62,829 nt of DNA from Burkholderiales bacterium 70-64 (lineage in GTDB: Bacteria; Pseudomonadota; Gammaproteobacteria; Burkholderiales; Burkholderiaceae_E): positions 1 through 62,829 of the forward strand of contig MKUQ01000033.1 of NCBI GenBank assembly GCA_001898645.1. Reading direction: 5' to 3'. The notes under the pieces are model-generated. The model was not told where the DNA came from. It searched no databases and saw only the letters and a list, made by a program, of their open reading frames with translations. The position numbers and the translations under genes are program-made. This document shows positions 1 to 62,829 of this stretch, in pieces; the first letter of the stretch is position 1, and each line of letters begins with the position of its first letter.

Positions 1-4
1 CCAG

Positions 5-57
5 CCGGTGCTGGAGCATCGCAGGGCACCCCCCGCGCAGCGGGGGGCAAGCACCGG
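5..57. other. nested stem-loop beside selD
   Basis: Positions 5-12 (CCGGTGCT) are perfectly complementary to 50-57, and inside them 29-36 pair with 40-47 (8 bp, loop GCA). The structure lies downstream of selD, in the direction of selD transcription. It could act as a terminator or processing hairpin, but no T-tract follows. It does not have the arms of a tRNA. On the minus strand an ATG at 19 with a G-rich stretch before it could begin the next gene, but only six codons are inside the window. Confidence 0.35.
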
Positions 58-133
58 TGCGCCGGCCCCGGGCGGCCCGTGCCTTTGCACGCGCAACCCG
101 AAGCACGCGCGAGCACCGCCCCGAGGCCGAACG

Positions 134-1189
134 TCAGGCCTGCACTTCGACGCCCGGTTCGCCGCTCACCATCTCGCCGATCTCGCACGCCTCGGCGAAC
201 CCGTCGCGGCGAAACGCCTCCAGCACCGCCTCGAGCGCCTCGGGCGCACAGGCCACCAGCAGGCCCCCCGAGGTCTGCGGATCGGTCAGCAGCGCCCGCT
301 GCGCGCCGTCGTCGGACAGGCGCACCGCGTCGCCGTAGGCCGCCCAGTTGCGCGCCGAGGCGCCGGTGACGAAGCCGCGCGCGATCAGCGCCTCGACGCC
401 GGCCATGCGCGGCACGGCCGCCATCGACAGGCGCGCCGCCACGCGCGCGCCGCGGCACATCTCGAGCAGGTGGCCGAGCAGGCCGAAGCCGGTGACGTCG
501 GTCAGCGCATGCACGTCCTCGAGCTCGGACAGGGCCATGCCGGGCGTGTTCAGGCGCGTGGTGGTGGCGATCATCGCCGCGTAGCCTTCGGGCGGGAGCT
601 GCTCCTTCCTGAGCGCGGCCGACATGATGCCCACGCCGAGCGGCTTGCCGAGCACCAGCCGATCGCCCGGACGGGCCCCGTCGTTGCGCTTGATGCGCCC
701 CGGATGCCCCAGCCCGAGCGCCACCAGCCCGTAGATCGGCTCGACCGAATCGATGGTGTGGCCGCCGGCCACCGGAATGCCGGCGGCCGCGCACACCGAT
801 TCGCCGCCGGCGAGGATGGCGCGGATGGATTCGAGCGGCAGCCGTTCGATCGGCATCGCCACCAGCGCCAGCGCCATGATCGGGCGCGCGCCCATGGCGT
901 AGACGTCCGAGAGCGCGTTGACGGCGGCGATGCGGCCGAAGTCGAAGGGATCGTCGACGATCGGCATGAAGAAATCGGTGGTGGCCACCAGCGCCCGCTC
1001 GTCGTCGAGCTGCCACACCGCGGCGTCGTCCGCGCTCTCGATGCCGACCAGCAGCTGCGCCGGCGCGGGAAAGCCCGAGGCGTTCCTCAGGATGTCGGAG
1101 AGCACGCCCGGGGAGATCTTGCAGCCGCAGCCGCCGCCGTGCGAGAACGACGTGAGCCGCGGCGCAGCCGGGGGCGTAGCGTCGTTCAT
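134..1189 (-). CDS. selD: selenide, water dikinase
   Basis: SelD makes selenophosphate from selenide and ATP, the selenium donor for selenocysteine and selenouridine tRNA. The 351-residue product has the family length. The N-terminal active-site motif is present as SHGGGCGCK, with Cys21 at the position that is Cys or selenocysteine in the family and Lys24 as the ATP-site lysine, so this copy is the Cys form. Further family motifs are [36 protein letters not shown] and [11 protein letters not shown]. The ATG overlaps the fabI stop codon (ATGA), so translation is probably coupled to fabI. No selenoprotein gene was seen in this window, and a partner such as mnmH or selA would have to lie outside it. 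Confidence 0.96.
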
Positions 1190-1992
1190 GCGCGCTGCCC
1201 GCCCGGGCGATCGAGGATGCCGCCGGTGACCTGGCTGAACCCGGCGTCGACGTAGGTGATCTCGGCAGTGATGCCGGAGGCGAGCTCGGACAGCATGAAC
1301 GCCGCCACGTTGCCGACGTCCTCGATGGTGACGTTGCGCCGCAGCGGCGCGTTGGTCGCGACGTAGTCGAGGATGCGCGAGAAGTCCTTGATGCCGCTGG
1401 CCGCAAGCGTGCGGATCGGGCCCGCCGAGATGCCGTTGACGCGCACGCCGCGCGGGCCGAGGTCGTCGGCCAGGTAGCGCACGGCCGCCTCCAGGCTGGC
1501 CTTGGCCAGGCCCATGGTGTTGTAGTGCGGCACGACGCGCACCGCGCCGAGGTAGGTGAGGGTGAGCATCGCGCCGGCGCGCCCCTGCATCATCGGCGCG
1601 GCGGCCTTGGCGAGCGCCACGAAGCTGTAGGCCGAGATGTCGTGGGCGACGCGGAACGCCTCGCGGCTGGCGCCGTCGAGGAACTCGCCGGCGATCGCCT
1701 CGCGCGGGGCGAAGGCGATGGCGTGCACCAGGCCGTCGAGGTGGCCCCATGCCTGGCGCAGCGAGGCGAACAGCGCCTCGATCTGCGCGTCCTCGGCCAC
1801 GTCGCAGGGAAACACCAGCGAGGAGTCGAAGCCCGCGGCCATCTCGGTGACGCGGTCGCGGAAGCGCTCGTTCTGGTAGGTGAAGGCCAGCTCGGCGCCC
1901 TGTTCGCGGCAGGCTTTCGCGATGCCGTGGGCGATCGAGCGGTTCGAGAGCAGGCCGGTGATGAGGATGCGCTTGCCGGCAAGAAATCCCAT
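1186..1992 (-). CDS. fabI: enoyl-ACP reductase (NADH)
   Basis: FabI catalyses the last reduction of fatty acid elongation (trans-2-enoyl-ACP to acyl-ACP) in the cytoplasm. The 268-residue short-chain dehydrogenase fold starts with the variant nucleotide motif [15 protein letters not shown]. The catalytic pair is Tyr157 and Lys164 in HYNTMGLAK, and [15 protein letters not shown] near residue 190 is typical of FabI. The ATG at 1992 has a GGAG ribosome site 7 nt upstream. The stop overlaps the selD start. Only 28 bp separate this start from the divergent yejA start, so the two promoters must be very compact or lie within coding sequence. The fatty-acid/selenium pairing is unusual. Confidence 0.96.
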
Positions 1993-2020
1993 TCGGGGTC
2001 TCCGCTAGAATCGACGACAA

Positions 2021-3907
2021 ATGAGCATTGTCGCATGCGTGGCAGGGCGCAACGGGCCGGGCGCGGCTCGGCCGGCGCGCCGCCGCCGTCCGGGCGTGCG
2101 TACGGCATCCTGCCTCGCGGCGCTGCTGCTGGCCGCCGGCGCCGCGCTGGCCGCTGCCTGGCCCGCGCCGGCGCAGGCCGCCCGTGCGCTCGCCTGGGGC
2201 GAGGCGCCGAAGTATCCGCCGGGCTTCGATCATTTCGACTACGTGAACCCGGCCGCGCCCAAGGGCGGCACGCTGCACCTGTCGGCCGACGGCTCGTTCG
2301 ACAAGCTCAATCCGTTCACGCTGCGCGGGCTGCCGGCGGCGGGCCTCGGCACGCTGATGTTCGAGACGCTCGCCGAGGGCAGCGACGACGAGCCCTTCTC
2401 GATGTACGGGCTGCTGGCCGACGACATGGCGTTCGCCGCCGACGGCCTGTCGATCACCTTCCACCTGAATCCGGCCGCGCGCTTCTGGAACGGCGACCCG
2501 GTCACCGCGGCCGACGTCAAGCACTCGTTCGACACCCTCACCGGGCGCCAGGCGCATCCGCGCTTCCGCCAGTATTTCGCCGACGTGGCGCGCGCGGTGG
2601 TGGTCGACGAGCGCACCGTGCGCTTCGAGTTCCGCCGCCGCAACCACGAGCTGCACATGATCATCGGCATGCAGATGCCGGTGTTCTCGCGCAAGTGGGG
2701 CGCCGGCCGGCCCTTCGATCGCGTGGTGCAGGACGAGCCGCTCACCAGCGGTCCGTACCGTGTCGAATCGTGGGACTGGGGCCGCAGCGTGGCATTCCGG
2801 CGCGATCCGGGCTACTGGGGGCGCGACCTGAACGTGCGCTGCGGCATGTTCAACTTCGATCGCATCGTCTACAAGTACTTCAAGGACGAGACCGCGCGCC
2901 TGGAAGGCTTCAAGGCCGGCGAGTTCGACTGGGTGCTGGAGAATTCGGCGCGCAACTGGGCGCGCGGCCATGTCGGGCGTCGCTACGATTCGGGCGAGAT
3001 CGTCAAGGAGCAGTTCGCGCACTCGAACTCCGCCGGCATGCAGGGCTTCGTGCTGAACACGCGCCGGGCCCTGTTCGCCGACGTGCGCGTGCGCCACGCG
3101 CTGGCGCTGGCCATGGACTTCGAGTGGATGAACCGGCAGGTCTTCTACGGCCAGTACGTGCGCAGCCGCAGCTACTTCACCAACAGCGAGATGGAGGCCC
3201 GCGGCCTGCCTTCGCCGGCCGAGCTGGCCCTGCTCGAGCCGTATCGCGCGCAGCTCGACCCGTCCGTCTTCGGGCCGGCGATCCAGCCGCCGGGCACCGA
3301 CCCGCCGGCCAGCCTGCGCGACAACCTGCGCCAGGCGCTCGCGCTGCTCGCGCAGGCCGGCTGGAACGTCGACGACGACGGCGTGCTGCGCGACGCCGCC
3401 GGGCGCGCCTTCGCCTTCGAGGTGCTCAGCTACTCCGCGGGCCTGGAGCGCATCGCGGTGCCGTGGGTGCGCAACCTGGAGAAGCTCGGCATCGTCGCGC
3501 GCCTGCGCATCGCCGATCCGGCCCTGTACCAGAAGCGCCTGGACGAGTTCGACTTCGACGTCGTGGTGCAGCTGCTCTCGGCCAGCCAGACGCCGGGCAA
3601 CGAGCTGATCGAGCGCTTCACCTCGGCCGCAGCGAGCGAGCCGGGCTCCGACAACCTGGCCGGCGTGCGCGATCCGGTGGTCGATGCGCTGGTGCACGGG
3701 CTGCTGGCCAGCCGCACGCGCGCCGAGCTGGTGGTGGCCGCGCGCGCGCTCGATCGCGTCCTGCGCAGCGGCTGGTACCTGGTGCCGCACTTCTACGCGG
3801 CGACGCACCGCGTCGCCTATCGCAGCCGCCTCGCGCACCCGGCCCGCCTGCCGCTGTACTACGCCGCCGAGCTGTGGCTGCTCAAGACCTGGTGGGAGAA
3901 GCGCTGA
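2021..3907 (+). CDS. yejA: ABC transporter peptide-binding protein, YejA-like
   Basis: This is a family 5 extracellular solute-binding protein of 628 residues that would deliver peptides to YejBEF in the inner membrane; in E. coli the system imports microcin C and other peptides. A signal peptide is clear (hydrophobic run SCLAALLLAAGAALAAAWPA ending in AQA). The mature start has the YejA features GEAPKYPPGFDHFDYVNP and APKGGTL, and TSGPYRVESWDWGRS lies mid-protein. The ATG at 2021 lacks a ribosome site and leaves a long charged N-terminus. GTG 2096, just before the hydrophobic run, is a reasonable alternative. The gene overlaps yejB by one base (TGATG). Confidence 0.93.
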   Translation: MSIVACVAGRNGPGAARPARRRRPGVRTASCLAALLLAAGAALAAAWPAPAQAARALAWGEAPKYPPGFDHFDYVNPAAPKGGTLHLSADGSFDKLNPFTLRGLPAAGLGTLMFETLAEGSDDEPFSMYGLLADDMAFAADGLSITFHLNPAARFWNGDPVTAADVKHSFDTLTGRQAHPRFRQYFADVARAVVVDERTVRFEFRRRNHELHMIIGMQMPVFSRKWGAGRPFDRVVQDEPLTSGPYRVESWDWGRSVAFRRDPGYWGRDLNVRCGMFNFDRIVYKYFKDETARLEGFKAGEFDWVLENSARNWARGHVGRRYDSGEIVKEQFAHSNSAGMQGFVLNTRRALFADVRVRHALALAMDFEWMNRQVFYGQYVRSRSYFTNSEMEARGLPSPAELALLEPYRAQLDPSVFGPAIQPPGTDPPASLRDNLRQALALLAQAGWNVDDDGVLRDAAGRAFAFEVLSYSAGLERIAVPWVRNLEKLGIVARLRIADPALYQKRLDEFDFDVVVQLLSASQTPGNELIERFTSAAASEPGSDNLAGVRDPVVDALVHGLLASRTRAELVVAARALDRVLRSGWYLVPHFYAATHRVAYRSRLAHPARLPLYYAAELWLLKTWWEKR

Positions 3908-4953
3908 TGGCCGCCTACGTGGGCAAGCGCCTGCTGCTGATGATCCCGACCCTGGTCGGCATCCTCCTGGTGTCGTTCGTCATCATCCAGTTCGTTCCCG
4001 GCGGGCCGGTCGAGCAGCTGGTGCGCGAGCTGCGCGGCGGCGGCCTGGGCGGCGAGGTGGCCGCCAGCGGCGGGGTGTACCGGGGCGCGCAGGGGGTGGC
4101 GCCCGAGCAGGTCGCCGAGTTCCGCAAAATGTACGGCTTCGACCGCCCGGCGCACGAACGCTTCCTCGACATGCTGCGGCGCTATGCGGTGTTCGACCTC
4201 GGCACCAGCTACCTGCATCACAAGAGCGTCTGGGCGCTCATGCTCGAGAAGCTGCCGGTGTCGATCAGCCTCGGGCTGTGGAGCTTCCTCATCGTCTACG
4301 CGGTGTCGATCCCGCTGGGCATCGCCAAGGCGGTGCGCCACGGCAGCCGCTTCGACCTGTGGACCTCGGTGGCCATCCTCGTCGGCTATGCCATCCCCGG
4401 CTTCGTGCTCGGGGTGGCGCTGCTGGTGCTGTTCGGCGGCGGCAGCTTCTGGCAGCTGTTTCCGCTGCGCGGGCTGACCTCGGACGACTTCGCGCAGCTG
4501 TCGCTCGCCGGCAAGGTGCTCGACTACTTCTGGCACCTGGCGATGCCGCTGGCCTGCCTCACCGTGGGCAGCTTCGCGGTCACCACCATGCTCACCAAGA
4601 ACACCTTCCTCGAGGAGATCCGCAAGCAGTACGTGCTGACCGCGCGCGCCAAGGGCGTGAGCGAGCGGCGCGTGTTCTACCGGCACGTGCTGCGCAATGC
4701 GCTGATCCCGCTGGTGACGGCCTTTCCCGCGGCCTTCGTGGGCGCCTTCTTCACCGGCTCGCTGCTCATCGAGACGCTGTTCTCGCTCGACGGCCTGGGG
4801 CTGCTGTCGTACGAGGCGGTGATCCGGCGCGACTATCCGGTGGTGCTCGGCACCCTCTACGTGTTCTCGCTGCTGGGCCTGCTCACCAAGCTGGTCACCG
4901 ACCTCGCCTATACCTGGGTCGATCCGCGCGTGAAGTTCGAGGCGGCCGGGTGA
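3907..4953 (+). CDS. yejB: peptide ABC transporter permease YejB
   Basis: This 348-residue inner-membrane permease belongs to the DppB/OppB class. The N-terminal YVGKRLLLMIPTLVGILLVSFVIIQFVPGGP is the typical first helix, and the cytoplasmic ATPase-contact loop reads YVLTARAKGVSERRVFYRHVLRNALIPL. About six membrane segments are visible. The insertion between the first helix and the core (LRGGGLGGEVAASGG) matches the longer YejB form rather than OppB. It is translationally coupled to yejA (TGATG) and to yejE through a GTGA overlap. Confidence 0.94.
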   Translation: MAAYVGKRLLLMIPTLVGILLVSFVIIQFVPGGPVEQLVRELRGGGLGGEVAASGGVYRGAQGVAPEQVAEFRKMYGFDRPAHERFLDMLRRYAVFDLGTSYLHHKSVWALMLEKLPVSISLGLWSFLIVYAVSIPLGIAKAVRHGSRFDLWTSVAILVGYAIPGFVLGVALLVLFGGGSFWQLFPLRGLTSDDFAQLSLAGKVLDYFWHLAMPLACLTVGSFAVTTMLTKNTFLEEIRKQYVLTARAKGVSERRVFYRHVLRNALIPLVTAFPAAFVGAFFTGSLLIETLFSLDGLGLLSYEAVIRRDYPVVLGTLYVFSLLGLLTKLVTDLAYTWVDPRVKFEAAG

Positions 4954-5978
4954 GCGGCGCCTCGCTCTCTCCCGGGCGGCGCGCCTGGCTGCGCTTTCGC
5001 GCCAACCGCCGCGGCTACTGGTGCCTGTGGATCTTCCTGGCGGCGTTCGGCCTGAGCCTGTTCGCCGAGGTGCTCTCGAACGACCGGCCGCTCGTCGTGC
5101 GCTACGAAGGGCAGCTCTACTGGCCGCTGTGGCACTACTATCCGGAGACCACCTTCGGCGGCGACTTCCGTACCGCCACCGACTATCTCGATCCCTTCAT
5201 CCGCGCCCGGCTCTCGGAGGGCTCGAACTGGGCGCTGTACCCGCCCAACCCCTACCGCTTCGACACCCTCAACTATTTCGCGCCCAGCCCCAATCCCGCG
5301 CCGCCCTCGCGGGTCAACTTCCTGGGCACCGACGACCGCGGTCGCGACGTCCTCGCGCGGCTGCTCTACGGCTTTCGCATCTCGGTGCTGTTCGGGCTGG
5401 CGCTGACCGCCATCGGCGTCGCCCTGGGCATCGTCGCCGGCGCCGTGCAGGGCTATTTCGGCGGGCGCATCGACCTCACCTTCCAGCGCCTGATCGAGGT
5501 GTGGGGGGCGATCCCGGAGCTCTACCTGCTGCTGATCCTGGCGTCGATCTTCGAGCCCAGCATCTGGATCCTGCTCGCCATCCTCTCGCTGTTCGGCTGG
5601 ATCGGCCTGTCGGACTACGTGCGCGCCGAGTTCCTGCGCAACCGCCAGCTCGAGTACGTGACCGCCGCGCGCGCCCTCGGCCTGTCGAGCCTGCAGATCA
5701 TCCGCCGCCACGTGCTGCCGAACTCGCTCACCCCGGTGATCGCCTTCCTGCCGTTTCGCATGAGCGCGGCGATCGTCGCCCTCACCAGCCTCGACTTCCT
5801 CGGGCTCGGTGTGCCGCCGCCCACCCCGAGCCTGGGCGAGCTGCTGGCGCAGGGCAAGGCCAACCTCGACGCATGGTGGATCTCGCTGGGCACCTTCGGG
5901 GTGCTGGTCGGCACGCTGATGCTGCTGATCTTCATCGGCGAGGCGCTGCGCGACGCGCTCGACACGAGGAAGGGGTAG
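4950..5978 (+). CDS. yejE: peptide ABC transporter permease YejE
   Basis: This is the second permease of the Yej peptide importer, 342 residues when read from GTG 4950, which overlaps the yejB stop as GTGA. The N-terminal WLRFRANRRGYWCLWIFLA leads into helix 1. A large periplasmic loop (residues about 35-125) precedes the LGTDDRGRDVLARLLYG motif typical of DppC/OppC permeases. The ATPase-contact loop is EYVTAARALGLSSLQIIRRHVLPNSLTPVIAF. The long first loop is characteristic of YejE. The next gene, yejF, begins 3 nt after the stop. Confidence 0.94.
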   Translation: MSGASLSPGRRAWLRFRANRRGYWCLWIFLAAFGLSLFAEVLSNDRPLVVRYEGQLYWPLWHYYPETTFGGDFRTATDYLDPFIRARLSEGSNWALYPPNPYRFDTLNYFAPSPNPAPPSRVNFLGTDDRGRDVLARLLYGFRISVLFGLALTAIGVALGIVAGAVQGYFGGRIDLTFQRLIEVWGAIPELYLLLILASIFEPSIWILLAILSLFGWIGLSDYVRAEFLRNRQLEYVTAARALGLSSLQIIRRHVLPNSLTPVIAFLPFRMSAAIVALTSLDFLGLGVPPPTPSLGELLAQGKANLDAWWISLGTFGVLVGTLMLLIFIGEALRDALDTRKG

Positions 5979-5981
5979 GGG

Positions 5982-7580
<1,599 letters not shown>

Positions 7581-7586
<6 letters not shown>

Positions 7587-7693
7587 AGGAATCTACTGCG
7601 CGGCCCGATCTCGCGCCTGTGATGCTCGCCGTACTCCCGTACGGCTGCGCTTCTCGGCGCGACCTCGGGCCGCTCGCTACGATTCCTTCACAC
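7581..7693. repeat. 113-bp palindromic repeat element, copy A
   Basis: The ends are perfect 13-bp inverted repeats, GTGTGAAGGAATC (7581-7593) and GATTCCTTCACAC (7681-7693). The interior is an imperfect palindrome centred on GCCGTAC-TCCC-GTACGGC. The reverse complement of this copy is nearly identical to 46584-46704. The yejF stop codon lies in the left end, and the element fills most of the gap between convergent yejF and mltD. No coding capacity was seen. It resembles a REP- or MITE-like element or a bidirectional terminator. Confidence 0.85.
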
Positions 7694-7770
7694 GTCGATG
7701 CGACGCTGTCCCTCGCCCGGTGCACCCTGCGCGGCGCATTCACCGCCTGGCGCTTGCTCGGGCACCGGCC

Positions 7771-9678
7771 TCAGGTGCGCTTGGCGGACTTCTTCGCTTG
7801 CGGGGCGCGCGTGCCGGTGCGTACGGCCCCGTCGCCGCGGCCATCGTGGCGATTCGAATTGCGTGCTGCGGCGGCTGGTGCGCGCGCCGGCTTCCCGGCG
7901 GCGCGGGCCGCCGGCGATGCCTTCGCGGCAGCGGCGGCGCGTGCCGGTGCGGCTTTTATTTCCCTGGCCGGGCGCTCGGCGTGGCGCTGCGCCGGCCTCG
8001 CCCGGTGGCGCGCACGCGCCGCCGCGGTCGGCGGGGCGGCACGGGTTTGCGCTTTCGCTTCGGCCGCCTGCGCGGGCGCCTCGGCCTCCTCGCGGCGCAG
8101 CACGGCGTGCATGATGCGCGGCTGGTCGGTTTCGCTGCGCACCACGCGCCGGTCGCCGTTCTCCGTGGTGAGCAGGGTCTGCGAACCGGCCGGACGCACC
8201 AGCAGCACGGTGCCGGGGCGTGCACCCTTGCTTCCCAGTCCGTTCCACGCCTTCAGCTGGGCCACCGAGGCGCCGTAGCGGCGGGCGATCGAGGCCAGCG
8301 TCTCGCGCCGACCCACCTTGTGATGCACGGCGGGCCGCTCGATCAGCTCGTAGACGCGCGGTCCGTCGAACTGCTCGACGCGGCTCTCGTCCTCGACGCT
8401 GCGCTGCGGGGCGAGGATGCGCGTGCCCGGCAGGATGCGCTGCCCGGAGCGCAGGTCGTTGGCGCTGCGCAGCTCGGCCAGCGCCACGCCGCCGCGCTGC
8501 GCCAGCGTCTCGAGCGTCTCGCCCGGCCGGATGGTGTGCGGCTGCCAGGTGGCGAAGGCACGGTTGGCCTGGCCATGGCGCTCGACGGCGTCGAGGAAGG
8601 CGTCGAGCCGGTCGGCCGGCAGCTTGATCTGGTTGTTGCGGCTGGCCGCGATGACCGGGCGGTTGTGGGCCGGGTTCAGCGCCACGAACTCCTCGACCGT
8701 CATGCCCGCGAAGCTGGCGGCGAGCTTGAGGTCGATCGGGCGGGTCTTCTCGATGGTGACGAAGTACGGCCGGTTGGGCAGCGCGGGCAGCGCCACGCCG
8801 AGCTCGTCGGCGTGCAGTAGGATGTGCTTGAGCGCCAGCAGCTTGGGTACGTAGTGGCGCGTCTCGGCCGGCATCTGCAGCGACAGGTAGTCGGTGGGCA
8901 GCCTGCGCATCTCGTTGCGCCGCACCGCGCGCGCCACCGCGCCTTCACCCCAGTTGTACGAGGCGAGCGCGAGGAACCAGTCGTTGCCGTGCATCGCGTA
9001 GATCTTCTGCAGGTAGTCGAGCGCCGCCTGGGTCGACTTGACCACGTCTCGCCGGTTGTCGACCCACCAGTCCTGGCGCAGGTTGTAGGCGCGCCCGGTC
9101 GACGGGATGAACTGCCATAGGCCGGCGGCCTGCGCGGAGGACAGCGCCGTCGGGTTCATCGCGCTTTCCACGAAGGGCAGCAGCGCCAGCTCGGTGGGCA
9201 TGCCGCGCTTTTCGATCTCCTCGACGATATGGAACAGGTAGCGGCTGCCGCGCGCGAACATGCGCTGCAGGTAGTCGGGGCGCTGCAGGTAGAAACGCTC
9301 CTTCTCGGCCACCAGCGGGCTTTCGAGCTCCGGCATGGCGAAGCCGGCGCGGATGCGTGCCCACAGGTCACCGGTGGGTGCGGGCACGGCCGGCCTCCCG
9401 CTCGGCGCGGGCAGGGCAGCAAGCGCGTCGGGAGCCGGAGCGGAGGCGTCGGGCGCAGTGGTCTGGGGCGTGGCGGCCTGGGATGCGGCATCGCGCACCG
9501 GCGCTGCTGTGGCCGAGGGCGACACCGATGCCGGCTCCTGCGCCACGGGCGGGCTCACGGTGGAGCAGCCGGCAACGGCCAGCAGCACGGCCAGCGCGGG
9601 AGCGACGCGGCGCAGGCCGATCGATGACAGGATGGCGGAGGGGGCGAAGGCGCGCGCAATATCGACAAACTGCGACAA
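7771..9678 (-). CDS. mltD: membrane-bound lytic murein transglycosylase D
   Basis: This outer-membrane lipoprotein would cleave peptidoglycan glycan strands to anhydromuropeptides. A signal peptide ends in lipobox LAVAGC with Cys38 as the lipidated residue. The goose-lysozyme-type SLT domain (about 130-300) contains the catalytic Glu171 in LLPFVESAMNP, then AAGLWQFIPSTGR. Two LysM-like domains follow (about 385-430 and 455-500), then a basic Ala/Arg/Pro-rich tail of about 110 residues. The start is TTG with an AGGGGG ribosome site; no better start precedes the signal. Its usual partner gloB is absent. A 40-bp stretch of the linker region recurs in the intergenic DNA upstream. Confidence 0.93.
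   Translation of the reverse strand: MSQFVDIARAFAPSAILSSIGLRRVAPALAVLLAVAGCSTVSPPVAQEPASVSPSATAAPVRDAASQAATPQTTAPDASAPAPDALAALPAPSGRPAVPAPTGDLWARIRAGFAMPELESPLVAEKERFYLQRPDYLQRMFARGSRYLFHIVEEIEKRGMPTELALLPFVESAMNPTALSSAQAAGLWQFIPSTGRAYNLRQDWWVDNRRDVVKSTQAALDYLQKIYAMHGNDWFLALASYNWGEGAVARAVRRNEMRRLPTDYLSLQMPAETRHYVPKLLALKHILLHADELGVALPALPNRPYFVTIEKTRPIDLKLAASFAGMTVEEFVALNPAHNRPVIAASRNNQIKLPADRLDAFLDAVERHGQANRAFATWQPHTIRPGETLETLAQRGGVALAELRSANDLRSGQRILPGTRILAPQRSVEDESRVEQFDGPRVYELIERPAVHHKVGRRETLASIARRYGASVAQLKAWNGLGSKGARPGTVLLVRPAGSQTLLTTENGDRRVVRSETDQPRIMHAVLRREEAEAPAQAAEAKAQTRAAPPTAAARARHRARPAQRHAERPAREIKAAPARAAAAAKASPAARAAGKPARAPAAAARNSNRHDGRGDGAVRTGTRAPQAKKSAKRT
9371..9410. repeat. 40-bp direct repeat, copy 1 (inside mltD)
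   Basis: This stretch matches 9860-9899 in 38 of 40 positions, in the same orientation, 489 bp apart. Here it codes for the Pro/Ala-rich linker of MltD (about residues 90-103). The other copy is intergenic. Confidence 0.75.
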
Positions 9679-9766
9679 GGAAGCCCCCTAACTCGATGAT
9701 TTAGCGTGACAAGCCGCGAATCCTACGGAAGGAAACCGGGAGGGTCAAGCAAGCGAGGCCATGGGC

Positions 9767-9799
9767 CGAGCCTGTCGATCGCGGTCGAGCCTGTCGATC
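9767..9799. repeat. 14-bp direct repeat pair
   Basis: CGAGCCTGTCGATC occurs at 9767-9780 and again at 9786-9799, a 19-bp period. It lies about 90 bp upstream of the mltD start. It may be a regulatory site or simple repeat slippage. Confidence 0.5.
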
Positions 9800-9859
9800 T
9801 TTCCATGCCGGGCGCTGCGCGAAAGCACCTTCCGCGCGACGGCGCCCGGGTTCGGACAG

Positions 9860-9899
9860 CCGGCGGGTGCGGGCACGGCCGGCCGCCCGCTCGGCGCGG
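9860..9899. repeat. 40-bp direct repeat, copy 2 (intergenic)
   Basis: This is the second copy of 9371-9410, with two mismatches, here outside any recognised gene. Confidence 0.75.
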
Positions 9900-10033
9900 C
9901 ATGGCGCGGACGCGGGTGCGGCAACGCCCCCGCGCCGGCATACGCACGTAAAATACGGTTCTGCCGTCCGCCGGGCGCGCGCGGAAACGACTGCAGCGGA
10001 ACCCGGCCGGTGGAGGTACGAAGACAGCCAGGC

Positions 10034-10825
10034 ATGAATCTGGACGATCCGGGAATCCTGCAAAGCGCCGCGCCGCTGCGTGAAGTCCGCGCCGGCTGGC
10101 GCGCATGGCTGGCGTCGCCGGCCGGCCGCTACGTGCTGGCCTGGGAGCAGGCGCAGTTCGACGCGGCCGTGGCCGACGTGTTCGGCTTCCACGCCATGCA
10201 ATGCGGCCTGGCCGAGATCGATGCGCTGCGCGACAACCGGATGCCTCACCGCATCCACGCCTGCGAGCCCTGCGACCTGTTGCCGCAGAACGCCGCGCAC
10301 CTGGTGCTGGATCACTTCGAGGAGCTGCCCATCGGCTCGCAGACGCTCGACCTGGTGGTGCTGCCGCACGTCCTCGAGTTCGCCTCCGACCCCCACCAGG
10401 TGCTGCGCGAGGTCGACCGCGTGCTGCGCCCGGAGGGCAGGGTGATCATCTCGGGCTTCAATCCGGTCAGCCTGTGGGGCGCGCGCCAGGGCCTCGGGCG
10501 CGCCATCGGGCGGCCTGCGTTCCCGCCCGTGGAGGGCCAGTTCATCGGGCTGCCGCGCCTGCGCGACTGGTTCAAGCTGCTCAGCTTCGAAGCCGAGCGC
10601 GGGCGATACGGCTGCTACCGCCCGCCGTGCCGCACGCAGCGCTGGCTCGATCGCACCCGCTTCATGGAATCGGCCGGCGACCGCTGGTGGCCGATCTGCG
10701 GGGCGCTGTATTTCGTGTCGGCGATCAAGCGGGTGCGCGGCATGCGGCTGATCGGACCCGCATGGCGGCAGGTGCGCCCCGCCGCCGCGCCGGCGGTGAT
10801 GGTGTCGCGGCGCAGCGCCCGCTAG
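10034..10825 (+). CDS. SAM-dependent methyltransferase, YafS-like
   Basis: This 263-residue class I methyltransferase is of the kind found between gloB and rnhA in many proteobacteria (yafS in E. coli). The methyltransferase-11 core is visible: the acidic end of strand 2 near HRIHACEPCDLLP, the strand-4 motif LDLVVLPHVLEFASDPHQVLREVDRVLRPEG, and VIISGFNPVSLWG after it. The substrate is unknown. The glycine-rich SAM loop is weak at the N-terminus, as is usual in this subfamily. The ATG at 10034 has GGAGG about 20 nt upstream and no close ribosome site. Its TAG stop shares the palindrome CTAG with the stop of the convergent aldehyde dehydrogenase gene. Confidence 0.85.
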   Translation: MNLDDPGILQSAAPLREVRAGWRAWLASPAGRYVLAWEQAQFDAAVADVFGFHAMQCGLAEIDALRDNRMPHRIHACEPCDLLPQNAAHLVLDHFEELPIGSQTLDLVVLPHVLEFASDPHQVLREVDRVLRPEGRVIISGFNPVSLWGARQGLGRAIGRPAFPPVEGQFIGLPRLRDWFKLLSFEAERGRYGCYRPPCRTQRWLDRTRFMESAGDRWWPICGALYFVSAIKRVRGMRLIGPAWRQVRPAAAPAVMVSRRSAR

Positions 10826-12288
10826 TAGGGAAATCGCAATGGGGTCTCCTTGATGGTGACCCATTGCCATTGCGTGAACTCTTCCCAATTGGCCGGGCCG
10901 CCGATGCGGCTGCCATTGCCCGATGCGCCGCGCCCGCCATAGGGCACCGTTGCATCGCTGTGGATGGTCTGATCGTTGATGTGCACCAGGCCGGTCTGCA
11001 ATTGGTTGCCGATGGCCATGGCGCGGCCGACGGATTTCGAGAGGATGCCCGCCGACAGGCCGTATTCGGTCTGGTTGGCCATGGCAATTGCTTCTTCGTC
11101 CGTATCGAAGGGGGTGATGGCGGCAACGGGACCGAAGATCTCCTTGTCGAAAGCAGGCATGCCTGCCTCGACGCCACTCAACACCGTCGGCCGATAGAAC
11201 AGGTCTTCATGCGTGCCGCCGGCATGCAGGGTTGCACCGGCAGCCAAGGTGTCCTGCACGATCTGGTGTATCTGCTGCAGTTGCCGATGGTTGATGATGG
11301 GACCCATGCCGACTTCCGGGTCCATGGGGTCGCCGACGCGCAGGCGCCGGGCCTTTTCCTTCAGCCGTTCGGTCAATGCCGGAACGATTTTCCGTTGTAC
11401 CAGGATGCGTCCCGACGCCATGCATACCTGGCCCTGGTGCAGCCAGGCGGCAAAGGCGGCATTGGAGGCAGCCAGATCCAGATCGGCATCTTCCAGGATC
11501 ATCAAGGTATTCTTGCCGCCCAGTTCGAGCGATACCTTCTTGAGGTGCTCGCCACAGGCTGCGGCCACCTTGCGTCCGGCTGCGGTCGATCCCGTGAATG
11601 CCACCATGCTGATGAGGGGGTCGGTGCAGACTGCCGCGCCAGCCGGGGCGTCACCCGGCAGGATATGCAATACGCCCGGCGGCAGGCCGGCTTCTTCGAA
11701 CAGACGCGCAATCATCAGGCCGCCGCAAATGGCGGTTTGGTGATCGGGCTTGACGATGACGGCATTGCCGGTTGCCAGCGCAGGGGCGATGGCACGCATG
11801 GAGAGGATCAGCGGGAAATTGAAGGGAGAGATGATGCCGACCACGCCATGCGGCATGCGGCGCGCATAGCTCAGGCGCCCCGGATTGCTGGGCAGCAGGA
11901 TCCCCGGCGATTCGGTGAGCATGGCTGCCGCGTAATTCAGGCAGTTGGTCGATGAGCGCAGTTCGCCTTCTCCCTTGGCGCGCAGGCCACCGCTTTCGCG
12001 CATGATCCATTCGGTCATCTCGGTGCGGTGTTGTTCGATCAGATTGATCGCACGGCGGAAGATCGCCGACTTCTCCTCGATCGGCACTGCCGCCCAGGCA
12101 GGCTGCGCCGCCTTGGCGATCTGCGCAGCCCGTGTCACGTCATCCGGTGCGGCAATCCCGGTTTGTGCCAGCACATTGCCGGTTGCCTTTTCGATGACGT
12201 CCTGACTGCCGCCTGCGCCGTGGGTCCATTCTCCGCTGAAGATCCTGCCGTTCCAGCGTGCGGCCTCGCTCATCAATCCTGCATGCAT
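10822..12288 (-). CDS. aldehyde dehydrogenase, benzaldehyde dehydrogenase-like
   Basis: This NAD(P)-dependent aldehyde dehydrogenase should oxidise an aldehyde to the carboxylic acid. At 488 residues it shows the family set: PFNFPLILSMR, VAFTGSTAAGRKVA (cofactor site), LELGGKN (general-base Glu) and GQVCMASGR (catalytic Cys). The C-terminal WEEFTQWQWVTI recalls XylC-type benzaldehyde dehydrogenases, so an aromatic aldehyde is the likely substrate. An earlier ATG at 12339 overlaps the upstream stop, but ATG 12288 has a strong GGAAGGA site 6 nt before it and is preferred. It is the last gene of the island operon and is placed to oxidise an aldehyde released by the thiolase-fold/DUF35 pairs. Confidence 0.9.
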   Translation of the reverse strand: MHAGLMSEAARWNGRIFSGEWTHGAGGSQDVIEKATGNVLAQTGIAAPDDVTRAAQIAKAAQPAWAAVPIEEKSAIFRRAINLIEQHRTEMTEWIMRESGGLRAKGEGELRSSTNCLNYAAAMLTESPGILLPSNPGRLSYARRMPHGVVGIISPFNFPLILSMRAIAPALATGNAVIVKPDHQTAICGGLMIARLFEEAGLPPGVLHILPGDAPAGAAVCTDPLISMVAFTGSTAAGRKVAAACGEHLKKVSLELGGKNTLMILEDADLDLAASNAAFAAWLHQGQVCMASGRILVQRKIVPALTERLKEKARRLRVGDPMDPEVGMGPIINHRQLQQIHQIVQDTLAAGATLHAGGTHEDLFYRPTVLSGVEAGMPAFDKEIFGPVAAITPFDTDEEAIAMANQTEYGLSAGILSKSVGRAMAIGNQLQTGLVHINDQTIHSDATVPYGGRGASGNGSRIGGPANWEEFTQWQWVTIKETPLRFPY

Positions 12289-12335
12289 TGCCGATCCTTC
12301 CTTTATCCGGGGAGCTGCTTCCAGAACGCCCCTCT

Positions 12336-13466
12336 TCATGCGGCGAACCGCTCGAGATGATGCTCGGCGTCGCCGAGTCGTTGCGCGATCATGGTCAGGC
12401 GACGGAACGCATGACTGATCATCATTTCATCGGACATCCCCATGGCGCCCTGCATTTGCACGGTTTCCTGGCTGCTGCGGCGACACGCATCGCCGATCCG
12501 GATCTTGGCAGCGGATGCCAGCCGGCGTCGTTCTTCCGGCCCGACGCCCGCATCCAGTCTTGCGCAGACAAGGCAGACCATGGAGTACGCCTGCTCGAGG
12601 TCGATGAACAGCTCCACCATGCGATGCTGCAATGCCTGGAAACCGCCGATCGGCTCACCGAACTGCTTGCGGGTCTTCAGGTATTCCAGGGTGGCCTGGT
12701 AGGCGAGGCGCAGCACGCCCACGGCTTCCGCACACAGCACGGCCGTGGCACGATCCGTCACTTCTTCCATCAGTGCCAGGCCCTCGCCGGCCTGGCCAAG
12801 CAGGGCATCACCCGACACGACTACCTGGTCGAACTCGATGTCGGCCGCGGACAGGCCATCTGCCGTGCTGTAACCGCGCAGCCTGACTCCCGGTGCGTCA
12901 GCGGCGACCAGAAACAGGCTGATGCCTTGTGCATCGTCAGGATTGCCGCCAGCGCGGGCAGCGACGACCAGCAGGTCGGCGCAGGCACCATGCAACACCA
13001 CCCGCTTTTCCCCCTGCAGCAGCCAGCCTCCATTCCTTGCGGTTGCCGTGGTCGAGCAGTGTGCGAGATCGTAGCGTGCATCGGCTTCCTGCTGGGCAAA
13101 GGCTACGCGGCACTCGCCGGTGGCAATCCGGGGCAGCCATTGCTGTTGTTGTTCGGGCGTGCCGCCGCGCATCAGGAACGGAGCACCCAAGGCAACGGTG
13201 GAGAAGAACGGTTCGATCACCAGCGCTTCGCCCAGGACTTCCATGATCGCCATCAGATCCACCAGCCTGCCATCGAAGCCGCCGTACTTTTCCGGCAGGG
13301 GAAGCGCCAGCAGGCCAAGCTCGGCCAGCGCCTGCCAGACCGCGTCGCTGCAGCCCTGCCCGGAGGTGATGATGCGATTGCGCGCGGCGAAGTCGTATTC
13401 CTTTGCCAGGAAACGCCGCAACGCGCTGGCCATTTGCTCTTGTTCCGAGCTGTACTCAAAATCCAT
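12336..13466 (-). CDS. acyl-CoA dehydrogenase, small (PimD-like) subunit
   Basis: This flavoprotein of 376 residues resembles the small subunit of two-gene acyl-CoA dehydrogenases (PimD type). Visible features are PLPEKYGGF, GLSAADIEFDQVVV, LKTRKQFGEPIGGFQALQHRMVE and the C-terminal MQGAMGMSDEMMISHAFRR. With the next-upstream gene it probably forms a heteromeric enzyme that introduces an alpha,beta double bond into an acyl-CoA. ATG 13466 has a GAGGAA site; the longer reading to 13508 overlaps the upstream gene. The sequence is visibly less GC-rich than the chromosomal genes around the island. Confidence 0.88.
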   Translation of the reverse strand: MDFEYSSEQEQMASALRRFLAKEYDFAARNRIITSGQGCSDAVWQALAELGLLALPLPEKYGGFDGRLVDLMAIMEVLGEALVIEPFFSTVALGAPFLMRGGTPEQQQQWLPRIATGECRVAFAQQEADARYDLAHCSTTATARNGGWLLQGEKRVVLHGACADLLVVAARAGGNPDDAQGISLFLVAADAPGVRLRGYSTADGLSAADIEFDQVVVSGDALLGQAGEGLALMEEVTDRATAVLCAEAVGVLRLAYQATLEYLKTRKQFGEPIGGFQALQHRMVELFIDLEQAYSMVCLVCARLDAGVGPEERRRLASAAKIRIGDACRRSSQETVQMQGAMGMSDEMMISHAFRRLTMIAQRLGDAEHHLERFAA

Positions 13467-13504
13467 GGCGTTCCTCTTCGGCCGGGCACAATCCGGCCAT
13501 GCCA

Positions 13505-14692
13505 TCACAGTCCGAGGCGCATCTTGGCAATGATGTTGCGCTGCACTTCATCGGTACCGCCGGCAATGGTGAGCTTGCGCAGATTGAAGTAGCGTGGCGC
13601 CAGTGCTGCCGTCAGGCTGTCATGTGCGTCGATCTCGCCTCCCTGCGGCATGCCGCGCTGGCCGTGCGGGCCGGCTGCTTGCAGCATCAGTTCGGACAGT
13701 TGCTGCTGGATCGCCGTGCCCTTGATCTTCAGCAGGGAGACTTCCGCCCCGGGGGGCTGCCCGCTGCGCACCATGCGGTCGAGGTAGCGCAGGTTGGTGA
13801 TTTCCAGCGCCATCAGTTCGATCTCGACGCGGCTCAGGCGATCACGGAAACGCGGATCTTCCATCAGGGAGCGGCCCCGTGTGATCTGCCGCCCTGCCAT
13901 GTCCTTGAGCCTGGCCAGCTGCCGCTTGGAGGCGCCGATCCTGCCGGCACTCAGGCGCTCGTAGTTCAGCAGGTACTTGGCAACCTCCCAGCCCTGGCCT
14001 TCCTCGTGCACCAGGTTGGCAACCGGCACCTTGACCTCATCGAGGAACACTTCGTTGACCTCGTGGCTGCCATCCATCAGGATCACCGGCCGCACGGTGA
14101 TGCCCGGGGTTTGCATGTCGATCAGCAGGAACGAGATGCCTTCCTGTTTCTTTCCGGCCTGCGGATCCGTGCGCACCAGGCAGAACATCCAGTTGGCCCA
14201 GTGGGCCTGGGTGGTCCAGATCTTGTGCCCGGTGACGATGTAGTGATCGCCTTCGCGCACAGCACGGGTCTGTAGCGCTGCCAGGTCCGAGCCGGCCGCC
14301 GGTTCGGAGTATCCCTGGCACCAGAAATCCTCGCCGCTGTAGATGCGCGGCAGGAACCGCCGCCTTTGCTCCGGCGTGCCGAAGGCGATCAGGACCGGTG
14401 CGCAGAACATCAGCGAGAGACCCGGCAGCTGGGGGGCGCCCGCATGGCTGCATTCTTCTTCGAAGATATAGCGCTGCACGGCATCCCAGCCCGTGCCGCC
14501 CCACTCGACCGGCCAGTGCGGGGCAATCCAGCCCTTGTCGGCCAGAATGCGGTGCCAGCGCATCACCTCTTCCTTTTCCAGGTGGAGGTAGCTCGCCACC
14601 TTGTCCTTCAGGTCTGCCGGTAGATTGGCTTGCAGCCACCGCCGCACGTCGTCCCGAAATGCCAGTTGTTCAGGAGAGTATTGCAGGTCCAT
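13505..14692 (-). CDS. acyl-CoA dehydrogenase, large (PimC-like) subunit
   Basis: This 395-residue acyl-CoA dehydrogenase resembles PimC large subunits. Motifs are YIFEEECSHAGAP, DFWCQGYSEPAAGSDLA, TGHKIWTTQAHWANWMF, DGSHEVNEVFLDEVKVP and the C-terminal AGGTDEVQRNIIAKM. The usual catalytic Glu of the YEGT motif in medium-chain enzymes is Gly here (AGGT), as in other two-subunit systems, so the base may come from elsewhere. The ATG has GAGGAATGACGG before it. It follows the ligase by 3 nt and precedes the small subunit, so both are probably co-translated. Electrons would go to ETF. Confidence 0.9.
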   Translation of the reverse strand: MDLQYSPEQLAFRDDVRRWLQANLPADLKDKVASYLHLEKEEVMRWHRILADKGWIAPHWPVEWGGTGWDAVQRYIFEEECSHAGAPQLPGLSLMFCAPVLIAFGTPEQRRRFLPRIYSGEDFWCQGYSEPAAGSDLAALQTRAVREGDHYIVTGHKIWTTQAHWANWMFCLVRTDPQAGKKQEGISFLLIDMQTPGITVRPVILMDGSHEVNEVFLDEVKVPVANLVHEEGQGWEVAKYLLNYERLSAGRIGASKRQLARLKDMAGRQITRGRSLMEDPRFRDRLSRVEIELMALEITNLRYLDRMVRSGQPPGAEVSLLKIKGTAIQQQLSELMLQAAGPHGQRGMPQGGEIDAHDSLTAALAPRYFNLRKLTIAGGTDEVQRNIIAKMRLGL

Positions 14693-14695
14693 CCG

Positions 14696-16228
14696 TCATT
14701 CCTCGGGGACGGTGTGAAAGGATTCCCGCAGCGCATATTTCAATACCTTGCCGGAGCTGTTGCGCGGAAGGGATGGCAGGAAGCGGACATGCTTGGGCTT
14801 CTTGTAGCTGGCAATGCGCTCCTTGCAGTGGGCAACGATCTGTTCCGCCGTGAGGGTTGCACCCGGCATCAATTCGATGAAGGCAGCCACGGCTTCACCG
14901 AACATGGGATCGGGCACACCGACGACCGCCACGTCATGGACTGCGGGGAGTTCCCGGATCGTAGCCTCGACTTCCTTGGAGTAGATGTTGTAGGCGCCCG
15001 ATAGCACCATGTCCTTCTTGCGATCGACGATGTACAGGTACCCGTCTTCATCGAAGCGCCCCATGTCGCCGGTTCTCAGCCAGCCGTCCTGCAGGGCGTC
15101 CGCGGTTGCCTGCGAATTGTTGAAGTACGCCCGCATGGTGATGTAGCGTCCCGGCGGCCCGGTGCGCACCAGGATTTCGCCGGATTCGCCGGTGACGACC
15201 GGGTGGCCCTGGTCATCCACCAGCTTGACCTCGATCCCGGGGTTGATCCGGCCCACCGAGGCCGGTTTCTCGAACTGGTCCCTCGGGCCCAGGCTGGTGA
15301 TGGGGCCAAGCTCGGTCATGGCAAAGAAGGAATACAGCTGCAATTGCGGCAGGGACTTTCGCAACCGCTGCTTCAGCTCGACCGGGAAGGTCTCTCCGGT
15401 GACCGCGGCGATACGCAGGCTGGCAAAGCGTTCGGGCTGCGATTCGATGAGCGGCAACAGCATGCGGCCAACGGTCGGCACCATGTTGAGCAGGGTGATT
15501 CCTTCATCCTCGATCAGGCGTACCGTTTCTTCCGGCTCGAAATGGCGGACGAAAACGATGCTCACGCCCAGGCAAATCACGTTCATCAGACGCGAAAACG
15601 CCGAGCGGTGCGCCAGCGGCGTGGTGGTCAATACCCGGTCCTCGGTGGTGAGGCCCCACTGCTGCGCATTGAGAAAACCGTTGGCAACGATGAAGTTGCT
15701 CTGGGTGATGATGGCACCCTTGGGCTTGCCCGTGGTCCCGGAGGTGTAGGAGATCATGCAGTCGTCGAAATCGACTGGTATTTCCGGCAGCGTTGCTGCA
15801 TCTTCCGAACGACATTCGTCATAGGCATGCTCCTGTGCATCCTGTGCACCATCGACACAGATGCGTACCGCACCACCCAGATCGGCCTTTTCCAGGGTCG
15901 GCCGGGTCTCGTTCTCGAAAATCACGACCTTGGGCTCGGCATCCGAGAACACGTAGCTGACTTCGTTCGGAGATAGCTTGGGATTGGGCGTCACCGCGAT
16001 CGCCCCCGCCTTGACCGCGGCCATGAAGGCCACCGGAAAGTCGACGCGGTTATGGAGAAAGATGACGACGCGGTCGCCCGTGGCTACCCCGAGGCGTCGC
16101 AGCATGCCGGCGAGCTGCGTGGATTGGCGGTCGAGCTCGCCGAAGCTCAGGCTGCGGCCTTCGCAGCGCACCGCTTCACGATCCGGGGTTGCACGCGCAA
16201 AGGCGGAAAGGAAATGGGCGAGCTTCAT
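14696..16228 (-). CDS. acyl-CoA ligase (AMP-forming), cassette A
   Basis: This ANL-family enzyme of 510 residues should activate a carboxylic acid to its CoA thioester using ATP. Motifs in order are P-loop YTSGTTGKPKGA (about 168), TELGPITS, then GRFDEDGYLYIVDRKKDMVLSGAYNIYSKEVE and the C-terminal SSGKVLKYALR with the catalytic Lys. The substrate cannot be read from the sequence. It is paralogous to the ligase at 19928-21451. Its ATG overlaps the DUF35 stop (ATGA). The thiolase, DUF35, ligase order matches ipfD-ipfE-ipfF of ibuprofen degraders. Confidence 0.9.
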   Translation of the reverse strand: MKLAHFLSAFARATPDREAVRCEGRSLSFGELDRQSTQLAGMLRRLGVATGDRVVIFLHNRVDFPVAFMAAVKAGAIAVTPNPKLSPNEVSYVFSDAEPKVVIFENETRPTLEKADLGGAVRICVDGAQDAQEHAYDECRSEDAATLPEIPVDFDDCMISYTSGTTGKPKGAIITQSNFIVANGFLNAQQWGLTTEDRVLTTTPLAHRSAFSRLMNVICLGVSIVFVRHFEPEETVRLIEDEGITLLNMVPTVGRMLLPLIESQPERFASLRIAAVTGETFPVELKQRLRKSLPQLQLYSFFAMTELGPITSLGPRDQFEKPASVGRINPGIEVKLVDDQGHPVVTGESGEILVRTGPPGRYITMRAYFNNSQATADALQDGWLRTGDMGRFDEDGYLYIVDRKKDMVLSGAYNIYSKEVEATIRELPAVHDVAVVGVPDPMFGEAVAAFIELMPGATLTAEQIVAHCKERIASYKKPKHVRFLPSLPRNSSGKVLKYALRESFHTVPEE

Positions 16229-16641
16229 GCTGGCACGAAAGCCGGATAGGCCAGCTCATCCGTCAATCTCTCCCAGTACAGCTTGACTGCCATGCCGATC
16301 CTGACGTCTTCCGGCTTGACCTGATACAGGTTGCACAGGATGCGCACCCCTTCCTCCAGGTCGACCAGGGCACACAGGTAGGGAACCCGCGCTTCGTGCC
16401 CCGGCCAGGCATTCAAGGTGTTGGTAAAGCTGTAGACCGTCCCTTTGCCGGATGCTTCGCGCCATTCGAGATTGCGCCTGCCGGTTACCAGGCTGATGGG
16501 GCGCGGGAAGAACTGCGGTTCTCCGCTGTCGACGCAATATTGAATCAACAGGCGTCCTTCGCTGGTTGCCCGCCAGAAAGGCGTGGTGTCCATGTAGGCA
16601 TTGGGCCTCGGCAAGGGACGGGAAATGTTTGCCGCGCTCAT
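16225..16641 (-). CDS. DUF35 OB-fold protein, cassette A
   Basis: This 138-residue Zn-ribbon/OB-fold protein of the DUF35 family is the usual partner of thiolase-fold enzymes such as BbsA with BbsB, ChsH2-DUF35 with Ltp2, and ipfE with ipfD. The N-terminal PTxFW-like motif (DTTPFWRATSEGRLLIQYC) and the OB-fold core (GTVYSFTNTLNAWPGHEARVPYLCALVDLEEG) are clear. The zinc ribbon is degenerate: only one Cys remains where four are usual (YCVDSGEPQFFPRP). The stop overlaps the ligase start, and its start overlaps the thiolase stop. Confidence 0.87.
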   Translation of the reverse strand: MSAANISRPLPRPNAYMDTTPFWRATSEGRLLIQYCVDSGEPQFFPRPISLVTGRRNLEWREASGKGTVYSFTNTLNAWPGHEARVPYLCALVDLEEGVRILCNLYQVKPEDVRIGMAVKLYWERLTDELAYPAFVPA

Positions 16642-17816
16642 GGCTGCTCCAGAATCATGACGTTGGATACACCCCAGTTGCGACCATAGGGGATCACGCC
16701 AATCCCGGTGACCATGCAGTTGCGCGGGTCACTGACCTGCCGCTCTCCGGCTTCTTCGAACATCTGCCGCACCCCTTCGACCAGGTTGAGGCCGCCCCCG
16801 GCGAGGCCGGGCTGGCCTGCCGAGATCTGTCCGCCTGAGGTGTTCAGCGGCAGGGTGCCGCGATACGAGAGATCGGTATCCAGCACGAACTGCGCGCCCT
16901 TGCCCTTCTCGCAGAAGCCGATGTCCTCCAGCGTGATGATCAGGGCAATCAGGAAGTCATCGTAGGGCATGATCATGCGCACATCCGGCGGCCTCATGCC
17001 GGCCTGGCGCAGCGCCTTGGGGCCTGCCAGGCTGAAGCCGGAAACCGTGATGTCCGGCTGCCGTGCAGCACCATTGAAGTTGCTGATCTCGCCATAGCCG
17101 ATCGGATGGATCATCTTGCGCGCGCCCAGCCGCCTTGCATTTTCGGTGGATGTCACCAGGACGCCATTGGCGCCATCACAGACCATCACCGAATCCAGCA
17201 CTCGGATCGGTGTCGAGACGTATTTGGAGCTCAGGTAATCCTCTTCCGTCAATGGTTTGCGCAGCTTCTCGCATCCGTTCGGATTCATCAGCGCATGGTT
17301 GCGCTGGGTGACCGCCAGCTTGGCCAGGGCGCGCTCATCCAGGCCATACTGGTGGCGGTAGCGCTCGGACAACAGCCCGAATGCACCTACCGGGCCCTTG
17401 AGCCCCACCGGATACATGAACTCGTGACGCTGTGCCCCTTGCTCCGGTGTCTTGCCGGAGGACTGTGCATCCGATGCCAGCACCAGGACGGTTTCGCACA
17501 TGCCGTCGCGAATGGCTGCGGCGGCCCGGGCAATCCCGCCGATGCTCGATGCGCCGCCCAGACCGTTAAGCTGCATCCAGGAGGGCGACAGACCCAGCAT
17601 TTCGCACATGTAGACCCCCCAGAAGGGGTTGCCCGTCTCGCTCATGGTTTCGGAAATTGCCAGGCCATCGATCTCGCGCTTGTCGATGCCGGTCTGCACC
17701 AGGATCTGCTCCATCACTTGGGCGGCCAGCTCGTAGGAGCTGCGGCCGCCGCGCAGGACGACGGGCGTTTCACCGTAGCCGATGATGGCGATATCTTTGC
17801 GCTTGTTCGTGCTCAT
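16638..17816 (-). CDS. thiolase-fold protein without nucleophilic Cys, cassette A (probable acyl-CoA aldolase/lyase)
   Basis: This 392-residue protein belongs to the SCP2/SCPx-like non-decarboxylating thiolase group. Counting back from the end of the active-site helix, the position of the nucleophilic Cys is Gly88 (GGASS, 87-91), and the usual GHP motif reads GQP (334-336). A PYDDF motif (284-288) aligns by eye with the catalytic-Tyr region of steroid aldolase Ltp2. Ordinary thiolysis through an acyl-Cys therefore looks unlikely, and retro-aldol or deacylase chemistry with the DUF35 partner is more likely. This is inference from motifs. The gene is 4 nt from TctC and overlaps DUF35. Confidence 0.83.
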   Translation of the reverse strand: MSTNKRKDIAIIGYGETPVVLRGGRSSYELAAQVMEQILVQTGIDKREIDGLAISETMSETGNPFWGVYMCEMLGLSPSWMQLNGLGGASSIGGIARAAAAIRDGMCETVLVLASDAQSSGKTPEQGAQRHEFMYPVGLKGPVGAFGLLSERYRHQYGLDERALAKLAVTQRNHALMNPNGCEKLRKPLTEEDYLSSKYVSTPIRVLDSVMVCDGANGVLVTSTENARRLGARKMIHPIGYGEISNFNGAARQPDITVSGFSLAGPKALRQAGMRPPDVRMIMPYDDFLIALIITLEDIGFCEKGKGAQFVLDTDLSYRGTLPLNTSGGQISAGQPGLAGGGLNLVEGVRQMFEEAGERQVSDPRNCMVTGIGVIPYGRNWGVSNVMILEQP

Positions 17817-17820
17817 GCTT

Positions 17821-18840
17821 TCAATCGACCTTGATGCCGCGTTCCTTGATGATCTTGCCCCAGCGATCTATCTCGGAATGAATATGCCTGGTGAATTGCT
17901 CGGAGCTGCCGCCCACCACGCTCATGCCGGCAGATGCCAGACGTTCGCGTACGTCTGGCATGGCCAGCACCGCATTGATTTCGTGATTCAGCTTGTTGAC
18001 GATGCCGGCTGGGGTGCCGGCACGCATGACCAGACCGAACCAGGTCACGACCACGGCGTCCTTGTAGCCCTGCTCGGCGAATGTCGGCACATCGGCCAAT
18101 ACCGCCGCGCGCTCGCTGGGGCCTATGGCGAGTGCACGCAGGCGGCCGCTGGTGATGTAACCGAGAATGGATGGCGACATGGTGATCGAGCCGACATCCA
18201 CATGGCCGCCCACAACGGCTGTGGTGAGGGCGGCGACTCCTTTGTGCGGCACGTGAATCAACGATGTGCCGGATACGTATTGGAACAGCTCGACCATCAG
18301 GTGATTGCCCGTTGCCACCCCTGGTGAACCATAGCTGATGGTACCTGGCTCGGCCTTGGCCTTCTTCACCAGATCGTCGAGGGTCTTGATGTCGGATGTG
18401 GCGCGCACCAGCAATACCGGCGGCAGGTTGGTCAGGTGGATCAACGGCTGGAAATCGCGCCTTGTATCGTAGGGAATGTTTGCAAACAGCGCAGGGTTGG
18501 TTGCATGAGGGACGGCCACCAGCAGCATGGTGTAGCCATCTGCTGGCGACATCAGGAGATGCTGCGATGCGATCCGTTCGTTGGCCCCCGGCTTGGCTTC
18601 TACCAGCACGGGCTGGCCAAGGCGCTCGGACAGCTTGTTTGCCACGGTACGGGCCAGAAAGTCGACCGATCCGCCCGTTTCGTAGGCAAGGACGATACGC
18701 AGCGGCTTGTTGGGGAAATCTTGTGAAAAGGCGGAAGGGAAGAAAAGCAGGCTGGCGATGCAGAAGAGACAGAACGAAAGGATCCTGCGTGCTGTCAGCC
18801 TCTGCGGCAAGGCAGCCATCCGGACTTGCACGACGAACAT
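17821..18840 (-). CDS. TctC/Bug-family periplasmic solute-binding protein, copy 1
   Basis: This is a tripartite tricarboxylate transporter receptor (Bug) of 339 residues. A signal peptide is visible (LSFCLFCIASLLFFPSAFSQ), then FPNKPLRIVLAYETGGSVDFLAR, PADGYTMLLV and HVPHKGVAALTTAVVGGHVD, all typical. It should bind a carboxylate ligand, possibly the island substrate. No TctA or TctB membrane gene is in the window, so this is an orphan receptor. The ATG at 18840 has GAGGAAAC before it; a shorter start at 18819 is possible. It lies 4 nt upstream of the cassette A thiolase. Confidence 0.92.
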   Translation of the reverse strand: MFVVQVRMAALPQRLTARRILSFCLFCIASLLFFPSAFSQDFPNKPLRIVLAYETGGSVDFLARTVANKLSERLGQPVLVEAKPGANERIASQHLLMSPADGYTMLLVAVPHATNPALFANIPYDTRRDFQPLIHLTNLPPVLLVRATSDIKTLDDLVKKAKAEPGTISYGSPGVATGNHLMVELFQYVSGTSLIHVPHKGVAALTTAVVGGHVDVGSITMSPSILGYITSGRLRALAIGPSERAAVLADVPTFAEQGYKDAVVVTWFGLVMRAGTPAGIVNKLNHEINAVLAMPDVRERLASAGMSVVGGSSEQFTRHIHSEIDRWGKIIKERGIKVD

Positions 18841-18895
18841 GATTCGTTTCCTCTACGTGAAAGTTGGCGCGGCAAAATGGGCGTGTATCGGTCCA

Positions 18896-18915
18896 GTCGC
18901 CGGAGTGCCGGCGAC
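18896..18915 (-). other. intercistronic hairpin between the two tctC genes
   Basis: GTCGCCGG (18896-18903) and CCGGCGAC (18908-18915) form a perfect 8-bp stem with a 4-nt loop in the 94-bp gap between the two TctC genes, the widest gap inside the operon. No T-run follows, so it is more likely an mRNA stability or partial termination element than a full terminator. Confidence 0.5.
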
Positions 18916-18934
18916 AGTCCGGCAGGGGGCTCGC

Positions 18935-19906
18935 TCATTCGAGCCTGATGTCGGCCGCCTCGATGACCGCTTTCCACTTCACGGTCTCGTCGATCTGCAG
19001 CGTCCGCAACTCTTCCGGCGTCGATCCCTGCGGATTGATGCCCAGGGCCTCCAGCCGCGACCGGAAAGCCGGATCCTGCAATCCCCGGTTGATCTCCCGG
19101 GACAGGCGCTCGACGATGTCCTTCGGCATGCCACCCGGCCCGTGAACCGCAAACCACGTCGCTGCATCGAAGTCGGGTACGCCGGACTCGCTCAGGGTCG
19201 GGACATTCGGCAGAGCCGTCGATCGCTCGCGCGTCGAAACCGCCAGCGCCTTCAGCTTGCCGGACTTGATGTGAGGCAGGACGGACGGACCGAAGTCGAT
19301 TGCAGCCTGGACCTGGCCACCGACCACGTCGATGATCGCCGGCGCGCTTCCCTTGTAGGCGACGTGAAGCATATCCATGCCGGTCTCCCGCTTCAGCATC
19401 TCCATGAAGATGTGCTGCGCCGTGCCGACGCCGGCCGAGCCGTAGGCCACCTTGCCCGGGTTGGCCTTCACGTACTTGACGAACTCCTGGAACGTATTGG
19501 AGGGAGAGCTCGCGGACACCACGAAGAAGCTCGGCAACTTTGCCACTTGCGTGATCGGCGTGAAATCCTTGTTCGCATCGTAGGGCATCGCCTTCATCAG
19601 GATGGGATTCACCGAATACAGCGCCTGCGATCCGATCAGGATGGTGTAGCCGTCCGGCGCCGACCGGGCAACCTGGGTCGCTCCGATAATGCCGGAGTTG
19701 CCGGGGCGATTTTCGACGATGACCGGTTGATGCCAGGCATCCTGCAGATGCTTTCCGATCGATCTGGAGATCATGTCGGTCGCACCGCCCGGCGGGTATG
19801 GCGCAATGATTTGAATCGGCTTGTTCGGATAGCCCTGGCTGAAGACAGGCGGGCTGGCTGCCAAAGCGATGCAAGCCACCGTGAGAACCAACGAAAGACG
19901 CCGCAT
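18935..19906 (-). CDS. TctC/Bug-family periplasmic solute-binding protein, copy 2
   Basis: This second Bug receptor (323 residues from ATG 19906) has signal peptide LSLVLTVACIALAASPPVFSQ and the family motifs YPNKPIQIIAPYPPGGATDM, APDGYTILIGS and HVAYKGSAPAIIDVVGGQV. Two ATGs are close together; the one at 19906 has GGAGGG 6 nt upstream, while the one at 19912 directly abuts it, so 19906 is preferred. It is more typical of the family than copy 1: its ligand pocket has the usual PYPPGG where copy 1 has AYETGG. The two may therefore bind different acids. It lies at the end of cassette B. Confidence 0.92.
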   Translation of the reverse strand: MRRLSLVLTVACIALAASPPVFSQGYPNKPIQIIAPYPPGGATDMISRSIGKHLQDAWHQPVIVENRPGNSGIIGATQVARSAPDGYTILIGSQALYSVNPILMKAMPYDANKDFTPITQVAKLPSFFVVSASSPSNTFQEFVKYVKANPGKVAYGSAGVGTAQHIFMEMLKRETGMDMLHVAYKGSAPAIIDVVGGQVQAAIDFGPSVLPHIKSGKLKALAVSTRERSTALPNVPTLSESGVPDFDAATWFAVHGPGGMPKDIVERLSREINRGLQDPAFRSRLEALGINPQGSTPEELRTLQIDETVKWKAVIEAADIRLE

Positions 19907-19927
19907 GATCATCCCTCCTCCCTTTGG

Positions 19928-21451
19928 TCACGACTTGGAAAAAGAACTCGCCAGGATCTTCTTCATCACCTTGCCGGTATGGTTCTCTGGCAGCTCTTCC
20001 ACGAATCTCACGTACTTCGGTTTCTTGTAGCTTGCGATCTGCTCTCTGCACCAACTTATCAGCTCGTTTTCCGTCACCGTTGCGCCTGCATGGCGCACGA
20101 CGAATGCTGCGACGGCCTCTCCGAAAACTTCGTCCGGCACGCCCACGACCGCCACCCTCGCCACATCCGGATGCGCAGCGATGACGTTCTCCACCTCCCT
20201 CGAATAGATGTTGTATCCGCCGGAAAGGATCATGTCCTTCTTCCGGTCGACGATGTACAGGTAGCCGTCTTCATCGAAACGGCCCATGTCCCCGGTCACG
20301 AACCAGCCGTTCCTCAGGCTCTCGGCGTTCGCCTCGGGACGATTCAGATAGCCCTTCATCGTGAGGAAGCGGCCCGGTTCGCCGGATCTCACCCGGATTT
20401 CACCGACCTCACCGGTCGGCACCGGATTCCCGCGCTCGTCGACGAGCTTCACTTCCAGGCCCGGCAGGACGCGACCCACCGATGCGGCGTGCGAGATCTG
20501 CTCCTCGGGCCTGAGCAGGGCGACGACGCCTGCCTCGGTCATCGAATAGAACGAGAAGAGGCTGATCCCGGGAAGGGCTGCCAGAAACCTCGCCTTGAGC
20601 TCGACGGGAAACGCCTCGCCGGTGGCCAATACCCGTTTGAGGTTGCGAAAATTCTCGGGTGCGCGCTCGATTTCCGGAAGCAACAGCCTTGCCACCGTGG
20701 GCACTATCCCGAGCACGGTGATGGATCGTTCCCGAAGGGTGGAAGACAGCTCCATCGGATCGAATTTCGGCAGCACGACCAGCGTGGCGCCGAGCACCAG
20801 GAGATTTCCCATTCGAGCGAACGCGATCCGATGGGCCAGAGGCGTGGTGATCAGGATTCGATCGTCACCGCTGAATCCCCAATACAGCGCATTCAGGTAC
20901 CCGTTCATCACGATGTAGTTCGATTGCGTGAGAACGGCACCCTTGGGCTTGCCCGTGGTTCCCGACGTGTAGCTGATCATGCATTCGTCTTGCTCGATCG
21001 GGACTTCCGGCAGAAGGGCGTCGATGTTCCGGATCATCGCTTCATAGGAATGCCCGGGCCTGTCGGGGCTGCCGCCGAGCCAGATCCGTGGAATGCCGAT
21101 TCGATCGGCCTTGTCGAAGCCCTCTGCGAAGCTCGCGTCGACGAACGCTGCGACGGCCCTGGTGTCCTCCAACTGAAAGGCGACTTCCGGCGTGGCCAGG
21201 CGCATGTTGATCGGAACGGCGACCGCCCCGGCCTTGACGATGCCGAAGAAGCACACTGCGAACTCCAGACAGTTCGGCAGGTACAGCGCGACCCGATCCC
21301 CGGGCTTGATCCCCAGCGACGCGAGCGAAGCGCCCACGCGATCGCTGAAGCGATGCAACTCTCCGAAGGTCAACTCCTCGTTCTGGCAGATGAGGGCCAC
21401 TTTCGAGCCGATTCGCTGAGCATGCGCAGCCAGAAAACTCGAGAATCTCAC
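19928..21451 (-). CDS. acyl-CoA ligase (AMP-forming), cassette B
   Basis: This ANL-family acyl-CoA ligase of 507 residues is read from GTG 21451, which has a GGAGG site 5 nt before it and aligns with the start of the cassette A ligase. The longer reading frame to 21526 would overlap the DUF35 gene and adds unrelated residues. Motifs are YTSGTTGKPKGA, SMTEAGVVAL, GRFDEDGYLYIVDRKKDMILSGGYNIYSREVE and the C-terminal HTGKVMKK with the catalytic Lys. It is clearly paralogous to the 14696-16228 ligase but diverges most around residues 110-150, so the substrates may differ. Confidence 0.9.
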   Translation of the reverse strand: MRFSSFLAAHAQRIGSKVALICQNEELTFGELHRFSDRVGASLASLGIKPGDRVALYLPNCLEFAVCFFGIVKAGAVAVPINMRLATPEVAFQLEDTRAVAAFVDASFAEGFDKADRIGIPRIWLGGSPDRPGHSYEAMIRNIDALLPEVPIEQDECMISYTSGTTGKPKGAVLTQSNYIVMNGYLNALYWGFSGDDRILITTPLAHRIAFARMGNLLVLGATLVVLPKFDPMELSSTLRERSITVLGIVPTVARLLLPEIERAPENFRNLKRVLATGEAFPVELKARFLAALPGISLFSFYSMTEAGVVALLRPEEQISHAASVGRVLPGLEVKLVDERGNPVPTGEVGEIRVRSGEPGRFLTMKGYLNRPEANAESLRNGWFVTGDMGRFDEDGYLYIVDRKKDMILSGGYNIYSREVENVIAAHPDVARVAVVGVPDEVFGEAVAAFVVRHAGATVTENELISWCREQIASYKKPKYVRFVEELPENHTGKVMKKILASSFSKS

Positions 21452-21479
21452 GACGCCCTCCGCATCGTTGACTTCGGCG

Positions 21480-21896
21480 CTATCGATCCGGCAGCAATTC
21501 GAAGGCGGGATACAGGAACCCGTCACCGAGCTCTTCCCAAGCCACCCTGACCCTCCGGCCGACCTTCAATTCCGCCTCGCCGATATTGATCAGGTTGCAC
21601 AGCATGCGCACGCCTTCGTTCAGCAGGACGAGGCCACAGACATAAGGGACACGATGCTCGTGGCCCGGCCATGCGGATGTCGTGACGGTCCACGAATAGA
21701 TGGAGCCGAAACCCGACACCTCGACCCAGGACAGATTCTTCGACCCGGTGTAGACGCTGACCGGCCGCGGCGGATGCTGCAGCCGCTTCGTGTCATCGCA
21801 CCGCTGAACGAGCAGCCTCCCGTTCCGGGCGGCATCCCAGATCGGCTGCGTATGCATGTAGCTGTTCGCTACAGGTTTCACCCGCTTCGCTTCCAT
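21480..21896 (-). CDS. DUF35 OB-fold protein, cassette B
   Basis: This 138-residue DUF35 protein partners the adjacent thiolase-fold enzyme. It has QPIWDAARNGRLLVQRC and the OB-fold core GSIYSWTVTTSAWPGHEHRVPYVCGLV. As in cassette A, the zinc ribbon has lost its cysteines (one remains, RCDDTKRLQHPPRP). ATG 21896 lies 8 nt after GGAGG; the ATG at 21902 is too close to it. The stop is 28 nt before the ligase start. Confidence 0.87.
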   Translation of the reverse strand: MEAKRVKPVANSYMHTQPIWDAARNGRLLVQRCDDTKRLQHPPRPVSVYTGSKNLSWVEVSGFGSIYSWTVTTSAWPGHEHRVPYVCGLVLLNEGVRMLCNLINIGEAELKVGRRVRVAWEELGDGFLYPAFELLPDR

Positions 21897-21908
21897 GACC
21901 ATGCCCTC

Positions 21909-23078
21909 CTACTGCTCGAGCACGAGCACGGCAGAACTGCTCCAGTTCCTGCCGATCGGAATCACCCCGATCCCCGTCACGACGGCGTTGCGAGTCTTGC
22001 CGACCTGGCGCGACCCGGCCTCTCCGAACATCTGTCGAATCGCTTCGACCAGGTTGAGGCCGCCCCCGGCCAGGCCCGGCTGCCCGGCCGATATCTGTCC
22101 CCCGCCGGTGTTCAGCGGGAGATCACCATCGAATGACAGATTCGTTTCCTTGATGAAGCGGGAGCCCTCTCCGTCGCTGCAAAAGCCGATCTGCTCCATT
22201 TGCAGGAGGATGGCGATCAGGAAATCGTCGTAGGGATGGAACATGCAGACATCGCGGGTCTTCAATCGCGCCGAGGCGAGCGCTTTCGGCCCCGCCACCT
22301 TGAAGCCCGTCTCCGTGATCTCTGCCGCCGGATTGAATGCCTCGAAGTTCGTGATCTCGGCGTAGGCTGTCGGAACCACGAACTTGGCGATCCCTTTGGA
22401 TCGAATATTCTTCTTCGTCGTCAACAGGATGCCGTTGGCACCGTCGCAAACCATCACGCTATCCAGGATCCGCACCGGATCGGATACGAACCTGGATGCC
22501 AGATAGTCCTGCTCCGAAAGAGGAACCTGGAGCTTGTCGCATGCGTTCGGATTCAGGAGCGCGTGCTTTCGTTGCGTAACAGCCAGCTTGGCGAGCGCCA
22601 ACGGATCCAGCTGGTGCAAGTGCTGGTAGCGCCGGGTCAGCAGGCCGAACGCGCCGACAGGCCCTTTCAGTCCGATGGGGTACTGGAACTCGTGGCGTTG
22701 CCCGCCTTGCTCCGATTGGTTCTTGCTCGATTGCGAATCGGCCGATAGCACCAGCACCGTCGAACAGAAGCCCGCTTCGATTGCGGCGATGGCGCGCGCA
22801 ACGCCGCCGACGCTCGAGACACCGCCTAGCGCCAGGCATTCCAGCCAGGTCGGCGTCAGCCCGAGCATGTCGGCCATGTAGGCCGGCCAGAAAGGATTGG
22901 CTGTCTCGCTTATCGTCTCGGCAACAGCCAACCCGTCGATCTCCGAACGGTCGAAACCGGTCTGCCGAAGGATCTCGTCGAAGACGTCCGCAGCGAGCTC
23001 GTAGGCGCTGCGGCCTCCTCGCAGCGTGATCTTCGTCTCGCCGTAGCCGACGATGGCTACGTTTCTGCTTTCATTCAT
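21909..23078 (-). CDS. thiolase-fold protein without nucleophilic Cys, cassette B
   Basis: This 389-residue paralogue of the cassette A protein is co-linear with it over its whole length. The nucleophile position is Gly86 (GGVSS, 85-89), GHP is replaced by GQP in GGGQISAGQPGLAGG, and PYDDF is conserved. The same inference applies: an acyl-CoA retro-aldolase or deacylase working with DUF35, rather than a classical thiolase. That both copies keep these changes and have intact reading frames argues for selection and not decay. The ECH gene ends 9 nt upstream. Confidence 0.83.
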   Translation of the reverse strand: MNESRNVAIVGYGETKITLRGGRSAYELAADVFDEILRQTGFDRSEIDGLAVAETISETANPFWPAYMADMLGLTPTWLECLALGGVSSVGGVARAIAAIEAGFCSTVLVLSADSQSSKNQSEQGGQRHEFQYPIGLKGPVGAFGLLTRRYQHLHQLDPLALAKLAVTQRKHALLNPNACDKLQVPLSEQDYLASRFVSDPVRILDSVMVCDGANGILLTTKKNIRSKGIAKFVVPTAYAEITNFEAFNPAAEITETGFKVAGPKALASARLKTRDVCMFHPYDDFLIAILLQMEQIGFCSDGEGSRFIKETNLSFDGDLPLNTGGGQISAGQPGLAGGGLNLVEAIRQMFGEAGSRQVGKTRNAVVTGIGVIPIGRNWSSSAVLVLEQ

Positions 23079-23087
23079 CGGCTTTTC

Positions 23088-23900
23088 TCAACGTCCTTTG
23101 AAGGAGGGTGAACGTTTCTCCTTGAACGCCGCCAGTCCCTCTTGCCTGTCCTGGGAAAAGCTCAGCGCAAAGGACAAATCTCCCTCCTGCAGCCAGGCAT
23201 TCCGGGCCGACAGATCCGCCGATCGATCGATCAGCGCCTTCGAGAACATGACCGGCAAAGGGGCGTTGCGCACGATTTCGGCCGCCAGCCGTCGTGCCGC
23301 TTCCAGGCTGGCCCCGGCGTCGGCGAGCTCCGCTGCGATGCCCATCTCGAACGCTTTCGTGCCGTCGAAGCGTGCCCCCGTCCAGATCAGGCGCTTGGCC
23401 TGTGCCCTGCCCACGACTCGTGCAAGGGTGGCGGTTCCGCCGCCCCCGGGCAGCATCCCCAGCTTCACTTCGGTCAGCCCGAAGATCGCATCCTTCGAAG
23501 CCACGATCAGATCGCACATGAGCGCCAGCTCGAATCCGCCGCCGAGTGCGTAGCCGTCGACCGCAGCGATCAGCGGCTTGGTGAAATTCGGCAGGGATGC
23601 GTAGAGGCGGGAGATCCTTCTCGAGGTCAGGCGTGCCCGCCATTGCTCGAAAGGGCCGTTTTCGTCGACCCTGAACGCTTCCGTATCCACGCCGGCGCAG
23701 AAAACCCCTTGTGCTCCGTGCAGCAGCACCGCACGGACGCCGGGATCGGACTCGGCCCGCTCCAGGACAGCCAGTAGTTCGGATGCGGTCTGTTCGCGCA
23801 ATGCATTGCGCTTGGCCGGCCGGTTGATCGCGATTTCGAGCCAGGCTTCTTCGCGGCCGACGCGCAAATCCTGCAGCTGCAGGTTCTCGAAGTGAGACAT
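23088..23900 (-). CDS. enoyl-CoA hydratase/isomerase family protein
   Basis: This 270-residue crotonase-fold enzyme keeps both catalytic acids of true hydratases: Glu124 in GGGFELAL and Glu144 in GLTEVKLGMLPGGGG. It should hydrate the enoyl-CoA made by the dehydrogenase pair to a 3-hydroxyacyl-CoA, the substrate form needed for retro-aldol cleavage. It is the first gene of the leftward operon; GGGAGG lies about 12 nt before the ATG. The operator and promoter candidates are 44-90 bp upstream. Confidence 0.88.
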   Translation of the reverse strand: MSHFENLQLQDLRVGREEAWLEIAINRPAKRNALREQTASELLAVLERAESDPGVRAVLLHGAQGVFCAGVDTEAFRVDENGPFEQWRARLTSRRISRLYASLPNFTKPLIAAVDGYALGGGFELALMCDLIVASKDAIFGLTEVKLGMLPGGGGTATLARVVGRAQAKRLIWTGARFDGTKAFEMGIAAELADAGASLEAARRLAAEIVRNAPLPVMFSKALIDRSADLSARNAWLQEGDLSFALSFSQDRQEGLAAFKEKRSPSFKGR

Positions 23901-23943
23901 CGAACGAACGCCCCTCCCAAGCCGATCGGTCTGTGCCTATGAT

Positions 23944-23981
23944 TAGCACATTCATGCGACAAGAGTAGCACGTTTGTGCGA
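23944..23981. promoter_or_regulatory. tandem operator candidate for the TetR regulator
   Basis: TAGCACATTCATGCGA (23944-23959) and TAGCACGTTTGTGCGA (23966-23981) match in 13 of 16 positions and are spaced 22 bp apart, two helical turns, so both face the same side of the DNA. Each has a GCA...TGC dyad. They lie in the divergent region between the hydratase gene and the tetR gene. Confidence 0.7.
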
Positions 23982-23989
23982 ATAGACAA
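23962..23989 (-). promoter_or_regulatory. candidate promoter of the island operon
   Basis: On the minus strand, TTGTCT (23989-23984) and TACTCT (23967-23962) are separated by 16 nt. One copy of the operator lies in the spacer and the other just downstream, which would let a repressor block the polymerase. This is inference from consensus only. Confidence 0.4.
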
Positions 23990-24209
23990 GCGTTTTCTCG
24001 GCGGGGATGGAGATGGGGTTTTCGGCCGGCTGCGCGCCTGGCGACTGGCGCGCGGACACGGTGCTCGACTCGCATGGCCGGCCTGGCAATGAGCCCATCG
24101 ACAATGCGATATGATGGAGTCGATCAATGTCCTCAGTGCAGGATGTCAGGATTCCAGTGAGCGGACCCGACAGGCACGACAACGCTCACTCGCCAACAAG
24201 ACACCACGT

Positions 24210-24851
24210 ATGCAGAATCCATCGGCTGCCGCAGATGACAAGTCCAGGACGCGCAGATCCGGTCTCCCGGCAGCAGCCACGAAACGAGGATTATTGAAGC
24301 AGGATTATCTGCTGGGCGTGGTCTACGACCTGATCTCCGAGCACGGCATCGAGTCGCTCACGATGAGGAACGTGGCCGAACGCAGCAATGTGAGCACGGG
24401 CACCATCAACTATCATTTCAAGAACAAAGAGAATCTGCTCATCGCCGCGCTCGAGGAGGCATACAGCCTGCCGAAGGATTGGGCCAACTACAAAGGCTCC
24501 TCCGAAGCGCAGCTTCGAAGAATCGCCAATTCCTACATCCTGCGCGCCAAGAGCGACCGCTGGTGGTTCTTCTGGATCAATTATCTTGCCTACAGCACGC
24601 GCCATCCCAAGATGCAGATCCGCCAAAGCGAGCGGTACGACAAGCAGCTTCGCTTCTGGGCGCAGCTCATCACGGATGGCCAGGAGAAAGGCGAGTTTCG
24701 CACCGATCTCGATCCGGTCGAGACCGCGCGGCGACTGCTCACGACGGTCCATGGCCTCCTGACGTTGCAGCTCATGAAGAGCGACGCCGAAATCCGCGTA
24801 TACGCTCGCGAGCAGATCAGCAGCGCCATCGATGCGCTCGTCTCCCGTTAG
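24210..24851 (+). CDS. TetR-family transcriptional regulator of the island
   Basis: This 213-residue regulator is divergent from the operon. The N-terminal helix-turn-helix is at about residues 25-75 (GIESLTMRNVAERSNVSTGTINYHFKNKENLL); the ligand-binding half is all-alpha and Trp-rich (SDRWWFFWINYLAYSTRHP). It probably represses the hydratase operon until an acyl-CoA or acid effector binds. The reading frame is open back to ATG 24111, but the extra 33 codons look non-coding and neither start has a ribosome site; 24210 is chosen for family length. Confidence 0.88.
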   Translation: MQNPSAAADDKSRTRRSGLPAAATKRGLLKQDYLLGVVYDLISEHGIESLTMRNVAERSNVSTGTINYHFKNKENLLIAALEEAYSLPKDWANYKGSSEAQLRRIANSYILRAKSDRWWFFWINYLAYSTRHPKMQIRQSERYDKQLRFWAQLITDGQEKGEFRTDLDPVETARRLLTTVHGLLTLQLMKSDAEIRVYAREQISSAIDALVSR

Positions 24852-24937
24852 GGTGAGCAGGCCCTAGCCCGAGTTCCCCACGCGCCGTTGTCGCGCCGGC
24901 TCGAGGAACGCCTTCTCGGGATGAGTGGGGAGGGCGG

Positions 24938-26158
24938 TCAGCGGGGCGCGTACATGTAGTCGCGCGACAGCGGCAGCGGGCTGTGCGCGCCGGCCGCGTC
25001 GATGCGCGGCTTGATCACCAGCAGCTGGTACAGGTTGATCCACCCCTGCTCGAAGCCGTGCGCGCAGCCGGCCAGGTAGACCCGCCAGATGCGCGCGCGC
25101 TTCTCGCCGGCGAGCGTGACCATGCGGCTCAGGTTCGCCTCGAAGCCGGCCGACCAGAAGCGCAGCGTCTTCGCGTAGTGCCGGCGCAGCGATTCGCAGT
25201 CGGTCAGCTCGAGGCCGGCGGCCGACAGCTCGCGGATGGCCAGCGAGACGTGCGGCAGCTCGCCGTCGGGGAAGACGTACTGGTCGATGAAGTCGCCGGC
25301 GCCCAGCCCGACCGAGCGGCTGTCGGCGTCGCTCGAGGTGATGCCGTGGTTCATCGCGATGCCGCCGGGCTTGAGGTGGCGGTGGACCACGTCGAAGTAG
25401 CCGCGCAGATTCTTCAGCCCCACGTGCTCGAACATGCCGATCGAGGAGATGCGGTCGAAGTTCTCCTCGCCCGGGATGTCGCGGTAGTCCTGCAGGCGGA
25501 TCTCCACCTGGTCTTCCAGGCCGGCCTCGCGCACCCGCTCGCGGGCCAGCTCGTACTGGTTGGTCGACAGCGTGACGCCGACCGCCTTCACGCCGTAGCG
25601 GCTGGCCGCGTGGATGACCATGGCGCCCCAGCCGCAGCCGATGTCGAGCAGCGTCTGGCCGGGCTCCAGCATGAGCTTGCGGCAGATGTGGTCGAGCTTC
25701 TGCACCTGGGCGGTGGCCAGGTCTTCCTCGCCGCTGCGGAAGTACGCGCACGAGTACACCATGCGCGGGTCGAGCCAGACGGCGTAGAACTCGTTGGAGA
25801 CGTCGTAGTGGTATTCGATCGCCTTGCGGTCGGTCTTGCGGGTATGGCGCGCGAACCACGACGGGATGCGTCCGCGCCCCTTGTCCTCGTCGCCGGTGCG
25901 CGAGAGCTGCTCGGCGATCGAGACGATGTCGCCGATCTCGCCCTCGACGTCGATGTGTCCCTCGACGAAGGCCTCGCCCAGCGCCGAGAGCGAGGGCTTG
26001 AGGAAGTAGCGCGCGGCCGCCGCATCCTTCAGCCGCAGGTGCACGCGCGGGCTTTCGTCGAGCGCCACCGAGGAGCCGTCCCAGAGCTGCACGGCGAGCG
26101 GCAGCCGGTGGCGCGCGCGCAGCCCTTCGAGGTATTTCGCGACCTGTTTCTCCAGCAT
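24938..26158 (-). CDS. cfa: cyclopropane-fatty-acyl-phospholipid synthase
   Basis: This enzyme would add a methylene group from SAM to unsaturated acyl chains of membrane phospholipids. The 406-residue product has the SAM motif [16 protein letters not shown], then [17 protein letters not shown] and [13 protein letters not shown], with [14 protein letters not shown] before it. ATG 26158 has a near-perfect AGGAGG site 5 nt upstream. Base composition is like the chromosomal genes, so it marks the host side of the island's right edge. E. coli does not have cfa at this locus. Confidence 0.93.
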
Positions 26159-26250
26159 GCGTCCCTCCTTCCGGTCCTGACGGATGGCCGCCATTACAAT
26201 GCCTTCGCCGCGCGGCTGCAACCTGCCGGCGGCGACCAACGAGGCGATCC

Positions 26251-26703
26251 ATGCACGAGGCGGTTCACATCTACACCGACGGCGCCTGCAAGGGCAACCC
26301 GGGGCCCGGCGGCTGGGGGGCGCTGCTGCGCTGGCGGGGCCACGAGCGCGAGCTCTTCGGCGGCGAGCCGAGCACGACCAACAACCGGATGGAGCTCACC
26401 GCCGTGATCCGGGCGCTGGAGGCGCTCGAGCGCGAGGTCGACGCGGTGGTCCATACCGATTCGCAGTATGTCCAGAAGGGCATCACCGAGTGGCTGCCGG
26501 GCTGGAAGGCGCGCGGCTGGAAGACCGCCGACCGCAAGCCGGTGAAGAACGTCGACCTGTGGCAGGCGCTCGATGCGCTGGCCGGGAAGCACCGCGTCGA
26601 ATGGCGCTGGGTGCGCGGCCACGCCGGGCATCCGGAGAACGAGCGCGCCGACGCCCTCGCCAACCGCGGGGTGCCGGCGCCGCGCCGGGCTGCGGGGGCA
26701 TGA
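26251..26703 (+). CDS. rnhA: ribonuclease HI
   Basis: RNase HI degrades the RNA strand of RNA-DNA hybrids. The 150-residue product has the catalytic residues in [14 protein letters not shown] (Asp), RMEL (Glu), HTDSQY (Asp) and [10 protein letters not shown] (Asp), and the substrate loop [23 protein letters not shown] 26251 has GAGG 7 nt upstream. In E. coli this gene sits between yafS and dnaQ; here it is separated from both. Confidence 0.97.
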
Positions 26704-26785
26704 GCCGGCCGCGCCTGCCGGGGTCGGTTCACACTACAATCGGGATGGCGGTCTTCATGTCCACAGGCCTCGTGTCTCAGGCCCG

Positions 26786-28024
26786 ATGAGAAAATCCTTC
26801 TTCTATCTGATCGCGCTGGCGGGCCTGGCGGGCCTCGGCTGGTGGGCCTGGGGCGTGCACCGCAGCGCCGTGCCGGCGCTGGCGATCGGCGCCACCCCCG
26901 CTGTGGCGCTCGGCCCCGCCGCGGCGCTCGGCCCCGATCCCGGCACCGGGCGTCCTGGTGCCGATCGGCCCGGCGCGGAACGGCCCGGCGAGAGGCGGCT
27001 CGACGAGGGGCGGCAGGACGCCGGCGTGCCGCGCGAGGCGGGCGCCGGGCGCGCCCCGGAGGCGGCGCCGCGCGGCATGGTCGGCGTCGAGGCCGCGCAC
27101 GCCGAGCGCGTGTCGCTCGGCGAGACGGTGTCGGCGGTGGGCACGCTGCGCGCCAACGAGTCGGTGGTGATCAAGCCCGAGATCGCCGGGCGCATCGATC
27201 GCATCGGCTTCGAGGGCGGCGGCCTGGTGCGCAAGGGCGCTCTCCTGGTGTCGCTCGATGCCTCGGTGGCGGCGGCCGAGGCCGACCAGATCCGTGCCGA
27301 GCTCGCCCTGGCGCGCTCGAACCACCAGCGTACGGTCGACCTGGCGCGCCAGCAGTTCGTGAGCGAGAGCGCACGCGAGCAGGCGGCTTCGAACCTGAAG
27401 GTGGTCGAGGCCAAGCTCGCGCTGGCCGAGGCCAGGCTCGCCAAGACCGTGATCCGCGCGCCGTTTTCCGGGTGCCTCGGGCTGCGCAACTTCAGCGTCG
27501 GCGACTACGTGCGCGAGGGCACCGAGCTGGTGGCGCTCGAAGACCTCTCGAAGATGAAGGTCGACCTGCGGCTGCCCGAGCGCTACCTCGGCCAGCTGAG
27601 GCCGGGCCAGCGGCTGGAGGTCGAGTTCGACGCCTGGCCGGGGCGCAGGTTCGAGGCCGTGCTCGAAGCGATCGACGTGCAGGTCGACGCCAACGGACGC
27701 TCGGTGGTGGCGCGCGGCGGGCTGCCCAATCCCGACGGGCTGCTGCGCACCGGCATGTTCGCGAAAGCGTCGCTCACGCTCGCCCGGCGCGCGCCGGCCG
27801 TGATGGTACCCGAGGAAGCGGTGTTCCACGCCGGCGACGAGCAGTTCGTGTTCCGCATCGACGACGGCAAGGCGATGCGGGTGCGCGTGCGCACCGGCGT
27901 GCGCCGCGACGGCCGGGTCGAGATCGTCGAAGGGCTGGCGGGCGGCGATCAGGTGGTCACCGCCGGCCAGACCAAGCTCACGCAGGATGCCATGCCGGTG
28001 CGCGTGGTGGAGCCGCCGGGGTGA
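26786..28024 (+). CDS. RND efflux periplasmic adaptor (HlyD/MFP family)
   Basis: This 412-residue membrane fusion protein links the RND pump to an outer membrane channel. An N-terminal membrane anchor (FFYLIALAGLAGLGWWAW) is followed by a Pro/Gly/Arg-rich linker of about 70 residues, a lipoyl half-motif (NESVVIKPEIAGRIDRI), an alpha-hairpin (about 155-215), then the second lipoyl half (APFSGCLGLRNFSVGDYV) and beta-barrel domains. Its stop overlaps the GTG of the pump gene. The long low-complexity linker is unusual. Confidence 0.92.
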   Translation: MRKSFFYLIALAGLAGLGWWAWGVHRSAVPALAIGATPAVALGPAAALGPDPGTGRPGADRPGAERPGERRLDEGRQDAGVPREAGAGRAPEAAPRGMVGVEAAHAERVSLGETVSAVGTLRANESVVIKPEIAGRIDRIGFEGGGLVRKGALLVSLDASVAAAEADQIRAELALARSNHQRTVDLARQQFVSESAREQAASNLKVVEAKLALAEARLAKTVIRAPFSGCLGLRNFSVGDYVREGTELVALEDLSKMKVDLRLPERYLGQLRPGQRLEVEFDAWPGRRFEAVLEAIDVQVDANGRSVVARGGLPNPDGLLRTGMFAKASLTLARRAPAVMVPEEAVFHAGDEQFVFRIDDGKAMRVRVRTGVRRDGRVEIVEGLAGGDQVVTAGQTKLTQDAMPVRVVEPPG

Positions 28025-31000
28025 GGTTGGCGCAGACCTGCATCCGCCGCCCGGTGTTCGCCACCGTGCTGTCGCTGGTCATCGTGCTGCTGGGCGCGGT
28101 GTCGTACTCGCGCCTGCAGGTGCGCGAATACCCGAAGATCGACGAGCCGACGGTCACGGTGTCGACCCGCTATCCCGGGGCATCGGCCGACATCATCGAG
28201 ACCCAGGTCACCCGCCCCCTGGAAGACTCCATCGCCGGCATCGAGGGCGTGGACGTGCTGACCTCGATCTCGCGGGCCGAGCAGAGCCAGATCACGGTGC
28301 GCTTCCGCCTCGAGCGCGATCCCGACGGCGCGGCTGCGGACGTGCGCGACCGCGTCGCGCGCGTGCGCGCCAAGCTTCCCGACACGGTCGACGAGCCGGT
28401 GATCGCCAAGGTCGAGGCCGACGCCAACCCCATCATCTGGCTGGCGTTCTCGAGCGACGCGATGTCGCCGCTCGAGGTCTCCGACATCGCCAACCGGCTG
28501 GTCAAGCCGCGCCTGCAGACGCTGCCCGGGGCGGCCGACGTGCGCGTGTTCGGCGAGCGCAAGTTCTCCATGCGCATCTGGCTCGATCCCGACCGGCTCG
28601 CCGCCTTCAGCCTCACCCCCGGCGACGTGGAGGACGCGCTGCGGCGCCAGAACGTCGAGCTGCCCTCGGGACGCATCGAGAGCCGGCAGCGCGAATTCAC
28701 CGTGGCCTCGCAGAGCGACCTGCAGCGCGAGAAGGAATTCGAGGAGGTGGTGGTGCGCACCGTCAACGGCTACCCGGTGCGCATCCGCGACGTCGGCCGG
28801 GTGGCGCTCGCGCCGCTGGACGAGCGCAGCATCGTGCGCTTCAACGGACGCCCGGCGATCTCGCTGGGCCTGATCAAGCAGGCCACCGCGAATCCGCTCA
28901 CGCTGGCCCGGGCGCTCAAGGCCGAGCTGCCGCGGCTGCGCGAGGAGCTGCCCGACGGGGTCAGCGTCGCCATCGCCAACGACAACACGCTCTTCATCGA
29001 GCGCTCGATCTCGTCGGTCTACCGCACCATCGCCGAGGCGGTGCTGCTGGTCGCGCTGGTCATCTTCCTCTTCCTCGGCACCGTGCGCGCGAGCGTCATC
29101 CCGCTGGTCACCATACCCGTGTGCCTGGTGGGCGCCGCGGCCTGGATGCTGGCGGCCGGCTTCTCGATCAACACGCTGACCCTGCTGGCCCTGGTGCTGG
29201 CGATCGGGCTGGTGGTCGACGATTCCATCGTCGTGCTCGAGAACATCTACCGCCACATCGAGGAGGGCATGGCGCCGGTGCAGGCGGCGCTGCGCGGCGT
29301 CGGCGAGGTCGGCTTCGCGGTGGTGGCCATGACGCTGACCCTGGCCGCGGTGTACGCGCCGGTGGCCTTCACCACCGGGCGTACCGGCCGTCTGTTCATC
29401 GAGTTCGCGCTCACGCTGGCCGGCGCGGTGCTGGTGTCGGGTTTCGTCGCGCTCACGCTCTCGCCGATGATGTGCTCGCGGCTGCTGCGCCACGATCCCG
29501 AGCCGGGGCGGCTGGTGCGCGCCATCGACCGGGCGATGGGCGCGCTCACCCGCGGCTACGTCGCGGCGCTGCGCGCCACCCTGCGCGTGCGCTGGCTGGT
29601 GGTGCTGGTCGGGCTGGCGGTGGCCGGCGCGAGCGTGCTGCTGTTCACCGGCATGAAGCGCGAGCTCTCGCCCATCGAGGACCGCGCGACCGTGGTGACG
29701 CTCTTCAACGGCCCAGACGGCGCCTCGATCGACTACACCTACCGCTACGCGCAGGAGATCGAGCGGCTGGGCCTGGGCGTGCCCGAGGCCGACCGCATCT
29801 TCGTGGTCACCGGCAGCCCGACGGTGACCCAGGGCATCGCGTTCATCCGCCTGATCGACTGGAGCGAGCGCGAGCGCAGGGTGCCGCAGATCATCGCCCA
29901 GCTGCAGCCGGCGCTGCTGGCCATCCCGGGGGTGCACGCCTTCGCCGTCGCGCCGGCCTCGCTCGGCCAGTCGCCGCGCGAGCGGCCGATCAACTTCGTC
30001 GTGCTCAGCTCCGATTCCTATGAGGAGATCGAGCGCACCCTGCGGCCGCTGATGCAGGCGCTGCAGGCCGACGGGCGCTTCCAGGGCGTCGACAGCGACC
30101 TGCGCCTGAACAAGCCCGAGCTGAAGGTGCGCATCGACCGCGAGCGCGCCGCCGACGCCGGGGTGGCGGTCGAGGCCATCGGGCGCGCGCTCGAGACGGC
30201 GCTCGGCGGGCGGCAGGTGACGCGCTTCAAGCGCGACGGCGAGCAGTACGACGTGATCGTGCAGTTCGGCGCGGCCAGCCGCAACACGCCGCAGGACATC
30301 CCGCGCATCTTCGTGCGCGGGCGCGGCGATGCCATGGTGCCGCTGTCGAGCCTGGTGCGCATCGACGAGGGCGTCACGGCGCGCGAGCTGAACCACTTCG
30401 GGCAGCGCCGCGCCGTCACCCTCACCGCCAACCTGGCGCCCGGTGCCACGCTCGGCGAAGCCGTCGACGTGCTCGAGAGCCTCGCGCGCAAGCACCTCAA
30501 GCCCGGCTACGCGATCGACTACAACGGGCAGACGCGCGAGTTCAAGCAGTCCTCGGCGACGCTGCTGGTCACCTTCGCGCTGGCGCTGTGCTTCATCTTC
30601 CTGGTGCTGTCGGCGCAGTTCGAGAGCTTCGTCGATCCGCTCATCATCATGCTCACCGTGCCGCTGTCGATGACCGGGGCGCTGGCCCTGCTGCAATGGA
30701 GCGGCGGCACGCTCAACGTCTACAGCCAGATCGGCGTGATCACGCTGGTGGGCCTGATCACCAAGCACGGCATCCTGATCGTCGAGTTCGCCAACCAGCT
30801 GCGCGACCGCGGCGCAGCGGTGATCCCGGCCACCATCGAGGCCGCCGGCCTGCGCCTGCGCCCGATCCTGATGACCACCGGCGCCATGGTGCTGGGAGCG
30901 GTGCCGCTCGCGCTGGCCAGCGGCGCGGGCGCGGAAAGCCGGATGCAGATCGGCATGGTGATCGTGGGCGGCATGACCTTCGGCACCCTGCTCACCCTGT

Positions 31001-31128
31001 TCGTGCTGCCCACGGTCTACACGCTGCTCACGCGCCCGCGCCATCTGCTGCCTGCGCCCGCCGGCGCGGGCGGCGGCGTGCCGGCAGGGGTGCACCAGCA
31101 GATGCGCCGGGGGCCCGATTCGCCATGA
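28021..31128 (+). CDS. RND multidrug efflux transporter, inner-membrane pump
   Basis: This 1035-residue AcrB-like proton antiporter begins with GTG 28021 overlapping the adaptor stop (GTGA). RRPVFATVLSLVIVLLGAVSY is the first helix. The proton-relay acidic pair lies in LAIGLVVDDSIVVLENIYRHIEEG. Twelve membrane segments in two halves with two large periplasmic loops are evident. No outer membrane channel gene is adjacent, so it must borrow one. Substrates cannot be read from the sequence. Placement between rnhA and dnaQ suggests a later insertion. Confidence 0.94.
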   Translation: MRLAQTCIRRPVFATVLSLVIVLLGAVSYSRLQVREYPKIDEPTVTVSTRYPGASADIIETQVTRPLEDSIAGIEGVDVLTSISRAEQSQITVRFRLERDPDGAAADVRDRVARVRAKLPDTVDEPVIAKVEADANPIIWLAFSSDAMSPLEVSDIANRLVKPRLQTLPGAADVRVFGERKFSMRIWLDPDRLAAFSLTPGDVEDALRRQNVELPSGRIESRQREFTVASQSDLQREKEFEEVVVRTVNGYPVRIRDVGRVALAPLDERSIVRFNGRPAISLGLIKQATANPLTLARALKAELPRLREELPDGVSVAIANDNTLFIERSISSVYRTIAEAVLLVALVIFLFLGTVRASVIPLVTIPVCLVGAAAWMLAAGFSINTLTLLALVLAIGLVVDDSIVVLENIYRHIEEGMAPVQAALRGVGEVGFAVVAMTLTLAAVYAPVAFTTGRTGRLFIEFALTLAGAVLVSGFVALTLSPMMCSRLLRHDPEPGRLVRAIDRAMGALTRGYVAALRATLRVRWLVVLVGLAVAGASVLLFTGMKRELSPIEDRATVVTLFNGPDGASIDYTYRYAQEIERLGLGVPEADRIFVVTGSPTVTQGIAFIRLIDWSERERRVPQIIAQLQPALLAIPGVHAFAVAPASLGQSPRERPINFVVLSSDSYEEIERTLRPLMQALQADGRFQGVDSDLRLNKPELKVRIDRERAADAGVAVEAIGRALETALGGRQVTRFKRDGEQYDVIVQFGAASRNTPQDIPRIFVRGRGDAMVPLSSLVRIDEGVTARELNHFGQRRAVTLTANLAPGATLGEAVDVLESLARKHLKPGYAIDYNGQTREFKQSSATLLVTFALALCFIFLVLSAQFESFVDPLIIMLTVPLSMTGALALLQWSGGTLNVYSQIGVITLVGLITKHGILIVEFANQLRDRGAAVIPATIEAAGLRLRPILMTTGAMVLGAVPLALASGAGAESRMQIGMVIVGGMTFGTLLTLFVLPTVYTLLTRPRHLLPAPAGAGGGVPAGVHQQMRRGPDSP

Positions 31129-31147
31129 GTTCGCCAGCGAGTACGCC

Positions 31148-31876
31148 ATGAGCCTGCGCCGCATCGTCCTCGATACCGAGACCACCGGCCTGTCGCCGGA
31201 AGACGGCCACCGCATCGTCGAGATCGGCTGCGTCGAGATCGTCGACCGGCGCCTGAGCGGGCGCACGCTGCACCTGTACCTGAACCCCGAGCGCGACATC
31301 GACGAGGGCGCGCTGGCCGTGCACGGCCTGACGCGCGAGCGGCTGCAGGTCGAGCCCAGGTTCGGCGACGTCGCCGAGCGCATCCTCGAGTTCCTGCGCG
31401 GCGCCGAGGTGCTGATCCACAACGCGCCGTTCGACGTGGGCTTCCTCGATGCCGAGCTGGCGCGGCTGCGGCGCTCGCCGTTCGGCTCGGTGGTGGCCGG
31501 CGTGGTGGACACGCTGGTCATGGCGCGCGAGCTGCATCCGGGCAAGCGCAACACGCTCGACGCGCTGTGCGAGCGCTACGGCGTCTCCAACGCGCATCGC
31601 AAGCTGCACGGCGCGCTGCTCGACGCCGAGCTGCTCGCCGACGTCTACCTCGCCATGACGCGCGGCCAGGACAGCCTCGAGATCGCCATCGGCGAGTCCG
31701 GCGGCGCGGGCCACGCTTTCGACGCGGGCGGGCAATGGCCGCCGGCCGGGCTGAGCGTGCGCGCGGCCACGCCCGCCGAGCTCGAGGCCCACCAGGCGCT
31801 GCTCGCGGCGATCGGGCGCGAGGCCAAGGGCGGAGCGCTGTGGCCGCAGCTGCGGGACGAGCCGGCGGGAACGTAG
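31148..31876 (+). CDS. dnaQ: DNA polymerase III epsilon subunit
   Basis: This is the 3'-5' proofreading exonuclease of the replicative polymerase, 242 residues. The DEDDh motifs are LDTETTG (Asp9, Glu11), HNAPFDVGFLD and HGALLDAELLADVY. The C-terminal part carries the region that binds the alpha subunit. ATG 31148 follows the RND stop by 19 bp. Confidence 0.96.
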   Translation: MSLRRIVLDTETTGLSPEDGHRIVEIGCVEIVDRRLSGRTLHLYLNPERDIDEGALAVHGLTRERLQVEPRFGDVAERILEFLRGAEVLIHNAPFDVGFLDAELARLRRSPFGSVVAGVVDTLVMARELHPGKRNTLDALCERYGVSNAHRKLHGALLDAELLADVYLAMTRGQDSLEIAIGESGGAGHAFDAGGQWPPAGLSVRAATPAELEAHQALLAAIGREAKGGALWPQLRDEPAGT

Positions 31877-31935
31877 TGCGAACGGACCGTAGGTCGATTT
31901 CGTCTAAACTTCGTGCTTGACCGACGAAGACACGC

Positions 31936-33138
31936 ATGAAAGAACACCGCCACGCGCGCACGCGTGACCGCAAGAGCCACCTTTCTCCCGATGCCGACCG
32001 CCTGGTGGCCGCGGCGCTCGGCCTGGCCAATTCCGGCAGCCGGCTCGAAGACCGCTTCTGGGAAGCCCAGCTGTCGGCGCGCCTCGATCGCCTGTTCGAC
32101 GGCGGCCACGTGCAGGCCGTCTACGATGCGCTCGACCGGCTCGACCAGACCGACGGCGAGGCCTACGGCGCGCTGATCGAGGCGGTCGAGGAGTCGGCCG
32201 AAACGGTGACGCTCGAGGTCGAGGGCGAACGCTGGGACGCGCTGCTGGTGGCTGCACCGCTGGTGGTGTGGACGCGCTTCCGCATCCCCTCGGGCCCGAT
32301 CGCGCCCGAGCTCGCGCAGACGCTGTCGGCGCACTGGCAGGCGCATACGCTGGCGCGCGGCACGCGCTTCTACATGGTGCCCTACCTCTACAGCATCGAT
32401 CAGCTGCCGCGCGACTACGGCGAGATGCGCCGCCTCGCGCGGCGCCTGGCGCAGGCGGCCGCGGCCGCGACGTCGCCGCGGCTCGAGCTGAAGTCGCTGC
32501 CCGAGACCGCCGACATGCTCGCCGACACCCGCTTCCTGCTCGGCGTGGTCGCGGTGCGGGCCGGGCAGCCGCTGTTCCGCTGGCAGGAAGCCGACGCCGG
32601 CGAGCATGCCGGGCGGGTGGCCTGCCTCGAGCAGTGGATCGCGCAGGCGCGCCCGAACCTCGAGCCGCTGCTGCCCGGCTGCGGCTTCGAGTGCCTGCTG
32701 CCCGACGCCTACCACATCAACATGCGCGAGTCCGACCGGCGCGTGCGCCCGTACTCGGTGCGCGCGGCGGTGCACTTCCTCACCCACGCGCTCGATATCG
32801 AGGCTTCCGAGATCAAGGCCACGATCGCCGGCTTCGGCCGCGAGCGGCTCGACGAATACCGCATCGGGCTGAGCATCCGCGACGACAGCGAGGTCGCTCA
32901 CGGCGTGGTGTGGCCGCTGCTCGGCGCCGAGAGCGAGCAGGACGATCCGCCGCCGGTCGAGCAGGTGCGCGAGGTGCTGCGCGAGGTGGGCGTGGGCGAG
33001 GTGCGCCTGTGGCGCGAGCTGAGCGAACCCGAGTTCTGCGAGGACTGCGGGGTGCCGCTGTATCCCAACGGCAAGGGCGAGATCGTGCACGCCGAGATGC
33101 CCGGCGACGTCGAACCGGAGTCGGCGCACTTCCATTGA
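31936..33138 (+). CDS. DUF2863 family protein
   Basis: This 400-residue protein belongs to a family of unknown function known mainly from Burkholderiales and their relatives. No membrane segment or signal is present, and it is acidic and probably cytoplasmic. Near the C-terminus CEDCGVPLYPNGKGEIVHAEMP has a CxxC that may bind metal. The segment CGFECLLPDAYHINMRESDRRVRPYSVRAAVHFL is also typical of the family. No function is proposed. Confidence 0.85.
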   Translation: MKEHRHARTRDRKSHLSPDADRLVAAALGLANSGSRLEDRFWEAQLSARLDRLFDGGHVQAVYDALDRLDQTDGEAYGALIEAVEESAETVTLEVEGERWDALLVAAPLVVWTRFRIPSGPIAPELAQTLSAHWQAHTLARGTRFYMVPYLYSIDQLPRDYGEMRRLARRLAQAAAAATSPRLELKSLPETADMLADTRFLLGVVAVRAGQPLFRWQEADAGEHAGRVACLEQWIAQARPNLEPLLPGCGFECLLPDAYHINMRESDRRVRPYSVRAAVHFLTHALDIEASEIKATIAGFGRERLDEYRIGLSIRDDSEVAHGVVWPLLGAESEQDDPPPVEQVREVLREVGVGEVRLWRELSEPEFCEDCGVPLYPNGKGEIVHAEMPGDVEPESAHFH

Positions 33139-33185
33139 CAGGTTCCGGCAGGCTTGCGCTGCTGTCGGGGTCGCGCCCCGATCGC

Positions 33186-33743
33186 TCAGGGTGTGCCGAG
33201 CCGCTTGCGCGCCTGCGCGAGGCGCTGCTCGAGGTAGGCGCCGTAGAAATCCGGGGAGGGGTAGCCGACGAGACGTTCGGCCAGCTCGCTGCCGTCGGGG
33301 CCGAGGAAGACCACGGTCGGGGCGACGCGCACCTGCAGGGCGGCCGCCAGCGCGGCGGGGGAAGGGGTGCCGCCCACGGGCGGCACGAACGGCGTGCGAT
33401 CGGTGAGGTCGTACTCCACCACGTGCACACGATGCGCAGCCTGCTCGCGCGCGAGATGGCGCAGCTGGTCGCGGCGCAGCGCTTCGCACCAGGGGCAGTC
33501 GGGCAGCGAGAACAGGGCCACCACCACGGCCTGCTCGCGTGCGCTCTCGCGCAGCACGGCCTGGTGCGAGCGCGGCCGCTCGATCGCGTGGCGTTCGGCG
33601 CCGGCAGGGTGCGGTGTGGCCGAGGCGGCGCCCGTGCCGGGTTCACCGGATGCGCCAGGTGCGCAGAGCCCCACGCCGAGCATCAGGCACAGGCCCGCGC
33701 CGACGCGGCGCGCGACGTCGCGGATGCTGCGGAAGGCACTCAT
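33186..33743 (-). CDS. SoxS-like periplasmic thioredoxin
   Basis: This 185-residue thioredoxin-fold protein has an N-terminal signal segment (VGAGLCLMLGVGLCAPGASG) and redox motif CPWC (83-86) in ALFSLPDCPWCEALR. It resembles SoxS, which keeps SoxY active by reduction in some sulfur oxidisers. It is divergent from soxR with the SoxR operator candidate between them, which supports a role in the sox system. ATG 33743 gives the best signal-peptide length; the reading frame extends to 33782. Confidence 0.8.
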   Translation of the reverse strand: MSAFRSIRDVARRVGAGLCLMLGVGLCAPGASGEPGTGAASATPHPAGAERHAIERPRSHQAVLRESAREQAVVVALFSLPDCPWCEALRRDQLRHLAREQAAHRVHVVEYDLTDRTPFVPPVGGTPSPAALAAALQVRVAPTVVFLGPDGSELAERLVGYPSPDFYGAYLEQRLAQARKRLGTP

Positions 33744-33796
33744 GTCGGGGCGGGGGCGCGGGTATTCACCGATACACGACACCGTATCACCAAACC

Positions 33797-33822
33797 ATCA
33801 TATGAGCATTCGCTCATATGAT
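33797..33822. promoter_or_regulatory. palindromic operator candidate for SoxR
   Basis: ATCATATGAGC (33797-33807) and GCTCATATGAT (33812-33822) are perfect 11-bp inverted repeats with a 4-nt spacer, AT-rich in GC-rich surroundings. The size and symmetry fit ArsR/SmtB operators. Because of the symmetry each strand contains TATGAT, a good -10 sequence, so binding could shut both divergent promoters. Confidence 0.82.
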
Positions 33823-33884
33823 TGCGGCGTGCCGCCGCGTCGCTCCGTACATCCGCAAGCGGGCGGCCGTGCGAGGAGGAGACC

Positions 33885-34316
33885 ATGGTGGACGAGCTGG
33901 GCCGGGTGTTCGAGGCGGTGTCGGGCTACTTCGCGCTGCTCGCCGAGCCGATGCGGGTGCGCATCCTGCACGCCATCTGCCAGTGCGAGAAGACCGTCTC
34001 GGACATCGTCGCCGAGACCGGCGCGACGCAGACCAACATCTCGCGCCATCTCAACTCGATGTACCGCGCCGGCGTGCTGACGCGGCGCAAGGAAGGCGCC
34101 TTCACCTACTACGGGGTGCGCGACCATGCCCTCACCGAGATCTGCCGCACGGTGTGCGTGCACATCGCCGCGCGTGCCGAAGCCGGTGCGGACGGCCGCT
34201 CGGAGATGATGGACCTGGCGCGCGGCTTGCGGGTGCCGGCCGCGCGCCGGCGCCTGCCGCGGGCCGGCGCGCCGCTGCGCGGGGCGGCGGCAGGCGTGCC
34301 GGGAGCGCGCCGGTGA
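33885..34316 (+). CDS. soxR: ArsR-family regulator SoxR of the sox cluster
   Basis: This 143-residue winged-helix repressor has its recognition helix in TVSDIVAETGATQTNISRHLNSM. It has a Cys pair before the helix-turn-helix (Cys32, Cys34) and another near the C-terminal helix (Cys87, Cys91). That spacing fits redox or persulfide sensing as in SqrR/BigR-type and sox ArsR regulators. ATG 33885 follows an AGGAGGA site. It probably represses soxCDYZAXB and soxS until sulfane sulfur is present. The last 30 residues are a basic Pro/Ala-rich tail. Confidence 0.87.
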   Translation: MVDELGRVFEAVSGYFALLAEPMRVRILHAICQCEKTVSDIVAETGATQTNISRHLNSMYRAGVLTRRKEGAFTYYGVRDHALTEICRTVCVHIAARAEAGADGRSEMMDLARGLRVPAARRRLPRAGAPLRGAAAGVPGARR

Positions 34317-35752
34317 ACGCTTCCGTGCGCATGCCGGGGCGCCTCCGCAAGGCGCCCGAGAACGCGCTGTCGGCCGAGCAGCTCGCGCAGGCACGGCGGG
34401 CGCGCCGCGCGTTCATGGGCAAGGCACTGGCGATGGGCGCGGGCGCCGCCGCGACCGGCGCTGCCGCGGCGGGCAGAGGGGCGGCGGGAGCGGGAGCGGC
34501 GGGGGCAGCGGGGGCAGCAGGCGGGCGCACTGGCCGGGCGTCCGCCGCCGCGGCGACGCAGCCGCGCGAGGCCCGGGGCGTGCCCGGCCCCGGCGAGGAC
34601 GCCATCCTGAAGCTGCCGGAGCACACCACCGGGCTCGGCCAACCGGTGGCCGCGCGCGGCTACGGCGTGCCCTCGAAGTGGGAGGGCAACCTGCAGCGCC
34701 GCGAGAGCCCGGGCCTCACGCGCGTGTCGGCGGCCTCGGTGAGCTTCACGCCGCTGCAGGGGCTGTTCGGCATCATCACGCCCAACGGCCTGCACTTCGA
34801 GCGCCACCACCAGGGCTGGTGGGACATCGACCCGAGCCGGCACCGGCTGATGATCAACGGGCTGGTGCGCGAGGCGCGCGTGTTCACCATGGACGACCTG
34901 ATGCGCCTGCCGTCGGTCTCGCGCATCCATTTCATCGAGTGCGGCGCCAACAGCGGCATGGAGTGGGCCAACGTGGCCGTGCCCACGGTGCAGTACACCC
35001 ACGGCATGCTGTCGTGCTGCGAGTTCACCGGCGTGCTGCTCTCGACGCTGCTCGACCTGTGCGGCGTCGATCGCGCCGCCGGCCGCTACGTGCTGGCCGA
35101 GGGCGCCGACGGCTCCTCGATGACGCGCACGGTGTCGATGGAGCGCGCGCTCGACGACGTGATCGTCGCCTGGGGCATGAACGGCGAGATGCTGCGCCCG
35201 GAGAACGGCTATCCGCTGCGGCTGGTGGTGCCGGGGGTGCAGGGCGTGTCGTGGGTGAAGTACCTGCGCCGCATCGAGGTCGGCGACCAGCCGTACTACA
35301 CCAAGGACGAGGTGCTGCACTACGTCGACCTGATGCCCGACGGCCGGCATCGCCAGTTCACCTCGATCCAGGAGGTCAAGTCGGTGATCACCACGCCCTC
35401 GGGCGGGCAGGTGCTGCTCGACCGGGGTTACTACAACGTCACCGGCCTGGCCTGGTCGGGGCGCGGCCGCATCAAGGACGTCGACGTCTCGTTCGACGGC
35501 GGACGCAACTGGCGTCGCGCGCGCCTCGAGGGGCCGGTGCTGCCCAAGGCGCTCACGCGCTTCAACATCGATTGGGTGCGCGACGGTTCGCCCGCCATCC
35601 TGCAGAGCCGAGCCGTCGACGAGACCGGCCAGGTGCAGCCGGCGATGAACCGGCTGCGCGCGGTGCGCGGCACGCGCTCGATCTACCACAACAACGCGAT
35701 CCAGTCGTGGCGGGTCGCCGACACCGGCGAGGTGTTCAATGTCCAGGTCTAG
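34313..35752 (+). CDS. soxC: sulfane dehydrogenase molybdoprotein SoxC
   Basis: SoxC, with SoxD, oxidises the sulfane sulfur bound to SoxY. The 479-residue product is a sulfite-oxidase-type molybdenum enzyme. A Tat-type signal (RRAFMGKALAMGAGAA) is followed by a Gly/Ala-rich stretch, and the Mo-ligand Cys210 lies in HFIECGANSGMEW. The Mo-co dimerisation domain is C-terminal (KSVITTPSGGQVL, SFDGGRNW). GTG 34313 overlaps the soxR stop (GTGA); ATG 34331 is an alternative. The stop overlaps soxD by 14 bp. Confidence 0.94.
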   Translation: MNASVRMPGRLRKAPENALSAEQLAQARRARRAFMGKALAMGAGAAATGAAAAGRGAAGAGAAGAAGAAGGRTGRASAAAATQPREARGVPGPGEDAILKLPEHTTGLGQPVAARGYGVPSKWEGNLQRRESPGLTRVSAASVSFTPLQGLFGIITPNGLHFERHHQGWWDIDPSRHRLMINGLVREARVFTMDDLMRLPSVSRIHFIECGANSGMEWANVAVPTVQYTHGMLSCCEFTGVLLSTLLDLCGVDRAAGRYVLAEGADGSSMTRTVSMERALDDVIVAWGMNGEMLRPENGYPLRLVVPGVQGVSWVKYLRRIEVGDQPYYTKDEVLHYVDLMPDGRHRQFTSIQEVKSVITTPSGGQVLLDRGYYNVTGLAWSGRGRIKDVDVSFDGGRNWRRARLEGPVLPKALTRFNIDWVRDGSPAILQSRAVDETGQVQPAMNRLRAVRGTRSIYHNNAIQSWRVADTGEVFNVQV

Positions 35753-36971
35753 CCCTGGGCGGCGGCCTCGGACGCGGGCGGCCGTCTCGATGCTCGCCGC
35801 GGTCACGATGCTCGCTGCGGTCGCCGGCGCCGCCTCGCCGCTCGCGGCAGCCCCGGCGATCGCCGCACCCGCCGCGCCCCTCGCGCCCGCCGACAAGCCC
35901 TGGTCGGCGATCGGCCGCCCGGCGACCGCCACCGAGATCCGCGCCTGGGACATCGACGTGCGCCCCGATTTCAAGGGCCTGCCGCCCGGGTCCGGCTCGG
36001 TCGAGCAGGGGCAGGAAGTGTGGGAGGCGAAGTGCGCCTCGTGCCACGGCACCTTCGGCGAGTCCAACGAGGTGTTCGCGCCCATCGCCGGCGGCACGAG
36101 CGCCGAGGACATGCGCACCGGCCGGGTATCCGCCTTCGTGAAGGGAGGCGTGCCCCAGCGCACCACCCTGATGAAGCTGTCGCAGATCTCGACGCTGTGG
36201 GACTACATCCGCCGTGCCATGCCGTGGAACGCGCCGAAGTCGCTCACCGTCGACGAGGTCTACGCGGTCACCGCCTACATCCTCAACCTGGGCGACATCG
36301 TGCCGGCCGATTTCGTGCTGTCCGAGCGCAACATCGCCGAGGTCCAGGCACGGCTGCCCAATCGCGACGGGATGGTCCGCTTCGATGGCCTGTGGTCGGT
36401 GCGCGGCAAGCCCGACGTGCAGGGCGATGCGTGCATGCGCGACTGCCCGGTCTCCGCCGAGGTGCGCTCGGCGCTGCCGGAGTTCGCGCGCAACGCGCAC
36501 GGCAACCTCGCCGGGCAGAACCGCCTGATCGGGCCGGTGCGCGGGGCCGATACCACGCAGCCGGCGCTGCGCGAGCCGCCGGCGCCGGGCGCGTTGGGCG
36601 CAGCGGCTGCGGCCGCCGCGCCGGCCTCCGATGGTGCCGCGACGCCTTCCGTCGGCGCCGCAACGGCCTCCGCTGCCGCTGCGGCGGCCTCTGCCGCTAC
36701 CGCCGCCCCCGGTGCGAAGGCGCCGGCCGACCTGGCGCGCGAGTCCGGCTGCCTGGCATGCCATGCAGTGGCCGGACGCATGGTGGGCCCGGCGTTTCGC
36801 GACGTCGCGGCCCGCTATGCCGGGCAGGCCGATGCCGCCGAGCGCCTGGCCCGCCGCGTGCGCGAAGGCAGCCAGGGAACCTGGGGATCGGTGCCGATGC
36901 CGCCCAATCCCGGCGTCGCCGAAAGCGATCTAGGGGTAATCATGAAGTGGGTTCTCGACCGCGCCCCCTGA
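35739..36971 (+). CDS. soxD: diheme cytochrome c SoxD
   Basis: SoxD takes electrons from SoxC in the periplasm. The 410-residue product has a signal peptide and two heme c sites, CASCH (99-103) and CLACH (338-342), separated by an Ala/Pro linker of about 50 residues (280-330). It therefore has the full two-heme arrangement. The C-terminal domain resembles a class I cytochrome c551/c552 (GPAFRDVAARYAG, VPMPPNPGV). ATG 35739 has GAGGTG 5 nt upstream. Confidence 0.93.
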   Translation: MSRSSPGRRPRTRAAVSMLAAVTMLAAVAGAASPLAAAPAIAAPAAPLAPADKPWSAIGRPATATEIRAWDIDVRPDFKGLPPGSGSVEQGQEVWEAKCASCHGTFGESNEVFAPIAGGTSAEDMRTGRVSAFVKGGVPQRTTLMKLSQISTLWDYIRRAMPWNAPKSLTVDEVYAVTAYILNLGDIVPADFVLSERNIAEVQARLPNRDGMVRFDGLWSVRGKPDVQGDACMRDCPVSAEVRSALPEFARNAHGNLAGQNRLIGPVRGADTTQPALREPPAPGALGAAAAAAAPASDGAATPSVGAATASAAAAAASAATAAPGAKAPADLARESGCLACHAVAGRMVGPAFRDVAARYAGQADAAERLARRVREGSQGTWGSVPMPPNPGVAESDLGVIMKWVLDRAP

Positions 36972-37011
36972 TGATTTTGTTAATCTCGATCATTGCCACA
37001 AGGAGGTTTTC

Positions 37012-37482
37012 ATGAATCGTTCACGACGCACGACCCTGCAGGCCGCGGGCGGCGCGGGCCTGTACGGCACGCTGCTGTCGCTCGGCCTGCTGCGGCCCGG
37101 TGCGGCTTCGGCGCAGGCATTCGATCGCGCCGCGTTTCAGTCCACGGGCGTCGCCGATACGCTCAAGGCGCTCGGGGCGGCTGGCGCCGCCGAGTCGAAG
37201 GACGTCGTCATCGTGTCGCCGGACATCGCGGAGAACGGCGCGGTGGTGCCGGTGGCGGTCAAGAGCAGCCTGCCGAAGACGACCATGGTCGCCGTGCTCG
37301 TCGACAAGAACCCCAACGCGCTGGCCGGCGCCTACGATTTCCTCGAGGGCTCCGATCCCGAGGTCAGCATGCGCATCAAGATGGGCCAGAGCTCCGACGT
37401 GGTGGCGCTGGTGAAGGCCGACGGCAAGTACTACATGGCGAAGAAGGAGATCAAGGTCACGCTCGGCGGCTGCGGCGGCTGA
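37012..37482 (+). CDS. soxY: sulfur carrier protein SoxY
   Basis: SoxY carries sulfur intermediates covalently on its C-terminal Cys. The 156-residue product has a Tat signal (NRSRRTTLQAAGGAGLYGTLL) and ends in the diagnostic GGCGG with Cys154. The ribosome site AAGGAGG is perfect, suggesting high expression. SoxZ follows after 48 bp. Confidence 0.96.
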   Translation: MNRSRRTTLQAAGGAGLYGTLLSLGLLRPGAASAQAFDRAAFQSTGVADTLKALGAAGAAESKDVVIVSPDIAENGAVVPVAVKSSLPKTTMVAVLVDKNPNALAGAYDFLEGSDPEVSMRIKMGQSSDVVALVKADGKYYMAKKEIKVTLGGCGG

Positions 37483-37530
37483 GCGGCGCGACCCGATCCG
37501 ACTCCCCGAAGAATCCGGAGATACCCACAC

Positions 37531-37842
37531 ATGGCAGATCCGATGAAGATCCGCGCCACCGCCAAGGACGGCGTGGCCGACGTGCGCGTGCTGATGGCGC
37601 ACGAGATGGAGACAGGGCAGCGCAAGGATGCCGCCGGCAAGGTCATCCCCGCCTGGAACATCACCGAGGTCACCGCCCGGCTCAACGGCACGCCCGTGCT
37701 CAAGGCGCACTGGGGGCCGGCGATCTCGAAGAACCCCTACCTGCAGTTCAAGGTCAAGGGCGCCAAGGCCGGCGACAAGATCAGCATCACCTGGGTCGAC
37801 AACCGCGGCGACACGCGCACCGACGAGGCCACCGTCGGCTGA
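37531..37842 (+). CDS. soxZ: SoxZ, partner of SoxY
   Basis: SoxZ forms the SoxYZ heterodimer. The 103-residue immunoglobulin-like protein has no signal, as expected because it is exported with SoxY. Motifs are VRVLMAHEMETGQRKDAAGKVIPAWNI and FKVKGAKAGDKISITWVDNRGDTRTDEA. A strong hairpin overlaps its stop codon. Confidence 0.95.
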   Translation: MADPMKIRATAKDGVADVRVLMAHEMETGQRKDAAGKVIPAWNITEVTARLNGTPVLKAHWGPAISKNPYLQFKVKGAKAGDKISITWVDNRGDTRTDEATVG

Positions 37843-37867
37843 GAAGGTGTGAACGAATACACCTTCT
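37842..37867 (+). other. hairpin between soxZ and soxA
   Basis: AGAAGGTGT (37842-37850) and ACACCTTCT (37859-37867) make a perfect 9-bp stem with loop GAACGAAT. There is no T-tract and soxA follows in the same direction, so an mRNA processing or stability role is likely. The GTGTGAACGAAT core resembles the terminal repeat of the 113-bp element (GTGTGAAGGAAT). Confidence 0.65.
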
Positions 37868-37939
37868 GACCGGCCCCGGCGCACGGCGCGTCGCGCCGTG
37901 CGCGCTTCCGATCATCCATCGATACAGGGGGAGACATCC

Positions 37940-38755
37940 ATGCGGAGAATACCGGCCTTGCTGGCCGTTGCCGCGGCCATCGGCGTGGCTGCGCCCGCCG
38001 TCCGGGCGCAGCAGGGCGATACGCAGGCGGAGATCGAGCGTTATCGCGAGATGCTCCAGGACGGCAATCCGGCCGAGCTGACGGTGGCGCGCGGCGAGGA
38101 CATGTGGAAGCAGAAGCGCGGCCCGAGGCAGGCGAGCCTGGAGCGCTGCGATCTCGGCAAGGGTCCGGGCGTGGTCAAGGGCGCCTATGCCGAGCTGCCG
38201 CGCTACTTCGCCGACACCGACTCCGTCATGGATCTCGAGGCCCGGCTGGTGCATTGCCAGGCCACGCTGCAGGGCTTCGATCGCGCCGAGCTGGTGAAGA
38301 AGCCGTTCTCGGGCACCGCCCAGCGCGCCACCGACAACGAGGCGCTGGTGGCCTATGTGGTCGACCAGTCGCGCGGCATGACGGTGAACGTGCCGCAGCG
38401 CCATCCGAAGGAGATCGAGGCGTATCAGCGCGGCCAGAAGATCTTCTTCTTCCGCGGCGGGCCGTACGACTTCTCCTGCGCCTCGTGCCACGGCGAGGAC
38501 GACAAGCGCATCCGCCTGCAGGACCTGCCCAACCTGCTCAAGAAGCAGCCGGCGCAGCGCGCCTTCACGACCTGGCCGGCCTACCGCGTCTCGCAGGGTG
38601 CGCTGCGCACCATGCAGTGGCGCCTCAACGACTGCTTCCGCCAGCAGCGTTTTCCCGAGCTCGAGTTCATCTCGCCCGCGTCGATCGACCTGATCACGTT
38701 CCTGGGCGTCAACGCCCAGGGCGGCAAGATGAACTCGCCGGCGATCAAGCGATAG
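37940..38755 (+). CDS. soxA: SoxA, monoheme cytochrome c of the SoxAX complex
   Basis: SoxAX attaches thiosulfate to the SoxY cysteine. The 271-residue SoxA has a signal peptide (LLAVAAAIGVAAPAVRAQ), one heme site CASCH (180-184), and the Cys232 expected as the modified heme ligand (NDCFRQQRFPE). The N-terminal half keeps only two isolated Cys (70, 106), matching the monoheme SoxA type where the first heme is replaced by a disulfide. ATG 37940 has a GGGGGAG site. Confidence 0.94.
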   Translation: MRRIPALLAVAAAIGVAAPAVRAQQGDTQAEIERYREMLQDGNPAELTVARGEDMWKQKRGPRQASLERCDLGKGPGVVKGAYAELPRYFADTDSVMDLEARLVHCQATLQGFDRAELVKKPFSGTAQRATDNEALVAYVVDQSRGMTVNVPQRHPKEIEAYQRGQKIFFFRGGPYDFSCASCHGEDDKRIRLQDLPNLLKKQPAQRAFTTWPAYRVSQGALRTMQWRLNDCFRQQRFPELEFISPASIDLITFLGVNAQGGKMNSPAIKR

Positions 38756-38767
38756 GGGGAACCGCAG

Positions 38768-39391
38768 ATGCGAAGCACATGGCAATACACGCTGGCCGGC
38801 GTCGTGCTGGTGGCCGGATGCGCGGGCATGCCCGGGTCGTCGCCCACCGTCTCCGACGCCGAGGTGCTGCAGACGCTGAAGGCGTCGTTCAAGGAGCACG
38901 GCATCGCCAGGCTCGACCGGCTCGACCAGTCCGACCTGCAGCAGCAGTGCAGCCGCTATGCCACGGCGCCGCTGCCCAAGGACGTCCGGGACCGCATCGC
39001 GCACGACGCGCTCGCCTCGGTGAAGTACCCCGCCGACGGCAAGTACCTGGGCAACTGGAAGGAAGGCGAGAAGATCGCCCAGAGCGGCCGCGGCCTGCAG
39101 TACAACGACACCGAGAAGACCGTGGCCGGCGGCAACTGCTACGCCTGCCACCAGCTCTCGAAGGCCGAGATCGCCTACGGCAACATCGGCCCCTCGCTGT
39201 ACAACTACGGCAAGCTGCGCGGCGACAGCGAGGCCACGCGGAAGTACACCTGGGTGCGCATCTGGAACGGCCACGCCTACGCGCCGTGCAACAACATGCC
39301 GCGCTTCGGCGCGGCCGGCATCCTCACCGAGGCACAGCTCAAGGACGTGATGGCGCTGCTGCTCGATCCGGCATCGCCGGTCAACCAGTAG
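38768..39391 (+). CDS. soxX: SoxX, monoheme cytochrome c (lipoprotein-like)
   Basis: This 207-residue SoxX has heme site CYACH (124-128) and the distal Met candidate in NNMPRFG (Met177). The N-terminus looks like a lipoprotein signal (LVAGC, Cys18), so the SoxAX complex may be membrane-anchored. An extra helical region of about 90 residues precedes the heme domain, making it longer than the Paracoccus protein. The start lies 12 bp after soxA with GGGGGA upstream. Confidence 0.92.
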   Translation: MRSTWQYTLAGVVLVAGCAGMPGSSPTVSDAEVLQTLKASFKEHGIARLDRLDQSDLQQQCSRYATAPLPKDVRDRIAHDALASVKYPADGKYLGNWKEGEKIAQSGRGLQYNDTEKTVAGGNCYACHQLSKAEIAYGNIGPSLYNYGKLRGDSEATRKYTWVRIWNGHAYAPCNNMPRFGAAGILTEAQLKDVMALLLDPASPVNQ

Positions 39392-39412
39392 CGCGGTAGC
39401 GGCGGCGCGCGC

Positions 39413-41185
39413 ATGCTCGATCGTCGCGAGTTCCTGCGCATCCTCGCCATGGCGGCGGCAGCCGGGCTGTCGCTGCAGGGCTGCGCCTCGACCGGCCGCG
39501 GCACCGCGGCCGGCGCGGGGGGCGCGGGGGGGGTGGCCGGCGCGGCGGGTCGCGCCGACGCGATGTACGACATCCCGCCCTTCGGCAACGTGAGCCTGCT
39601 GCACTTCACCGACTGCCACGCGCAGCTGCTGCCGGTGTACTTCCGCGAGCCGAGCATGAACATCGGCATCGCGCAGGCCCAGGGGCGGGCGCCGCACCTG
39701 GTCGGCGAGCATCTGCTCAAGGCGTTCGACATCCGCCCCGGCACGCGCGAGGCGCATGCGTTCACCTACCTGGATTTCGACGAGGCGGCGCGCACCTACG
39801 GCAAGGTCGGAGGCTTCGCGCACCTGGCCACGCTGGTCAAGCGCCTCAGGGCGTCGCGCCCGGGCGCGCTGCTGCTCGACGGCGGCGACACCTGGCAGGG
39901 CTCGGCCACCTCGCTGTGGACGCAGGGCCAGGACATGGTCGACGCCTGCAAGCTGCTGGGCGTGGACGTGATGACCGCGCACTGGGAGTTCACCTACGGC
40001 GCGGCGCGCGTCGAGGAGGTCATCGCCAGGGACCTCAAGGGCCGCATCGACTTCGTGGCGCAGAACGTGCGTACCACCGACTTCGAAGACCCGGTGTTCG
40101 CCTCGCACGTCATGCGCACCGTCGGCGGGGTGCCGGTGGCCGTCATCGGGCAGGCTTTCCCCTACACGCCGATCGCCAACCCGCGCTACCTGGTATCGCA
40201 GTGGAGCTTCGGCATCCAGGACGAGCGGCTGCAGAAGATCATCGACGAGGTGCGCGCCCAGGGTGCCCAGGTGGTGGTACTGCTGTCGCACAACGGCATG
40301 GACGTCGACCTCAAGCTGGCCACGCGGGTGAGGGGGCTCGATGCGATCCTCGGCGGGCACACGCACGACGGCGTGCCGCAGCCGGTGGCGGTGCGCAACG
40401 CCGGCGGCGTCACGCTGGTGACCAACGCCGGCTCCAACGGCAAGTTCCTCGCGGTGCTCGACCTCGAGGTCAAGGGCGGCAGGGTGGCCGACTTCCGCTA
40501 CCGGCTGCTGCCGGTGTTCTCGAACCTGCTGCCGGCCGATCCGGACATGCAGGCGCTCATCGACCGTGTGCGCGAGCCGTATCGCACACGTCTCGAGCAG
40601 CCGCTGGCGGTCACCGAGGGGCTGCTGTACCGGCGCGGCAACTTCAACGGCAGCTTCGACCAGCTGATCCTCGACGCGCTGATGGAGGTCAAGGGCGCGC
40701 AGATCGCGTTCTCGCCGGGCTTTCGCTGGGGCACGACCCTGCTGCCCGGCCAGATCATCACCCGCGAGCACCTCATGGACCAGACCGCGATCACCTACCC
40801 CTACACCACGGTCAACGATCTTTCCGGCGAGATGATCAAGACCATCCTCGAGGACGTCGCCGACAACCTGTTCAACCCGGATCCCTACTACCAGCAGGGC
40901 GGCGACATGGTGCGCGTGGGCGGCCTCACCTATGCCTGCGATCCCGATGGACGCAGCGGCGCGCGCATCTCCGACATGCGTCTGAACGGCACGCCCATCG
41001 AGGCAGGGCGCACCTATCGCGTGGCCGGCTGGGCGCCGGTCGCCGAGGGGGCGCAGGGCGAACCGGTGTGGGAGGTGGTCGAGCGCTGGCTCGCGGCGCA
41101 TCCCACGGTGACGCCGCGCCGCCTGAACCTGCCGCGCCTGATCGGCATGCAGACCAATCCCGGCATCGGCCGCGACGAGCTCTAG
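39413..41185 (+). CDS. soxB: SoxB, S-sulfosulfanyl-cysteine sulfohydrolase
   Basis: SoxB removes sulfate from SoxY-bound intermediates using a dinuclear Mn centre. The 590-residue product has a Tat motif (DRREFLRILAMAAAAG) and the metallophosphatase motifs LLHFTDCHAQL (Asp67, His69), LLDGGDTWQGSATSLWTQGQDMV, LSHNGMDVD and LGGHTHDGVP. A Gly/Ala stretch of 20 residues follows the signal. Confidence 0.96.
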   Translation: MLDRREFLRILAMAAAAGLSLQGCASTGRGTAAGAGGAGGVAGAAGRADAMYDIPPFGNVSLLHFTDCHAQLLPVYFREPSMNIGIAQAQGRAPHLVGEHLLKAFDIRPGTREAHAFTYLDFDEAARTYGKVGGFAHLATLVKRLRASRPGALLLDGGDTWQGSATSLWTQGQDMVDACKLLGVDVMTAHWEFTYGAARVEEVIARDLKGRIDFVAQNVRTTDFEDPVFASHVMRTVGGVPVAVIGQAFPYTPIANPRYLVSQWSFGIQDERLQKIIDEVRAQGAQVVVLLSHNGMDVDLKLATRVRGLDAILGGHTHDGVPQPVAVRNAGGVTLVTNAGSNGKFLAVLDLEVKGGRVADFRYRLLPVFSNLLPADPDMQALIDRVREPYRTRLEQPLAVTEGLLYRRGNFNGSFDQLILDALMEVKGAQIAFSPGFRWGTTLLPGQIITREHLMDQTAITYPYTTVNDLSGEMIKTILEDVADNLFNPDPYYQQGGDMVRVGGLTYACDPDGRSGARISDMRLNGTPIEAGRTYRVAGWAPVAEGAQGEPVWEVVERWLAAHPTVTPRRLNLPRLIGMQTNPGIGRDEL

Positions 41186-41267
41186 TGTCCTGTCGTCCGC
41201 GGATGCCCTGTCTCCGGCTCGAGCCATGCTGGCGCCGCGTCGGCGTTGAGCCGACAATGAAGCGGTC

Positions 41268-41777
41268 ATGAGACGGCGCGAACTGATCCGGCTGGCCGGC
41301 GCGGCCCTGCTCGCGGGCGCGGGTGCGCCGGCGCGCGCCGAAGCGGGCGGCGTGCCCGCCCTCGGCACGGCGATCCGCCTTCCGCCGGTGCGCCTGCTCG
41401 ACGGGCGCGAGCTCGCGCCCGGCTACTGGCGCGGCAAGGTGGTGGTGATCGAGCTGTGGGCGAGCTGGTGCCCGTTCTGCCGCAAGCAGAACCCCGAGAT
41501 CGATCGCCTGCATCGCGCGCATTCGGCCGAAGGGCTGGAGGTGCTCGCGCTGTCGATCGACCGCGACGAGCGCGATGCGCGCCGCTACATGCAGGAGCAC
41601 GGCTACGTCTTCCACGCCGCGATGTTCGATGCGCGCTGGCAGGCCGCGATCGGCCGGCCCAGGGGGCTGCCCATCGTGTGGGTGATCGGCCGCGGCGGCC
41701 GGCTCGAGCAGCTCGAGATCGGCGAGATGTTCCCCGAAGACGTCCAGGCCCTGGCACGCTGGAGATCGACGACATGA
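41268..41777 (+). CDS. TlpA-like periplasmic thioredoxin
   Basis: This 169-residue thioredoxin has a twin-Arg-like N-terminus (MRRRELIRLAGAALLAGAGA), redox motif CPFC (68-71) in ELWASWCPFCRKQ, and cis-Pro in RGLPIVWVIG. It probably acts as SoxW-type thiol-disulfide partner of the sox proteins. The stop overlaps the DUF336 start (ATGA). Confidence 0.85.
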   Translation: MRRRELIRLAGAALLAGAGAPARAEAGGVPALGTAIRLPPVRLLDGRELAPGYWRGKVVVIELWASWCPFCRKQNPEIDRLHRAHSAEGLEVLALSIDRDERDARRYMQEHGYVFHAAMFDARWQAAIGRPRGLPIVWVIGRGGRLEQLEIGEMFPEDVQALARWRSTT

Positions 41778-42277
41778 CCCCGCCATGCCTGCGCGGCGCC
41801 GCCGCGGCGCTCTTGCTCGCGCTGGCCTGCACACCGGCGATGGCCGAGGCGACGTTCGCCACGCGCAGCCTCACCGTCGATACCGCGCTCAAGGCGGCGA
41901 CGGCGGCCCTCGAGGCCTGTCGCAAGGGCGGCTACCAGGTCGGCGTGGCGATCACCGATCGCGCCGGGGTGCTGCAGGTCTACCTGCGCGACCGCTATGC
42001 CGGCGCGCACACCGTCGAGATGGCGGCCAACAAGGCCTGGACCGCCGCGTCGTTCCGACTGTCCACGGCCGAGCTGGCTGCGCAGACGCAGCCGGGCGCG
42101 CCTGCGGCCGCGATCCGCCAGCTGCCGCGCGTGGCCGCGCTCGGCGGTGGGCTGCCGATCGAGGCCGGCGGCTCGACGCTGGCCGGCATCGGCGTGTCCG
42201 GTGCGCCGGGCGGCGAGGCCGACGAGGCCTGCGCGCGCGCCGGCGTGGAAGCGATCCGGCTCGACATCGAGCTGTAG
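41774..42277 (+). CDS. DUF336 (GlcG/HbpS-like) exported protein
   Basis: This 167-residue protein has a signal peptide (GAAAALLLALACTPAMAEA) and the DUF336 fold signatures AITDRAGVLQVYLRD, VEMAANKAWTAASF and GGLPIEAGGSTLAGIGVSGAPGGEADEACA. Relatives bind heme or cobalamin in other systems, and such genes often close sox or PQQ-related clusters. The exact role is unknown. It is coupled to its neighbours on both sides (ATGA and TAGTG). Confidence 0.85.
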   Translation: MTPPCLRGAAAALLLALACTPAMAEATFATRSLTVDTALKAATAALEACRKGGYQVGVAITDRAGVLQVYLRDRYAGAHTVEMAANKAWTAASFRLSTAELAAQTQPGAPAAAIRQLPRVAALGGGLPIEAGGSTLAGIGVSGAPGGEADEACARAGVEAIRLDIEL

Positions 42278-43347
42278 TGTCGGAGTTGAATCGAGACCGC
42301 ACGAGCCCACGGCGATCGGCTGCGCGCCCGACGTCGGCCGAGCGCCTGACGGCGGCGTTCGCCGTCGCCTCCTCCCGCGCGGCGACCTCCATGCTGGCCT
42401 TGGTCGCGGCCTTCCTCCTCGCCGCGGCGGCGCAGCCCGCTGTCGCGCGGGCGCCGGCGCCGGTCACCGTCGAGATGGCGCCGCAGCGCGTGTCGCCGCG
42501 CGTATGGTACGTCCAGGGTGACACCGACATGGTGTCGCTGCGCAACCAGGGGTTCAACTCGAACGCCGGCTTCGTCGTCACCGACGAGGGTGTGGTGGTG
42601 TTCGATGCGCTCGGTACGCCGGCGCTGGGCGCCGCGCTGCTGGCGCGCATCCGCGCCATCACCGACCGGCCGGTGCGCCGCGTGGTGGTGAGCCACTATC
42701 ACGCCGACCACTTCTATGGGCTGCAAGCGTTCAAGGAGGCGGGCGCGGAAGTCTGGGCGCACGCCAGGGTGCGCGACTACCTCGCCGGCGAGGCGCCGCG
42801 CCTGCGCCTCGAAGAGCGCCGGGAGTCGCTGGCGCCCTGGGTCACCGACGATGCGCGCATCGTGGCGCCCGATCGCTACGTCGAGGGGGACACCAGCTTT
42901 CGCTTCGGCGGGCTGACCTTCCGCCTGTATGCGGCCGGGCCTGCGCACACCCCGGAAGACCTGATGATGCTGGTCGAGGAGGAGGGCGTGCTGTTCGCCG
43001 GCGACCTGATCTTCGCCGGACGCGTGCCCTTCGTGGGCGACGCCGATACGCGCGGCTGGCTCGCCGCGCTCGATGCGCTCGCTGCGCAGGGACCGAGCAT
43101 TGTCGTCACCGGCCACGGGCCGGCCTCGACCGACGCGCGGCGCGACCTCGCGCTCACGCGCGACTACCTGCGCTTCCTGCGCCGCCGCATGGGCGAGGCG
43201 GTCGAGGAGCTGCTCGACTTCGACGAGGCGTACGCGCGCGTCGACTGGTCGCGCTTCGCCGGCCTGCCGGCGTTCGAGGCGGCCAACCGGCGCAACGCCT
43301 ACAACGTCTACCTGATGATGCAGCGCGAGGCGCTCGGCGGCCGCTGA
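42277..43347 (+). CDS. metallo-beta-lactamase-fold hydrolase, SoxH-like
   Basis: This exported zinc hydrolase has the motif HYHADHFYG (His140, His142, Asp144, His145 when read from GTG 42277), further ligands in AGPAHTPED and FAGDLIFAGR, and TGHGP. It resembles SoxH and the hydrolases of quinoprotein relay clusters; the substrate is unknown. Length is 356 residues from GTG 42277, which overlaps the DUF336 stop; ATG 42391, at the signal peptide (LALVAAFLLAAAAQPAVARA), would give 318 and may be the true start. Confidence 0.85.
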   Translation: MSELNRDRTSPRRSAARPTSAERLTAAFAVASSRAATSMLALVAAFLLAAAAQPAVARAPAPVTVEMAPQRVSPRVWYVQGDTDMVSLRNQGFNSNAGFVVTDEGVVVFDALGTPALGAALLARIRAITDRPVRRVVVSHYHADHFYGLQAFKEAGAEVWAHARVRDYLAGEAPRLRLEERRESLAPWVTDDARIVAPDRYVEGDTSFRFGGLTFRLYAAGPAHTPEDLMMLVEEEGVLFAGDLIFAGRVPFVGDADTRGWLAALDALAAQGPSIVVTGHGPASTDARRDLALTRDYLRFLRRRMGEAVEELLDFDEAYARVDWSRFAGLPAFEAANRRNAYNVYLMMQREALGGR

Positions 43348-43430
43348 CCGGCAGCCGGCGGGAGCGACGGGCGGCGCCGGGATCCACCGGTGCACCTCCG
43401 CCCGGAGGTCGCCCGCCCTCGTGCGGCACA

Positions 43431-44726
43431 ATGCCGCTCATGCCGAATCTCCTGCCCCGCGCCGCGGCCCGGGCGGTGCGGCGCGGCGCTGCACTCGCCG
43501 CGGGCCTGCTGTGCGTGGCGGCTGCGCATGCGCAGCCGGTCGACGAGCAGCGCTGCCTGATGGAGTCGCTGAGCACGGCTGCGCCGCAGACCACCGTCGC
43601 GGAGCTGCGCGCCCGCTGCCGTGAAGCGCACCCGCTGGCTCCAGAGCGCATCGCGCCGCCGTCGCTGTCCGCTCCGGCCTCTGCGCCGAACCCGGTGCCG
43701 ACCCCGGCGCAGGGGGCGGCCGGGAGCGAAGGCGCCGCCCCGCCGGCCGCCGGCTCGGCTCCGCCGGCCGCAGGAGCTGCTGCGCCGGCCACGGGGTCGG
43801 CTGCGCCAGCCGCAGGGGCCGCTGCGCCAGCCGCGGGGTCGGCCCCGCCGGCCGCCGGGGCCGTCCCGCCGTCGGCGGAGGCTGCCGCGACGGTCGCACC
43901 GGCTCCGCCGTCCGTCGCCTCGCCGGTGCGCCGCCGCATCGTCGAGGAGGCGGTGCTGTGGGGCGAGCGCTTCGCGCTCCTGCCGCACCGGCCGAACTAC
44001 CTCGATCCGGTGTCGCACTCCTTCACCGCGCCGCGCAGCACCAGCGCCGGCGAACCCGTCCAGCGCAACGAAGTCAAGTTCCAGGTCAGCTTCAAGCTTC
44101 CGCTGACGCCGCCGCTGTTCGATGGCCGCGCCGCAGTGTTCTTCGCCTATACCGGCCAGGCGTGGTGGCAGGCCTACAACGGCGAGCGTTCGAGCCCGTT
44201 TCGCGAGTACAGCCACGAGCCCGAGCTGTATGCCGCGTGGGCGCCGGCGGTCGAGCTCTTCGGTTGGGACCTGCGCCTGGCCAGCGCCGGCTTCGTGCAC
44301 CAGTCGAACGGCCGCTCGGGCGAGTTCTCGCGCAGCTGGAACCGGCTGTTCGCCGACCTCAGGTTCGATCGCCCCGGCCCGTGGTGGATCGGCGTGCGCC
44401 CGTGGGTGCGCATCCCGGAGCACAACAAATCGTCGCCCGATGCGGCGCGCGGCGACGACAACCCGCTGATCAGGCGCTATGTCGGCGACGGCGAGCTGCG
44501 CGTGGGCTACGCGGGCGAGGTGCACCAGCTCACGATGATGCTGCGCCGCAGCCTGTCGACCGCCGGCAAGGGGGCGCTGCAGCTCGACTACAGCCGCCCG
44601 ACCGGCTTCAGCCCCAAGCTGCGCTGGCACGTGCAGTACTTCGACGGCTACGGCGAGAACCTGCTCGACTACCAGACGCGCGTGCGCCGCCTCGGCATCG
44701 GGGTGATGCTGAACGACTGGTATTGA
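43431..44726 (+). CDS. pldA: outer membrane phospholipase A (OMPLA)
   Basis: This integral outer-membrane beta-barrel hydrolyses acyl esters of phospholipids. The 431-residue product has a signal peptide, an Ala/Pro-rich periplasmic linker with six heptapeptide repeats (103-144), then the barrel. Catalytic His289 and Ser291 lie in [18 protein letters not shown] with Asn303. It ends in WY, an aromatic C-terminus suited to barrel assembly. The linker of about 85 residues is an unusual addition for the family. A second ATG at 43440 is possible. Confidence 0.9.
43737..43862. repeat. six 21-bp tandem repeats in the OMPLA gene
   Basis: The DNA encodes six heptads of the type A-[PA]-P-A-[AT]-G-[SA]. 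Copies differ mainly at third codon positions, so the peptide is better conserved than the DNA. Confidence 0.8.
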
Positions 44727-44892
44727 CGGACGGGCGGTCGGCCGAACGTCCGGCTCAAGTCCGGACCTGCGACGCCGAAATTCCTACCCGGGTGTCTCGC
44801 ATGCTCGGGTGCCGGCGACGCGATTCCAGTCTCCCGCGCGCACCCGCAGGCGACAGCCACGCCAAGAACGAACAAGCCCAGGACCATACTTC

Positions 44893-46440
44893 ATGCGAAA
44901 CAACCAGCCCGTGAGCCAGCGCGAGTACGACTTCGCCGCTGACGCCACGCTGATGTCTACGACCGACCCGAAGGGCCGCATCAGCTATGCCAACGCCGCT
45001 TTCATCGCCGTCAGCGGATTCGATCGTGCCGAGCTCACTGGCAAGCCGCACAACATCGTGCGCCACCCCGACATGCCGCCCGAGGCCTTCGCCGACATGT
45101 GGGCCACGATCAAGGCGGGCCGTTCGTGGACGGCAGTGGTGAAGAACCGCCGCAAGAACGGCGACCACTACTGGGTGCGCGCCAACGCCGCGCCGGTCGT
45201 GCGCGGCGGGCAGGTGACGGGCTACATGTCGGTGCGCACGAGGCCGTCGCGCCAGGAGATCGAGGCGGCGGAGAAGCTCTATCGCGATTTCCGCGAGGGA
45301 CGGGCCGGCAGCCGGCGCTTCCATCGGGGCCTGATCGTGCGCACCGGGCTCCTGGCGTGGATGTCCTGTCTGCAGATCATGCCGATGCGCTGGCGGCTGC
45401 GCCTGCTCTGCGCAGGCCTGGGCCTGTTGGCGGTGGCCGGTGCGGCCGCCGCCGGCCTGGCCGGCGGTGCGCTGGCGGGCTTCGCCGCAGGCGCCGCGCT
45501 GCTGGGCCTCGGGACGTCGCTGGCGCTGGAGGCCCAGATCTCGCGTCCGCTCGAGCATGTGCTCGAGCAGGCGTTGAGCGTGGCGGCCGGCCAACCCGGC
45601 GAGATGGTGCACCTGAACCGCGTCGACGAGATCGGCATGATCCTGCGCGCCATCAACCAGTCGGGCCTGAACCTGCGCTCCCTGGTGGACGACGTCGGCG
45701 AGCAGGTCGGCGGCGTGCAGACCGCCAGCGGCGAGATCGCGCAGGGCAACAACGACCTGAGTGCCCGCACCGAGCAGACCGCCTCGAGCCTGCAGGAGAC
45801 CGCCGCTTCGATGGAGCAGATGACCGCCACGGTCAAGAACAATGCCGATACCGCCCGCGAAGCCGCGCAGCTGGCCAGCAGCGCCAGCGATGTCGCGGCC
45901 CAGGGCGGCAGCGTGGTCGGCCAGGTGGTCGGCACCATGCAGGACATCACCGCCTCGAGCAAGCGCATCGCCGACATCATCGGCGTGATCGACGGCATCG
46001 CCTTCCAGACCAACATCCTGGCCCTCAATGCCGCGGTGGAAGCCGCGCGCGCCGGCGAGCAGGGGCGCGGCTTCGCGGTGGTCGCGGGCGAGGTGCGCAG
46101 CCTCGCGCAGCGCAGCGCCGAGGCCGCCAGGGAGATCAAGTCCCTGATCGGCACCAGCGTCGAGAAGGTCGAGAGCGGCGCCCAGCAGGTCGACGCGGCC
46201 GGCCGGGCGATGAGCGAGATCGTCGCCCAGGTCAAGCGGGTGAACGATCTCATCGCGGAGATCAGCGACGCCACGGCCGAGCAGTCGAGCGGCATCGGCC
46301 AGGTGAACGTGGCGGTGTCGCAGCTCGATCAGGCCACGCAGCAGAACGCCGCGCTGGTCGAGCAGACCGCGGCCGCGGCCGAGGCGATGAAGGGTCAGGC
46401 GACCCGGCTCGCCGAGGCGGTCAGCGTGTTCAGGAACTGA
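44893..46440 (+). CDS. Aer-like PAS-containing methyl-accepting chemotaxis protein
   Basis: This 515-residue receptor resembles Aer. An N-terminal PAS domain (about 12-115; [38 protein letters not shown]) probably binds FAD and senses redox state or oxygen. Two close hydrophobic segments (about 165-210) anchor it, then a HAMP-like region and the kinase-control domain with the conserved hairpin [40 protein letters not shown] 44893 fits the Aer N-terminus (QREYDF). No che genes are nearby. Confidence 0.9.
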
Positions 46441-46464
46441 GCCGGACGAGAACTCCTGGCGCGG

Positions 46465-46489
46465 ACGCGGCCGAACTCGGCGGCCGCGT
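46465..46489. terminator. GC-rich hairpin after the chemotaxis receptor gene
   Basis: ACGCGGCCG (46465-46473) and CGGCCGCGT (46481-46489) form a perfect 9-bp stem with a 7-nt loop, 25 bp after the receptor stop. No T-tract follows, so termination is uncertain. Confidence 0.45.
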
Positions 46490-46583
46490 GTACCGAAGGT
46501 GCGGCGGACCAGGAGGCAGGGCGGAGCTGAGAGGCAGGGCCGGGGAAACCCCAGCCCCGGTCAGATGGATTCGGGCCGGTTCA

Positions 46584-46704
46584 GAACGTGTGAAGGAATC
46601 GTAGCGAGCGGCCCGAGGTCGCGCCGAGAAGCGCAGCCGTACTTCGGTACGGCGAGCATCGCAGGCGCGACCTCGGGCCGCGCAGTAGATTCATTCACAC
46701 GTTC
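46584..46704. repeat. 121-bp palindromic repeat element, copy B
   Basis: Ends are GAACGTGTGAAGGAATC (46584-46600) and GATTCATTCACACGTTC (46688-46704), 17-bp inverted repeats with one mismatch. The centre is GCCGTAC-TTCG-GTACGGC (46636-46653), which as RNA closes a C(UUCG)G tetraloop. It is the inverted twin of 7581-7693. The stop codon of the minus-strand gene at 46695 lies in the right end. Confidence 0.87.
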
Positions 46705-47072
46705 TTGCAGTCGTTGGCGAGCTGGCGCCCGTGCTTGGTGTCGAGCAGCATCGACTTGCCGACGATGACCAGCCACACCAGCCCGGAGCTCGCGTCTTCG
46801 TAGCGCAGGGCGCCCGAGCGCGCCGTGACGGCGCGCATCTTGTATTCCTTCTTGTCGAAGCGCACTACGGCCGACTGCATGTCGGCCGAGACCTGGCTGA
46901 TGTCGACGCTGCGATTCAGGTCGCAGCGATAGGTGCCCGCGGGCAGGGCGAAGCCGTGGGGATTGAAGCTGCTGACGGCCGGGTCGGCCGCCTGCGCGGG
47001 CGCAACGGCGCCTGCCAGGGCCAGACCGAGCGCGAACGGAACGAATCGTAGGGATGGGCTGATGGAACGCAT
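46695..47072 (-). CDS. exported MliC-like protein
   Basis: This 125-residue product has a signal peptide (FVPFALGLALAGAVAPAQAA). The mature part resembles the C-type lysozyme inhibitor (MliC) fold: YRCDLNRSVDIS, SGALRYEDASSGLVWLVIVGKSMLLD, and a C-terminal Cys that could pair with the early Cys. The MliC functional Ser/Lys positions are only partly matched, so inhibitor activity is uncertain. There is no lipobox. Its last codon and TGA stop come from the palindromic repeat. Confidence 0.7.
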   Translation of the reverse strand: MRSISPSLRFVPFALGLALAGAVAPAQAADPAVSSFNPHGFALPAGTYRCDLNRSVDISQVSADMQSAVVRFDKKEYKMRAVTARSGALRYEDASSGLVWLVIVGKSMLLDTKHGRQLANDCKNV

Positions 47073-47284
47073 GGTCGAACTCCGCTGTGATCCGGCTGGC
47101 GAGCCCCGTGCGCAGGCTCCGTCACGTGCGCCGAAGTATAGATCCTCCTCTCCGGCGTCGTGCATCGATGCTGCACGCGGCGTTGCTTTCGCGCAAGCGG
47201 TGCGATGCGCGGCGGACGACGGACGGCGTCGGCGCGGTCCCGGGCGGTCGGGGTCATTGGTACCGCCGTACCGCCGGCCCGGTG

Positions 47285-48295
47285 CTAGTCCCCCGCCCCG
47301 GCAGCGATCAGTTGCTCGGCGATGGCGGCGTCGCCTTGCCGCAGGGCCTGCTGCAGGGGCGCGACTTGCGTGCGGTCGCGGCGGCGCGGGTCGGCGCCGG
47401 CTTCCAGGAGCAGGCGCACCGCCTCGGCGCGGTGCGCCCGTACCGCCGCCATGAGCGGCGTATGCCCGGCGGTGTCGCGCTCGTCGAGCGCAGCACCGCC
47501 GGCGATCGCCCGGCGCATGGCATCGAGATCACCGCGGGCGGCGGCGGCCGCGAGTGCAGCGGTCGCCGTTGCGGTCGAGGGCGAGAACGATGGCGATGGC
47601 GCCGGGGCACCCTCGGCGCGTGACGCCATGGCCGGCGAAACCGCTCGTTCGCGTGCCGTGGGTTCCCCGGCGTGATCGAATGGCCTCGAGCGATCCTCGG
47701 CGGCCGGTGCCGCAGGCGTTGCGGGCGCAGGCGCCGTGCTCGCCGCCGGCGCTGCCGCTTCGGGGGCCGCCGGCGCGGCGCCGGATCCGGCCTCGTCGCG
47801 CCGCGGCCGGGGCGAACGGCGCACGATTCCGTCAGCCTTCATCCGGGCGTCTTCGCGGGCGCGATCCGCCTGCGCGACGCCGGGTGCGGCAGAGGAGGCA
47901 GCCGGGGGCGCGGCAGGTGGTGCGGCGGGCGGTACGATGGACGGTACGATGGACGGTGCGATGGGCGGCGCGATGGGCGGCGCGATGGGCGGTGCGGCAC
48001 CGGCGACGCCCGCCGGTGCCGCGACTGAGGCATCGTGGTTCTCTGCCGGCTCGACGGGGCCGTGCAGCAGCTGCCAGGCGAGCAGGCCGGCGAGGCTCAT
48101 GGCCGTCACCGAGCCGAGCGCGGCGATGCGCCACCGCGCGTCGTTGGCCGCCGGCCTCGATCGCGTCGAACGCGCGTGAGCCAGGATCCGCTCGCGCGTT
48201 CCGGGCGACGGTGCGTCGGCTTGTACCAGTCGCTGGGCATCGTGCCATGCGGTGCGCAGCGGATCCTCGGCAGGGGGCGTCGGGGAGGTGTGCAT
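47285..48295 (-). CDS. membrane protein with ankyrin repeats, probable anti-sigma factor
   Basis: This 336-residue protein has a short N-terminal cytoplasmic part (1-55), one membrane helix (about 57-78, RIAALGSVTAMSLAGLLAWQ), a long Ala/Pro-rich region (85-240) including eight tetrapeptide repeats, and ankyrin repeats at the C-terminus (about 245-335; AGHTPLMAAVRAHRAEAVRLLLEAGADPRRRD). It follows the ECF sigma gene by 12 bp. The topology (small cytoplasmic head, one helix, periplasmic sensor) matches anti-sigma factors, but the head shows no clear known motif. A periplasmic ankyrin domain is unusual. Confidence 0.75.
   Translation of the reverse strand: MHTSPTPPAEDPLRTAWHDAQRLVQADAPSPGTRERILAHARSTRSRPAANDARWRIAALGSVTAMSLAGLLAWQLLHGPVEPAENHDASVAAPAGVAGAAPPIAPPIAPPIAPSIVPSIVPPAAPPAAPPAASSAAPGVAQADRAREDARMKADGIVRRSPRPRRDEAGSGAAPAAPEAAAPAASTAPAPATPAAPAAEDRSRPFDHAGEPTARERAVSPAMASRAEGAPAPSPSFSPSTATATAALAAAAARGDLDAMRRAIAGGAALDERDTAGHTPLMAAVRAHRAEAVRLLLEAGADPRRRDRTQVAPLQQALRQGDAAIAEQLIAAGAGD
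47900..47995. repeat. eight 12-bp tandem repeats
   Basis: On the minus strand this encodes APPI/APSI/VPSI/APPA tetrapeptides (residues 101-132) of the ankyrin protein. Neighbouring units are nearly identical in DNA, so it is a likely site of length variation. Confidence 0.8.
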
Positions 48296-48307
48296 GTCCC
48301 TCGTCCT

Positions 48308-48901
48308 TCAGCGCCAGTGCGCGAGCGCCTGGCGCAGTTTCGCGCGCGCGTAGCGCAGCCGGCTCTTGGCGGTTTCCGCGCCCACGCCGGTCGCCGCGCC
48401 GATCTCCTCCACGCTCAGGCCGGCCTCCACCTGCAGCAGGAAGGCCGCGCGCTGCTCGTCCGGCAGCGCGTCGACGGCTGCCATGAAGGCCGTCGCCCGG
48501 GCGCGGTCCTCCACCCTCGCCAGCGGCTCGCCGCGCGCGTCGGCCGCCAGCGCCTGGGCCAGATCGGCGTGCGCTTCGTCGTCGATCGATGCCGGCGTGC
48601 CGCCGCGCGAGCGGCTGCGCCGCACGTAGTCGACGACCCGGCTGCGCGCGATGGTGTACAGCCAGGTGGCGAATCGCGCCTGGGGCCGGTAGCGCGCCGC
48701 CTCGCGCGTGACCGCGAACCAGGTGTCCTGGAACAGTTCCTCGGCCACGCCGTTGCCCGCCTGCCGTCCGACGCAGCGGACGATGAAGCGGAACAGCCCG
48801 CGCTCGTGGCGATCGTAGAGCATCTCGAAAGCGCGTACGTCGCCGCGCCCGAACGCGAGCATCAGTTCCTCGTCGCCAGAGGGCGGGCCGCTCGACTCCA
48901 T
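48308..48901 (-). CDS. ECF RNA polymerase sigma factor
   Basis: This 197-residue group IV sigma factor has region 2 (YDRHERGLFRFIVRCVGR, EELFQDTWFAVTREAARYRPQARFATWLYTIARSRVVDYVRR) and region 4 (DALPDEQRAAFLLQVEAGLSVEEIGAATGVGAETAKSRLRYARAKLRQAL), with a somewhat long linker. ATG 48901 gives a normal N-terminus. The frame also opens at ATG 48982, which overlaps the upstream stop (ATGA) and would add 27 low-complexity residues. The ankyrin membrane protein downstream is the likely regulator. Confidence 0.9.
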   Translation of the reverse strand: MESSGPPSGDEELMLAFGRGDVRAFEMLYDRHERGLFRFIVRCVGRQAGNGVAEELFQDTWFAVTREAARYRPQARFATWLYTIARSRVVDYVRRSRSRGGTPASIDDEAHADLAQALAADARGEPLARVEDRARATAFMAAVDALPDEQRAAFLLQVEAGLSVEEIGAATGVGAETAKSRLRYARAKLRQALAHWR

Positions 48902-48978
48902 GGGGCGTGATTGTGCGCGACGCGCGGGGGCGATGGCGCCCGGCACCGGGCCGGGCCGCCATCCGGTCGTCGACGCAT

Positions 48979-49968
48979 TCATCGGGGGCGCATCGGCGGA
49001 TCGGGTACGTAGCCCAGCACGGGCGAGTGCGGGAACGGATCGGGCCGCGGCCCCGGCACGAACGGTGCCGGCAGCACGCCCATCGCGACCAGGTTCTCCC
49101 GGCTGTCGTAGCGCAGCACGATCACTTCGTCGGGCGTGCTGCGCGCGCGCTCGAAGCTCGTGTGCGTGACCGCCGACCATTCGCGCCCGCCATGCCCGGT
49201 GCCGAGCTTCTCGCTGCGGCGGACCCGCCCCGCAGCGCCGGCCGCCGCTTCGTCCCGGGCCTCGGCGCTTCCGGCGGCGGCGCCGGGAAGTGCCGGCGAT
49301 GCCGGCGTCGACGATTCGGGCATCGACGATCCCGGCGCAGGCGAGTCCGGCGTAGAGGATTCCCGCGACGGCGATGCCTCGGGTGCCGGCGCCTGCTGCA
49401 CAGGGGCCGGGGCCTCGATGCGCTCGCGGAAGATCGCCACGCCGATCACGCCGACGTTCGACGGCCGGCCCGTGCGCGTGGCGTACGCGTCGGCGAGCGC
49501 GGTGAACGTGAACGCTGCCACCTGCTCGTCGCTCTTGCGCCAGCCGTTGATCGCATGGCGCCGGTACGGCCCCAGCACATAGCCGGTCTGCTCCCAGGCC
49601 GCCGTCTCGCCGCTGACGGCATTGATGCCGTCGACCGCGGTGACCGCCAGCACGCGCTCGCCCAGCCGGTTGTGCACGACGATCGCATAGCGGGCGCCGG
49701 GCTGCCCCGCGACCCACAGTTGTCCGGCGTGCCGATGGACCGGCAGCACGCGGCCGGAGTCGCGGTCCAGGACGGTCACGTCGGCGAGCCGGCCTGCCGC
49801 CTGGGTGGTTGCTGCGGCGAACAGCAGGGTGGACAGCGCCGCAGCGGCGCTCGTGCGGCGCAGCGGGAGGTGGCGCCATGGGGGATGCGGCAGAAGGTGG
49901 TGCGGAAGGCGCGGCGCGCGGCGGCGGGCGTTCGACGGCGCAAGGGCAGGCGTAGGGTGCGGGCGCAT
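48979..49968 (-). CDS. exported protein of unknown function
   Basis: This 329-residue protein has a long basic N-terminus and a signal-like segment (SAAAALSTLLFAAATTQAAG). A globular part follows (about 58-185; VTVLDRDSGRVLPVHRHAGQLWVAG, GYVLGPYRRHAINGWRKSDEQVAAFTFTALADAYATRTGRPSNVGVIGVAIFRE), then a Pro/Ser-rich stretch and a C-terminal part. ATG 49968 has a GAGGAG site. I do not recognise the family. It is immediately upstream of and coupled to the sigma factor, so it may be part of the same surface-signalling unit. Confidence 0.75.
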   Translation of the reverse strand: MRPHPTPALAPSNARRRAPRLPHHLLPHPPWRHLPLRRTSAAAALSTLLFAAATTQAAGRLADVTVLDRDSGRVLPVHRHAGQLWVAGQPGARYAIVVHNRLGERVLAVTAVDGINAVSGETAAWEQTGYVLGPYRRHAINGWRKSDEQVAAFTFTALADAYATRTGRPSNVGVIGVAIFRERIEAPAPVQQAPAPEASPSRESSTPDSPAPGSSMPESSTPASPALPGAAAGSAEARDEAAAGAAGRVRRSEKLGTGHGGREWSAVTHTSFERARSTPDEVIVLRYDSRENLVAMGVLPAPFVPGPRPDPFPHSPVLGYVPDPPMRPR

Positions 49969-50068
49969 GGCGGCTCCTCGATGAGGTGCCTGCCATGAAC
50001 GCAAGGAATCGATGCGCGGGGTCGAGCCGGAGGCGATTTCGTGCTGCGGCTTCGACTCAGATACGTCC

Positions 50069-51415
50069 CTAGGGCATCGCGGGGCCGGGCTCGACGGCGA
50101 GTCGCGGCCGCCGGCCGGGTTGCGCCCCTGCGTCGGTGTAGGCGCCGCGGATCGTCCAGTCGCGCGGCCGGCCGTCGAAGTCGCGGTCGAATTCGGTGTA
50201 GCCCGCGGCCGGGATCGCATCGATGGGGGTGCCGCGCAGCGCGCCGGCCTTCGGATGCGCATCGAAGCGCTCCGGCGGCGGCTGCGGCGCGACGAGCACC
50301 GCAGCCGCCGAGGCGTAGCTGCCGGTGAAGTTGTCGCGCTGCTGGCCGCCCGCCAGCGGAACGGCGGCGAACACCGCGTTGCCGAACACGCGCTGGGCGA
50401 ACCCGGCGGCGGCGCCGCTCACCCGGATGCCGCTGTCGCTGGCGATGACGGTGTTGCCGAAGATCGAGATCGACCGGGGCAGGTCGTTGTGCGGCTGGAT
50501 ATTCAGCGCCGGGCCCGCATCGTTGAACATCACGTTGGCATAGAAGGCGATGTTGCCCTCGCCCTGGAACAGCGCCTCGGTGGGGTTGCGGTAGAAGAAG
50601 TTGCCGTAGATCTCATAGAGGTCGTCGCTGCCCGGGCCGCTGGTGGGGAAGTGGCCGACCAGCAGGTTCGGCCTGGCCATGGGGCCGGTGGCGCTGTTGG
50701 CCGACTTGGAGAACACGTTGCGGCGGACGATCGTGCGCGAGGGGCCCGCGGGCAGGCCGATGCCCTCGGGCCGCGGCAGCTGGTGCTTGATCTGGATGTT
50801 GTAGCCGATCGTGTCGCGGACCAGGTTGCGCTCGATCAGGCCGGCCACGAACGGATGGGTGCCGTCGGAGTTGCCGAAGTACATGCCGGTGCCGGCGCCG
50901 ACGATGGTGTTGCCGCGCACGACCCAGTTCCAGGCCGGCGCGCCTGCGGTGGAGATGCCGTCGACCTGCTGGTCCGAGCCGACCCCGCGGATCACCAGGT
51001 TCTCCAGCGTGATGTGGTGGGTGAGGCCCTGGGCGGCCACGCCCGCGCCGCCGAGGTCGCGTCCGTCGATGACGAGGTTGCGCACGACGAGATGACTCGC
51101 ATCGGCCAGGCGCACCGTGTTGTAGCCGGCGCGTCCGAGCAGCAGCGGCCGCGCGCCGCCCTCGGGGCCGGTGATGGTGATCGGCCGGCCGGCCGTGCCG
51201 TGGAGGCCGAACAGCGGCAGGCCGGGCGCGCCGCCGGCGGGGTCGTAGGTGCCCGCCGCCAGCCGCAGCGTGTCGCCGGGCTGCAGCGTGCGCAGCAGCG
51301 CGAGGTAGTTCGATGGATCGGCGGCGATGACGCGCCCCTGCGCGCCGGTGCCGCCGGCCCAGGCCATGGCCATCGTCGTCAGGAGCGCCGCCCAGGCGCG
51401 GATCACGGGTCGCAC
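50069..51415 (-). CDS. exported right-handed parallel beta-helix protein
   Basis: This 448-residue protein has a signal segment (IRAWAALLTTMAMAWAGGTGAQG) and repeated beta-helix rungs (HLVVRNLVIDGRDLGG, HITLENLVIRGVGSD, WVVRGNTIVGAG, LIERNLVRDTIG, ISIFGNTVIASDSGIRVSG). The N-terminal part resembles polysaccharide lyase family 6 or alginate-epimerase-like folds (LRTLQPGDTLRLAAGTYD). Catalytic residues cannot be assigned by eye. GTG 51415 avoids overlap with the divergent chorismate mutase gene; the frame is open further upstream. Confidence 0.75.
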   Translation of the reverse strand: MRPVIRAWAALLTTMAMAWAGGTGAQGRVIAADPSNYLALLRTLQPGDTLRLAAGTYDPAGGAPGLPLFGLHGTAGRPITITGPEGGARPLLLGRAGYNTVRLADASHLVVRNLVIDGRDLGGAGVAAQGLTHHITLENLVIRGVGSDQQVDGISTAGAPAWNWVVRGNTIVGAGTGMYFGNSDGTHPFVAGLIERNLVRDTIGYNIQIKHQLPRPEGIGLPAGPSRTIVRRNVFSKSANSATGPMARPNLLVGHFPTSGPGSDDLYEIYGNFFYRNPTEALFQGEGNIAFYANVMFNDAGPALNIQPHNDLPRSISIFGNTVIASDSGIRVSGAAAGFAQRVFGNAVFAAVPLAGGQQRDNFTGSYASAAAVLVAPQPPPERFDAHPKAGALRGTPIDAIPAAGYTEFDRDFDGRPRDWTIRGAYTDAGAQPGRRPRLAVEPGPAMP

Positions 51416-51467
51416 GAGGGGTGACCTTAGCAGATCCGCGACGGGCGCCCGTGGCAGAATCGGCGGC

Positions 51468-51869
51468 ATGGAACCCGATCCGCAAGGCAAGCCGCTGCGC
51501 TGCTTCCGCGACCCGGCCTACCGGCCGCTGGCCGCGAACCTGGCCGGCGTGCGCGCCGGCATCGATGCCATCGACGAGCAGCTGGTCGCCCTGGTGGCCG
51601 AGCGCGCGATGCTGGTGAAGGACGCCGCGCGCTTCAAGGCCGATGCCGGCCAGGTGGCGGCGCCGGCGCGCCAGGCCGAGGTGATCGCGCGGGTGCGCGC
51701 GCTCGCCGCGCGCCACGACCGCGGCTTCGAGGGCCTGGAAGACGTGGTCGAGGCCACCTGGCGCGCCATGGTCGCGGCCTTCGTCGCCGCCGAAGGGCGC
51801 TACTTCGACGACATGGATCCCATCGATCGGGAATCTGGCGGGCTCGATTCGAACCCGACGGATTCCTAG
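51468..51869 (+). CDS. chorismate mutase (AroQ type)
   Basis: This 133-residue all-helical protein has the AroQ pattern: Arg in LAGVRAGIDAIDEQLVALVAERAMLV, then Lys in KDAARFKAD, and the C-terminal helix EDVVEATWRAMVAAFVAAE. It converts chorismate to prephenate; a PchB-like lyase role is less likely but not excluded. There is no signal peptide. The start lies 53 bp from the divergent beta-helix gene. Confidence 0.82.
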   Translation: MEPDPQGKPLRCFRDPAYRPLAANLAGVRAGIDAIDEQLVALVAERAMLVKDAARFKADAGQVAAPARQAEVIARVRALAARHDRGFEGLEDVVEATWRAMVAAFVAAEGRYFDDMDPIDRESGGLDSNPTDS

Positions 51870-51885
51870 AAGGAGCGAAGCTCGC

Positions 51886-53373
51886 TCATTCGCCGCGGCT
51901 GCGCGCCAGCGCGCCCGGATACAGCCGCTCGAGGGCGTCGAGCGCCGCCTGCGTCAGCAGCGGGCGCAGCGCCGCCTGCAGCGCCGGCGTGGCATCGGGC
52001 TCGCGGCGCAGCGTCCAGGCGTGCGCGAAGGCCTCGCGCCGCTGCTCGAACACCGCGAGCACCACGTCGCGCCAGTGCGCCGGGTGCTCCGACGGCGTCC
52101 AGTCGCCGCGGCCCCGGCCGTAGTGCGCCACCGCCAGGTAGCCGAGCAGGCCGGTGACCACCAGCTCGTCGAGCACCGCGTCGGTCCAGGCCACCGAGGG
52201 CGACTGCGCACCGCGCACCAGGTTGAAGCCGCGCGCCAGGCCGAAGCCGCCCAGCGCGCCGACGATGCCCCCGGCCAGCATGCCGGCGCCGAAGGTGAGG
52301 CCGCCGGCGACGAGATCGGCCTTGAGCCCGGCGAGCGCCCCGGTGATCGCGCCGCCGAACATCGCGGCCTTGCCTTCGTCGAGGCGGTCGGTGACCGCAT
52401 AGTGCTCGGCCAGGCGCGCGAGGACCTCGCCCGAGGCATGGCCGGCGAGCCCGTGCAGCGCGATCAGCCGGTCGGTGCCGGCACGCACGTCGGCATCGAG
52501 CCGTTCGGCCAGCCGGCGCATGGCCCCGCGCCGGGTCGCCGAGGCCTCGGCCTCCTCGGCGCCGTGGCGCGCCGCCAGGGCGCTGCCGGCGTCGCGCAGG
52601 CGATCGAGCAGGCCCGTCGCGGGGACCGGCTCGCGGTCGGCGGCGGCGCGCGCGATGCGCTGCGCCAGCACGTCCATCGCCGCATCGAAAGTGGCGCGCC
52701 GGCGGCGCAGCCACTCGTCGGCCAGGCGTGCGCAGGCCTCGCGCCGGTCTTCCTCCGGCAGCACCGCCTGCAGGGCGCGCAGCAGCGTCGCTTCCTGCAC
52801 CCAGCAGCGCGCGAAGGCGTCCATCGGCAGCACCGCGCGTACCAGCGAGGTGCCGGCGAGCTGGCTGCGCCAGGCCTGCACGTCGGCCTCTTCCTCGGCG
52901 GCGGGACGGGGGCGCCCGAGCTGGTTCAGCAGCACCACCACCGGCTTGCCGATCCATTCGAGGATGCGCATCTCGGTGGGGACATAGGCCGCGTGCGCGG
53001 GCGACTCGGCGGCGTTGACCAGGTACAGCACCATGTCGGCGCGCTCGCGCACGTTGCGCACCGCCTGCTGGCCAGCCCAGAACGCTCGGTCGCGGAAGCG
53101 GTCCCAGACCTCGCTCAGGAACCAGCCGATCGGGTCGCCGCTCGCATCGAGCCGGCGCGCCAGGCGCACGCTGTCGCCGAAGCCGGGCGTGTCCCACAGC
53201 ACCAGGCGGTCGCCGCCGGCGGTCTCGACGAGCAGGTGCTCCTCGGCCGCCTCGGTGACGTGGGGCTCGTCGCGCACCACGCCCACGTCGCGCCCGAGCA
53301 GGGTGCGCGCGAGCGTGGTCTTGCCCACGTTGGTGTGCGACACCAGGCTCAGCGCGATGGTGTGCGCGCTCAT
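51886..53373 (-). CDS. DUF3482 GTPase
   Basis: This 495-residue GTP-binding protein has a P-loop (SHTNVGKTTLARTLLGRDVG), switch II motif LWDTPGFGDSVRLARRLD, and NQLG as the probable base-recognition motif. The C-terminal half (DUF3482) contains a Gly/Ala-rich hydrophobic stretch (about 335-385; MFGGAITGALAGL, AGGLTFGAGMLAGGIVGALGG) that may insert into membranes. It overlaps the DUF2868 gene (ATGA). The pair is conserved in proteobacteria with no established function. Confidence 0.87.
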   Translation of the reverse strand: MSAHTIALSLVSHTNVGKTTLARTLLGRDVGVVRDEPHVTEAAEEHLLVETAGGDRLVLWDTPGFGDSVRLARRLDASGDPIGWFLSEVWDRFRDRAFWAGQQAVRNVRERADMVLYLVNAAESPAHAAYVPTEMRILEWIGKPVVVLLNQLGRPRPAAEEEADVQAWRSQLAGTSLVRAVLPMDAFARCWVQEATLLRALQAVLPEEDRREACARLADEWLRRRRATFDAAMDVLAQRIARAAADREPVPATGLLDRLRDAGSALAARHGAEEAEASATRRGAMRRLAERLDADVRAGTDRLIALHGLAGHASGEVLARLAEHYAVTDRLDEGKAAMFGGAITGALAGLKADLVAGGLTFGAGMLAGGIVGALGGFGLARGFNLVRGAQSPSVAWTDAVLDELVVTGLLGYLAVAHYGRGRGDWTPSEHPAHWRDVVLAVFEQRREAFAHAWTLRREPDATPALQAALRPLLTQAALDALERLYPGALARSRGE

Positions 53374-54863
53374 CGCGGGGCCTGCGCGGCGGTCACGGCG
53401 GCCGGCCGTGCGAGCGCGGTGCGCAGCGCGGCGGCGGCCGCTGCCGGATCCGCGCGCTCGAGGTCCACGAACAGTGCCTGGCGTTCATGCTCCGCCAGCA
53501 GGCGCTTCCAGGCGAGGTGGCGCTCGTCGCGCCGGCGCACGGCCGTGGCGTCGTTGCCGCCGAAGCGGGCGAGGAAGGCCGACTCGTCGATCACCACCAG
53601 CATGGCAGTGCCCGGCGCGAGCGCGGCGGCCAGCGCCTCGACGAAGGCGCCGTGGGCCTGCGGCTCGGGCGTGGCGGCCGAGGACAGCAGTGCCAGGACC
53701 AGCGTCGGCGGGGTCGCACACAGCGATGCCAGGCGCGTCGCGGCCGCGGCCTCGTCGCCGTAGGCCACCGGCGCGGCCACCGCGAAGTCGAGGGCAGGCC
53801 CGAGCGCGGCCGCGAGCACGGCGCGCAGCGTGAGCGCCGCCTGTGGGGTGAGCGCGTGGGCGAACGGCACGACGGCCACCGTGGCGGGCTCGCCGCGGTG
53901 TGCGCGCGCGAGCGCGGAGAAATATGCGTCGTCCAGCGCCAGGGGAAAGCGGCGCGCGAGGCGGCGCTCGATCAGCCGGTCGGACAGCGCGAGCACGGCG
54001 CGCGGGATCACGATGACCAGCGCCACAGTGACCGCGTACAGGTGGATCCATGCCGCCGCCGGCTCGCCCGCCGATTCGGGAAAGCGCATTGCCGCCAGGC
54101 GCTGCGCGTCGGGCAGCGCGATGCCGGTCAGCCTCGCGGCCGGCCCGAGGACGAAGTCGAGCAGGCGGCGGATCGCCTCGGCGTCGAGGAAGGTGCTCTG
54201 CCAGCTGGCGCGGTACTCGAGCACCAGGCCGCGCACGTACATGCCGGCCAGCGCGCCCAGTGCCAGCGCGATGGCGGCCATGTGCAGCACTCGCGCCACG
54301 CGCGCCGCGTTCAGCGCGGCGCCGATGCGTGCCCAGTCGAGGGCGAAGCGCGCCAGCACCGGACCGTCGGCGCCGGCACGCAGCCGCGCGCCCGCCGCGT
54401 GCGTGATGCGCGCCAGCAGCTGGGCGAGGGGGCCTGGCGTGCGGCGCCGTGCGCCGGCCAGCCGTGCCGCCTTGCCGAGCGCCAGGGCGGCGTACACCGC
54501 GAGGTTCCAGGCCATCAGCGCCAGCAGGGGCGGCGCGAGCACGTTGATGCGCTGCGAGGCGCCGATCGCGTCGCCGGCCGCCCCCAGCAGGAACGCCGCC
54601 AGCGCGATCGCCCAGGCCGCGCCCGGCCGCCAGGTGAGCGCGCGCAGCGTGCGCGCGACGGCACGCTCGCGCCCGGCGAGGCGCTCGGCCGCCAGGCGGG
54701 CGCGCCGTGCCACGAAGGCATCGGTCGGCGCGGATGCGCCCTCGACCTCGGCCGCGGCGCGGCTGGCCCAGGCGCGATCGTCGCCGCTCCAGTTCGCCAG
54801 GTCGGCGGGCGCGAGCTCGAACGCGCGCACCAGCAGGGCGTTGCGCGCGTCGTCCTCGGTCAT
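53370..54863 (-). CDS. DUF2868 membrane protein
   Basis: This 497-residue protein has at least four membrane helices: AWAIALAAFLLGAAGDAIG and PPLLALMAWNLAVYAALALG (about 85-130), then MAAIALALGALAGMYV and WIHLYAVTVALVIVIPRAVLAL. A cytoplasmic C-terminal region (about 310-480) reads like a Rossmann-type fold (PPTLVLALLSSAATPE, GTAMLVVIDESAFLARFGGND). It is probably the membrane partner of the DUF3482 GTPase. It starts 7 nt after the WYL gene ends, so the three genes form one unit. Confidence 0.85.
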   Translation of the reverse strand: MTEDDARNALLVRAFELAPADLANWSGDDRAWASRAAAEVEGASAPTDAFVARRARLAAERLAGRERAVARTLRALTWRPGAAWAIALAAFLLGAAGDAIGASQRINVLAPPLLALMAWNLAVYAALALGKAARLAGARRRTPGPLAQLLARITHAAGARLRAGADGPVLARFALDWARIGAALNAARVARVLHMAAIALALGALAGMYVRGLVLEYRASWQSTFLDAEAIRRLLDFVLGPAARLTGIALPDAQRLAAMRFPESAGEPAAAWIHLYAVTVALVIVIPRAVLALSDRLIERRLARRFPLALDDAYFSALARAHRGEPATVAVVPFAHALTPQAALTLRAVLAAALGPALDFAVAAPVAYGDEAAAATRLASLCATPPTLVLALLSSAATPEPQAHGAFVEALAAALAPGTAMLVVIDESAFLARFGGNDATAVRRRDERHLAWKRLLAEHERQALFVDLERADPAAAAAALRTALARPAAVTAAQAPR

Positions 54864-54870
54864 CGGCGGC

Positions 54871-55842
54871 TCACCGGTAGGCCGCCTGCGCGGCGGTGAG
54901 CCGTTCGGCCACGCGCCGGCGCAGCGCCGGCGGCCCCACGACCTCGACGTGCTCGCCGTGGCGCAGGATGTCCATCTCGAGCTCGGGCGTCGCGCCGTAG
55001 GGCACGCGCAGCTCCCAGCCGCCGTCGGCGAGCTCCCGGCCCTCCTGCTCCGGGTGCCAGACCTCGGCCCGCACCCAGCGCGCGGCATCGGCCGAGAACC
55101 TCAGCGTGGCCCAGGCGAGCCGTCGCCCACGGAAGATACCGTAGCCGCTGCCGAGGCGCCGCTCGACTTCCGCCAGCGGCATCTCGTGGGCACGGCGATC
55201 GACCAGCCGCGTCTGCTCCACTGCGTCCAGGGCGAACACGCGCAGGGTGCCGGTGCGGTGGCACCATGCGTCGAGGTACCAGGCGCTGCGATACCACACC
55301 AGGCGCTGCGGCGAGACCTCGCGCACTCCGCGCGTGTTGCGCGAGCGGGTGAAGTAGGCGATCTCGAGGCGCCGTCGCGCCACCAGCGCGCTGCCGATGA
55401 TCTCGAAGCAGTTCGGCTTCACCGGTCGGCTCTGCGCGGCGATGATATGCACCCGCCTCATGATCTCGTCGGCCGAGTCGTTGGCGGTGCCGAGCAGCGC
55501 ATTGAGCCGCGCGACGAGCGGCTGGATGTGCGGGCCGAGCAGGCCGCCGGTGTCGAGCTCCTCGAGCATGCGGTGCATGGTGAGCAGCGCCAGCACCTCG
55601 CGGTCGTTGAACCACAGCCCCGGCAGGCCGTACTGCGGGCCGAGCGAGGAGGGCGCGAAGCAGTAGCCGCCGCGCTCGCGGTCGTGGACGATGGGCGCGT
55701 TGAGCCGGTCGCGCATGTAGGCGATGTCGCGCTTGAGCGTCGCGCGCGAGACCTCCAGCTCGCGCATCAGCGCGTTGAAGGCGATCACCGTGTGCTGGTG
55801 GATGAGCTGGTCGATGCGATACAGGCGTTCGGTGCGGTGCAT
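54871..55842 (-). CDS. WYL-domain transcriptional regulator
   Basis: This 323-residue protein has an N-terminal helix-turn-helix (RLYRIDQLIHQHTVIAFNALMRELEVSRATLKRDIAYMRDRL) and a WYL domain (about 150-240; SPQRLVWYRSAWYLDAWCHRTGTLRVFALDAVEQ), then a WCX C-terminal extension (ELRVPYGATPELEMDILRHGEHVEVVGP). WYL domains sense nucleotide or nucleic-acid ligands. It is the first gene of the DUF2868-DUF3482 unit and probably controls it. Confidence 0.9.
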   Translation of the reverse strand: MHRTERLYRIDQLIHQHTVIAFNALMRELEVSRATLKRDIAYMRDRLNAPIVHDRERGGYCFAPSSLGPQYGLPGLWFNDREVLALLTMHRMLEELDTGGLLGPHIQPLVARLNALLGTANDSADEIMRRVHIIAAQSRPVKPNCFEIIGSALVARRRLEIAYFTRSRNTRGVREVSPQRLVWYRSAWYLDAWCHRTGTLRVFALDAVEQTRLVDRRAHEMPLAEVERRLGSGYGIFRGRRLAWATLRFSADAARWVRAEVWHPEQEGRELADGGWELRVPYGATPELEMDILRHGEHVEVVGPPALRRRVAERLTAAQAAYR

Positions 55843-55940
55843 GGCCGGGTTCGCGGTGGCGGCGCTCCATGGCGGAGTCTACCGGGCTCGGCGCGCGCCG
55901 CGGCACAATGGGGCCTGTACCCATCCACCGGAGAGCCGCG

Positions 55941-56147
55941 ATGAACGAGGAAGCCTTCAGCCACAGCATTCGCAAGTTCCTGCGTACCGTCGGCGTCGGG
56001 TCGCAGCGCGAGATCGAGCAGGCGGTCGCCGCGGCCCTTGCCGACGGCAGGCTGCGCGAGGATGCACCGCTGCCGGCCGTGATGACGCTCGAGATCGCGG
56101 CGCTCGGGCTCACGGTGAAGTTCGACGGCAGCATCGAGCTGCGCTAG
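55941..56147 (+). CDS. DUF6494 small protein
   Basis: This 68-residue protein starts at ATG 55941 (MNEEAFSHSIRKFLRTVGVGSQREIE) with a GGAGAG site. Two helices and a short beta segment (LTVKFDGSIELR) are predicted by eye. It matches the small DUF6494 family; the function is unknown. It stands alone between divergent and convergent neighbours. Confidence 0.78.
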   Translation: MNEEAFSHSIRKFLRTVGVGSQREIEQAVAAALADGRLREDAPLPAVMTLEIAALGLTVKFDGSIELR

Positions 56148-56196
56148 GGCCTGCGTGCGGGCGCCTGCGCGCGGACGATCGTAGCGTCAATACGCC

Positions 56197-58908
56197 CTAG
56201 GCGGCACGGCCGGGGTAGGGCAGCGACACCCGGAAGCAGGCGCCGCGCCCGGCGCCGCTCGCCAGGGAGAGCGAGCCGCCGAGCCGGCGCATGATCTGCC
56301 AGCTGATGGCCAGGCCGAGGCCGGCTCCCGGCGCCGAGGTCTGGGTGTGCGCCCAGCCGCGGCGGAACTTCGAGAAGATCAGCTCGCGCTCGTCGGCGCG
56401 GATGCCCGGCCCGTTGTCCTCGATCAGCACCTCGTAGGAGTCGTGGTGGATGCGGCTGCTCACCAGCACCCAGGGCGTGCGGCTGGTGTTGTACTTGATC
56501 GCGTTGGAGATGAGGTTGATGAAGACCTGGCTGAGCCGGTCGGCTTCGCCCTCGACCATGGTGCCGCGCGCGCGCTCGCCTTCGAGCAGCCGCACCCGCG
56601 CGCCCGAGGCCAGCCCCTGGCAGATCCGGATCGAGTTGTCGAGCGCGAGCTCCGGGTCGATGCGCGTCAGCTGCCAGGGCGCCTCGCCGTGCTCGAGCAG
56701 GTTCAGCTCGAGGGTGCTGTCGAGCAGGCGGGTGAGCCGCACGCTTTCCTCGTGGATGATGCGCAGGAAGTGCTCCGATTGCGTGGGGTCGAGATCCCTC
56801 GCGTCGAGCAGGATCTCCGAGAACGAGCGGATCGAGGTCATCGGCGTCCTGACCTCGTGGCTCACCTGGCTCAGGAAATGGTCCTTCTCCACGTCGAGCC
56901 GCCGCAGGCGTTCGTTGGCCTCGCCGAGCTGGCGGGCGGTGGCCTCGAGCTGGCGCGACTTCTCCTCGAGCTGATGGCTGTACTCGCGGATGCGCTGGGT
57001 CTCGTCGGCGATGCGCATGAGGGCGTCGAGGCTGATCGTCTCGCCGGTGACCACCTGGGAGATCATCGCGTGCGCCGAGGCGCCGCCGATGCTGCCGGCG
57101 AGCGTGCGCTCGAGCTGCGTGATGAAGGCGTTGTCGGCGATCGGCATGTCCCGGTCGCGCCCCTGCTGCTGCGCGGCCTGCCGGAACAGGCGCTGCGCCT
57201 CGTCCGCGCCGAGGATGCGCTGGGCGAGCATGCTCAGGTCGTCGGTCGTGGCCGAGCGGTGCAGCAGGCCGGTGGTCGCTTCGGCCGGGGTGCGGAACAC
57301 GTCGACGAACAGCGTGCCTTGCAGGCGCTCGAACGGGCGCGGTTCGCGCCACAGCGACACCAGCACGAACAGGAGCGTGTTGACCGACAGGCTCCAGAAG
57401 ATCGCGTGCACCAGGGGATCGTAGCCCGTCAGGCCGAACAGCGCCTGCGGGCGCAGGAATTCCAGTCCGAAGGGGCCGTCGATGAGATCCTTCGCGGACA
57501 GGATCGCTTCGTCGCCGATGCTGGGCAGGAACAGCGTATAGGCCCACAGGATGGTGCCGGCGATCAGCCCGGCGAAGGCGCCGTCGGCGTTGGCGTGGCG
57601 CCAGAACAGCCCGCCGATCAGGCTCGGCAGCACCTGCGCCGCGCCCACGAACGCGATCAGGCCGATGGAGGCGAGCGCGTCGGAATCGCCGCTGAGGCGG
57701 TAGTACAGGAAGCCGAACAGCAGCATCACGCAGATGCTGACGCGCCGGCTGGCGAGCAGGAAGCGGCGGATCTCGCCGCTGGCGCTCTGCGACACCCAGC
57801 GCAGGCGCAGCGCCAGCGGCATGATGATGTGGTTGGAGATCATGGTCGAGAGCGCAATGCACGCGACGATCACCATCGAGGTGGCCGAGGAGAAGCCCCC
57901 CAGGAACGACAGCAGCGCGACGGCGTCCTGGCGCGCCCACATCGGCAGGGTCAGCACGAACATGTCGGGATTGGACCCGGCCGGCAGGTAGCTCAGCCCG
58001 GCGATCGCGATCGGCAGCACGAACAGGCTGATCAGGAACAGGTACAGCGGGAACAGCCAGGCGGCCGTACGCAGGTGCCCCTCGTCCACGTTCTCGACCA
58101 CCGTCACCTGGAACTGTCGCGGCAGGCAGATCACCGCGGCTGCCGAGAGGAAGATCACGGTGATCCATCGCGGCCCGAAGGAATCCTGCGCGCGCAGGAT
58201 CTCCGCCGAGGGCAGCTCGAACACCTGCGCCGGCCCGCCGGCGATGCCGAAGGTCACCAGCAGCCCGACGGCCACCAGCGCGACCAGCTTGACCACGGCT
58301 TCCAGCGCGATCGCCGCCACCACCCCGTGGTGGCGCTCCTTGGCGTCGATGTTGCGCGTGCCGAAGAGGATGGTGAATACCGCCATGCCGGCCGCGATCC
58401 AGAATCCGGCGCGGAAGTCGGGCGCCGCGTCGGGCGTGCCCGAGAGCGCGTCGGGACCGCTGTTGCTGATCACCTGGAAGCTGGTGGCGACCGCCTTGAG
58501 CTGCAGCGCGATGTACGGCGTGGTGCTGACCACCGCGATCAGCGTGACCAGCGCGGCCAGGCTGGCGCTCTTGCCGTAGCGCGAGGAGATCATGTCGGCG
58601 ATCGAGGTGATGCCCTGGGTGTGGGCGATGCGCACGATCTTGCGCAGCAGCACCCACCAGCCGACGAACACCAGGGTCGGGCCGATGTAGATGGTGGCGA
58701 ATTCCAGGCCGTTGCGCGCGGCCGAGCCGACCGCACCGTAGAAGGTCCACGACGTGCAGTAGACCGAGATCGAAAGCGTGTACACCAGTGGCGACTGCAG
58801 CCATCCCAGGCGCCCGGTGCGCGCGCGGCGATCGCCCACGAACGCCACCGCGAACAACAGCGCCACGTACAGCAGCGCCGTGAGCAGGACGAGGTTGGCG
58901 GACAGCAT
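56197..58908 (-). CDS. Na+/solute symporter-histidine kinase fusion (CbrA/CrbS-like)
   Basis: This 903-residue inner-membrane sensor fuses a sodium/solute symporter domain (about 1-520, some 13 helices; SPLVYTLSISVYCTSWTFYGAVGSA, GITSIADMISSRYGKS, FLGGFSSATSMVIVACIALSTM) to a kinase. The phospho-acceptor is His684 in FLSQVSHEVRTP; the N box (NLISNAIKYN), G1 (EDNGPGI) and G2 (GAGLGLAIS) follow. No receiver domain is attached. Relatives sense histidine or acetate. It overlaps the small membrane gene upstream (TGATG), and a receiver gene is next in line. Confidence 0.92.
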   Translation of the reverse strand: MLSANLVLLTALLYVALLFAVAFVGDRRARTGRLGWLQSPLVYTLSISVYCTSWTFYGAVGSAARNGLEFATIYIGPTLVFVGWWVLLRKIVRIAHTQGITSIADMISSRYGKSASLAALVTLIAVVSTTPYIALQLKAVATSFQVISNSGPDALSGTPDAAPDFRAGFWIAAGMAVFTILFGTRNIDAKERHHGVVAAIALEAVVKLVALVAVGLLVTFGIAGGPAQVFELPSAEILRAQDSFGPRWITVIFLSAAAVICLPRQFQVTVVENVDEGHLRTAAWLFPLYLFLISLFVLPIAIAGLSYLPAGSNPDMFVLTLPMWARQDAVALLSFLGGFSSATSMVIVACIALSTMISNHIIMPLALRLRWVSQSASGEIRRFLLASRRVSICVMLLFGFLYYRLSGDSDALASIGLIAFVGAAQVLPSLIGGLFWRHANADGAFAGLIAGTILWAYTLFLPSIGDEAILSAKDLIDGPFGLEFLRPQALFGLTGYDPLVHAIFWSLSVNTLLFVLVSLWREPRPFERLQGTLFVDVFRTPAEATTGLLHRSATTDDLSMLAQRILGADEAQRLFRQAAQQQGRDRDMPIADNAFITQLERTLAGSIGGASAHAMISQVVTGETISLDALMRIADETQRIREYSHQLEEKSRQLEATARQLGEANERLRRLDVEKDHFLSQVSHEVRTPMTSIRSFSEILLDARDLDPTQSEHFLRIIHEESVRLTRLLDSTLELNLLEHGEAPWQLTRIDPELALDNSIRICQGLASGARVRLLEGERARGTMVEGEADRLSQVFINLISNAIKYNTSRTPWVLVSSRIHHDSYEVLIEDNGPGIRADERELIFSKFRRGWAHTQTSAPGAGLGLAISWQIMRRLGGSLSLASGAGRGACFRVSLPYPGRAA

Positions 58909-59204
58909 CAGGAGGGCGGTACGTGCGGCGGCGGCCCGGAATAGGGAGGCGGCGCGCCGACCGGTGCGTCGGGCGGCATGGGCGGCTGCGGCCGCTGCCC
59001 CAGCCGTCTGGTCAGCAGCGCAGCGCAGACGATCAGCAGCAGCCACGTGCCGAACAGGTAAGCGACGATGAGCGGCACCCCGGCCACCTCGATGCCGCCG
59101 CTGAACAGGGTGATCACCGGCGGCATCCACAGGAAGACGCCGATCGCCGGCAGCAGCGCGGCCGCGTTGCGTGTGCGGGCGGGAACCGGGGCCTGGCTCT
59201 TCAT
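58908..59204 (-). CDS. small two-helix membrane protein, symporter-kinase companion
   Basis: This 98-residue protein has two membrane helices (AALLPAIGVFLWMPPVITLFSG and VPLIVAYLFGTWLLLIVCAALLT) and a Pro-rich C-terminal tail. Its layout recalls the small subunits encoded beside SSS-family symporters. Overlap with the kinase gene suggests the two work together. The exact role is unknown. Confidence 0.8.
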   Translation of the reverse strand: MKSQAPVPARTRNAAALLPAIGVFLWMPPVITLFSGGIEVAGVPLIVAYLFGTWLLLIVCAALLTRRLGQRPQPPMPPDAPVGAPPPYSGPPPHVPPS

Positions 59205-59220
59205 CGGCGCGGCTCGTGCT

Positions 59221-59589
59221 TCAGCGCGTGGTCAGGTGGCGCACCTGCTCGACGATGTCGCGGTTGGAGAACGGCTTGGTCATGAAACCGTCGACGCCGA
59301 TCTCCTCGGCCATGCGGCGATCGTGCACCTGCCCCTTGGCGGTGAGGATGATCACCGGGATGGCCTTCAGCGACGGATCGGACTTCGCCGCCTTCAGGAC
59401 CTCGAAGCCGTTGATCCTGGGCAGCATCAGGTCGAGGATCAGCAGGTCGGGGGCGTCGCTGCGCAGGTGGCGCAGCGCCGCCTCGCCGTCGAGCACCGAG
59501 GTGACGGCGTAGCCCTCGCGCCGCAGCACGAAGCTCAGCGATTCGACGATGTGCGGCTCGTCTTCTGCGATCAGCACGCGGGTGGCCAT
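59221..59589 (-). CDS. single-domain response regulator (CheY-like)
   Basis: This 122-residue receiver has no output domain. Acidic pocket residues are at 9-11, the phospho-acceptor is Asp53 in LLILDLMLPR, with Thr in PVIILTAKG and Lys in MTKPFSN. It probably receives phosphate from the symporter-kinase but has no DNA-binding part, so it must act through protein contacts or as a phosphate relay. ATG 59589 has a GGGGAG site. Confidence 0.92.
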   Translation of the reverse strand: MATRVLIAEDEPHIVESLSFVLRREGYAVTSVLDGEAALRHLRSDAPDLLILDLMLPRINGFEVLKAAKSDPSLKAIPVIILTAKGQVHDRRMAEEIGVDGFMTKPFSNRDIVEQVRHLTTR

Positions 59590-59653
59590 GGCCCGTCTCC
59601 CCTGTCCGGTGCGGTGTTGTTCATATCCTGGTACTGGTTGCGAGTGTAGCCCG

Positions 59654-61228
59654 TCAGGCATCGATGATCGGATCCTCTTCGCGGTACAGGCAGTCGCGGC
59701 GCACGCACAGCCGGCAGTTCGGCCCCACCGGCACGGCCGGCGCCGAGGATGACAGGTCGAGGCCGTCGCCATAGACGGTCTGGTCGGCGTACAGCGCGTC
59801 GCAGGCGAGCATGATCGACAGGAAGCGGCGCGGCAGGGTGAAGGCCGGGCGCGTCTTCTCCACGGTGCGCGCGATCAGCAGCAGCCGGTCGCCGGTCGGG
59901 AACTCGGCGAGCTGGCGCACCACCGTGCCGGGCACGTGGAACGCCTGGTAGATCGCCCACATCGGGCAGGCCGGGCCGTGGCGCGGCAGGGCCAGCCGCG
60001 GCAGCGGGAAGCGCTTGCTGGTGAAGCCGGCGGCATCGGTGCGCATCAGCCCGAAGGGGACGCCGGCCGCGCCCGGCCGGCGCAGCGCGACCACCCGGTG
60101 GCACACCTGCTCGAAGCTCGCGCCGAAGCGCTGGGCGAGGTAGTCGATGTCGTAGCGCGAGCGCAGGGCGGCCTCGAGGAAGGCCTCGTAGGGCAGCAGC
60201 ACCGCGGCCGCGAGGTAGGACGAGAGCGCGCGGCGTGCGCGCCGGCGCGCGGCGTCGGTGGTGAGCTGGCCGGCCCGCGCGAGCACGCCGTCGATCGCGC
60301 GCCCCTGGTGGAAGAGCTCGGTGGCGAGCCGGGCGAGCTGGAATCGCCGCGTCGGGCGCGGGGCCGCCTCGGCCAGCACCATCGTACGCGTGCCGGTGTC
60401 GAACGCCGCATGGTGGCGCACGTCGGTGGGATCGAGCTCGGTCGAGGGCCGGGCGATCACCTGCACCCCGTGCGTATTCCGCAGGTAGTCCACCAGCGCC
60501 GCTTCGCGGCAGTCGCCCTCGATCGCCGCGGCGGCGCGGAAGTCCGTCGCCGCCTGCTCGAGCTCCGGGAAGTAGTTGTCGCGATCGAAGATGAAGTCGT
60601 CGACCTCGTCGACCGGGGTGACCGATCGCGTGCCCGTGTACGCCTTGTCGAAGAACGCCGCCAGCGCCTGCGCCACGTCGGTGAGGCGGGCGCTCTCGTC
60701 GCTGACGATGGACACGAAGCGCTGGCGCTGCGCCGGCTCGAGGTCGTCCACGGTCTCCAGGATCTCCGAGGAGGAGCGGATCGCCGCCACCTGGCTGAGC
60801 ATGCTGTGCACGGCGTCGCCGAGGAAGGGATCCTGGTTGAGCCGGTCCGACAGCGCACCCACCGCCTCGCCGCGATCGAGCCAGGCGCGATGCAGGCGGA
60901 TCAGTGCGCGCGCCCAGTTCCGGTGGCGGCTCGCCAGGCCGTGGGTGACGGCCGGGTCCAGGCGTAGGTCGGCCAGCAGCGGCTCGCCGGCGAGCTCGCC
61001 GAGATCGTCCACCAGCCGCCGCTCGGCGGCGCCGTCGAGCTCGTCGAGCGCCAGCCCGAGCGCGTCGGCGATGCGCTTGAGCAGCACGCCGCCGATGTTG
61101 CGCTTGTCGCCCTCGATCAGGTTCAGGTACGACGCCGAGATGCCTACCTCGGCGGCCAGCTTCGACTGCGTGATGCCGAGCGCACGCCGGCGCTCGCGCA
61201 AGGTCGGTCCGATCAGTGAACGTCGCAC
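59654..61228 (-). CDS. XRE-family regulator with IrrE-like and DUF2083 domains (ScfR/RamB-like)
   Basis: This 524-residue regulator has an N-terminal Cro/CI helix-turn-helix (RERRRALGITQSKLAAEVGISASYLNLIEGDKRNI), a middle IrrE/DUF955-like region, and a C-terminal DUF2083 with a Cys cluster (PNCRLCVRRDC). Relatives control short-chain acyl-CoA metabolism (propionate or acetate). The GTG at 61228 is chosen; the alternative ATG 61282 lies inside an inverted repeat that looks like an operator. It is divergent from the ABC binding-protein gene. Confidence 0.85.
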   Translation of the reverse strand: MRRSLIGPTLRERRRALGITQSKLAAEVGISASYLNLIEGDKRNIGGVLLKRIADALGLALDELDGAAERRLVDDLGELAGEPLLADLRLDPAVTHGLASRHRNWARALIRLHRAWLDRGEAVGALSDRLNQDPFLGDAVHSMLSQVAAIRSSSEILETVDDLEPAQRQRFVSIVSDESARLTDVAQALAAFFDKAYTGTRSVTPVDEVDDFIFDRDNYFPELEQAATDFRAAAAIEGDCREAALVDYLRNTHGVQVIARPSTELDPTDVRHHAAFDTGTRTMVLAEAAPRPTRRFQLARLATELFHQGRAIDGVLARAGQLTTDAARRRARRALSSYLAAAVLLPYEAFLEAALRSRYDIDYLAQRFGASFEQVCHRVVALRRPGAAGVPFGLMRTDAAGFTSKRFPLPRLALPRHGPACPMWAIYQAFHVPGTVVRQLAEFPTGDRLLLIARTVEKTRPAFTLPRRFLSIMLACDALYADQTVYGDGLDLSSSAPAVPVGPNCRLCVRRDCLYREEDPIIDA

Positions 61229-61280
61229 AGGCTCACCGCCTCCGATGCTGCGCCGCAAGGTGAAAAATCCACGAATTTTC

Positions 61281-61312
61281 ATTCATGAACATGAATTCTT
61301 CACAAAAAGAAT
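61281..61312. promoter_or_regulatory. two inverted repeats upstream of the ScfR-like gene
   Basis: ATTCAT-GAAC-ATGAAT (61281-61296) and ATTCTT-N6-AAGAAT (61295-61312) overlap in an AT-rich stretch that is striking in this GC-rich genome. They are likely operator and promoter sequence shared by the divergent regulator and binding-protein genes. Confidence 0.55.
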
Positions 61313-61445
61313 CAACGAAGTCAATCTGTTGTTGTGAGGTTGACTGGCGAAGGGGATCCTTCCCCCACAGTTCGGGATGCGGGTGCATCCGCCGGTCAAC
61401 GGTCAACACTACGCAGAACATCGCCAACCGATGGGAGAAGAAAGC

Positions 61446-62810
61446 ATGTCGGAGTCCAAGTTCACGAACAAGACGACGCCCGTCATCGCGCGTCGTCGCG
61501 TGCTGGGTGTGGGTGCGGGCGTTGCCGGCGCGACCCTGGTTCCCGGTTTCGGCCATATCGGCTGGGCCTATGCCGAGGACAAGCCGCCGATCGGCACCTG
61601 GCCGGCCGGCTCGCAGGGCAGCACGGTCTATATCGGGGCCGCCGTGCCGCTCACCGGCACCTATGCGGTGCAGGGCGAGGACGAGCGCAAGGGCATGGAG
61701 CTCGCCGTCGAGCACATGAACACCAACCACGAGCTGATGAAGAAATTCGCGCCCAAGGTGGACAAGGGCGTGCTCGGCAAGAAGGTGGAGCTGGTCTCGG
61801 CCGACTCGGCCGCGAAGCCGAACCAGGCGGTGCAGGCGGAGCAGACCTTCATCAACCAGAAGAAGGTCATCCTGATGATCGGCTCGACCTCGTCGGCCGT
61901 GGCGGTCGCGCTCAACAAGTTCGCCCAGCGCGAGAAGATCCTCTACCTGGCCGGCATCTCCGGTTCCAACGACACCACCGGCAAGGACTGCGTACGCTAC
62001 GGCTTCCGGCAGGGCTTCTACGGCGAGACGGCGGCCAACGCGATCGGCCCGATCCTGGTGAAGAATTTCGGCAAGAACCGCAAGGCGGCGTTCATGACGC
62101 CGGACTATACCTACGGCCACACCACGACGCAGTCGGTCAACGACTACCTGACCAAAGAGGCCGGCTGGAAGATGGTGACCAACCAGGTGTCGCCGCTCGG
62201 CACGCAGGATTTCAGCCAGTACCTGACCAACATCGCGAACTCCGGCGCCGACTTCCTGATCAACGTCAACTGGGGCCGCGACGCCGTGCTGTCGACCCAG
62301 CAGGCCAAGCAGTTCGGCATCCTGCCGAAGATGACGCTGGTCATCCCCTACCAGATTCCCTTCCTCGCCAAGGAGGTGGGACCGGACCTCACGGCCGGCG
62401 TTTTCGCCGCCACCGATTTCTGGTGGACGCTCGAGGACAAATATCCCCTTGCCAAGATGTTCGTGGATTCGTTCCGCAAGAAGTACGGATATCGGCCGGA
62501 ATGGGGCGCCGAGAACGGCTACGTCAGCTTCGCCCATTGGGCGCGCATGGTCACGGAAGCGGGCAGCTTCTACCCGCCCGACGTCATCAGGCAGTACGAG
62601 AAAGGCGAGACCATCCCCTCGCTCCTCGGTGACGTCCACTATCGGCCGCAAGACCATCAGTGCGTGCGTCCGGTCGTCATCGTCCGCGGCAAGGCCAAGA
62701 AGGACATGAAGAACGACGAGGACTACTGGGAGGTGCTCGAGCTCGTGCCCGGCGAGAAAGTGATGCAGGCGCCCGACGCGTTCGGCTGCAAGCTCGGCGA
62801 TTACACCTGA
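61446..62810 (+). CDS. branched-chain/amide-type ABC transporter substrate-binding protein
   Basis: This 454-residue periplasmic binding protein (Peripla_BP_6 fold) has a Tat-type signal (ARRRVLGVGAGVAGATLVPG). The mature protein shows VYIGAAVPLTGTYAVQGEDERKGMELAVEHMN, IGSTSSAVAVALNKFA, MTPDYTYGHTTTQSVNDYL and GAENGYVSFAHWARM. The ligand may be an amino acid, amide or carboxylate. ATG 61446 has a GGAGAAG site. Permease and ATPase genes would lie beyond the window edge; the gene itself is complete. Confidence 0.92.
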   Translation: MSESKFTNKTTPVIARRRVLGVGAGVAGATLVPGFGHIGWAYAEDKPPIGTWPAGSQGSTVYIGAAVPLTGTYAVQGEDERKGMELAVEHMNTNHELMKKFAPKVDKGVLGKKVELVSADSAAKPNQAVQAEQTFINQKKVILMIGSTSSAVAVALNKFAQREKILYLAGISGSNDTTGKDCVRYGFRQGFYGETAANAIGPILVKNFGKNRKAAFMTPDYTYGHTTTQSVNDYLTKEAGWKMVTNQVSPLGTQDFSQYLTNIANSGADFLINVNWGRDAVLSTQQAKQFGILPKMTLVIPYQIPFLAKEVGPDLTAGVFAATDFWWTLEDKYPLAKMFVDSFRKKYGYRPEWGAENGYVSFAHWARMVTEAGSFYPPDVIRQYEKGETIPSLLGDVHYRPQDHQCVRPVVIVRGKAKKDMKNDEDYWEVLELVPGEKVMQAPDAFGCKLGDYT

Positions 62811-62829
62811 TAGGCGAGGGCGCCCTCCC

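Follow-up and report, generated by a model that had tools for sequence, protein, structure and literature searches.

Two thiolase-fold/DUF35 pairs of a Burkholderiales gene island are predicted retro-aldolases with a putative tyrosine-aspartate active site

Two pairs of genes, each coding for a thiolase-fold subunit and a DUF35 partner, were found in a gene island of Burkholderiales bacterium 70-64, and each pair is most probably a retro-aldolase, which would cleave a 3-hydroxyacyl-CoA to give an aldehyde together with acetyl-CoA or a different short acyl-CoA. We think that these pairs are probably a new, non-steroid variant of the thiolase-fold/DUF35 aldolases, with putative use of Tyr285 and Asp287, and that the putative substrate is probably an acid of the aryl- or alkyl-propionate/acrylate type and not a steroid. 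A CoA-dependent retro-aldolase in place of a thiolase had been proposed in a sequence-only reading of this DNA, and the proposal finds support in the loss of the nucleophile, the nearest solved relatives of both subunits, structure models, the tree and, in part, the gene neighbourhood.

Results

The window, that is, the whole stretch of DNA analysed, comprises positions 1–62,829 of the forward strand of contig MKUQ01000033.1 (GCA_001898645.1). Both pairs were present as the sequence-only reading had described them, and the Pfam models Thiolase_C_1 and OB_ChsH2_C scored well over their cut-offs in each. In pair 1, T1 (16638..17816, reverse strand, 392 aa) is the thiolase-fold subunit and D1 (16225..16641, reverse strand) its DUF35 (OB-fold) partner; in pair 2, T2 (21909..23078, reverse strand, 389 aa, 62% identical to T1) stands next to D2 (21480..21902, reverse strand). 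The thiolase fold with an adjacent DUF35 OB-fold gene was recovered by Pfam (PF22691, PF01796), by models of T1 and D1, and by Foldseek. The rest of the operon is also on the reverse strand. It includes a crotonase-fold enoyl-CoA hydratase (23088..23900). In its alignment with PaaF (4fzw_A) the two motifs that contain the Glu residues, which we take to be catalytic, are both kept. Two AMP-binding acyl-CoA ligases were found, ligase 1 at 14696..16228 and ligase 2 at 19928..21526, the latter with a listed GTG start that overlaps D2, so that its true start is uncertain. A PimC-like large (13505..14692) and a PimD-like small (12336..13508) acyl-CoA dehydrogenase, both below the NCBIfam cut-off, are followed by an aldehyde dehydrogenase (ALDH, 10822..12339). 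The dehydrogenase pair and the hydratase of the earlier gene list were thus borne out, but its single ligase became two. The island also holds two tripartite tricarboxylate transporter receptors of the Bug/TctC type (PF03401; 17821..18840 and 18935..19912, reverse strand) and a divergent TetR-family regulator (24111..24851, forward strand), which that list did not contain.

The island is a transferred, inserted bacterial segment. It extends approximately over 10826..24930 and is flanked by genes for a methyltransferase and a cyclopropane-synthase-like protein. These flanking genes are neighbours in all 14 congeners examined, and the island (positions 10.8–24.9 kb) was missing from all 14. The ALDH had been called benzaldehyde-type. 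Dehydrogenases for 4-hydroxybenzaldehyde and benzaldehyde are among its nearest solved relatives, and those for salicylaldehyde and vanillin are solved relatives as well, which leans that way, but the ALDH fell under every cut-off among the 25 NCBIfam models listed (nearest, succinic semialdehyde dehydrogenase), and the name is therefore a leaning and not an identification.

Alignment to the Pyrococcus thiolase 7yvy placed Gly88 of T1 and Gly86 of T2 in the column of the nucleophilic Cys, as had been counted by eye, and neither protein has such a Cys in its N-terminal half. The GHP motif is GQP in both copies (Gln335, T1 numbering), again as claimed, and the H(E/D)xF motif is replaced by YDDF (residues 285–288). 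The earlier statement that PYDDF is conserved stands in so far as the motif is present in both copies; its wording, however, masks the key difference at the third residue of YDxF, which is His in Ltp2, an essential Cys in Sal, and Asp in T1 and T2. The nearest named model, NCBIfam PRK06158 'acetyl-CoA acetyltransferase', gave only 257.8 and 227.6 bits against a cut-off of 421.

In Sal, Tyr302 has a catalytic role and Gly89, Gln347 and Gln352 have supporting roles (PMC12329534); these four correspond to Tyr285, Gly88, Gln330 and Gln335 of T1. The essential acid Cys304 (YDCY) of Sal falls on Asp287, and its oxyanion residue Gln161 on Pro142. No activity could be detected in Sal once Cys304 had been changed to Ala, Ser or His (PMC12329534), so Asp287 is not an obvious drop-in for this acid. 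In comparison with Ltp2, the base Tyr294 is kept as Tyr285, but the acid Tyr344 corresponds to Gln335 and His296 (YDHF) to Asp287. The two positions changed together: all 61 aligned rows with Gln335 had either Cys or Asp at 287, and all five distinct proteins with Tyr335 had His, Asn or Ala there. The catalytic pair is Tyr-Cys in Sal, Tyr-Tyr in Ltp2 and, we propose, Tyr-Asp in the YDDF proteins.

The DUF35 partners differ from those of the steroid enzymes as well. D1 and D2 are stand-alone proteins of 138–140 aa that each keep one of the four zinc Cys, whereas the DUF35 of Shy is fused to a MaoC hydratase and carries a C3H1 zinc site, and ChsH2 has a C4 site that is lost here. Of the 46 homologous rows with 45% or more identity to T1, 44 yielded a DUF35 partner, and these partners kept none or one of the four zinc Cys.

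By sequence, the best PDB match was Sal for both T1 (2.9e-54) and T2 (1.4e-50). The single-chain model of T1 (pLDDT 87.1, pTM 0.91) again retrieved Sal first in Foldseek (9myr, 1e-40), and for the model of D1 the DUF35 domains of Sal and Ltp2 ranked above those of thiolase complexes. The nearest solved complex was Sal-Shy for T1, T2 and D1, and for D2 it was ChsH2 of the Ltp2 complex. Ltp2 had been offered as the model for these pairs; the kinship with aldolases holds, but the nearest solved relative of T1 and T2 is Sal.

Sal-Shy, the bile-acid aldolase of Comamonas testosteroni, acts on a 3-hydroxyacyl-CoA with release of an aldehyde (PMC12329534). Sal is an enzyme for CoA esters that bear a 22-hydroxy C5 side chain. 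With T1/D1 it has in common the thiolase fold, Gly in the Cys position, the base Tyr, a pair of Gln close to the acid, and the DUF35 partner. Ltp2-ChsH2 of Thermomonospora curvata (6ok1), which acts on the cholesterol side chain, also has the fold, the Gly, the YDxF Tyr and the partner, and is farther than Sal from T1 and T2 by sequence and tree. A precedent outside steroids is IpfDE of pIBU218, a thiolase-fold/OB-fold pair beside an AMP-binding ligase (HRJ34_RS27705/27700, taken as IpfD/IpfE from gene order), for which a step of the ibuprofen pathway, on a non-steroid aryl acyl-CoA, is described as a retro-aldolase reaction (PMC9195938). Its substrate, however, is a ring dihydrodiol (PMC9195938), its motif is YDAF with Tyr at position 335, and the tree groups it with Ltp2 and not with the YDDF proteins. 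BbsAB (7pxp) is likewise a thiolase-fold/DUF35 complex for an aryl acyl-CoA, but it keeps HDAF and GHP, is named a thiolase (benzoylsuccinyl-CoA thiolase), and was a much weaker match. The Corynebacterium phd cluster was set aside as a holder of such a pair, as PhdB and PhdC are a dehydrogenase and a ketohydrolase (PMC5479773).

Homologues were collected by sequence and profile searches, leaving out open frames below 330 aa and identical proteins, and were chosen by identity to T1 alone. A threshold of 45% identity gave 46 rows, both window copies counted in, which fell into 26 clusters when grouped at 90%; every row carried the Gly, YDDF, hence Asp at position 287, and Gln335. Because the rows were gathered irrespective of these residues, the pattern is beyond chance. 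An earlier count, in which Tyr285, Asp287 and Phe288 were invariant among rows that had themselves been selected by YDDF, was not used and was replaced by this one. Members of this group occurred in Variovorax, Cupriavidus, Bradyrhizobium and Bosea, and also adjoin tfdA on 2,4-D plasmids. The genes beside tfdA on pJP4 and pDB1 (WP_011178401.1, WP_015061674.1; 48–49% identical) fall in the YDDF clade and have a zinc-less DUF35 and a ligase, but the dehydrogenase pair was not found in their stretch. All five plasmid genes of the clade that we looked up, these included, are annotated 'thiolase family protein'.

We further compared gene neighbourhoods over 26 clusters, formed at 90% identity after dropping stretches below 8 kb, matches below 45% identity or 300 columns, a 50-kb plasmid stretch (L033) and a duplicate (L108); the controls were 20 of 26 places and 20 of 105 matches. 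Near the YDDF genes we found a ligase in 20, a hydratase in 18 and an acyl-CoA dehydrogenase (ACAD) in 16 of the 26 clusters, and a FadA/PaaJ-type thiolase in none. The island itself, as had been read from its sequence, contained neither a FadB/PaaH-type dehydrogenase nor a FadA/PaaJ-type thiolase. The missing 3-hydroxyacyl-CoA dehydrogenase had been counted in favour of an aldolase. This argument proved weak: a FadB/PaaH-type gene stood near 3 of 20 classical thiolases but near none of 17 Cys-type thiolases, so its absence is not informative by itself. After removal of second copies and one further locus (L103), SDR dehydrogenases were rarer near YDDF genes than near Cys-type thiolases (4/22 vs 14/17, p = 9e-5; same strand, 4/22 vs 12/17, p = 0.0025), although the Cys-type set is unmatched because it mostly lacks a DUF35 neighbour (1/20). 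Against classical thiolases the difference was not significant (4/26 vs 7/20, p = 0.17). The scarcity of SDRs is informative, against one of two controls. Of 23 YDDF loci, six had an ALDH in their gene run, which is therefore not a general feature of them; its enrichment was not significant (8/22 vs 3/17 for the Cys-type, p = 0.29) and was dropped as evidence.

That the pairs are 3-ketoacyl-CoA thiolases or hydrolases that use water or a different residue as the nucleophile is, in our view, unlikely. The fold is thiolase-like, and aldolases and thiolases could not be told apart by the TM-scores of the T1 model (TMt 0.92 for 7yvy, 0.84 for Sal); a hydratase with an ACAD pair also fits ordinary beta-oxidation, and in PMC6449761 the pJP4 relative is predicted to be a beta-ketoadipyl-CoA thiolase from its COG assignment and context. 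In contrast, the pairs have other residues in place of the Cys, the GHP His and the HDxF His, as does the pJP4 copy, the island lacks a recognisable 3-hydroxyacyl-CoA dehydrogenase, the SDRs typical of Cys-type relatives are mostly missing, and the nearest relatives of both subunits are aldolase complexes.

Because retro-aldol reactions can also run backwards and PhlC is structurally related, a synthetic role was considered as well, in which acetyl-CoA would be condensed with an aldehyde or acyl group in an aldol- or Claisen-type reaction, or a C-acylation would take place as in PhlABC. Such a role appears very improbable given the catabolic surroundings of transporter receptors, ligases, dehydrogenases and ALDH; Pfam found no HMG-synthase-like PhlA partner among the island genes, and PhlC ranked far below Sal for the T1 model.

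Equally improbable to us is a decarboxylase of the malonyl-CoA type, or else a partner that is not catalytic, resembling the trypanosome SCP2-thiolase-like protein. That protein (TbSLP), a structural relative, decarboxylated malonyl-CoA very slowly, but Sal did not decarboxylate it (PMC12329534). A dead partner is at odds with pocket residues common to all 46 close rows and with purifying selection: dN/dS against near relatives was 0.10–0.20, and the T genes are thus not decaying thiolases.

In the tree, from which an incomplete BbsB and a repeated pIBU218 row had been removed, the 46 rows formed one clade, three H-type thiolase rows were separated from 71 Y-type rows with support of 100/100, and the Sal-type rows grouped with the YDD group (98/92). 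In AU tests, holding YDD with Ltp2-like rows was not rejected (p-AU 0.088) and holding it with H-type thiolases was rejected weakly (p-AU 0.039); as these tests are not decisive, we do not rely on the deep branching order among YDD, Sal and Ltp2. A steroid side-chain aldolase of the bile-acid type is the least probable reading, for although Sal is the nearest solved relative, it lies in a separate clade from T1 and T2, the gene context within the island is non-steroidal, the hydratase is a stand-alone crotonase and not the MaoC-DUF35 fusion of Shy, and relatives are carried on 2,4-D plasmids.

Discussion

For the retro-aldolase that we favour, the island suggests a pathway in which the transporter receptors would import a carboxylate, a ligase would convert it to its CoA ester, and the PimC/PimD-like pair would yield the 2-enoyl-CoA, to which the hydratase would add water. 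A T/DUF35 pair would then cut the C2–C3 bond of the 3-hydroxyacyl-CoA, and the ALDH may oxidise the aldehyde to a carboxylate two carbons shorter. By analogy with Sal, Tyr285 would accept the proton of the 3-hydroxyl, Gly88 leaving space for this step where the thiolase Cys would sit; Asp287, at the place of Cys304, may then reprotonate the enolate in an arrangement ordered by Gln330 and Gln335, and the zinc-free DUF35 may shape the acyl pocket. More broadly, and at close to an even chance, YDDF may be a third, Tyr-Asp solution of thiolase-fold aldolases, with a zinc-less DUF35, serving a mobile 'aldolytic beta-oxidation' of non-steroid acids, in which two carbons are removed by way of an aldehyde.

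A literature search, mostly outside subscription papers, found no paper combining 'YDDF' and 'thiolase', and the account of Sal (PMC12329534) does not contain 'YDD' in its main text; two fungal papers that seemed to treat DUF35 concerned DUF3500/DUF3550 instead and were discarded. Because the five plasmid genes of the clade that we looked up carry a thiolase annotation, pathway models assume a 3-ketoacyl intermediate and its thiolysis at the point at which an aldehyde probably forms, and the pJP4 prediction for 2,4-D degradation (PMC6449761) is doubtful because the nucleophilic Cys is missing. If our reading is true, reversible CoA-ester aldolases of this kind would be usable as biocatalysts, and there would be a testable rule for the location of the proton donor, at position 287 or 335. 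A mechanism characterised for steroid side chains, and for the ibuprofen dihydrodiol, would then extend to general acid catabolism.

The window carries two pairs of a thiolase-fold protein and a DUF35 protein, T1 (16638-17816) with D1 (16225-16641) and T2 (21909-23078) with D2 (21480-21902). The sequence-only reading had placed glycines, Gly88 in T1 and Gly86 in T2, at the position of the thiolase nucleophile, and rightly so: aligned to relatives of solved structure, both stand in the Cys column of Pyrococcus thiolase 7yvy. Its assignment of the pairs as retro-aldolases likewise remains the best reading, and we consider it quite probable. Structure models were made for the single chains T1 and D1. 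In a structure search with the T1 model (20-row alignment, pLDDT 87.1, pTM 0.91), the steroid side-chain aldolase Sal of Comamonas testosteroni (PDB 9myr) ranked first (1e-40), followed by 4u4e, thiolase 7yvy and the aldolase Ltp2 (6ok1). Aldolases and thiolases were alike in TM-score, so that what ranks the hits is the 3Di and sequence score taken together. With the D1 model (pLDDT 88.4), the best matches were the Sal-complex and Ltp2-complex DUF35 domains (1.5e-12 and 1.6e-12), as against 5.7e-9 and weaker for those of thiolase and acylase complexes.

Gly89, Tyr302, Asp303, Gln347 and Gln352 of Sal aligned with Gly88, Tyr285, Asp286, Gln330 and Gln335 of T1, whereas Cys304 and Gln161 of Sal correspond to Asp287 and Pro142, and Tyr344 of Ltp2 to Gln335. 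As described for Sal (PMC12329534), Tyr302 is the base and Cys304 the acid, and the C304A/S/H variants are inactive; for Ltp2, the same paper gives Tyr294 as base, Tyr344 as acid and His296 as oxyanion residue. The string 'YDD', from the motif YDDF at T1 positions 285-288, was not found in its main text, and none of the papers in the literature collection searched contained both 'YDDF' and 'thiolase'. Across the whole alignment, Gln335 occurred only with Cys or Asp at 287 (61/61 rows), Tyr335 was paired with His, Asn or Ala (5/5 distinct proteins), and His335 in Y-type rows with Ser or Ala (5/5). This covariation suggests that the proton donor sits at one site or the other, and Asp287 would be the natural candidate where residue 335 is Gln. 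The window's own genome holds two more Cys-less relatives, G000:C55:2594-3667 (L024; YDDY/Gln) and G000:C26:10984-12087 (L023; YDAF/His). The latter belongs to a Y-type Cys-less set with YDSF or YDAF and His335, together with the uncharacterised PDB 4u4e and proteins in the stretches L051, L052 and L104 (1076-2242), which may be a further aldolase-like group.

Counting the window copies, 46 rows reach 45% identity to T1 (26 clusters at 90%), and every one of them has YDDF, the Gly and Gln335; the next row below was 42.7% identical. A tree computed after removal of the motif columns united them in a single clade (100/100); nine YDDY rows, most of which come from metagenome bins (archaeal and other), are its neighbours, followed by six Sal-type YDCY rows. 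IpfD grouped with Ltp2-like rows, away from YDDF, and three H-type rows were parted at 100/100. Deep branches are not securely ordered: placing YDD with Ltp2-like rows gave p-AU 0.088, and placing it with H-type rows 0.039. DUF35 partners were recovered for 44 of the 46 YDDF proteins and keep none (13) or one (31) of the four zinc Cys, whereas all four are kept in 8/8 recovered YDDY partners; the predicted zinc loss therefore tracks the YDDF clade. It is not exclusive to it: Cys have also gone from a YDNF-type partner, a YDAF-type neighbour and, as judged by eye, IpfE. YDDY proteins with four-Cys DUF35 partners lie in L010-L015, from archaeal (one bacterial) metagenome bins. In the Variovorax beijingensis stretch L004, a YDNF/Tyr-type protein (16975-18490) with a DUF35 lacking zinc Cys shares a gene run with a YDDF pair, and zinc loss seems to have occurred on more than one occasion.

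Both pairs lie in a minus-strand operon (10822-23900), which reads crotonase-type enoyl-CoA hydratase, T2, D2, ligase 2, two tripartite-transporter receptors, T1, D1, ligase 1, PimC-like and PimD-like acyl-CoA dehydrogenases and, at the 3' end, an aldehyde dehydrogenase (ALDH); a TetR gene (24111-24851) is divergent. The thiolase-DUF35-ligase block is doubled as direct repeats (72-75% DNA identity, spacing 5.2-5.3 kb). T1 and T2 are 62% identical, less than either shares with a protein from elsewhere: 82% for T1 (L001) and 74-75% for T2 (L081/L064; genome congeneric with that of L004). The island thus unites two cassettes of separate descent. The island (~10.8-24.9 kb) is an insertion. GC in 2-kb windows is 61-67% at 10-26 kb vs 68.6-76.4% in the other 2-kb windows, and the flanking methyltransferase and cyclopropane-synthase-like genes adjoin each other in 14/14 usable congeners (rnhA locus recovered; 3 of 17 had no rnhA match). 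Close T1/T2 relatives were found in 2/74 family genomes, own genome counted (1e-130), and, with the best 4-5 candidates per genome scored, in 1/399 order-sample genomes (the window's own; 1e-100) and 2/370 class-sample genomes (the window's own plus one YDCY; 1e-70). In samples built around genomes picked as carriers, they were found in 11/398 of the Cupriavidus family (1e-100, best 4-5 candidates) and 17/101 of the Variovorax genus (1e-100).

Lack of a 3-hydroxyacyl-CoA dehydrogenase had been put forward in favour of an aldolase. Neighbourhoods of up to 8 kb around YDDF genes (43 places reduced to 26 clusters, with flanks below 8 kb in some) were searched; the queries, which divergent types may escape, were genes of the window itself and FadA, FadB, PaaH and PaaJ of E. 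coli. DUF35 was found near 26 clusters, ligase 20, hydratase 18, acyl-CoA dehydrogenase (ACAD) 16 and ALDH 8; FadB/PaaH and FadA/PaaJ types were each at 0/26. Control 1 drew on SCP2-thiolase loci of Cys type in ten YDDF-carrying genomes: of 26 places 20 were used, from six of these genomes (17 after clustering, the residue being Ser in two). It is incompletely matched, since a DUF35 gene lay near only 1/20. FadB/PaaH types were equally absent there (0/17), and this part of the argument fails. SDRs can act as 3-hydroxyacyl-CoA dehydrogenases, and their scarcity held against control 1: 14/17 vs 4/22 YDDF loci nearby (p = 9e-5), 12/17 vs 4/22 on the same strand (p = 0.0025) and 13/17 vs 2/22 within 4 kb (p = 3e-5), p-values that, like those below, are optimistic because loci share kinship. 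Against control 2 (20 of 105 classical-thiolase matches) neither contrast was supported (SDR 7/20 vs 4/26, p = 0.17; FadB/PaaH 3/20 vs 0/26, p = 0.075). ALDH did not differ significantly (8/22 YDDF vs 3/17 control 1); it lay within the gene run at 6/23 YDDF loci, and in 6/11 runs combining hydratase, ligase and ACAD. The cleanest cassette, L081, reads ALDH-ECH-T-DUF35-ligase-receptor-ACAD-ACAD-TetR.

Aromatic or related acids are hinted at as substrates by solved relatives of the island ALDH, a feruloyl-CoA synthetase entry among ligase-1 relatives (below the best match), UbiD/UbiX adjoining the Bosea copy and tfdA adjoining plasmid copies, with the ibuprofen pathway as precedent (PMC9195938). 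The remaining YDDF loci mostly carry CaiB-type transferases and receptors, so the clade probably handles several substrates. On IncP 2,4-D plasmids, tfdA (or a TauD/TfdA gene) is followed immediately downstream by a cassette of ligase, YDDF thiolase-fold protein and DUF35: pJP4 (L027 11539-15595), pDB1 (L031 11560-15595) and, twice on one plasmid, Cupriavidus oxalaticus X32 (L030 2491-6526 and 11539-15598). For the pJP4 copy a beta-ketoadipate ligase and beta-ketoadipyl-CoA thiolase were proposed (PMC6449761); the thiolase assignment is disfavoured by the missing Cys. Plasmid pIBU218 carries, additional to ipfDE, an Ltp2-like pair (L037 2939-4503; YDHF and second Tyr) adjoining an enoyl-CoA hydratase and a CaiB-type transferase.

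In summary, the pairs fit neither Sal nor Ltp2 by defining residues, and their predicted working is closest to that of Sal. What is new is a candidate Tyr-Asp site, a zinc-free DUF35 partner, and a mobile and probably non-steroid pathway context.
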